Source: a virus
Strand: one strand, 5' to 3'
Length of the DNA: 29,486 bases
IMG/VR virus record: IMGVR_UViG_3300028394_000245
Span: 1-29,486 of that record
Shown here: piece after piece, positions 1-29,486 of the stretch
How positions within the stretch are numbered: position 1 is the stretch's first letter
How the letters are laid out: each line of letters opens with the position of its first letter
Program-made: the position numbers and the translations under genes
Notes under the pieces: generated by a model
Database searches by the model: none
Seen by the model: the letters and a program-made list of their open reading frames with translations, nothing else
What the model was told of the DNA's origin: nothing

Positions 1-31
1 TGAAGTCAACCCCGAAGAAGTCCCGTTCTGA
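1..31 (+). CDS. C-terminal end of an upstream gene (partial)
   Basis: Reading from base 2, an open frame gives the nine residues EVNPEEVPF and then TGA at 29-31. It ends 14 bases before the next start codon, the spacing expected of neighbouring genes in one operon. The tail is acidic and ends in Pro-Phe, which resembles the acidic tip of single-stranded DNA-binding proteins (typically ending DDDIPF). SSB and recombination genes are common neighbours of Gp157 genes in phages. Nine residues are too few for any firm assignment, so this is called only as the probable end of a coding region cut by the window edge. Confidence 0.35.
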   Translation, partial: EVNPEEVPF

Positions 32-45
32 AAGGACCTACACCC

Positions 46-552
46 ATGAGCCTCTACGCCATTTCGTCCGAACTTGAACTGATCCTCGACGCCATCCTTG
101 AAGGGGGAGCCGACTCCCCCGAGGCCCAGCAAGCCCTTGAATCTCATCTTGCTGGCCTTGACGCCGCCCTTGATGACAAGGCCGATGACTACGCCGGGTT
201 GATCCGCAGCCTTGAGCTGCGGTCAGCCGCCCGCAAGACCGAGGCCGACCGTATGCGGTCGCTTGCTAAGGCCGACGAGGCCCTGGCCGAACGCCTCAAG
301 GACCGCCTGAAGGAAGCCATGGAAGCCTGCGGTCGCACCAAGATCGACACGGCGCGGTTCCGCCTGTCGGTGGCGGGGAACGGCGGCAAGCAGCCGCTCG
401 AGGTCACGGCGACCGCCGAGGAGCTGGGACCGGATTACACCTCTACGTTTGTGGAGGTTGACAATACAAAGATCCGCGCCGCGCTGGAAGCAGGCAAGGT
501 GGTCCCAGGCTGCACGTTGCTGCCACGCGGGACGGGCCTGCGGATCAAGTAA
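46..552 (+). CDS. Gp157-family phage protein
   Basis: This 168-residue protein matches the general plan of the Siphovirus Gp157 family. Residues 1-95 are almost entirely helical and charged, with a long coiled coil rich in Glu, Asp, Lys and Arg. A short beta domain follows and ends in the typical pattern of Asp-Asn-Thr-Lys-Ile, an Ala-Leu-Glu-Ala-Gly-Lys turn, Val-Pro-Gly-Cys and a basic Leu-Arg-Ile-Lys end. The family is named after a Streptococcus thermophilus Sfi-type phage protein and has been linked to phage resistance; its biochemical role is not settled. The start at 46 is preceded by AAAGGA at 31-36 with good spacing. It is the only complete + strand gene here and probably closes an early or DNA-metabolism operon lying to the left. 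A strong terminator follows directly. Confidence 0.8.
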   Translation: MSLYAISSELELILDAILEGGADSPEAQQALESHLAGLDAALDDKADDYAGLIRSLELRSAARKTEADRMRSLAKADEALAERLKDRLKEAMEACGRTKIDTARFRLSVAGNGGKQPLEVTATAEELGPDYTSTFVEVDNTKIRAALEAGKVVPGCTLLPRGTGLRIK

Positions 553-574
553 CATCCATCGTCCATCCATCCTC

Positions 575-630
575 CCCCCCTGCCCCAAACGCCCCCACGA
601 CGGAGGCGCAAAGGCAGGGGGGTTTTCGTT
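575..630 (+). terminator. Rho-independent terminator of the rightward operon
   Basis: A perfect 10-bp stem pairs 575-584 (CCCCCCTGCC) with 613-622 (GGCAGGGGGG). It is followed at once by TTTTCGTTT. The 28-base loop can form a small inner helix (CGCC at 590-593 with GGCG at 605-608). The T-rich tract lies only on the right side, so the structure should stop + strand transcription from the Gp157 operon. It has no T tract for the opposing late transcripts. It sits at the point where the two operons converge. Confidence 0.88.
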
Positions 631-633
631 TGG

Positions 634-747
634 TCACTTCTTGCTGAACTTTGACATCACCCAATTGATGGGCAGCGCGTGTCCAACGATGTAACCCACG
701 AAGAACGTCATCCCGGCAAACCAAAGCGATCCGATGAAGGATTCCAT
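634..747 (-). CDS. Small membrane protein, 37 residues
   Basis: A short open frame starts with ATG at 747 and ends with TGA at 634-636. It starts only three bases after the stop of the preceding lipoprotein-like gene. AAAGG lies about nine bases upstream of the ATG as a possible ribosome binding site. The product starts MESFIGSLWFAGMTFFVGY, has one hydrophobic span at about residues 7-28, and ends in a basic Lys-Phe-Ser-Lys-Lys tail. That is the layout of a single-pass inner-membrane peptide with the positive end inside. It fills the gap between the last longer late gene and the terminator, so it is probably the last gene of the late operon. Its position next to other membrane proteins makes a lysis-related role possible, but no family is recognised. 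Confidence 0.6.
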   Translation of the reverse strand: MESFIGSLWFAGMTFFVGYIVGHALPINWVMSKFSKK

Positions 748-750
748 GAC

Positions 751-1239
751 TCAAGCCTTTCTGCGCGTTTGCGCTTTGCGGAAGGCCGCGTCGAACTCAG
801 GGTCCTGCGCCCGCATTGCGGCCACATATTCCCGTTCCCCTTCGGGACGGTCAGGATCAAGCATATCAACGGCAAGTTCTGCCTGGGCGACCTTGCGACG
901 TGGCAACCAGCCCACGGCCACGCGAATGGCCGTGCCAATACCGGATTGCCATACAAGAAACGCGATGCCAGCCACGGCCACGGCGATGCCCCACCACTTG
1001 AGCGTGGACAACCAGGCAGGCGTGATGTCCTGCACTTTCGTCAGCTGCACATGGATGTCGGCCGCGTTCTCGTCAATGCGCGTGGCGCGATCCACGACCT
1101 CAGCGTCCTTAATGGCGTTGCCGTGGTCAATGAGAGCCTGGGCATCTTGGCGGATGACGTTCGTGTTGCCGGCAATGCGCTCAACTGGGCTGCACGCCAC
1201 GCAAATCAGCATCAAAATTAGCAAGGCAATTCGGAACAT
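751..1239 (-). CDS. Lipoprotein-like membrane protein (possible spanin-like topology)
   Basis: The 162-residue product starts with a hydrophobic signal of about 15 residues ending in Val-Ala-Cys (C16), which resembles a lipobox. The -3 position is Cys rather than the usual Leu, so lipidation is uncertain. A polar helical stretch (about 20-75) follows, then a strong transmembrane segment (about 82-110) with flanking Trp residues, then a charged tail of about 50 residues containing Arg-Arg-Lys. If C16 is lipidated, the protein would be held at the outer membrane by its N-terminus and in the inner membrane by its middle. That is the arrangement of unimolecular spanins, although those normally lack such a long cytoplasmic tail. 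The alternative is an ordinary two-segment inner-membrane protein. Its ATG overlaps the stop of the preceding SGNH gene as TAATG, which suggests coupled translation. Confidence 0.72.
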   Translation of the reverse strand: MFRIALLILMLICVACSPVERIAGNTNVIRQDAQALIDHGNAIKDAEVVDRATRIDENAADIHVQLTKVQDITPAWLSTLKWWGIAVAVAGIAFLVWQSGIGTAIRVAVGWLPRRKVAQAELAVDMLDPDRPEGEREYVAAMRAQDPEFDAAFRKAQTRRKA

Positions 1240-2636
1240 TAAAGCGTGCGCACCTTGTCAACAATCCTGTTGGCAACCGCCTTGTATCCGGCAGCAGACA
1301 GATGCGCAGCTGGAGTGGAAACACCACCTGCGTAGAACAGGTTTGCAGACAGATATGACTGCGGGGCAATTTCGTTGATGTCCAAAATGCAGACCTGAGG
1401 ATTCGATTGAAATGCTGATCGAAGTGCCTGCGTAGTCGGATTTGGATCAAACGATGTCCAGGGGCAAGAGGCAGCCATTACGAATCCAAGCTGACCCTGC
1501 GGATATCCAAGTTCGCTCCATGCTTGATTGCATTGGGAAATAATGGTCTGAGCAGCAACCGGGTAGTTAGTTGCCGAACTCTCCGTACCGTCGTTGGTTC
1601 CCATCGTAACGAAGACAAGGATGCTGCCAGAACCACCAGCAAGACGCTGGCGCGTTACTGCTTCCGTAAAGTACGTTTTGATTGTGCTTACGCGGCAACC
1701 ATCTGCTTCGCTGAATGACAAGCCAATTTGCTGACTTGTTCCACCGGACATTGTCTGCCAGTTAGTCGCTGAAAATCCAGGAGTCCCAGTTCGATAGTAC
1801 GAGCGAAAGATAATTCCCAGTGGTCCGCGATCTGAAGTGCTTGCCGCGTACACCGCGTACATCTTTCCTCTTGCGGCATCAGCTGCATAGCCAACGTCCA
1901 ACGCGCCTTGCAAAATCACTCCTGCCGTGGGGCTGTTTCCGATGACGTTCATGGTGTTTGCCACGACATCACCGCCAGCGGTTTTGTACACCCACGTTTG
2001 CACTTGCGCCGTTGATGATGCTGCCGATGGAGCCGCATAAGTCATGCGGAATCGTCCAGCCAAACGGCTATTCATCGCGTTTGGATTAGATGCGTTGTAG
2101 TTTAATGCAGCCCACGTTCCAGAGTAAACATTTGAGGCGTTGCTTGCCAAGTATGCAAAATCCTTGAAGTTGCCTGCACCTGCAAACGCAAGTTTCTGTG
2201 TGTTACCAGGGTAATACACGGAATCAAGCGAACTAGTGACCGCGCTTCCCTTGCTCCACGTTGTTCCGCCCGTAGATGTAAAAGCATCAACGGCAGCCTG
2301 GGCGGTATTGTCTTCTCCGGTTGCACCATTGAGCGGATAAAGAGAAACCGCTGAGGTGCCGCCAGTTTCAAACAGTCCAGTTCCATATTCCTGAAGATTC
2401 CACTGAGCCGAATCTTGCAGGCTCTCCCAAATTCCACCAGTAAAACCTCTTGTGGTGGTAGTGCCATTGAATCCAGCGTTGCTATCTCCAATGACAAACA
2501 CATCGAGATATCTTCCGGCCAACAAATCTCGAATCATTGATCCAGCAACCGATCCGTTGTTGCTGTTTAGCATGAACAGCTGCTCGGTCTGCGAACGGAC
2601 GTTCGGACGGTGGAACCGACCCAGGAGGCTTCGCAT
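1239..2636 (-). CDS. SGNH/GDSL-like hydrolase, probable tail-associated esterase
   Basis: Three SGNH-family blocks can be seen in this 465-residue protein. Block I is VIGDSNAGF, with the likely nucleophile S52. Block III is TMGTNDGT, with G346 and N348. Block V is AAHLSAAGY, with H445. SGNH enzymes remove acetyl or other ester groups from carbohydrates and lipids, and phage tails use them to deacetylate capsule or O-antigen. Block V lacks the usual Asp three residues before the His (Pro here), so the triad may be reduced to Ser-His or use another acid. The long stretch between blocks I and III (about 60-340) is Thr/Ser/Gly-rich and probably a beta-sandwich insertion that binds substrate. GGAG six bases upstream supports the start at 2636. 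It lies downstream of two tail spikes, which fits a receptor-processing role. Confidence 0.78.
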   Translation of the reverse strand: MRSLLGRFHRPNVRSQTEQLFMLNSNNGSVAGSMIRDLLAGRYLDVFVIGDSNAGFNGTTTTRGFTGGIWESLQDSAQWNLQEYGTGLFETGGTSAVSLYPLNGATGEDNTAQAAVDAFTSTGGTTWSKGSAVTSSLDSVYYPGNTQKLAFAGAGNFKDFAYLASNASNVYSGTWAALNYNASNPNAMNSRLAGRFRMTYAAPSAASSTAQVQTWVYKTAGGDVVANTMNVIGNSPTAGVILQGALDVGYAADAARGKMYAVYAASTSDRGPLGIIFRSYYRTGTPGFSATNWQTMSGGTSQQIGLSFSEADGCRVSTIKTYFTEAVTRQRLAGGSGSILVFVTMGTNDGTESSATNYPVAAQTIISQCNQAWSELGYPQGQLGFVMAASCPWTSFDPNPTTQALRSAFQSNPQVCILDINEIAPQSYLSANLFYAGGVSTPAAHLSAAGYKAVANRIVDKVRTL

Positions 2637-2648
2637 CGCTGGCTCCGA

Positions 2649-3206
2649 TCAGAGGAAGGAGTAGTAGGCACCCATCTTTGGGGAGTTGGCGTTAGTTGCC
2701 TTGAACTGCAACGTGATGTAGCGATGACCAATGGTATCAATCACTGCAACCGCTGGAGAAGAAACGCTAGATCCAGGGCTGTACAGATTCACCGCAGGAA
2801 CGCCGCTTCCAGCAGTTACCGTGCTGAAGTAATACTGCGTAGCACCATCAACGGAAAGACTTGGTGCGCTAGAGGACAGCAAAGTCAGCGACAAATCGGC
2901 CAAGATGGTCGGCACATAAATGTCACTGCCGTCCGTCTTCGTGTAAACCGACCAACCAACGACACGAACGCCGGGAGATGTGAACGTGCTAGACGTTGGG
3001 GCTGACGAGGAACCGCAAAACGGAACAAGGCGCAGCAGACTTGGCTTGTCTCCGTTGTTGGACGGGATTAGAAACGTCTGCGAAGTCGTAGACGGAATTG
3101 TTGCAGTAGGCACGGCAGCGTCGTATGCCTGAGCGGAAGTCACGGTGATAAGGCTGCTCGTTCGATACGCGGGCTGGTCAGTAGCAACAACAATGTCCTG
3201 AGGCAT
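2649..3206 (-). CDS. Beta-rich phage structural protein of unknown function
   Basis: The product has 185 residues, is rich in Ser, Thr, Val and Pro, has almost no long helices, and shows neither a signal peptide nor a membrane segment. That composition fits a beta-sandwich virion or tail-associated protein. The start at 3206 has AAAGGA a few bases upstream. It lies between a small membrane protein and the SGNH-like hydrolase, downstream of the tail spikes, so it may be a tail accessory, baseplate or spike-chaperone component. No family is recognised, and the role is inferred only from composition and position. Confidence 0.7.
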   Translation of the reverse strand: MPQDIVVATDQPAYRTSSLITVTSAQAYDAAVPTATIPSTTSQTFLIPSNNGDKPSLLRLVPFCGSSSAPTSSTFTSPGVRVVGWSVYTKTDGSDIYVPTILADLSLTLLSSSAPSLSVDGATQYYFSTVTAGSGVPAVNLYSPGSSVSSPAVAVIDTIGHRYITLQFKATNANSPKMGAYYSFL

Positions 3207-3215
3207 GGGTTTCCT

Positions 3216-3440
3216 TTAGGTGAATGCGCGGATGAGGTAGTTGGATACAAGGCTCATGCTCGCGCCGATGGCGGCTGCAGTTCCAAGCATGTAGCCACGT
3301 GAATGCTCAAGCGAGCGGATGCGCGAGTCATGCTCCTTGAGCTGATCCTGCTGGTGGCTCTGCATGGCAAGCAGGGAATCGACCTTGCCTTCTAGGCGGC
3401 CGATGGCGAGGAAAAGTTCTTCGGTGTGGGTGGGGGTCAT
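3216..3440 (-). CDS. Small coiled-coil plus transmembrane protein (XhlA/holin-like layout)
   Basis: The product has 74 residues. Residues about 8-48 form a heptad-rich coiled coil, and residues about 50-70 form one hydrophobic segment (starting Gly-Tyr-Met-Leu-Gly-Thr-Ala). This resembles hemolysin XhlA-type and similar small phage membrane proteins that sit near lysis or tail genes. The ATG at 3440 overlaps the stop of the upstream tail-spike gene as ATGA, and this is preferred over a TTG at 3452 that would add four residues. No strong ribosome binding site is visible, which fits translational coupling. A holin or lysis-accessory role is possible but unproven. Confidence 0.72.
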   Translation of the reverse strand: MTPTHTEELFLAIGRLEGKVDSLLAMQSHQQDQLKEHDSRIRSLEHSRGYMLGTAAAIGASMSLVSNYLIRAFT

Positions 3441-5050
3441 GGCGTCACCCAAAAGTTTGAACTATTTACAGTTGCATATACAAGTCTTCGTGACGCATAC
3501 GCAGCGATGGTCATGTCAACACCACCAGTTGGATACAGACGATTTCCGGCAGTACTCAGCCCATCATTGACTTCAAGCGTCAATACCTGCGCCGTGTCAT
3601 TCACAATGAGAAGTTCCCTACCAGCTGAACCGCCAGCAATTCCAGTGATGCTATAGGCTCCAGTTGGACCAGTAATTCGCATCACGCCGCACTGGGATGG
3701 AATGACGACGTTATTGTTGTTTCCATTCACCAATGCCTTGTCTGCTTGCCTTGTAATCAGGCCGCCACGGAACTCAAACGTCGTTCCTGGATTGATTGCA
3801 GAAACCATTGCCGTGGTCGTTTGGATTAGATATGGAGCCGATGTTGCGTTTAGGACAACATTGTCCGTGATCGAAACATTCGTGTTGGTCGATGCGTCCA
3901 CGATTCCATGAGTTTGGCGAGTTGTGGCGGCATCATCGACGACAATGTTGGATGCCACGAGCGCGACATCAGTATCGTCAATTCTTATACCAGCTCCAAA
4001 CCCAGCAGTGGTTCGATTGCTATTGCGGACAATGTTGCCAATGATTGCGATCTGCTCGTTCCGCTGGCCGGCAGCCGCAATGAAAGTGATCCCGTGTACG
4101 GCAGAGTTCTGCACGACGTTGTTTGAGATCACCAAATCGGTTGAATTGACGAACCCAATATTTGAGCTGCCGGAATTGTTGTCGCAGTTGTTTCCATCGA
4201 CCACAGAATTGCTGGTCGATCCAATTTGGATATTTACTGGCGATGATTCGCAATAGTTTCCAACGACACGAATTTTGTCATGCGTGGACCCTGCGTCGCC
4301 GCCGATGTAGATATTGCCAAGACCAGAACCAGTAACGGTATTCCCTGAAATCAAAAGGTCATACAGCGACAGATTGGAGAATGTCGTAATTCCCTTCCTG
4401 AACGATGTCGCAATCGTGTTCGACAAGACTTTGATGGAATATGTCTGGATGGCAGATGCAGCATCCGAGTAAATCATCACGCCGTGGTTGTCCGTATATC
4501 CGGTTCGGCCACACGCTTGCAGAACGCACGACTCAATGATTCCCGTGTTCTGCTCCTCGTAACGGATGCCGGCTTGCGTGGTGTTCTCAACGTAGCAGTT
4601 CCGAACCTGGTTCCTAGTGCCGTTCTTCAAGTGAATTCCAGTACCAGCGCCAAGCGTTCCGTTTGTGTTGCCGAAGAACCCAAGATCTTCGATAGTAATG
4701 TTGTTCTCGGCATTCGCGTAGACCATTGCCTGCGATGACGTAAATGCCGTGGTTGCCGACAGTTTGGACACATACATTCCGTCGCCAACCAGGACGGTGT
4801 TTGAGTCAACGACGAGTGGCGATGACACGACATATGTACCTGCCGGGAAGTACACACAACCGCCGATAGCTGGAACTGCGTCAAGTGCTGCCTGAATTTC
4901 TGCCGTGTCATCAGCCACTCCATCCCCTGCTGCACCAAAGTCCTTGACGCTCACGGCATCGCGGAGCTTGTCCAGGACAGTGCGCTGGGACGCGCCTGTG
5001 CCGGCTGCGAGGAAAGTAACCTGTTCGGATGTTGGCTTGGTTTGGGGCAT
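3437..5050 (-). CDS. Tail spike with pectate-lyase-like beta-helix, no virion anchor
   Basis: The 537-residue product has only about 30 residues before the motif VSVKDFGAAGDGVADDTA (33-50), the entry to the pectate-lyase-like right-handed beta-helix of many phage depolymerase spikes. The typical GGCVYFPAGTY strand follows at 63-73. Residues 80-420 are a series of short repeats rich in Asn, Gly and Val, as expected for the rungs of a parallel beta-helix. The last 110 residues are a small beta domain with Gly-Ile-Ala-Gly-Gly and Gly-Asn-Arg-Leu turns, ending in an aromatic strand. It lacks the virion-binding N-terminal domain found in the neighbouring 766-residue spike, so it may dock onto that spike or another tail protein. 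Catalysis is not proven from sequence. AAGGAA upstream supports the ATG at 5050. Confidence 0.85.
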   Translation of the reverse strand: MPQTKPTSEQVTFLAAGTGASQRTVLDKLRDAVSVKDFGAAGDGVADDTAEIQAALDAVPAIGGCVYFPAGTYVVSSPLVVDSNTVLVGDGMYVSKLSATTAFTSSQAMVYANAENNITIEDLGFFGNTNGTLGAGTGIHLKNGTRNQVRNCYVENTTQAGIRYEEQNTGIIESCVLQACGRTGYTDNHGVMIYSDAASAIQTYSIKVLSNTIATSFRKGITTFSNLSLYDLLISGNTVTGSGLGNIYIGGDAGSTHDKIRVVGNYCESSPVNIQIGSTSNSVVDGNNCDNNSGSSNIGFVNSTDLVISNNVVQNSAVHGITFIAAAGQRNEQIAIIGNIVRNSNRTTAGFGAGIRIDDTDVALVASNIVVDDAATTRQTHGIVDASTNTNVSITDNVVLNATSAPYLIQTTTAMVSAINPGTTFEFRGGLITRQADKALVNGNNNNVVIPSQCGVMRITGPTGAYSITGIAGGSAGRELLIVNDTAQVLTLEVNDGLSTAGNRLYPTGGVDMTIAAYASRRLVYATVNSSNFWVTP

Positions 5051-5059
5051 GGGAATTCC

Positions 5060-7360
5060 TTAGTTCATTGCCGAAATGACCATTCGCTCATATTGGCCAT
5101 AGTTACAGGTGTTTCCTGTACCACTCAAATCTTTGGCTTCAATAGAAATCGTTGTTCCTGCCGCAATATCTCCAAGCAGTGTGGTAATAGTGACGATGTT
5201 GTCTGCGCCAGAACCACTTACAGTTGGGGGGGCGTAGAATCTTTCGCTCCCATTGATAGATACCGCAATGACAAGCTGCGGATTTGTATTGACTCTAAGA
5301 GTCCCCATCACCATCACATTCCGCAAACCGCCCGCTGGCACAGTAAACAATCCAGTGCCTGTTGCATATCCAGAATTGAAACGCGACGTGTCTTGAGTTG
5401 ACACAACGGTTTGAAATTTCAACGGAGTCATGACTCCGCCAGCCGAAAGAGCCTGGTTGCTGGTGTCATTCACGAACAGGATTTGGCGTTGAGAGAAATG
5501 AACGAGTCCCCCGGTAATTCCCTGCAAACCCTGGACGAAGTTAGTGCCAAATGCATCATCGTCTACATAAATGTTGCAGGCTGCGGCAGCAGAAACATTT
5601 GCAAATGAACGCGCCGAACCGGCATAGAAATCAGATCCGGCACCAACAACTACTTTCCCGGTGAAGTTTGCCCCGAGATCAATAAACGCAAACGAATTTC
5701 CGGAATGATATCCGCGACATCCCTTGATGATCATGTTGCCAGTAGCAGCAGCTGGCGATGCAACGGACAATGTATTCTGCGCCAATCCCAATTTGCTCGC
5801 TGATTCAACGGCGCAGTTGGTTATTACGATGGAACCCCACTTGTTTCCGTATGTCGCATTCGTAATCGGCTCAATACAAAGTGTGGCGTTGGCAGTAGTT
5901 TGATTGTGTTGCGTTTCTCCACCATTGATAAACAGATTCGCTCCGAATGCGCGAATCGTGTATTGGTCTAGTGCTTGCCATCCAGCGTTTCCGCCAAGCG
6001 AATTGGAAATCAGATTGCAATTGGAGAAACTTGCAAATGTGTTGACGCCGTATGCCGCGACTACGGACGGGCATCCGTAGGTAAATCCATTCGTGATGGA
6101 TATTTCGGAAACCAGCGCCTCTGTTTCGGTTGCCCTACCAATACGGAATGCCAGGCGTGCAGCACTAATGGCAAAGTTGCTGATGCTGATATTTGTGGCC
6201 TGCGTTGCGTTGTTTGTGTAAATCGCAATGGCGCACGCATAACCAGTGTTGTATTGAGCTGAAATGGCAGGACGCCCATAGATTGTGATATCGGACGAGT
6301 TCCTAATGGCCAGCACTGCATCATAAGAACCAGTTGTTTTTCCGACGATCAATCCTTGCCATTCAATCGACAAACCATTTGCGCTATCAATAATGATTTC
6401 CGAAACCCGGTACGTTCCATGTGGAATGATGCCGCTGCCAGTTTGCTTGATACGGACAATCCATGCGGTGAATGCTGCCGTGTCATCCGTTGTCCCATTG
6501 CCGACCGCGCCGAAGTCCTTCACGCTGACCGTTTCACCGAACTTGCTTGCAGCGCTGCGGGCGACCGCGCCCGTACCGCTCGGCGTGTAAGTGACGAGGT
6601 CCGCGCTAGTGCTGCCAATGGTGTCCGTCAGAAAGTTGACAAACTCGATGTTGTCCGTGCCAGCAACCGGGGCAGAACTGAAGGTCAGCGTGGTGCCAGC
6701 AATCGTGTAGGTGCTGCGCTGCTGATATACGCCGCCAATGTAAACTTGGGCGCTGTTACCAAGCGCACCGGGGTCAGAGGCAAGCGTAAAGGCCACCTGC
6801 GAACCCGTGCCGCTAAAGACCTGACGGGTAATCGTGGCGGGCGCACCGCTTGACCCGGCGGCAACCATCAACGGCTCGCCGTTGGCGTCAAACGCCATGA
6901 ACGTGTTGGCACGCTCTGCCGCCGAGGGCAGGGTCATATTTAGCCCAGTGCCGTCAGAGAACGGGATCTTGATCGTCCGGTCTCCAATATCGCTGATCTG
7001 CTGAATCTGGATCGTGGCCCGGTCCAGCGCGTCCGTAATGACCTCGGGGTAGAACCCACCCTGGTTCGTCAGATCGGTTGGCTGAAGGTTGGCAATGTCC
7101 GACGAAATGGTCAGCGTGTAGCCAGAAGCAAGCACTGCGGGCAGAATGACATTACCGCCCGGATTGCTGTCCTGATTGCCATTCAGGGTGACCGTGTAGT
7201 CGGTATTGACCGTCAGGACGGTTTCCGCGCCCGTGGACACGGTGAGCTTCACAACGTACAGGTCGGACGCCTGAAACACCTTAAACGAGAAAGGAAACGT
7301 GGTGGCAACACCAGTGCCAGTAAACGGTCCCGCGATTCTCGTTGTGGAGCTAATGGTCAT
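5060..7360 (-). CDS. Virion-anchored tail spike/fibre with beta-helix and C-terminal jelly-roll-like domain
   Basis: This 766-residue protein has several modules. Residues 1-125 resemble the head-binding N-terminal domain of podovirus tail fibres, with a strand-rich start followed by a helix in which a VITDALDRATIQIQQ-type segment runs before the next domain. Residues 175-245 form a second beta module of a kind repeated in tail fibres. VSVKDFGAVGNGTTDDTA (278-295) marks the start of a pectate-lyase-like beta-helix that runs to about 630. The last 110 residues look like a C1q/TNF-type jelly roll with a Gly-Leu-Phe-Thr-Val-Pro-Ala-Gly-Gly start, common at the tips of receptor-binding proteins. 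AAGGAA seven bases upstream fixes the start. GC content drops from the anchor to the beta-helix. Likely role: host surface-glycan recognition and possibly degradation. Confidence 0.88.
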   Translation of the reverse strand: MTISSTTRIAGPFTGTGVATTFPFSFKVFQASDLYVVKLTVSTGAETVLTVNTDYTVTLNGNQDSNPGGNVILPAVLASGYTLTISSDIANLQPTDLTNQGGFYPEVITDALDRATIQIQQISDIGDRTIKIPFSDGTGLNMTLPSAAERANTFMAFDANGEPLMVAAGSSGAPATITRQVFSGTGSQVAFTLASDPGALGNSAQVYIGGVYQQRSTYTIAGTTLTFSSAPVAGTDNIEFVNFLTDTIGSTSADLVTYTPSGTGAVARSAASKFGETVSVKDFGAVGNGTTDDTAAFTAWIVRIKQTGSGIIPHGTYRVSEIIIDSANGLSIEWQGLIVGKTTGSYDAVLAIRNSSDITIYGRPAISAQYNTGYACAIAIYTNNATQATNISISNFAISAARLAFRIGRATETEALVSEISITNGFTYGCPSVVAAYGVNTFASFSNCNLISNSLGGNAGWQALDQYTIRAFGANLFINGGETQHNQTTANATLCIEPITNATYGNKWGSIVITNCAVESASKLGLAQNTLSVASPAAATGNMIIKGCRGYHSGNSFAFIDLGANFTGKVVVGAGSDFYAGSARSFANVSAAAACNIYVDDDAFGTNFVQGLQGITGGLVHFSQRQILFVNDTSNQALSAGGVMTPLKFQTVVSTQDTSRFNSGYATGTGLFTVPAGGLRNVMVMGTLRVNTNPQLVIAVSINGSERFYAPPTVSGSGADNIVTITTLLGDIAAGTTISIEAKDLSGTGNTCNYGQYERMVISAMN

Positions 7361-7408
7361 TCTTCGATTCCTTGGTGCGATTGTTGAGGGTAAATGTTGG
7401 GGGTACTG

Positions 7409-7419
7409 CTATGGGTCCC
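7409..7419 (-). promoter_or_regulatory. GGGACCCATAG element, copy 1 (before the tail-spike genes)
   Basis: Read on the - strand, GGGACCCATAG starts two bases after the TAA of the giant ejection-protein gene, in the 61-base gap before the anchored tail spike. The same 11-mer occurs at two other gene junctions in the same orientation, also directly after a stop codon. This suggests a promoter, RNA-processing or other control element used at module boundaries. Its function is unknown. A normal ribosome binding site for the spike lies separately further downstream. Confidence 0.5.
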
Positions 7420-7421
7420 GG

Positions 7422-10400
7422 TTACCGTTGAACTCCGGTGAGTGGCGCCACAATTGCGGTGGGGCCAGTGACCTCTCCTTCCACCAACGCCTCAATGCCG
7501 TCGATGGTGCGGTTGACCTGGGCGCTCGGCAAGCCCGTGAACGCGCCAAGCGTGTTGATGGCCGCTCTGCGGAAGGCGCGGTCGAACTCAAGCTGGCCCG
7601 CCTGCGTGGCAAGCCCGTAGACCTCGCCGACGGCCCGCAGGCCAGCAGGACCACCGTAGCCCATGCGAGCGCCCTCGGCGCCCGTTACAAGCTGCGCGGC
7701 CCCACCAAACTCACGGACGATGACCATCGTGCCCATGAGGTAGGACAGTTCTTCGGCGGCAAGCTTGCGGGCAAGCGCCTCAGGATCAAGTTCGTCCTCG
7801 CCAGCGTCGGGCTGGATTATGCTCTTGATGGCGTAGCCGAGCACGACCGGGACCACTAGCAGTATGGCGTAATCGGCGGCCAGCTTGCCCTTGCTTCGAG
7901 CCGTCATCGTCTGCACGGCGGTCATGTTGTAGACGGTATTCATGTACGAATAGAACACCGTGAACAGCTTCATGGCTGGCCCGCCGCGCTCCACGGCCGC
8001 CAGGTCCGAGACAAGGCCGCTACCCTGCGAGTCGCGCACCGCCTGGTCGGCGAGGGCCACAGCCCTGGCATCGTCCTTCCCAGCATCAAGCGCCTTCTGG
8101 TACGCGCCGAGCCAGGTCGGGATATCCACCGACCGCTGCATGTTCATCATCAGGAAGTAGGTGCCGGCCGTCACCCGACGGGCCACCTCTGTCTGTCCGC
8201 GTACACGGTTCTTGATCTCGTTGATCTCGCGGAACTGCGTGCGGCCGCGCTCGGCCATGAACGAACTCTTCTCGGCGACCATCTTGGACGACTCGAACGG
8301 ACTCGTCGAGAACTGCACGATTCCCTGCCCAACGTACTTGGCACCGATGCGGACGATGCTCTGGTTGAAGCCAGTGACTTGCATGGCCGCGCTTACCACG
8401 TTAAACCCGAGGCCCGATGCGCTGATGCCCTGCCGGAGCCAGGACAGGACCGACTCGCCGGCAACCTGCTGGCCCCGCGCCCCAGTCGCGTTGTCCTTCG
8501 ACCAGTCGCGCAGCTGCTTCAAGAACTCCGGCCCACGCGTCTCGCGGACGGCGTTGGCGAACTGCGTGTCCCTCAGCAGACGGTTCGTGGAGATAAGCCA
8601 TTCATGCCACGACAGATCGTGGATCACGTCGTTCACCCCGCTGAACGCGGCGTCGAGCGTGTACAGGAGCGGCCTGTCACGGACCTCCTTGGCACGTGCC
8701 TTGACGAACGACCGCCGAGTGGTGGCTGCCGTATAAGCGCCCTGTAGTTCGCGCTTGGCGTCCTCGGCCGCGTCCACGGTCGCCACCCGGTCGGATGCCA
8801 CCGGATCGTACTTGACCGGGTAGTAGCCGCCCTGGAGGGCGACCTCCTTGCCGTCCGACGTGCGGACGGTGAACGGCACGGGCGTCACCCAGGTCGGCTC
8901 CTTGCCATACAGCCGGCGCTCCTTGGCGGCGATTTCCGGGCGGTATCCGTCGATGAAGTCCCATACCTGCTGCACGGCCATCCATTCAGCCTCGGTCAGG
9001 CTCTCAAGGACGGGCTGCAGCTTTTCCATCGTCCAGCCTTCGCCGTCGAGGAGACGCTGGCGGTTGCCGTCGTTGCCGAGATTTAGGGCAATGGAAATAC
9101 GCGCCTCGCGGTTCAGGCTACGACCGATGGACGGGAAGAACATCCCCTTGCCACCCATGTTGCCGAGCGCGAACACGGGCTTCAGGATCTCGCCGAGCTT
9201 CAGGGACGCCTCGGCCCGCATGCGCGTCTCCATGTCGGAGGCGTCGTTCGCCGTGCGGATGATGGTGTTCCAGAGCGGTCCATCCTCCTTGCCGCCGTCG
9301 AGGATGCGGGCGATGGACGCCGCTTTCAGATGCTGAGCAGCGAACCCGCGCAGGAACGCCGCCGTGCGGCCGATCCCGGTCAGTGGCGTGCGAGGGTCGA
9401 TCTGGAGTTCGCGCACCTTGCCGACCGCACGGATGCGGGTGACGATCTCGTCGCGCACTTCCTCGAACGCAGCACGTTCCTCGGCCAAACGCATCTTCTG
9501 CTCGTTCTTGCCGATGTGCTCGATCTGACGGACGGCGTCCACCAGGTCGCGGAACTCGCTGACCTTCAGTTCCTTGTAGTTGACGCGGCGTGCCTCGTCG
9601 GTGATCTCTTCGGCGATGTCCGGCACCACGCCAGCAGCCTCAAGGTCGGCGAGGTACTTTGCCATCGTGCGGCGCTCGTCGAGACGCTTCAGGCTGACCT
9701 GGGCCACCTCGAACCGCTCGAGCAGGCTGGCAATCTGGTCAGCCGCGGCAGCGCCCATGCGCTTGACGTTGCTGTCGCGCATCACGCCGCGCAGGTACTT
9801 GACCTGCTTGTCCACGTATTCCTTGACCCGCAGCGCCTCGGCGGCGAGCTGGTTCTGGTAGAGCTGCGCACGCTTGGCGCGGATCAGCGCCTGCTGCGGA
9901 TCAGCGCCATATCGCTTCCGCAATTCATCAATTCGTGCCTGCGCCTTCTGAACGGCATCCGCCTGGGCGGCCAATGCTTCCGCCACGCGCACGTCTTCCG
10001 GCGCACCAACTGCTGCGGCTTCGTTATACGCACGTGTGTATGCGGCTTTTCCAGCAGCGACCGGATCACGCGAGGAATTTATCTGCGTGGCGTCGCGTGC
10101 AGCCCTGGACTCGGCAGCAACAAACTCGCTCGGGCGCACTTCGCGGACGGTCATGTCAGAGATCATGTCGGCGGCAACCTGCTTGGCTGACTCGAGCATG
10201 ACGCGCACTGGCTGCGTCGCCTTGGCAATGTGCCGCAGCTCCACGGCCACGAACCGAGCGCGGGCCTCGTTGTGAAGCGCCTTCTGCACCTCGGCCTCGA
10301 GCGCCGCGGGGGTGTTCATTTCACCGAACCGTCGAAGCATCTCTGCATCCGTGCGTTCAGCAACCGCTTCCTTCATGGGCTTGGCGGCGAGCAGGGCGCG

Positions 10401-13400
10401 GACCATCTCGTCGCCGCTGCCGTAGCCGAACGTCTCGGCGACAACATCGGGGTCCAGCCCGTCCTTCCCAAGCATCCCATACTTGCCCGTCCCAAGCGGG
10501 GTGATGTCCGGGCGCACGTTTGCCGGCACGGCCATTCCCGTGGCGCGGATTGGCTCGACGCTTTCGGCCGACGGCATGCCGGCATACATGGCGCGGACTT
10601 TCTCGATGTCCAAACGGTGCGTTCCTTCAACCTCCACCTCGGCCCCGTCCGTGTCCACGAATCGACCGTAGCGCAGATAGGTCATGACCCGGTACACGGG
10701 TTCCACCTTGACGGCAGCGGCCACCTCGGCGGTGACTTCCTTACGCTTGGCTTCGTGCTTCTTCTGAAGGTCGCGCAGGATGCGGGCGCGTGCGTTCCCA
10801 AGCCACTGAAGCTGCCGCATGCTGGCGGTGTTCAGGTCGGTGACAGCAGCATCCGTAGCCTCCTGCTGCATGGCCTGGTACGCCGCCCACTCGGCGTCTG
10901 CCATGCCGCTCTCGGCCTGCGTCTGGAACAGACCCTTCATGCCACTGATGGCTTCCTGCCGCTTGATCTGCTCCTCGGATGCGAGCATGCGGTCGAACAC
11001 AGAGCGCACTTCGGACGTGAGGATCGGGAGGTCGGTGCCAAACTCGCGGCGATAGATCGCGTTTAAATCATCGCGAATCGACTTGTACACGCGGCGCATC
11101 CACGCAGCAAGACGGTCGAACACGCCGCGCAGCTCCACGCTTGGAGCCTTGCCTTCGTACAGGTAAATCTCGAAGTTGTAGGTGACCTTCTCCTCAAGCG
11201 GCCTGCGCTGGTCGATGGTCATCGTCTCGTAGTTGTCCAGGCGCTCCTGGGGCGTGGCCCCTTCCACGCCCATGAACACGAACAACGTATCAAGGTCATC
11301 CATCACACGCGCCGGCGGCGTGGCGCTTCGCGCCATGCGGAGGTACTCGGCGATGCGAAGGTGGATCAATTCGTGCGAGAGCGTCGATACGTCGCCGCCC
11401 TTGCCGACGAGTACGTTCAGAGTTCGCGGGTCGAATCCGCCGCGGGCTGGGCCGGCAGCGGCCTGCTCAAGGATGCCAGCCCGTCCTGCGGGTTGTTCTC
11501 CGGCTGCGGATCGCGCACGAATGGCATCGGCATTCGCAGCAGCCTCGTCAGCAAGGCGCTTTCCTTCTCCCGTGCCGCCGCCTCGGTCGGCCCACTTTGC
11601 GGCTTGCTCTTTGAGGCGCTGCTGGTTGACTTCCGGTCGGGTGTACCACGGGGCATTGCCACTCTCCGATACTTTAAATTTAGATGGGATAACCTTGTTG
11701 CCGGCCTTCTTGATTTCTGACAAGAACTTTCGGAACGAGGCTACGCTGAAATCATACGTTCCGCCAAGTGGCGTGACATACCGAAACCACGGAATTCCAT
11801 CACGGTCACGGTTGTATTGGGCGCCATACTCATACGCTCCGTATTCGCCTTCCTTACCGGACACTTTGGCAATTGCCTGGTCATCTCCCTTTGCATCAAG
11901 CAAGATGGCATCCAATGTGGCATGCGCGGCTTCCTGTTGGCTAAAGGCAACCCATGTTTCCCAATGGTAGCGTCCAATGCTTGCATCTTGCGGACGGCCA
12001 AGTTTGGCATACAACTCATCAATACGGCTTGCGAGCTGCCTTTCAATTGCTTCATAAACAAGAATGCCGCGGACACCTTCTGTGATTGCGTTCAATGACG
12101 ATCCGGCCAACTTCTTACCGTCATTGCTCATCACGCCGTCATACAAATTGGTGTCGGAAAATCTTCCGTCATCCCACAATTGCCGAACTTGAACGCGATC
12201 TAGCACCATTACGTCGTTGAATCCAGCAACAAGAAGAGTGAACGAAACAACCTTGTTGTCAATACCAACACCTTCGCCAAACGTGGAAAACTCCCGACGA
12301 ATCATCTTTCCGGTTTGATTCGGATCAGACATCATCTCGTGCAGTCGCTGTAGGTTCGACTTTCCGTCTGGGCCGATGGCTCCCATCTTCAACAGGAAGT
12401 TCTGGCCGAACGCATTGAGGTTGTGCGTTGCGCCGGCACCAGGCTGACCGCTTCCCTTCGGTGCTACTGACTTCGCCCATTTTTCATAGGCTTCAAGATC
12501 GTTTTCCGTAAACTGTCCTTGTGCTGCCTTGCGAATCCATTCATCAGCACCATTGAATGCGTCGATGAACAATGATTCCTGCGTGTATGGGCTGACGCCT
12601 CGAGACAGGAACGACCACAGGAACAACTTTCCGGTAGTTACGACATCAAGCTCGTTGTTCGTGTATGCGCGCCGGAACTCTCGAGCGTTGTCAAATCCGT
12701 GAGTTGCATCGGCGATCTGTCCTTCGGTGAGCGTCGATAGACGCTCAAACGAACCATCTCCGTTCGTATCTCGAATGAAGGCATACGGGGGAACCGGAAC
12801 GTCGTCGCTGCCGAAGGCGTAGGCCAGCATCTGTGCCCATGCTTCCGGCGATTGTCCAGCATCCGGGAACTGCTGAAGGATGCCATCAATATTCTCCAAC
12901 TGTTTTGCGGCGTTCTTGTTTGTCGTTCCTGTCAAAATCAATGGCTTGACCGGAAGCACCGCATTCGGAGTGATCTTGACACGCAGCCTCGGCCAGAATC
13001 CCATCTTGTTTTCCTCGGCGACACCAACACCTGGTGCATTTGCGCCGGCAAAAACAGCAGCCGCCTGCTCGAACAGCTTCGGGCTGGTGATGTCAAAGCG
13101 GCGCGACAACGGGACGATGTTGCCTTGCTCGTCATACGTGACGGGATCGGCAGACTTGACTTGCTCTGGGCGAGTGGCTACATAGAACGTCGATCTGTAG
13201 TCTTCGGTGTTTCGGAGCGTATTGATGTTCTGCTGCGAAATAGTTTCCAAATCACCGTTGATGATTCCCTCGATGCTCAACTCGCCTTCGTTCCAAGTCG
13301 GATCGAATTGCGACTTCACGTTCTCGATCTTGCCTGGATTCAGGTAAAGATCCATGCGACGGCCATACCAGCCTTCCGTCGAGCTGGTCAGCCAAATGCC

Positions 13401-16169
13401 GGGTCCACTCTGCATTCGCTCGATATCAAACGATGTGAATGGCTGTTCCGACTTTGTGAAGTGGTACACGGGAATTGTGTATCCACTTGCCATCGCCGCC
13501 TCATCCACCATGCGCTGCGCTGCTTCCATGTCGCCGCGCTCGACCGCCGCGAGGTAGTCGGCGTCCATGCGGGAGATGGCCGCCTGCTCAAGCGGCCCCT
13601 CCGCCTGTTGCGCTGCTGACGTTTCCCCTGGCGCAAATTTTGCCTCCAGCTTCGCACGCATTTCCGCTTCACGCTGGGCTTGTTTTTCTTCGTGTCGCTT
13701 CAGATCGGCTTCGGTTGCATAGGTGGCAATTACCTGACCCCTTGAAGCGACCTGCCCATTACGACGAATGATGGGACGGATGGTTTGCTTGATCGTGTCC
13801 GGTTCTTGGTTCCTTTCGTCAACTTCCTCCCAAGAAACCACCTCAACTTCAACCCATCCGTCTACGTATTTTTCCCCAATGGGGTTATGGATTTCAATTC
13901 CACGCTGTTGCATGAACGCATCAAGCTTGGCAAGCATTCCTTCCACTGCGGCAAGCATGTTGGCATCTAGGTTTTGACGATTATTGTTGAGGCGATTGCG
14001 AAGCCGCCATGCCTGATTGGCAATTTCCACATCGTCGTTGGCGTTGATTGCGTCGTTTAGGCGACGCACGGAATCCTTGATTCCGGCCACGGCCTTGGCA
14101 ATAGGATTCAAACTTTCAAGTTTTTCGTTTGCAACCTTTGCGTTCTGTTCTTCAATGCGTGCCGATAGTTCGCCCAAAGCGGTTTGGAGTGGATTGGTTT
14201 CGGTGTCAGTAAGCGGAGCAACTGCCTGTGATGGCGCAACTGGTGCAGCCATACCTTCGCCGCGCACCTGCAATGGCACGCCGCGCTCGCGCTGGTACTG
14301 CGCCGGCGTCATCCCGGCCTCGGCCGCGTCCACGACCACCATCGCCTGACGCAGCTTGGCAATCGTCCGCGCCTCGATGTCGGTGAACTGGCCGACCGCA
14401 CGAATCTGCTCAAACGCCTCGTCCTCAACTTGCTGCGCCTCGGCGACGAACGCCGCGTCGGCTTCCTGCTTCGCTGCAAGGATCGTGCGCGCCTCCTCCA
14501 CAACCGCCTGCCGCTCAGCCTCGAACGCCTGCGCTTCGGTCGCGCTCATGGCGTCCGGCGACAAACGCATGTGCGGCAGCAGCGCGTTCCCAAGTTCCGT
14601 GTTGGCGAGCCGAGCGCCAAACTGCGAGGTCGGGATGGTCACGTCGCCGCCCGTCTCCACGGCCTGTTCCAGACGTTCGCGGATGCCAGGGAGGAGTTCC
14701 TCGAGCTGCGCCGTCGTGGTGCCGCTCTGCGCGAGCACGTCACGGGCGGTGGCCGCGTCTACGTAGATCGTCTCTGCCGGCGTGTCCTGGGCCTGTGCGG
14801 CAAGGAAACGCTCGTATCCCTGCGGGTTGCGCTGGGCAAGTTTGCTTTCCTTGCGGTTCTCGGCGAGGCCGTTGAAGAAGTCCTGCTGCCGCTGCGTGGC
14901 GCTGGCGCGGCGCAGGTCAACAACGAGGTTCGCGCCGGGGCCGATGCCGCCGAGAAGGGCAGACGCCATGCCGCCGTATGCAAACGCCTCAATGACGCGG
15001 CCCGTGGCATCGCGCAGGCTCGTCTCGCTGTCGATCCCATCCGCTGCCTTGGCGATCTCCTCGGACGCGATGGCGACGATTTCCTGCAATCCTTCTTCGG
15101 ACGCCTCGCCTCCGACCTGGAGGCCATATGCCTTGCCAGCCGCGACGAGCGCCGAGCGCATGGTTGGCTGCGCGATGGCCTTGGAAACCTCCTTGCGGAT
15201 CACCTTGGACGCGAGTGCCTTAAACGGAGCGGCCGCGATCTTCATGCCGACCACTTCGATCAGACCGTTTAGGAAACCGCCGGCGATGGCTGCCGGGATA
15301 GCCGCGTCATCGGACACTCCCTGCTCGCGCATGTCGAGGTACAGGTTTCCGGCCTCCATCGTCCCCGTTCCAGCCATAACACCTGCCGTTGCGCCAAGTG
15401 CGCCACCAGCCACGGTGCCCGGCGGACCTGCCAAGCTGCCGAGCGCAGCGCCGCCAACGGTTGCTGTGCCGATAGTACGAAGCTGGCTGACGTTCTGCGC
15501 GATCATCTCTGCCGCGGAACCAACCAGTCCCTGCTGGCCGAGCGCCTGCATGCGCTGCGTGAGTTCTTTGGCACGGTCAAAATCGCCAGGTTCAGCGAAC
15601 CCAGCCATCGCCTTCGCACCAATATCGCCGCGCTTGGACACAATTGCCCCGCGCTCGTAACCCGCGCCGACCACACGGAACAATCCGCCCTGGGTCTGAA
15701 GCATCGCAGCCTCAAGCACCAGCGGTCGAAGCATGGACAGGACACCGACATCGTCGCTCGCCTGCGCGGCAAACTCACGGTCGGCGATGTATCTGGCGAG
15801 GACCGGGTCTTTCCGCAGGAGATCCATGCGCTCCGTGTCCTGGACCATTGCCTGCCGTCGCATTTCGGCCATGTTCCGCAACGCGATGTCCTGCCCGACG
15901 CCGAATCGCTTGCCGAGAACGTCGGCCTGCGCGGCCTCGTCGGGGTTCACCTCGGATGCAGCCATGAGCGAGGACGCCATGTCCTGTTTCCGCTGCGCGG
16001 CAATGTCCTGCACGGCGCGGTCAATGTTCATGTCCACGGGTTCCGGCGCTGGCATCGGGATGCCAGACATGCCAACGACCGCCTTCTCAATGGCGTCGAA
16101 ACCGGGGTCCGTGGGATTTTGGGAAAGCGCGAAGCGCGCCATCTGCTGGTTGATATCGGGTTCAATCAT
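7422..16169 (-). CDS. Giant (2,915-residue) polyvalent ejection protein, gp16-like position, with ART-like and HExxH metallopeptidase-like domains
   Basis: By position this is the last internal virion/ejection protein, after gp14- and gp15-like genes. Visible regions are: a Gly/Ala-rich hydrophobic stretch at about 232-272, possibly membrane-inserting; a polyvalent-protein-type module at about 468-545; and an ADP-ribosyltransferase-like domain starting near 900 (VYHFT, H903). That domain has a GIWLTSS strand and an end segment with QVKSADPVTYDEQGN, and is preceded by the typical DADYLAAVERGD helix. A zincin-like site, HELIH at 1599-1603, has a likely third ligand at E1659/E1660 before a YLYEGKAPS segment. 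Coiled coils fill about 1750-2240, and a C-terminal module has a hydrophobic span at about 2760-2784. No lytic transglycosylase was recognised. ATG 16169 overlaps the previous stop as ATGA with AGGAAAG upstream, and is preferred over ATG 16193. Confidence 0.85.
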   Translation of the reverse strand: MIEPDINQQMARFALSQNPTDPGFDAIEKAVVGMSGIPMPAPEPVDMNIDRAVQDIAAQRKQDMASSLMAASEVNPDEAAQADVLGKRFGVGQDIALRNMAEMRRQAMVQDTERMDLLRKDPVLARYIADREFAAQASDDVGVLSMLRPLVLEAAMLQTQGGLFRVVGAGYERGAIVSKRGDIGAKAMAGFAEPGDFDRAKELTQRMQALGQQGLVGSAAEMIAQNVSQLRTIGTATVGGAALGSLAGPPGTVAGGALGATAGVMAGTGTMEAGNLYLDMREQGVSDDAAIPAAIAGGFLNGLIEVVGMKIAAAPFKALASKVIRKEVSKAIAQPTMRSALVAAGKAYGLQVGGEASEEGLQEIVAIASEEIAKAADGIDSETSLRDATGRVIEAFAYGGMASALLGGIGPGANLVVDLRRASATQRQQDFFNGLAENRKESKLAQRNPQGYERFLAAQAQDTPAETIYVDAATARDVLAQSGTTTAQLEELLPGIRERLEQAVETGGDVTIPTSQFGARLANTELGNALLPHMRLSPDAMSATEAQAFEAERQAVVEEARTILAAKQEADAAFVAEAQQVEDEAFEQIRAVGQFTDIEARTIAKLRQAMVVVDAAEAGMTPAQYQRERGVPLQVRGEGMAAPVAPSQAVAPLTDTETNPLQTALGELSARIEEQNAKVANEKLESLNPIAKAVAGIKDSVRRLNDAINANDDVEIANQAWRLRNRLNNNRQNLDANMLAAVEGMLAKLDAFMQQRGIEIHNPIGEKYVDGWVEVEVVSWEEVDERNQEPDTIKQTIRPIIRRNGQVASRGQVIATYATEADLKRHEEKQAQREAEMRAKLEAKFAPGETSAAQQAEGPLEQAAISRMDADYLAAVERGDMEAAQRMVDEAAMASGYTIPVYHFTKSEQPFTSFDIERMQSGPGIWLTSSTEGWYGRRMDLYLNPGKIENVKSQFDPTWNEGELSIEGIINGDLETISQQNINTLRNTEDYRSTFYVATRPEQVKSADPVTYDEQGNIVPLSRRFDITSPKLFEQAAAVFAGANAPGVGVAEENKMGFWPRLRVKITPNAVLPVKPLILTGTTNKNAAKQLENIDGILQQFPDAGQSPEAWAQMLAYAFGSDDVPVPPYAFIRDTNGDGSFERLSTLTEGQIADATHGFDNAREFRRAYTNNELDVVTTGKLFLWSFLSRGVSPYTQESLFIDAFNGADEWIRKAAQGQFTENDLEAYEKWAKSVAPKGSGQPGAGATHNLNAFGQNFLLKMGAIGPDGKSNLQRLHEMMSDPNQTGKMIRREFSTFGEGVGIDNKVVSFTLLVAGFNDVMVLDRVQVRQLWDDGRFSDTNLYDGVMSNDGKKLAGSSLNAITEGVRGILVYEAIERQLASRIDELYAKLGRPQDASIGRYHWETWVAFSQQEAAHATLDAILLDAKGDDQAIAKVSGKEGEYGAYEYGAQYNRDRDGIPWFRYVTPLGGTYDFSVASFRKFLSEIKKAGNKVIPSKFKVSESGNAPWYTRPEVNQQRLKEQAAKWADRGGGTGEGKRLADEAAANADAIRARSAAGEQPAGRAGILEQAAAGPARGGFDPRTLNVLVGKGGDVSTLSHELIHLRIAEYLRMARSATPPARVMDDLDTLFVFMGVEGATPQERLDNYETMTIDQRRPLEEKVTYNFEIYLYEGKAPSVELRGVFDRLAAWMRRVYKSIRDDLNAIYRREFGTDLPILTSEVRSVFDRMLASEEQIKRQEAISGMKGLFQTQAESGMADAEWAAYQAMQQEATDAAVTDLNTASMRQLQWLGNARARILRDLQKKHEAKRKEVTAEVAAAVKVEPVYRVMTYLRYGRFVDTDGAEVEVEGTHRLDIEKVRAMYAGMPSAESVEPIRATGMAVPANVRPDITPLGTGKYGMLGKDGLDPDVVAETFGYGSGDEMVRALLAAKPMKEAVAERTDAEMLRRFGEMNTPAALEAEVQKALHNEARARFVAVELRHIAKATQPVRVMLESAKQVAADMISDMTVREVRPSEFVAAESRAARDATQINSSRDPVAAGKAAYTRAYNEAAAVGAPEDVRVAEALAAQADAVQKAQARIDELRKRYGADPQQALIRAKRAQLYQNQLAAEALRVKEYVDKQVKYLRGVMRDSNVKRMGAAAADQIASLLERFEVAQVSLKRLDERRTMAKYLADLEAAGVVPDIAEEITDEARRVNYKELKVSEFRDLVDAVRQIEHIGKNEQKMRLAEERAAFEEVRDEIVTRIRAVGKVRELQIDPRTPLTGIGRTAAFLRGFAAQHLKAASIARILDGGKEDGPLWNTIIRTANDASDMETRMRAEASLKLGEILKPVFALGNMGGKGMFFPSIGRSLNREARISIALNLGNDGNRQRLLDGEGWTMEKLQPVLESLTEAEWMAVQQVWDFIDGYRPEIAAKERRLYGKEPTWVTPVPFTVRTSDGKEVALQGGYYPVKYDPVASDRVATVDAAEDAKRELQGAYTAATTRRSFVKARAKEVRDRPLLYTLDAAFSGVNDVIHDLSWHEWLISTNRLLRDTQFANAVRETRGPEFLKQLRDWSKDNATGARGQQVAGESVLSWLRQGISASGLGFNVVSAAMQVTGFNQSIVRIGAKYVGQGIVQFSTSPFESSKMVAEKSSFMAERGRTQFREINEIKNRVRGQTEVARRVTAGTYFLMMNMQRSVDIPTWLGAYQKALDAGKDDARAVALADQAVRDSQGSGLVSDLAAVERGGPAMKLFTVFYSYMNTVYNMTAVQTMTARSKGKLAADYAILLVVPVVLGYAIKSIIQPDAGEDELDPEALARKLAAEELSYLMGTMVIVREFGGAAQLVTGAEGARMGYGGPAGLRAVGEVYGLATQAGQLEFDRAFRRAAINTLGAFTGLPSAQVNRTIDGIEALVEGEVTGPTAIVAPLTGVQR

Positions 16170-17932
16170 TGAGGCTTTCCTGCGCGGAGCCAAGTCTCTG
16201 CAATGTTTCGGATGTCGGTCGGGAGACCGGAACGCTCAAGTGCGGTGCGAATCTGCGTCATGCGTGCCGGAGGAATGTCGCGGAGCATAATGTCCTGCTT
16301 GTCCACAGTCACATATGCCTGCGCGAGTTCTCCAGGTGTCATGGACGCAAACGGCACTTCGGGGTCACTACCCCATCTGCTGACAAACACCTTGTCAAGA
16401 ACGGTCCGGTCAATGATGCGCTGCTTTTCGTCGCGTGAAAGCTGGCGGCCAATGCGCTCCTGCTCGGCGTTGATGAGCGTCTTGACGTTGTCGCGCATGT
16501 AAAGCGACTGTGCCGCCGCCGCATCATCACCACGTGGCGGATTTGCGATCTTGTTGAATCCGTTCCGAAGCAGCGTGGCCTCAAGCTGATCGGCGTCAAT
16601 TGTCGCCGATAGGATACGGTCGGGCTTGCCACGTTCGCCAAGCAGCTTGACGAAAGTTGAGTGCGTCATCTTGCTGCGGTTGCGCTCAAGCCAATCGCCG
16701 TCAGTCACAAGGGCTGGGTTACGTGCGACCTGCTCCATTACCGTCATCTCGTCCTGCTGCCGCTGGCCAGCCATGTACTTGGCTCTGTCAACTGGCCGGA
16801 GCCGGCCGAACTGGTCTGCCGGCATATCAGCGAGGCTGTTCCCAGGCACGGCGAGGAACTGCTCCGTGTTGTCAATTAGCGTGCGGTATTCTTGCTCAAT
16901 CAGGGCGTCATCCTGCGCGAACTGCGTCCGCAATTCGGCCTGGACAAACTTGCGAGTCTGGTCATCCGCAATCTGATCGGTCAGGACCATCGCTTCGCGC
17001 AAGGTCGTCGGCGGCTCGACCGGGCCGTCCTTCTGCTGCCAGTAGGTGTCCGGGTCGCTCTTGGACATCAGAAGCCCCGTGTCCTTGATGCTCGCTGCCA
17101 GTTCGCCAACCACCGACCGCTGACGGTTTGCATCCAACGACGAGCGAAGGCTAGTGTCAACCTTGGGATCAACCGGATGATCGTCAAGGAACGCTTCGGC
17201 CTGACCGTATTGACGGGCATTCATCAGATCATTTACGACACCAGTTGCCACCTTGTCGTAGACCTTCTGCTCCATCATCTTCATCTGCTCGCTGCCCTCA
17301 GGAATGCCATTCAAGGACGCCGCCTTGCGGACTTCCTGGACCGCGATCTCAAGATTGGCCTGATAGTTGACTAGCCCCATCGGACGGCCAGCAACGTCGG
17401 TCTTATTGCGGTCACCGTAGGAAATGATGGCAAGGTCGGAATACTTGTCTGCTCGAGCTGCGGCCTCGTTGGATGCCCACTGCTTTGTCTGCGCGTTGCG
17501 GTGGTCGTACATCTGACTTTGGAATGTCGCCATGTTCCGCGCAGCAACTTGCTGGAACATCCTCTTCTGCGTGTCATTCCCAAGCCCGTCCATGATGCCG
17601 TTCACCGCAGATGACATTTGATCGACAGACGACTGATAGTTCGACTCCGCGTCCTTGCCGGACTTGGACATAAAGTCAGAACGAATCTTCGTCATCACGC
17701 CAATGGCGGCGGTGTCGGCCTCCTTGGTGGCGGCATCGTCAATGTCATCCTGCATGGCAGAGCCAAGGCGGTATGCCGTATTGCCAGCGGCAATCATGGC
17801 TCGCCCCAATTCCTCCTGCTGCTTAGACGTGGCCTCGTCCATCGGCATGACGGGCGGTGCCTGGTACGGCACAAACGAACCCTCCCCGGCCATTCCAACC
17901 TGCGGGATAAACGAACTTGGTACGGTGGGCAT
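16166..17932 (-). CDS. Internal virion/ejection protein, T7 gp15-like by position
   Basis: The product has 588 residues, is largely helical and polar, and has no signal peptide or membrane span. Its Met/Gln/Ala/Asp-rich helices and long repeated helical hairpins fit the internal core proteins that podoviruses eject with their DNA to build a channel across the cell envelope. It lies between a gp14-like gene and the giant gp16-like gene, exactly the T7 order of core proteins. It starts with ATG at 17932, with GAGGAA just upstream, 12 bases after the stop of the gp14-like gene. Its stop overlaps the start of the giant gene (ATGA), so the two are probably made in linked amounts. The name rests on order and composition, not on clear sequence similarity. 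Confidence 0.75.
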   Translation of the reverse strand: MPTVPSSFIPQVGMAGEGSFVPYQAPPVMPMDEATSKQQEELGRAMIAAGNTAYRLGSAMQDDIDDAATKEADTAAIGVMTKIRSDFMSKSGKDAESNYQSSVDQMSSAVNGIMDGLGNDTQKRMFQQVAARNMATFQSQMYDHRNAQTKQWASNEAAARADKYSDLAIISYGDRNKTDVAGRPMGLVNYQANLEIAVQEVRKAASLNGIPEGSEQMKMMEQKVYDKVATGVVNDLMNARQYGQAEAFLDDHPVDPKVDTSLRSSLDANRQRSVVGELAASIKDTGLLMSKSDPDTYWQQKDGPVEPPTTLREAMVLTDQIADDQTRKFVQAELRTQFAQDDALIEQEYRTLIDNTEQFLAVPGNSLADMPADQFGRLRPVDRAKYMAGQRQQDEMTVMEQVARNPALVTDGDWLERNRSKMTHSTFVKLLGERGKPDRILSATIDADQLEATLLRNGFNKIANPPRGDDAAAAQSLYMRDNVKTLINAEQERIGRQLSRDEKQRIIDRTVLDKVFVSRWGSDPEVPFASMTPGELAQAYVTVDKQDIMLRDIPPARMTQIRTALERSGLPTDIRNIAETWLRAGKPQ

Positions 17933-17944
17933 GGTGGTTCCTCG

Positions 17945-18649
17945 TCAGATTCGCTTGGTGGACACGCCGCCGAGCAGTTCCTCAAGCCGGCGGTTTCGCG
18001 CCCAAGTCGTGCCAATGTCGGCCGCGCTCCCAAGGAGGCTTGTAGACACGCTCAGGCCGGGGTAGATCGTTCCTGCCGTGGAGGACAGGTTCTGCGCTGA
18101 AAGCTGAGACATCGCCGCCTGGGTGGCGTAGTTCGTGGCCTGCGTACGTGCGGCCTCGGCCTGACGGACGGTGTTGGCATTGATGGTCAGGCGGTCGATC
18201 TCCTTGATCAGATCCATGCTGCCCAGCACCTCGCCCGCGCTGCCGACCCCACCACGGATGCCGCGCCCCGCCATTGACGCCACCGCGCCAGCACGGGCCT
18301 GACCCGCCTGCATGGTGTAGCGACCGGACTGCTGCTGCCCGGCCTGCATGATCTGCGCCGCGTTGAACGCCGCACCTCGAGCGTTGATCCGAGCCATGCC
18401 AGCCTGGAACCGCTGATTCTGCGCCTGCATCTTCAGCTGGTTCTTCTGACTCTCGGCCGAGTAATACGCGCCGATGGCACTATTGACCGCTCCAAAGATG
18501 CTGACGATGGGGCCAGCAGATACGAACGCATCGGCCATTTGGGAACTAAACGACGGGGCCATCGTTCCCGCGCTTGCCGCATAAGACTGCCCGGTCAGCA
18601 GGGTCGGCCCAGTCGGGCTGGTGGAGAATGGGACGTTGACTACTGCCAT
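17945..18649 (-). CDS. Virion core protein, T7 gp14-like
   Basis: The 234-residue protein has a hydrophobic Ala/Ile/Val stretch at about 42-65 (Ala-Gly-Pro-Ile-Val-Ser-Ile-Phe-Gly-Ala). A long amphipathic helix rich in Gln, Ala, Met and Arg follows (about 66-180), with the segment SAESQKNQLKMQAQNQRF. This is typical of T7 gp14-type inner core proteins, the first to be ejected, which form a pore in the outer membrane. A Gly-Arg-Gly-Ile-Arg-Gly-Gly turn lies in the middle. GGAGG about eight bases upstream supports the start at 18649. It is the first of three consecutive ejection-protein genes. Confidence 0.82.
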   Translation of the reverse strand: MAVVNVPFSTSPTGPTLLTGQSYAASAGTMAPSFSSQMADAFVSAGPIVSIFGAVNSAIGAYYSAESQKNQLKMQAQNQRFQAGMARINARGAAFNAAQIMQAGQQQSGRYTMQAGQARAGAVASMAGRGIRGGVGSAGEVLGSMDLIKEIDRLTINANTVRQAEAARTQATNYATQAAMSQLSAQNLSSTAGTIYPGLSVSTSLLGSAADIGTTWARNRRLEELLGGVSTKRI

Positions 18650-18653
18650 GTGA

Positions 18654-21605
18654 TTAGCCTCCGATGCTCACTTCAAGGGTCAATCCCACCAAGGTCAGCG
18701 GGAGCGGGTCGGCCTGTCTGATGTAGACCTGTCCACCCGCCCCCCACGACGGCGTCATAACCACCAACAGCTCATCCGACTTGAGCGATGGCGGACTGCC
18801 GTACGGTTCAGTAGTGCGCTGCTTGTACTCAACAAGGTGGTCGGCGTCCGGGCCAACAAAGATGCCCGATGACTTGAAGACTCGCAGCCACGCCTTGTTG
18901 ACATTCTTGGTCCGGCCCTGACCGAAACCGTCCACATTCAGCGTCATGGGCAGGGTTTGCAGATCGCTTTCATACGGCAGGCCCACAATGATCTTTGTCG
19001 CCGCCCGCTGAAGCAAGATCGAACCGCTCGTCACCACCTGCTGCGGCATGACCGCTCCGTCAGCCAGGATGCTGACAGTCTTGCCTTCAAGATGCGACAA
19101 ACCGCCAAGGTCCTTGCGAGCAAACGACCAGTTCGTAGTTGCCGTGTTGCGAAGTGCAACTGGAATGAGTTTGTCAACTCGCGCAGTTGCCACCGTAGTA
19201 GATGACGTTGCAATGATGGTCAGTCGATACTTAACGCCATTTGCGTCGGTCAAGACAATGGCATCGCCAACATCGGTGGTTCCGGGCCACACAAACAGGC
19301 TTGAAGATGCGGTGATCGTCAGCACCTCAGTAGAATCCCAGGCAGTTCCGCCGGATATGGTTACCGTTGGAGTAGAGGTGTTCGTGCCATCGTAGGTCAG
19401 GGCGCTGTCAACAAAGATGCAATCGTCAAGCGCATCAACTTGGCGAGATGCAAGGCGTTCAACGTAACGCTTGGTGCTGCCGTTGATCGTGCGCTTGACT
19501 ACCACGTACACGCGATCCTCGTCACCTTCGGCCACCGCGGTGCAGCTCTCAAACGTGCCATCGGTTTCGTGCCAGTGCCATGCGCCGAGTTGCTGCTCCG
19601 GCACGTATGTCAGACCCAGCATGTACCCGCTGCTTGAAATGAACCACAGAATCGGCTGCGGACTCTTGGCGTAGCACATGTCCGACAGTTCTAGGTTGTC
19701 AAACAGGTGCGTAGACCGCAAAGACAGGTCGCCCGTAATGAAGCCCTGGGACTGCCACGAATACCCAAGTTCACGCACGTGACCGCCGCGCTCGGCGCAA
19801 TACACAACGATGTTGTTCACAATCTCGGGCTGCACGTTGTTGGCGCCGATGTACGACTGCGGCCGCACCGATATTGTGCTGGGCGTGATCACATCGCTGT
19901 TGATCGGGCTGACGCGAAGCTCCGAGCTGTTGGTAAGCATGAGCATCTGCGTCAGCGGCACAATGTGCCTGATGGTCGATGCCTCGCGGACGGCCACCTC
20001 AACCTTGATGCGGTCATCGTCCTGGGTCGGGATCGAATACGACATGTCGTTTTCGGTCGGTGAGCGCGTCATCCACAACGTTTGCGGTTCGTTGGTCGTG
20101 CCGGCAAACGCCTTGCGCTGCTCAAAGTACGACACGGCTCCAGGGTAATTCCCGGCGCTGTTGAACACCGTGTCGTAGATCGACGGCGTGATTGACAAGT
20201 CAGGGGCAATGTTGTCATCGACAAACGATGTTGAACTGGTTTGCCCGATGTAACCGTACAGTCCATTCTGACGCTTGTAGACGTTGTATCGAAGCACCCC
20301 CGAAACGGCGGTCCAGTTGATTGTGTTGTACGCGCCCTGGACGTTCAGATTGTTTGTCACGCTGACTACGGCGCTCTGCACGCTTTCCTGCTGGTGGTCG
20401 GGATTCAACGCCGTGACAACGTAGTAATTCGTGATGTCCGCCGCAGGCGTCATTGCCTGCACAAGACCACCGCTTGTGTACGCAGTAAAGGTATGCGTAT
20501 CAACAAGCGTACCCGTTTGGTAATACACCAGTTTCATTGTTGACGCACTTGGAAACACATCAACGATGTAATACTTGTCGTTGACTTCCGTCATTCCAAC
20601 TACGCCAGTAATGTAGATGGAATCACCCTTTGCAAGTTGTTTGTTCTCTGCGTCATTTGACAAGGTAAATACACCTTGTGCGCCAAGAGCAGATATCGTA
20701 ATGTTGGTGATATTGACGCCCGTGCCGCGATTTGCCGTGACAGCCACCCCAGTAGGCGTAGCAATTGTTGCGCCAAACGAAATGACACCAAGTTGCCAAT
20801 TCGTTGCACCGTAACGTTGAAGTTCACGCGGTGCGTAATTGGGATGAACCAAGGTCATGACATCCGCAGATTGAACGTAATGGATGTCAAAAAGATCCGC
20901 TTCCGCATAGGGCGTGGGAATCTCATAGAAGCCCGATGGCATGGGATACCAATACGTTGCGTTTGGCGGTGCATTGCCAAAGCTGCTAGCAATGCAGTAA
21001 TAGTTTACGCCGCCACTTGAGACAAGACCTCCAACCGAATACACCTGGTTGGTAGTGATCGTTCCACTGCCAGTAGTGGTGATGTCAATTGCAGATCCAG
21101 TTGCGGTCAAAGACAGCTGATAGGTGTTTGCCGCAGCATTGATAACGTAGTACGTAGTAGCAGCTACAAGCGGTGCAGGCAACGTAGTTGTAGCCGACAC
21201 CCGCACTGGCGTTCCGTTTGCGTATCCGTGCGCGTTGCTAGTAAATGTTTCCGTACCAGTATTGACAGCACTAATTGTCTTTGTCGTGCTATATGCAGAT
21301 GGCGTTCCCGGTGTCAGCGTAGCCGCATTGGTGTGGAAACGCATGTAATACTCGCCCAACTCAAGCACCATTGTCTGCGTAGTGCTGTAAGTGAACGAAA
21401 TCAAGCGCGTCTTCTTCGTGCTGTCCTTGACTTCTTTGACAAACTCCGTACCAGGCCGATTGTCGGCCGAACCCTGAGGCATGGCGATGAAGTTCTTCAT
21501 GCGAGCAAGGCCCGTCTGAAACTTCGTATCGTCAATGCGACCGAACATGTCCGGGGAAATCTCGCCGCCGGCAAAGGAACGGTAGTAAGTACGGGTGTTT
21601 GGCAT
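18654..21605 (-). CDS. Tail nozzle protein (T7 gp12 / tail tubular protein B-like), enlarged by inserted beta domains
   Basis: The 983-residue protein begins with a stretch typical of podovirus nozzle proteins: a Phe-Ala-Gly-Gly-Glu-Ile-Ser-Pro motif at 11-18, a Gly-Leu-Ala-Arg-Met-Lys-Asn-Phe helix, and Asn-Arg-Pro-Gly-Thr-Glu-Phe at 49-55. Nozzles form the hexameric tip of the short tail through which DNA passes. It is longer than T7 gp12 (about 790 residues). The extra length appears to be beta modules: one at about 110-182 with a Thr-Ser-Asn-Ala-His-Gly-Tyr start, a second at about 298-378, and a fibronectin-III-like module at about 390-465 with RYNVYKRQNGLYG. GAAGGT upstream supports the start. 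It starts three bases after the adaptor gene. Confidence 0.88.
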   Translation of the reverse strand: MPNTRTYYRSFAGGEISPDMFGRIDDTKFQTGLARMKNFIAMPQGSADNRPGTEFVKEVKDSTKKTRLISFTYSTTQTMVLELGEYYMRFHTNAATLTPGTPSAYSTTKTISAVNTGTETFTSNAHGYANGTPVRVSATTTLPAPLVAATTYYVINAAANTYQLSLTATGSAIDITTTGSGTITTNQVYSVGGLVSSGGVNYYCIASSFGNAPPNATYWYPMPSGFYEIPTPYAEADLFDIHYVQSADVMTLVHPNYAPRELQRYGATNWQLGVISFGATIATPTGVAVTANRGTGVNITNITISALGAQGVFTLSNDAENKQLAKGDSIYITGVVGMTEVNDKYYIVDVFPSASTMKLVYYQTGTLVDTHTFTAYTSGGLVQAMTPAADITNYYVVTALNPDHQQESVQSAVVSVTNNLNVQGAYNTINWTAVSGVLRYNVYKRQNGLYGYIGQTSSTSFVDDNIAPDLSITPSIYDTVFNSAGNYPGAVSYFEQRKAFAGTTNEPQTLWMTRSPTENDMSYSIPTQDDDRIKVEVAVREASTIRHIVPLTQMLMLTNSSELRVSPINSDVITPSTISVRPQSYIGANNVQPEIVNNIVVYCAERGGHVRELGYSWQSQGFITGDLSLRSTHLFDNLELSDMCYAKSPQPILWFISSSGYMLGLTYVPEQQLGAWHWHETDGTFESCTAVAEGDEDRVYVVVKRTINGSTKRYVERLASRQVDALDDCIFVDSALTYDGTNTSTPTVTISGGTAWDSTEVLTITASSSLFVWPGTTDVGDAIVLTDANGVKYRLTIIATSSTTVATARVDKLIPVALRNTATTNWSFARKDLGGLSHLEGKTVSILADGAVMPQQVVTSGSILLQRAATKIIVGLPYESDLQTLPMTLNVDGFGQGRTKNVNKAWLRVFKSSGIFVGPDADHLVEYKQRTTEPYGSPPSLKSDELLVVMTPSWGAGGQVYIRQADPLPLTLVGLTLEVSIGG

Positions 21606-21608
21606 GGC

Positions 21609-22289
21609 TTACCTTCCCGACATCCAGGGGGTCACGATGTCAGGCTTGGAGTTGCGCTGGTTGGAGTCCGACGCGGTGGCCTTCTGCAAGTAGCCCATCA
21701 TCATTTGCGTCATGCGCTTGGCTTCCGCCGCGCCCGCGTCACCCTTGATGATTGGCCCAGCAAGCATGGACGCCAGGTGGTACGACAGCGTCATCACGAA
21801 CAACGGCGAGAACTGCGTTGGGTCGGTGATGTGCGCCGTGTAGCGCAAGACCGCGTTCTCCTGATTGGTGTAGATGACCTGCGTCCCGTTGTCCAAGGTT
21901 TCCAACGTGTACGGCTGCGGCGCGTAGCGGCCAGCAGCAATCATCGGGGAATAGTTGTGCGCGAAATTCGGCGTATCGGTTGGCGAGAACTTCGTCGAAT
22001 AGTCATCAACCGAATCGGGCGGCAGCACCGAGATCAGGTTGTTGGCGTTGCTGGGGACGGCGTAGGCATACAGCCATTCCGGCCATGTGCTAGTCAGGGA
22101 AGCAAGCACCACGCGGCGCATGGTGAAGTTCCAATAGTGCATCTCAAGGAGGCTGTCTACCGCGATGGGGTAGAACCGCGAACAATGCTCGGCCTGCGCA
22201 GACCCCTCCGGCGGGTCAATGCTTGACACGGTTGCCGTGTCGCCGAGGTGCGCCAGTGCAAGATTGCAGATTTCAACCGCTGATGGCAT
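21609..22289 (-). CDS. Tail adaptor protein (T7 gp11 / tail tubular protein A-like)
   Basis: The 226-residue protein opens with a Glu-Ile-Cys-Asn-Leu-Ala-Leu-Ala-His-Leu-Gly helix. A segment with HCSRFYPIAVDSLLEMHYWNF (about 35-55) follows, the pattern seen in podovirus tail tubular A/adaptor proteins that join the portal ring to the nozzle. A later helix (about 175-200) is rich in Ala and Met and contains Leu-Ala-Gly-Pro-Ile-Ile-Lys-Gly-Asp. The ATG at 22289 has a strong AGGAGG just upstream, directly after the hairpin that separates head from tail genes. It is followed by the nozzle gene with almost no gap, the normal pairing of these two tail genes. Confidence 0.85.
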   Translation of the reverse strand: MPSAVEICNLALAHLGDTATVSSIDPPEGSAQAEHCSRFYPIAVDSLLEMHYWNFTMRRVVLASLTSTWPEWLYAYAVPSNANNLISVLPPDSVDDYSTKFSPTDTPNFAHNYSPMIAAGRYAPQPYTLETLDNGTQVIYTNQENAVLRYTAHITDPTQFSPLFVMTLSYHLASMLAGPIIKGDAGAAEAKRMTQMMMGYLQKATASDSNQRNSKPDIVTPWMSGR

Positions 22290-22308
22290 GACCGCCTCCT
22301 AGTGAAAT

Positions 22309-22341
22309 GAGGGGAGCCGTGGTTTCCCGACGGCTCCCCTC
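22309..22341 (-). terminator. Perfect 12-bp hairpin between head and tail genes (possible attenuator or terminator)
   Basis: Bases 309-320 of this block (GAGGGGAGCCGT) pair perfectly with 330-341 (ACGGCTCCCCTC) around a nine-base loop. The hairpin lies in the 74-base gap between the last head gene and the tail adaptor gene. On the - strand it is followed by ATTTCACTAG, which is only weakly T-rich, so it may be a leaky terminator, an attenuator or an RNA-stabilising element. Its position recalls the T7 late terminator downstream of the capsid gene, which lowers expression of the tail genes relative to capsid. Confidence 0.6.
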
Positions 22342-22363
22342 GTTGCGCTTCACTTCACAGGAC

Positions 22364-22576
22364 TCAAGCTCCGTCCGTGTCCTTGGTCATCTTGGGCCGA
22401 CCGGGCTTGCGCTTGGTGGCTTCCATGACCGCAACAGTGGCCTCGTCATCTTCAGATTCCCAGGAACCATCAATTGGCTCAAGGCAATCATTGATTTGAC
22501 CATTGTACTCAAAGATTTCGCCTTCTTCACGAAGGGAATTTTCAACGAAACACTTGATAAGAACACGAACCTTCAT
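22364..22576 (-). CDS. Small head-cluster protein with AT-hook-like tail
   Basis: The 70-residue protein has a beta-rich N-terminus (MKVRVLIKCFVEN, then GEIFEYNG), an acidic middle (Glu-Ser-Glu-Asp-Asp-Glu), and a basic end with KRKPGRPKMTK at about 55-65. The Gly-Arg-Pro core with flanking Lys/Arg resembles an AT-hook, which binds the minor groove of AT-rich DNA. AAGGAA eight bases upstream supports the start at 22576. It is the last gene before the head/tail hairpin. Small proteins at this place in other phages are head-completion or DNA-contact proteins, but no family is recognised, so any role in DNA packaging is inference. Confidence 0.7.
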   Translation of the reverse strand: MKVRVLIKCFVENSLREEGEIFEYNGQINDCLEPIDGSWESEDDEATVAVMEATKRKPGRPKMTKDTDGA

Positions 22577-22591
22577 GAAGCAGATTCCTTA

Positions 22592-23068
22592 TTACTGAAT
22601 TGCGAAACCAGACGGGTAGAACTTACGGCCGTCCTGGATGTCAGCCACAACGTATGCACACACGCTGCCAGTGGTCGGGGTGGTCCCGAGCGTGACATAA
22701 CGTGCGCCAATGTACTGCGTTCCCTTGGAGAACAGCTGCGGATTGATGCGAACCGCAAACTGAGCATTGGCAGTCAGGCTGGCAAGAACAACCGCGCCGG
22801 ACGAACCAGCCACAACAACACCCGTGGTAAGAGCGGCATTTGTTCCAACAATGACATCAAACTGCAGCGAAGTCAGTGTGTTGTAAGCCTCCACAACGGT
22901 GAAAACCATGTACAGATCATCGCCTTCGCCAATGTCACGGACACTGGCAAGGTCGATGCTGTCTGTGGAAACCACCGGAGTGCCAGACGCGGGAAGCGCG
23001 GCCTGTCCGGTGATGACGCCCGATGCGGGAACGGTTCCCGAAACAACCAACTTGGTATCAAGAATCAT
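22592..23068 (-). CDS. Bbp16-like capsid cement protein
   Basis: The 158-residue product is beta-rich and follows the major capsid gene. It resembles the Bbp16 family from Bordetella phage BPP-1: a MILDTKLVVSG start, Ser-Thr-Asp-Ser-Ile-Asp-Leu-Ala in the first quarter, a Gly-Glu-Gly-Asp-Asp-Leu-Tyr-Met-Val-Phe strand, and an end containing ADIQDGRKFYPSGF. Proteins of this family trimerise on the outside of the capsid shell and stabilise it. A GAAAGGAA element upstream supports the start at 23068. Gene order (Bbp19-like, scaffold, capsid, Bbp16-like) supports the call. Confidence 0.85.
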   Translation of the reverse strand: MILDTKLVVSGTVPASGVITGQAALPASGTPVVSTDSIDLASVRDIGEGDDLYMVFTVVEAYNTLTSLQFDVIVGTNAALTTGVVVAGSSGAVVLASLTANAQFAVRINPQLFSKGTQYIGARYVTLGTTPTTGSVCAYVVADIQDGRKFYPSGFAIQ

Positions 23069-23102
23069 TTGAGTGAATTCCTTTCTTGTTCAGAGCGTCC
23101 TA

Positions 23103-24134
23103 TTAGGACACCTGTGCTTCGGTGTTGAGGATGGCATCCACGCGACGCAGCGGGATTCCCAAGAACGAGAGGTACGAAGCAGCAGTACCAAACTGCGACA
23201 GACCTTCGTTGACCTTCAGGACGTACTGGCTCTTATCAAGAGCCATCACCGACAGGCCGCTGTGAACGGTGCGGTTCATGTAGAAGGCAGCACGGCCCAT
23301 CGACATGTTCGGAATGCGGTACATGGCGCGAGCCATTGCACGAATCAGGTTGTACGAAGCGCCCACAGCCTGGCTGTCTCCCTGCGCAAACAGATGGCTG
23401 GTGTTGATGTTGGCAATACGCACAACGTAACGCCAATCCTTCACGACCAAGCCGTTCTTCCACTGGTAGCGAGTGGCATACGCCTGCAGGCGGGTGCCGT
23501 CGCTGTTGTAGACGGTCTGCTCGCCAAGATCCTCATGGATTAGGCCGGCCTTGCTGCCCTTCGGAAAGGGGCAGTAAACGGTCTGATCGCCCCACACAAC
23601 CAGGTACACCGAGGTGTTTGCCGTAGAGGAGTAAGAACCAGTAGTGAGGCTGTTGATGACGTTTGCGCCGTTACCAGCAGAGGTGGACGAATACCGGGTA
23701 GCAAGTCCAAGGAACTGCTTCGGATCGGTCGCCGGATTGCCGTAGAACAGAGTCGTGGCCTGAGTCTGGTTCATGGCCTCAAGGAACGCCGTGTCTTCAG
23801 ACAGACGGAACTGAGCCGTGTTGCCGTTGAGCATGGCGAGGTCCTTGTCGACTTCGCTGCGAGCCTCAAGGATGCCGCAAGCTTCATCGACCTGCGCGGT
23901 CGTGGACTTGCTGTTCGGAATGCCCTGGTTGAGCGCACGCCAGTACACGGTCGGCAGACCAGTACGGATGACCACGCGGTCGCCCGTGGGCAGGTTGCCT
24001 TCCTTGAACACGCAATCCTCAAGGATTTCGTTGCTTTGAGAAAGAAGTTCGGCAATGACCGGGACGCGGCCATCGGGATCGGTGCGCTTTGCCCAATCGG
24101 CAAGAGTCAGATTAGTAGCGGTAATTGCTGCCAT
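23103..24134 (-). CDS. Major capsid protein (BPP-1 Bbp17/GP7-like)
   Basis: The 343-residue protein has the size and pattern of the HK97-fold capsid proteins of the BPP-1/Gp7 group. It has a helical N-terminal arm with Leu-Thr-Leu-Ala-Asp-Trp-Ala-Lys, then a Leu-Pro-Thr-Val-Tyr-Trp-Arg-Ala-Leu-Asn-Gln-Gly-Ile strand at about 60-72. An acidic helix contains Asp-Lys-Asp-Leu-Ala-Met-Leu-Asn-Gly, and a Tyr-Gly-Asn-Pro turn precedes Phe-Leu-Gly-Leu. The C-terminal region contains FYMNRTVHSGL and GIPLRRVDAIL, both typical of this group. AAGGAG eight bases upstream of ATG 24134 is a strong ribosome binding site, as expected for the most abundant virion protein. It lies directly after the scaffold gene. 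Confidence 0.92.
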   Translation of the reverse strand: MAAITATNLTLADWAKRTDPDGRVPVIAELLSQSNEILEDCVFKEGNLPTGDRVVIRTGLPTVYWRALNQGIPNSKSTTAQVDEACGILEARSEVDKDLAMLNGNTAQFRLSEDTAFLEAMNQTQATTLFYGNPATDPKQFLGLATRYSSTSAGNGANVINSLTTGSYSSTANTSVYLVVWGDQTVYCPFPKGSKAGLIHEDLGEQTVYNSDGTRLQAYATRYQWKNGLVVKDWRYVVRIANINTSHLFAQGDSQAVGASYNLIRAMARAMYRIPNMSMGRAAFYMNRTVHSGLSVMALDKSQYVLKVNEGLSQFGTAASYLSFLGIPLRRVDAILNTEAQVS

Positions 24135-24159
24135 TGTGGTAGCTCCTTATGTGTGTGAT

Positions 24160-24834
24160 TTACGAGTGATTGGAATAGAGGGCGGCCGCTGCGCCAGCAA
24201 AGTCCATTGGTCCGTTCGACTTTCCGTTCGATGAACCCGTGGATGGCCCGACGTAGCGATCCTCACTGATTGCCTTCCCTGCCCTGAACATGAACCGGAT
24301 TACTTCCGGGTGATTGCCCAGGCCAGAGTCGTTGAGCAACGTGCGCAGTTCGGCGGTGCCGAACGTGTCAAGTGCCTTCTTCGCAACTGAAAGGTTCTCG
24401 GTGATCTTGTCACCACCAAATTCCTTGTCGGCCTTTGAAGATTCCGCCCATTGCGAGCGGACTGCCTCAACCTGTGCTGCCTGCCGCGTGCCAATCTTTT
24501 CGGACATCGCGGTAAGCATTTTCTGCGCGGCATCTTGGGTCAGGTTCAATTCCTTGGCAACCTCCGAGAACGCTTCCACGGTCTCGGCGTCGAGCTGCTT
24601 GCCCTCAGGGGCCTTGAACTCGTACTTCTCCGGCGCGCCTTCCGGCTTCGCCTGCTCGGTTGCCTCCGGCTTGCCAGTATCGGCCGACTCCGCGGCTTGC
24701 TGGTCCTGTGCCTTCGGTGCTTGCTGCTGTTCCCCGTAAAGTGCCTCAGCCGTCGCCGTTGCGCTCTTCGGGGCTTCAGATGCCGGAATGCCGTTATTGT
24801 TCGTTAAGGCTTCCGTCATCGTTGGTTCGGTCAT
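24160..24834 (-). CDS. Capsid scaffolding protein (Bbp18 position)
   Basis: The 224-residue protein is acidic and Ala/Glu/Gln/Lys-rich, with a disordered N-terminal third (Pro, Gln, Ala). A long helical middle (about 85-125) follows, and a basic Gly/Ser-rich stretch lies near the end. That is the usual make-up of phage scaffolds that organise capsid subunits and then leave or are digested. It lies immediately upstream of the major capsid gene. AAGGAG seven bases upstream fixes the ATG at 24834. The coding sequence overlaps the end of the Bbp19-like gene by 41 bases. Confidence 0.82.
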   Translation of the reverse strand: MTEPTMTEALTNNNGIPASEAPKSATATAEALYGEQQQAPKAQDQQAAESADTGKPEATEQAKPEGAPEKYEFKAPEGKQLDAETVEAFSEVAKELNLTQDAAQKMLTAMSEKIGTRQAAQVEAVRSQWAESSKADKEFGGDKITENLSVAKKALDTFGTAELRTLLNDSGLGNHPEVIRFMFRAGKAISEDRYVGPSTGSSNGKSNGPMDFAGAAAALYSNHS

Positions 24835-25138
24835 TGGTTTGCTCCTTCATCATGGTTGGGTACAACTCAGAACAGAGAGCGTGAACCTGTGAGAGAGTGC
24901 GGAGTCCGTAGTTCCTGTTGCCCTCGGCGAAAGCCATTGCCATCGCGTTGGTGTTGAAAGACGAACGAAACACTCCTGCCTGGTCCAGTAGCCGCCATAC
25001 GACTCGGCGACCTCGCTTGCTGCTCATCAACCATCGAATGTCCGACTCCTCGCTTTCGCGCTCAAGCTTGTCGCGCATGGCACGGTTGGCCTGAATGCGC
25101 TCTTGACCGCGAATGTCGAGCGGGTCGTGTGTACTCAT
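24794..25138 (-). CDS. Bbp19-like phage protein
   Basis: The 114-residue product matches the small Bbp19-type proteins of BPP-1-like phages. It has a DPLDIRGQER opening, a basic helix, and then the conserved block IRWLMSSKRGRRVVWRLLDQ (about 34-53). After that come Ala-Gly-Val-Phe-Arg-Ser-Ser-Phe, a GNRNYG turn at about 78, and a helix with Leu-Tyr-Pro-Thr-Met-Met. Its molecular role is unknown, but it is consistently next to scaffold and capsid genes. The ATG at 25138 has no clear ribosome binding site and is preceded by a 40-base leader that starts with the GGGACCCATAG element. Confidence 0.82.
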   Translation of the reverse strand: MSTHDPLDIRGQERIQANRAMRDKLERESEESDIRWLMSSKRGRRVVWRLLDQAGVFRSSFNTNAMAMAFAEGNRNYGLRTLSQVHALCSELYPTMMKEQTNDRTNDDGSLNEQ

Positions 25139-25166
25139 CGGGGGAATCTATCGACTCGTCAAATGC

Positions 25167-25177
25167 CTATGGGTCCC
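25167..25177 (-). promoter_or_regulatory. GGGACCCATAG element, copy 2 (before the capsid gene cluster)
   Basis: On the - strand GGGACCCATAG starts one base after the TAA of the Dps-like gene, in a gap of exactly 40 bases before the Bbp19-like gene. Here the motif extends to a short palindrome, ATGGGACCCAT, and is followed by GGC as in copy 3. The downstream gene lacks a clear ribosome binding site. A control role at the start of the scaffold/capsid block is inferred from position. Confidence 0.5.
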
Positions 25178-25178
25178 A

Positions 25179-25592
25179 TTAGGCAAGGCGAGTCAGCTTG
25201 TAAAGCGTTGAAGAGATCAGCGTGCAAATCGCGTCGATCTCGTTCTGAATGTGGCTCTCGGTACCCATGACCATGCGGTCGGCCTCAAGGTACTCGTAGA
25301 CCTTCTGCACTTCGGCCAGCGGGGTCGGTGCCATTTCAAACGCGCCAGGGCCAAACTTGAGCTTCTCGCCCGTGCAACCCATCCAAGCCTCGGCAAGATC
25401 GTCAATGGCCTCGCGCAGCGGTTCGTACACGCTCAGGGCGTTGTGGGCGGCAAAGCTGCCCGGACCCTCCACCATTAGGTGGTGCATGTGAATGGCGTTC
25501 GCGCAGTGCATGAGGCGCGAGATAAAGGCCGATGCGCCGGCGGCGTCACCCTTGGATTCGGGACCGTAAAGAAGCGTCATTGCCTTTGCCAT
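25179..25592 (-). CDS. Dps/ferritin-like helical phage protein
   Basis: The 137-residue protein is mostly helical. H38-LMVE-G43-PGS-F47-AA-H50, followed by D64, D65 and E68, closely resembles the ferroxidase segment of Dps proteins. In E. coli Dps, H51 and H63 are likewise 12 apart and are followed by D78 and E82; here the final acid is one residue closer. A second helical half (about 90-137) contains E94, E100, E103, E112 and E118. Length is somewhat below Dps (about 160). Dps proteins bind and oxidise iron and protect DNA, but in a phage head cluster the fold may serve another purpose. The gene lies four bases after the portal gene, with AGAGGT upstream of ATG 25592. The assignment rests on motif spacing only. 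Confidence 0.6.
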   Translation of the reverse strand: MAKAMTLLYGPESKGDAAGASAFISRLMHCANAIHMHHLMVEGPGSFAAHNALSVYEPLREAIDDLAEAWMGCTGEKLKFGPGAFEMAPTPLAEVQKVYEYLEADRMVMGTESHIQNEIDAICTLISSTLYKLTRLA

Positions 25593-25595
25593 GTG

Positions 25596-27311
25596 TCAGA
25601 CCTCTACTGCGGAAGGGGAGTTGTAACCGGAGAACATGTTCATTACGTCCGTCAGGGCATTCTGCTGGCCTCCGGTCGGGGCCTGCGCCATGTTCTTGAC
25701 AGTCTGCGACTGCTGCTGCATGGCAGCGGCCTGGGCCTGCGCCGCCTGCGCCTTGGCTCGAGCATCGCGCACCATTGCCACGTTCTTGTCGGCAATGATG
25801 AGGCTCGGGTCCACGCCAAGCATGTCGCTGTAAATGTCGGCCCACTGGTCGGCATCAAACTTGTCTAGGACATCCGGCTTGAATGCGGCCACCGCGCCGA
25901 GGTTGCCCACGAAACGGTCCACGCTGTTGGTGCCAATGGCACGCTGCGCCTGAGCAAGCATGGACACAAACTCCACCGACAGATCCATGCCCTGCAATTC
26001 CTCGGGGGCGGGCGGGATCAGGCCGGCAGTAATCATGTGGGTGAACGTGCTGTCAATGAGCGGGTCCAGCAGTTCGTTGTGCAGGCGCTCAAGGACCGGG
26101 CCAAGCATCAGCAGCTTCTCCTCGTGCCGCTCAGCCACCTCGGTCGCGGTCATGCGCGTGTCCGTGGCGTTGGCAAGCATCAGGAACAGGTCGGCGTAGA
26201 ACGCACCACGCACGCGCTCGCGGCAGTCCTGAATGTCCATCAGCAAGTGCTGAAGGTTCAGGTTGACATCAAACGCCGTGCGGATGGGCTGCGAGGTACC
26301 GTCCACGAAAGTGACGCCACCAGGCAGCATCTCCACATCGCGGTTCTTCATGGAGATCGGGACCTGAAGCGGCGGCTTGGTTTGGTAGTCAATGACCTGC
26401 GCCTTGCGAAGCTGCTCATGTTGCAGCTGCTTGATGTCGCCAAGCGCCTCCATGCCAGGACTGTTGCCGTAGATGTCGCCGCCGGCAGTTGCCCACCGGG
26501 GGACAAGGCACGGGAAATGCTGGAAACCGCCAACGCGTAAGAACTTGTCTTGCTCGCCGCCGACCTCAAAATACCACGACCCGAACGGCATGTTCTTGCT
26601 GTCGCGCTTCTTGATGTCGCGGTCGGCACGCGGCTCAATGGCGTGGATGATGGGAATCCACTTGTCCAGGTTGCCGCGGTCATACATGCTCTTGACCGTG
26701 TTGGAACAGTTGTCGTAACCAAACTCCTTCACGATCTCGCCGACGGTCTTTTCGAACTCCCGGTACAGCGTGCAGACGCGGCCTTGGTAATCGGTGGCGA
26801 TGCAGTATTCGCCCGTGGTCACTGGGTAGTGATGCACCACGTTTTTGAAGTCGGGCAGCATGATGCTCGCCGCCGTGCCGAAGCAGCCCAGTTCCTCGTA
26901 CATCTGATGCAGGGCGCGGTAGGTGTTCGACCTCTGAAACACCGCCTGCATCCGCTTGGTCACATCGTCCAGCCACATCTTCACGGGCTGGTACGAGTTG
27001 AGCTGCGGGTCAGCGGTGGCAAGTCGAAACCACGGGCGAGCGGGCGAGGTCGCTCCGGCCATCATGCCGGCCCCGAGCGTTCGCAGCGCCCGCGTGCCCG
27101 TGTTGTCGTAGATGTTGTTGTGACGCCGCCATCCCTTGTCGCGGTCCTGCCGGAAGTAACGGCCGTTGCGCGGGAGGATGTAGGTGGTCAATTCCTGATA
27201 GTGCGCCCACCAGGTGGCGCGTTCGGTCTTGAGCTGACCCCAGCGGGTGAACAACTGGTCCCGCCTGGGTGCGCCCGGATACGAACCTCCGTCACCTGTG
27301 TATTGGCTCAT
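25596..27311 (-). CDS. Portal (head-to-tail connector) protein, T7-like
   Basis: The 571-residue product matches podovirus head-to-tail connecting proteins. An N-terminal helix holds RWGQLKTERATWWAHYQELTTYILPRNGRY (in two parts, about 24-53). NNIYDNTGTRAL and then LGAGMMAGATSPARPWF (about 81-97) follow, a hallmark of this portal family. Later come a Glu-Tyr-Cys-Ile-Ala-Thr-Asp strand, an Arg-Gly-Ala-Phe-Tyr-Ala-Asp-Leu-Phe-Leu-Met-Leu stretch and a Thr-Ala-Thr-Glu-Val-Ala-Glu-Arg-His-Glu-Glu-Lys helix. The C-terminal part is a Gln/Ala-rich helix (barrel-like). It forms the dodecameric ring through which DNA is packaged. No strong ribosome binding site is visible, and its start lies four bases from the preceding gene's stop, so coupled translation is likely. 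Confidence 0.92.
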   Translation of the reverse strand: MSQYTGDGGSYPGAPRRDQLFTRWGQLKTERATWWAHYQELTTYILPRNGRYFRQDRDKGWRRHNNIYDNTGTRALRTLGAGMMAGATSPARPWFRLATADPQLNSYQPVKMWLDDVTKRMQAVFQRSNTYRALHQMYEELGCFGTAASIMLPDFKNVVHHYPVTTGEYCIATDYQGRVCTLYREFEKTVGEIVKEFGYDNCSNTVKSMYDRGNLDKWIPIIHAIEPRADRDIKKRDSKNMPFGSWYFEVGGEQDKFLRVGGFQHFPCLVPRWATAGGDIYGNSPGMEALGDIKQLQHEQLRKAQVIDYQTKPPLQVPISMKNRDVEMLPGGVTFVDGTSQPIRTAFDVNLNLQHLLMDIQDCRERVRGAFYADLFLMLANATDTRMTATEVAERHEEKLLMLGPVLERLHNELLDPLIDSTFTHMITAGLIPPAPEELQGMDLSVEFVSMLAQAQRAIGTNSVDRFVGNLGAVAAFKPDVLDKFDADQWADIYSDMLGVDPSLIIADKNVAMVRDARAKAQAAQAQAAAMQQQSQTVKNMAQAPTGGQQNALTDVMNMFSGYNSPSAVEV

Positions 27312-27314
27312 TGA

Positions 27315-27647
27315 TTACTGCCCAAGAAGGGTTGACTTGCCGAGCGCGAGCGTGTTCGGATTGACGCCACCCGTTCCGGTCAGCATCGTGTTCGGAGCGG
27401 GCATGCCAGCATTAGCCATGAGCGTGGCGGTATCGGCTTCCTTGCGATTGGCTGCGGCCATGGCCTGCTGGCTTGTGCGCTGCTCGCTTGCTGCGCGACC
27501 AAGTGCCGTTGCCTGTGCTTTCTTCTGCTGCTCACGTGCTTTGTTCTGCGCGTCGTTTGCGCTGACCGCGCCATAGGCGGTTGCGCCTGCGCCAGCGGCT
27601 GCGGCGGCTGCCATTGCAACAAGTGCTGCCGTTGTGCTAATTGCCAT
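27315..27647 (-). CDS. Small Ala-rich phage protein between terminase and portal genes
   Basis: The 110-residue protein begins with an Ala/Val/Met-rich hydrophobic segment (about 5-27). A polar helix rich in Gln, Lys and Ala follows (33-72), then a Gly/Pro/Asn-rich tail ending LALGKSTLLGQ. Small proteins with a hydrophobic Ala-rich start and a Thr-Leu-Leu-Gly end are often seen next to podovirus portal genes, but no function is established. The hydrophobic start and helical body recall ejection proteins in miniature. AAAGGAA upstream supports the start at 27647, two bases after the acetyltransferase stop. Confidence 0.72.
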   Translation of the reverse strand: MAISTTAALVAMAAAAAAGAGATAYGAVSANDAQNKAREQQKKAQATALGRAASEQRTSQQAMAAANRKEADTATLMANAGMPAPNTMLTGTGGVNPNTLALGKSTLLGQ

Positions 27648-27649
27648 GT

Positions 27650-28108
27650 CTATGTTCCTTTGAAATACTGCGTTTCCGATTTGGCGTATCCAAACCGAGT
27701 TAGCATTCGTTCGACGTTTGGTCCATGATCCATTTCAAGCGACGCCATGAACATGCATTCGGCGTTGTTTTCTTTTGCCCAATCCTCGTATGCCTTCAAC
27801 AAACGAAACGCAATTGGAGTGTTTCGGGCATGAGGCTCAACCCACCAGGCAAGTTCGGATGCCATCATGCGTGATGGCGCAAACCAAACTGGGCCAATCA
27901 CCGCGACAAACATTGCAACCAATTCGTTGTCAACTTCTGCCACGAATACGCCAAACATCGGCGTGTCAACAATTATGCGAGATTGAGCGACAAGCTCTTC
28001 TTCGTTCGGCTCCATCAATGCGCCGTGCGGCGCGTACCTGATGAAATGCCGTGCCATCCGAACCAACGATGGAATGTCATCCTGCGTTGCTCGTCGAATG
28101 CACGACAT
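27650..28108 (-). CDS. GNAT-family N-acetyltransferase
   Basis: The 152-residue product has the GNAT order of elements. It opens IRRATQDDIPSLVRMARHF (strand and helix 1). MFGVFVAEVDNELVAMFVAVIG (in two strands, about 51-72) follows, then the strand-turn-helix ELAWWVEPHARNTPIAFRLL (85-104), where acetyl-CoA normally binds. The end is Leu-Thr-Arg-Phe-Gly-Tyr with a final strand. The acetyl-CoA loop lacks the usual glycines (Arg-Asn-Thr-Pro-Ile-Ala). The acceptor is unknown. An ATG at 28162 would add 18 residues and overlap the terminase by 14 bases with GAGGAG upstream. The start at 28108 is preferred because the GNAT fold begins there and it leaves a 40-base leader equal to that before the Bbp19-like gene. 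Confidence 0.82.
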   Translation of the reverse strand: MSCIRRATQDDIPSLVRMARHFIRYAPHGALMEPNEEELVAQSRIIVDTPMFGVFVAEVDNELVAMFVAVIGPVWFAPSRMMASELAWWVEPHARNTPIAFRLLKAYEDWAKENNAECMFMASLEMDHGPNVERMLTRFGYAKSETQYFKGT

Positions 28109-28137
28109 ACGCGCAACCGTACCCCTCGGCTTGCCGC

Positions 28138-28148
28138 CTATGGGTCCC
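28138..28148 (-). promoter_or_regulatory. GGGACCCATAG element, copy 3 (after the terminase gene)
   Basis: On the - strand GGGACCCATAG begins directly after the TGA of the large terminase gene. It opens a 40-base leader before the acetyltransferase ATG at 28108 and is followed by GC, as in copy 2 (shared 13-mer GGGACCCATAGGC). If the acetyltransferase actually starts at 28162 the element would fall inside its coding region. The placement next to a stop codon matches the other two copies. Confidence 0.48.
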
Positions 28149-29474
28149 TCAAGTGTTCGCATACGGGTCGTACTCCTCGGATTTGTTCTTCTTCACGCGG
28201 TCATAGATGTCGCGTGGCAGCTTCTTGCGAACTGGGAATGCAAACGTGAGCGCAAGCGCGTCGGCAATGTCCGGTGAGCCGCCGCCCTGGAGTCGCTTCT
28301 TGATCTCGTCCTTGGCCTCGAGCATGCGCTTGCCAGCCGCGTCATACCAGTAGATCGGCGTGGACAACTCTTGCTTCAAGTCAACGTGGTTCGGGATTGC
28401 GCCGCCCTGCTCGATCCATTCTTTGATCGACCACCACATTTCCGTGCGGCGGTTGACAAACAGGTTGGATTGAATTGCCTTGCCGCCGAATGGCACCTCC
28501 ACGATGTCGTAGTCCAGTTGCCGGAGTCGGTCGATGACGCCTGCGCCAGCACCGCTGTCGATGAACACGGCGTCCGGGTCCCAAGTCTCAATGATGTTGG
28601 CCACCCTTGAAGCCAGTTCCATGTTGTCGATGCCACGGTAAACCGTTGGCTCAAACGCCTGGATGCCCTGCCGCTTGATGATGACGCTGCGGTCATCTCC
28701 AAACCGTGCGGGGTCCACGCCAAGGACCTTGGGCGCACCGTCAATATCCTTGTCGATATACACGCGCTGCGCTGCGGCCTCGGCATCGGCCAAGGAAATC
28801 AGCTGGTCATCGCCCGCCGCGCTGAAGTCGCACAGGTACTCGCGTGCAAACGCCTGCTCAGGCATGTCGCGCTTCAAGCGCAGCACCTCGTCCTTATCCA
28901 GCGCGTCAGTATCGTTAACGGTATAACGAGCGGCCATCCAATCGGGCAGACTGTTTGCCCGGTAGAACAGCTCGCTGAACAGGTTGATGCCAGCAGGGGT
29001 GCCGATGAACATGGCCCAACCCTTGCGGTCGGACAGCGCGGGCTGGATGATGTCGTTCCACACCTCGGGCCGAATCTGCGCGACCTCGTCAATGACGCAG
29101 CCGTCCAGGCGCACGCCGCGCAGGGCGTCCGGGTTGTCGCCACCAAACAGGCGGATGGTCGCCCCGTTGTGGGCAAACGTCACGGACAAGTCGGCCTCGT
29201 TGACCTCAAGCGCGGCCACGCTACGCAGGGGTAGCAACTTCTGTTTGAGCCGCATCCAAGCAATGGCCTTGGCTTGCTTGAGGAACGGCGCAACGTAGAC
29301 AAAGAACCCTAGTTCCGCCTTGCAGCGGACGGCCTTGTCAATCAGCTCCATGATGGCTAGTTCGGTCTTGCCAGCGCGGCGGTGCAGGGCAAGCACGGTG
29401 AAACGCCGCCGGCTCAGGTGACACTGGCGCTGCCACGGCCTGGGGTTGTACAGCAGGTCAATTTCTTGGGGCAT
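28149..29474 (-). CDS. Terminase large subunit (TerL)
   Basis: The 441-residue protein is the ATPase-nuclease motor that packages DNA. Walker A is ALHRRAGKTE (29-38, K36-T37), Walker B is CVIDE with D129 and E130, and the coupling motif is FIGTP (156-160). The RNase H-like nuclease is shown by LGVDPA (D254), VFIDSGAG (D306) and SPDIADALALT (D402, D405). Length is close to family norms, and both domains appear intact. The ATG at 29474 gives a protein that starts just before the conserved NPRPWQRQ segment. Only 12 bases upstream are visible, and they show no clear ribosome binding site, so an earlier start beyond the window cannot be excluded. The small subunit gene would be expected to the right of the window. 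Confidence 0.95.
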   Translation of the reverse strand: MPQEIDLLYNPRPWQRQCHLSRRRFTVLALHRRAGKTELAIMELIDKAVRCKAELGFFVYVAPFLKQAKAIAWMRLKQKLLPLRSVAALEVNEADLSVTFAHNGATIRLFGGDNPDALRGVRLDGCVIDEVAQIRPEVWNDIIQPALSDRKGWAMFIGTPAGINLFSELFYRANSLPDWMAARYTVNDTDALDKDEVLRLKRDMPEQAFAREYLCDFSAAGDDQLISLADAEAAAQRVYIDKDIDGAPKVLGVDPARFGDDRSVIIKRQGIQAFEPTVYRGIDNMELASRVANIIETWDPDAVFIDSGAGAGVIDRLRQLDYDIVEVPFGGKAIQSNLFVNRRTEMWWSIKEWIEQGGAIPNHVDLKQELSTPIYWYDAAGKRMLEAKDEIKKRLQGGGSPDIADALALTFAFPVRKKLPRDIYDRVKKNKSEEYDPYANT

Positions 29475-29486
29475 CCGGTACGCCCG

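Follow-up and report, generated by a model that had tools for sequence, protein, structure and literature searches.

The gene at 25179..25592 (minus strand) of the window, by which we mean the whole 29,486-nucleotide stretch of viral DNA analysed here, lies among the head genes of a podovirus of the BPP-1-like kind. Its product, which we name DPSL, is predicted to have a ferritin-like fold, carries an invariant set of His and acidic residues, and bears in its N-terminal tail a short motif that recurs in a probable scaffold protein and in Bbp20. On balance we favour the reading that DPSL is a Dps-derived metalloprotein that enters the procapsid by means of a docking peptide like that of the scaffold and carries out iron chemistry there.

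The original prediction, which described a Dps-like metal-site pattern in a phage head gene, placed the ORF exactly, and H38, H50, D64, D65 and E68 were all found where it had put them. The ORF starts with ATG and encodes a protein of 137 aa (14.9 kDa, pI 5.2, charge -7). Its location between portal and Bbp19-like genes was borne out as well: directly upstream lies the gene of the portal, or head-tail connecting protein (25596..27311; Pfam PF12236, Head-tail_con, E 5.2e-183), and directly downstream that of a Bbp19-like protein (24794..25138; PF25181, E 7.8e-17), followed by the genes of a 224-aa phrog_458 protein, the probable scaffold (24160..24834), and of the major capsid protein (MCP) of the GP7 family (23103..24134; PF20911, E 5.1e-126), all on the minus strand. 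The complete same-strand order is terminase, GNAT acetyltransferase, small gp14-like protein, portal, DPSL, Bbp19, phrog_458 protein, MCP GP7 and Bbp16. The GNAT acetyltransferase gene, located between terminase and portal (27650-28162, minus strand), recurs in many relatives. Elsewhere in the window, an ORF of 2923 aa (7422-16193, minus strand) passes the cut-off for LPD22 and shows a weak, sub-threshold match to ART-PolyVal; its product is a large polyvalent protein that is probably injected. A bacterial origin or a prophage was rejected: the profile search of genome contigs gave no relative, and the sequence's own record is a virus record of 29,486 bases.

By Pfam, DPSL is a member of DUF5856 (PF19174; 46.3 bits against a curated cut-off of 34.6, E 9.5e-12), and it also matches phrog_858 (E 1.3e-18), which PHROGs labels 'starvation-inducible transcriptional regulator'. 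A role in transcription regulation was set aside, as no convincing DNA-binding domain was present among the Pfam or NCBIfam matches, and so was a role in defence or counter-defence, for which PADLOC gave no match. Relatives were detected by tblastn (E up to 1) in 511 of 50,697 phage records, 503 of them with at least 80% query coverage. Judged by the first word of their names these are mostly Salmonella, Klebsiella and Escherichia phages, and the family records examined belong to Ackermannviridae, Straboviridae, podoviruses and one Methylophilaceae phage. The record of Dickeya phage PP35 already names its member a putative starvation-induced DNA protecting protein; the literature searched did not contain DUF5856 by name. 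The genomic contexts of DUF5856 genes differ widely between phage groups. In T4-like phages (L033, L034, L035 and L038) the gene comes directly after rI, the lysis-inhibition gene, or a membrane-protein label standing for it; L091 and L124 have it ahead of an HNH endonuclease, and in MW202483 it follows a P22-like portal. The clade of the window differs from other DUF5856 proteins in its portal-Bbp19 slot in BPP-1-like podoviruses, in an LLY[GDE] tail and in a longer loop joining helix A to helix B, while sharing the invariant site with the rest of DUF5856/phrog_858, including LIMEstone1 ORF78 and Sajous1 gp217.

Conservation was assessed in homologues collected from 167 loci, 166 of which gave a match; 158 of these were complete and 111 distinct. 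Eight columns, H35, H38, H50, Y56, D64, E68, G72 and D120, are the only ones invariant in all 111 distinct complete homologues. Six of the eight are His or acidic (hypergeometric P 2.7e-4), and the whole set stayed invariant after thinning to 61, 23, 9 and 6 sequences, the last six sharing less than 40% mutual identity. On the minus strand of the window, H35 and H38 are encoded within 25479..25490, H50 at 25443..25445, D64 and E68 within 25389..25403, and D120, for which no Dps counterpart was identified, at 25233..25235. Of the residues first noted (H38, H50, D64/D65 and E68), the His residues, D64 and E68 are kept in 111/111, whereas D65 varies (G in 50, S in 22 and D in 11 of the 111) and was discarded as a ligand, D64 being the acid that matters; H35 and D120 are additional to that list. 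We regard it as very probable that DPSL carries a metal-binding site.

The spacing of these residues was compared with that in six plasmid-borne Dps proteins, where H40, H52, D67 and E71 are invariant, giving spacings of 12, 15 and 4. The D64-E68 spacing is always 4 in the 111 homologues. Between H50 and D64 it is 14 in DPSL and in 36/111 homologues, and 15, as in Dps, in the other 75; between H38 and H50 it is 12 in 45 homologues and 9 in 66. Both HMMER and hhalign matched H38, H50, D64 and E68 to the ligand columns of Dps, which we take to be H31, H43, D58 and E62 in Listeria numbering. The position of a fifth Dps ligand (D/E four residues after the second His) is acidic in all six plasmid Dps proteins; DPSL has S54 there, and its homologues have Q, G, S or N in 103 of 111 cases and an acidic residue in 8. 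The ligand lost in DPSL corresponds to D47 of Listeria Dps.

An AlphaFold2 monomer model of DPSL, built from 35 sequences, reached a pLDDT of 90.7 and a pTM of 0.83, with a disordered start followed by helices at 17-40, 46-74, 91-109 and 113-136 and coil at residues 75-90. The predicted fold is a four-helix ferritin-like bundle with Dps as its nearest match, in line with the helical, Dps-like protein originally proposed. Neither of the two outcomes named beforehand as refuting that proposal, a different fold or a His/acid set missing from homologues, was observed. In a Foldseek search of the PDB, 46 of the best 50 of 562 matches (E up to 10) were Dps or ferritin-type and the remaining four were other helical proteins; Dps ranked first with a probability of 1.00, but the best E value was 0.069 and none fell below 0.001, so that this search is not significant alone. 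VIA-align superposed the model on M. smegmatis Dps2 (Z 13.1, rmsd 2.4, 123 residues, model 14-137) and on E. coli Dps (Z 12.7, rmsd 2.9, 131 residues, model 5-137), Z values near 13 being at a level where helical bundles can match by general arrangement. We hold the ferritin-like fold of DPSL to be almost certain. Three predicted phage proteins, named prohead protease, in BFVD (A0A6J7XDU5, A0A6J7WPK9 and A0A6J7WIS1; 333, 763 and 432 aa, respectively) also resemble the DPSL model, which suggests that ferritin-like domains may be fused to head-maturation proteins as another route into the procapsid.

By the helix limits of the model, helix A has H38 close to its end and helix B has H50 close to its start, so that both His residues are at the same end of the bundle; D64 and E68 follow 14 and 18 residues beyond H50 along helix B. 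Within one subunit the two acids would be some 20 Å or more from H38 and H50. D120, which is seven residues from the start of helix D, is expected at roughly the height of E68. A site formed by all six residues within a single subunit was set aside on helix geometry only. Given this separation of H50 from D64/E68 along a single helix, the two halves of the site, His and acid, would meet only across a subunit contact. In Dps the metal site is formed across such a contact.

Sequence comparisons point to a relationship with Dps. When the PDB was searched with the single sequence, MrgA (E 0.48) and NAP of H. pylori (E 1.2) were the only matches, both aligned over the motif, and a profile of 14 diverse members matched H. 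pylori NAP at E 5.8e-5, with 11 of its 13 matches below E 0.01 named Dps, Dlp, NAP, non-haem ferritin or bacterioferritin. Aligned by hhalign to the six plasmid Dps proteins, the 14-row alignment gave a probability of 88.5 and E 2.7e-6 with the H, H, D and E residues in register; from a larger, 35-row alignment the result was weak (probability 37, 38 columns). Because fold, order and spacing of the motif, and profile score agree, each being modest singly, common descent with Dps is likely, DPSL being a divergent, compact protein derived from Dps or sister to it. Like the Dps proteins or mini-ferritins (E. coli Dps, Listeria Dps, H. pylori NAP and B. subtilis MrgA), it is a four-helix bundle of similar size with His, His, Asp and Glu in the same order, D-x3-E and, in most homologues, H-x14-D. 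It differs from them in being shorter, in the lost fifth ligand, in having no Trp after the first His, in being acidic with no Lys-rich tail, and in the extra invariant H35 and D120. The short BC helix found in Dps at the two-fold contact has no counterpart in the AlphaFold2 monomer of DPSL, and PF00210 (Ferritin) was not among the Pfam matches of DPSL up to E 1; two of the six fetched Dps proteins were scanned as a control and both matched it at E < 1e-26. On account of the fifth ligand, the BC helix and PF00210, we did not file DPSL as Dps proper. A Dps-like shell of dodecameric kind, also among the original suggestions, stays conjectural, since the model is of a monomer that has no BC helix and one canonical ligand is gone. 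The idea of a DNA-protecting factor, as far as it implies DNA binding, found no support: with the protein's acidity and with K3 and K14 as the only lysines of its tail, binding of DNA by a basic tail is unlikely.

In the IMG/VR loci that hold both genes (several contigs occur twice), DPSL follows the portal on the same strand. An independent set was fetched with the portal and restricted to loci with at least 600 bases downstream, which omitted 12 of 80 loci as too short; DPSL was present in 24 of the 68 close portal relatives and absent from 44. It is therefore an accessory gene of a fixed slot, and an obligatory head part was rejected. The same slot is used by Bbp20 (eps15 gp10-like; PF21628, phrog_825), a protein of a different family in which no metal site was recognised; DPSL as its strict replacement was also rejected: of 90 loci that had a unique portal sequence and were covered on both flanks, 12 contain both genes. 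The manner of collecting these loci favoured DPSL. Over 27 loci with complete genes, distances between DPSL sequences tracked those of the portal (Mantel rho 0.58, 0/500 permutations) and of the scaffold (rho 0.53, 0/500), and more weakly those of the MCP (rho 0.29, 3/500).

The disordered N-terminus of DPSL contains L7-L8-Y9-G10 (25563..25574, minus strand). LLY[GDE] was found in this tail in 44 of 45 distinct head-cluster homologues, taken as those whose locus includes a complete portal, scaffold or Bbp19 partner (G in 32, D in 8 and E in 4; the exception is L077), and in one of the 66 other distinct homologues. That one is zth2-2, where the gene lies near lysis-type ORFs (named by eye from sequence) and not near the portal, and LLYG is kept. 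The phrog_458 protein carries a similar motif at both ends: LYG occurs within the first 60 aa, near residue 32, in 47 of 62 distinct homologues, and LY within the last 16 aa in 57 of 62. In the window these are ATAEALYG (residues 27-34; 24733..24756) and FAGAAAALYSN (24169..24201), both on the minus strand. In Bbp20 the motif is C-terminal, with LYG within the last 30 aa in 16/16, often twice. Among the remaining head-cluster proteins, LYG anywhere in the sequence was found in 2/65 TerL and in none of the GNAT (0/41), gp14-like (0/72), portal (0/85), Bbp19 (0/45), MCP (0/56) and Bbp16 (0/52) sequences, and LY in the last 16 aa in 5/85 portals and in no TerL, GNAT, gp14-like, Bbp19, MCP or Bbp16. 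Shuffled tails contained the motif in 0.2% (DPSL), 2.3% (Bbp20), 0.16% (scaffold N-terminus) and 7.5% (scaffold C-terminus) of cases. Of 6582 distinct ORFs scanned blindly, 128 had LYG no more than 45 aa from an end, and scaffold (48/63), DPSL (32/45) and Bbp20 (16/16) were the sole sense-strand families in which more than one member was tagged; all these counts are of related sequences and not of independent events. The LY in the C-terminal helix of DPSL (TLYKL; 48/111 have LY in the last 16 aa) was rejected as a tail motif, being in a folded helix.

The phrog_458 protein is probably the scaffold, to judge by its position ahead of the MCP, its helical core with loose tails and the absence of a Pfam match. 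Its AlphaFold2 model is weak (mean pLDDT 57.5, with residues 1-66 and 193-212 below 50), and the isolated helices within it, 27-33 and 212-221, are the two LY motifs. An isolated helix in a disordered tail is a common arrangement for docking helices. A stronger test was whether the C-termini of scaffold and Bbp20-like proteins, which are not homologous, vary together. They were compared in nine phages, chosen because both genes were available, and six of the nine lie entirely beyond the set used when the motif was first counted; four phages, DC33, ctEw122 and others with no complete scaffold in the fetched stretch, were omitted. In 9/9 of these diverse phages the two tails were closer within a phage than between phages, with a mean similarity of 11.6 within and 3.0 between, reached by 11 of 20000 permutations. 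The scaffold/Bbp20-like pairs include SAAEVLYG/SAAETLYG in phiV10, SAFYP/DAFYP in eps15, RLYAAS/RLYGAS in BPP-1 and RAAKLY/RAAKFY in BcepC6B. In our reading the LY motif would let its carriers dock to a single partner, which is most likely the shell. In Limnohabitans phage DC33 (L245 6045-6212) and ctQRb9 (L246 6016-6195), small lysine-rich proteins (55 and 59 aa) end in AAEKLYGKDKDKK and SAEKLYPDQGKEKKKKG, respectively; these are a third kind of small protein with the same motif and lie beside Bbp20. DC33 (PQ492659.1) is filed under Inoviridae, yet it has a BPP-1-like portal and head genes, and its taxonomy line looks wrong.

Two relatives of DPSL have been reported in virions. ORF78 of Dickeya phage LIMEstone1 (13.15 kDa) was detected with three unique peptides and 28.21% coverage (PMC3296691), and we found ORF078 to be the DUF5856 gene of this phage. 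In Salmonella phage Sajous1, gp217 was reported with 10 spectra in CsCl-purified virions and was called ferritin by Phyre2 with 96.7% confidence (PMC10892097); it is encoded at MW021757 154947-155300 and is a DUF5856 protein (E 1.3e-28). The authors of that study proposed a 'Ferrojan horse' entry route, described five phages as infecting TonB- and FeoB-deficient Salmonella with similar efficiency, and cautioned that low spectral counts may be contamination (PMC10892097). Because these two relatives were detected in purified virions, an iron-binding virion part, one of the roles offered by the original prediction, is favoured as to the virion, while iron binding itself stays putative. Both come from Ackermannviridae, are distant from the clade of the window and have no LLY tail. 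That DPSL is present in virions or procapsids of its own clade we consider fairly probable. A Dps-like virion protein as such is not wholly new, a ferritin-like virion protein of the DUF5856 family being already in print, and the new part of the present finding is the targeting.

DPSL may alternatively be an intracellular Dps-like enzyme that is made late, stays unpackaged and lowers free iron or peroxide damage, its place in the head operon reflecting late expression only. A role of this kind is described as proposed for the Dps-type genes of gut 'Gratiaviridae' and of Lactobacillus phages (PMC8008677, PMC6669764), and it would suit an accessory gene whose relatives lie beside rI or an HNH endonuclease, far from head genes. 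The two relatives in virion proteomes speak against it; it gives no role to a conserved tail common to scaffold and Bbp20, and the zth2-2 copy keeps that tail even away from the portal. We consider this explanation unlikely.

Slightly less likely again is that the LY motif docks to another shared partner, such as the portal, a protease or the tail machinery, or marks cleavage sites, DPSL then being recruited elsewhere. The docking partner of the motif is itself deduced, and phrog_458 is labelled protease by PHROGs and by the eps15 record, contrary to the scaffold reading. Bbp20 is moreover homologous to eps15 gp10, a modelled capsid protein of PDB 3j40 (E 1.1e-11; L244 4663-4992 against chain N), which we take to be a staple on the outer capsid face. 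That position is in tension with an inner docking site, or else the gp10 assignment needs a second look, because the cement protein of BPP-1 is Bbp16 (PMC3863775). The eps15 homologue of Bbp16 is annotated gp8, so that the capsid models of eps15 and BPP-1 name different genes for auxiliary proteins. Against another partner, the scaffold motifs are modelled as isolated helices in disordered tails, as in docking; against cleavage, BPP-1 MCP and cement protein are described as appearing uncleaved in mature particles (PMC3863775).

Least probable, and in our view quite doubtful, is that DPSL is a structural or assembly protein of head or connector whose His/acid set holds a structural metal (e.g., zinc) or stabilises a dimer with no redox role: its constant position behind the portal in the IMG/VR loci, the P22-like portal preceding the family member of MW202483, the loss of one canonical Dps ligand and the tracking of portal distances would fit, but the 44 of 68 close portal relatives that do without it indicate that this head type can be assembled without DPSL, and the same invariant site across Ackermannviridae, Straboviridae and podoviruses argues for chemistry and not for a fit to one head.

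In the mechanism that we favour, DPSL would be made together with the head proteins, and its flexible LLY[GDE] tail would imitate the LY helices with which either terminus of the probable scaffold docks, and so lead to loading into the procapsid; we put the chance that the tail loads DPSL at a little better than even. The metal site would be made of H35 and H38 on helix A and of H50, D64 and E68 on helix B, with its His and acid halves brought together between subunits in the manner of Dps. In the particle, or delivered with the DNA, DPSL would most likely bind and oxidise Fe2+, and Fenton iron would be removed beside the packaged or freshly injected genome, to the presumed benefit of the phage. 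Whether iron oxidation is the main function of DPSL we judge to be an even question.

Two known systems resemble this scheme. The internal proteins of T4 are described as having only a capsid targeting sequence in common, which loads them into the scaffolding core and also loads foreign proteins (PMC3012670). The LY tail is similarly a short, conserved terminal peptide common to otherwise unrelated head proteins; unlike the T4 sequence, it is also present at both ends of the probable scaffold, and no sign of its cleavage was seen. The two also differ in sequence. Encapsulin cargo, often ferritin-like, is reported to be loaded by a peptide of ~10 residues at either end, so that a ferritin-like protein encoded beside an HK97-type shell enters it via a terminal peptide (PMC7355545), as we propose for DPSL. 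The compartment differs, being a DNA-filled phage head and not a nanocompartment, and for DPSL the loading is our deduction. Cargo-loading peptides of encapsulins occupy a hydrophobic pocket of the shell protein, on its inner face. By analogy, DPSL would combine the ideas of T4 targeting and of encapsulin cargo. The BPP-1 and T4 head literature consulted, which was not selected for this motif, gave no mention of the LY docking motif of these phages, and we do not claim its absence from print.

If this reading is right, it would give a function to a family that occurs in 511 phage records, and is labelled hypothetical, structural or transcriptional regulator in those listed, and the question of virion iron raised by the 'Ferrojan horse' could be tested with a defined protein and site. 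The LY tail would be a predictive signature that marks other small tagged proteins (e.g., that of DC33) as candidates for internal proteins of the virion, and chosen proteins could be loaded into these podovirus heads by attaching it, as has been done with the T4 targeting sequence. More tentatively, and as a possibility that we rate well below the mechanism itself, accessory proteins of BPP-1/eps15-like podoviruses may be loaded into the procapsid through a peptide that generally mimics the scaffold ([AS]xx[LIMF]Y[GPSA]-like), one lineage using it for a ferroxidase derived from Dps; in that case the head, while carrying its own DNA, would resemble an encapsulin that handles iron and would deliver iron chemistry to the next host.
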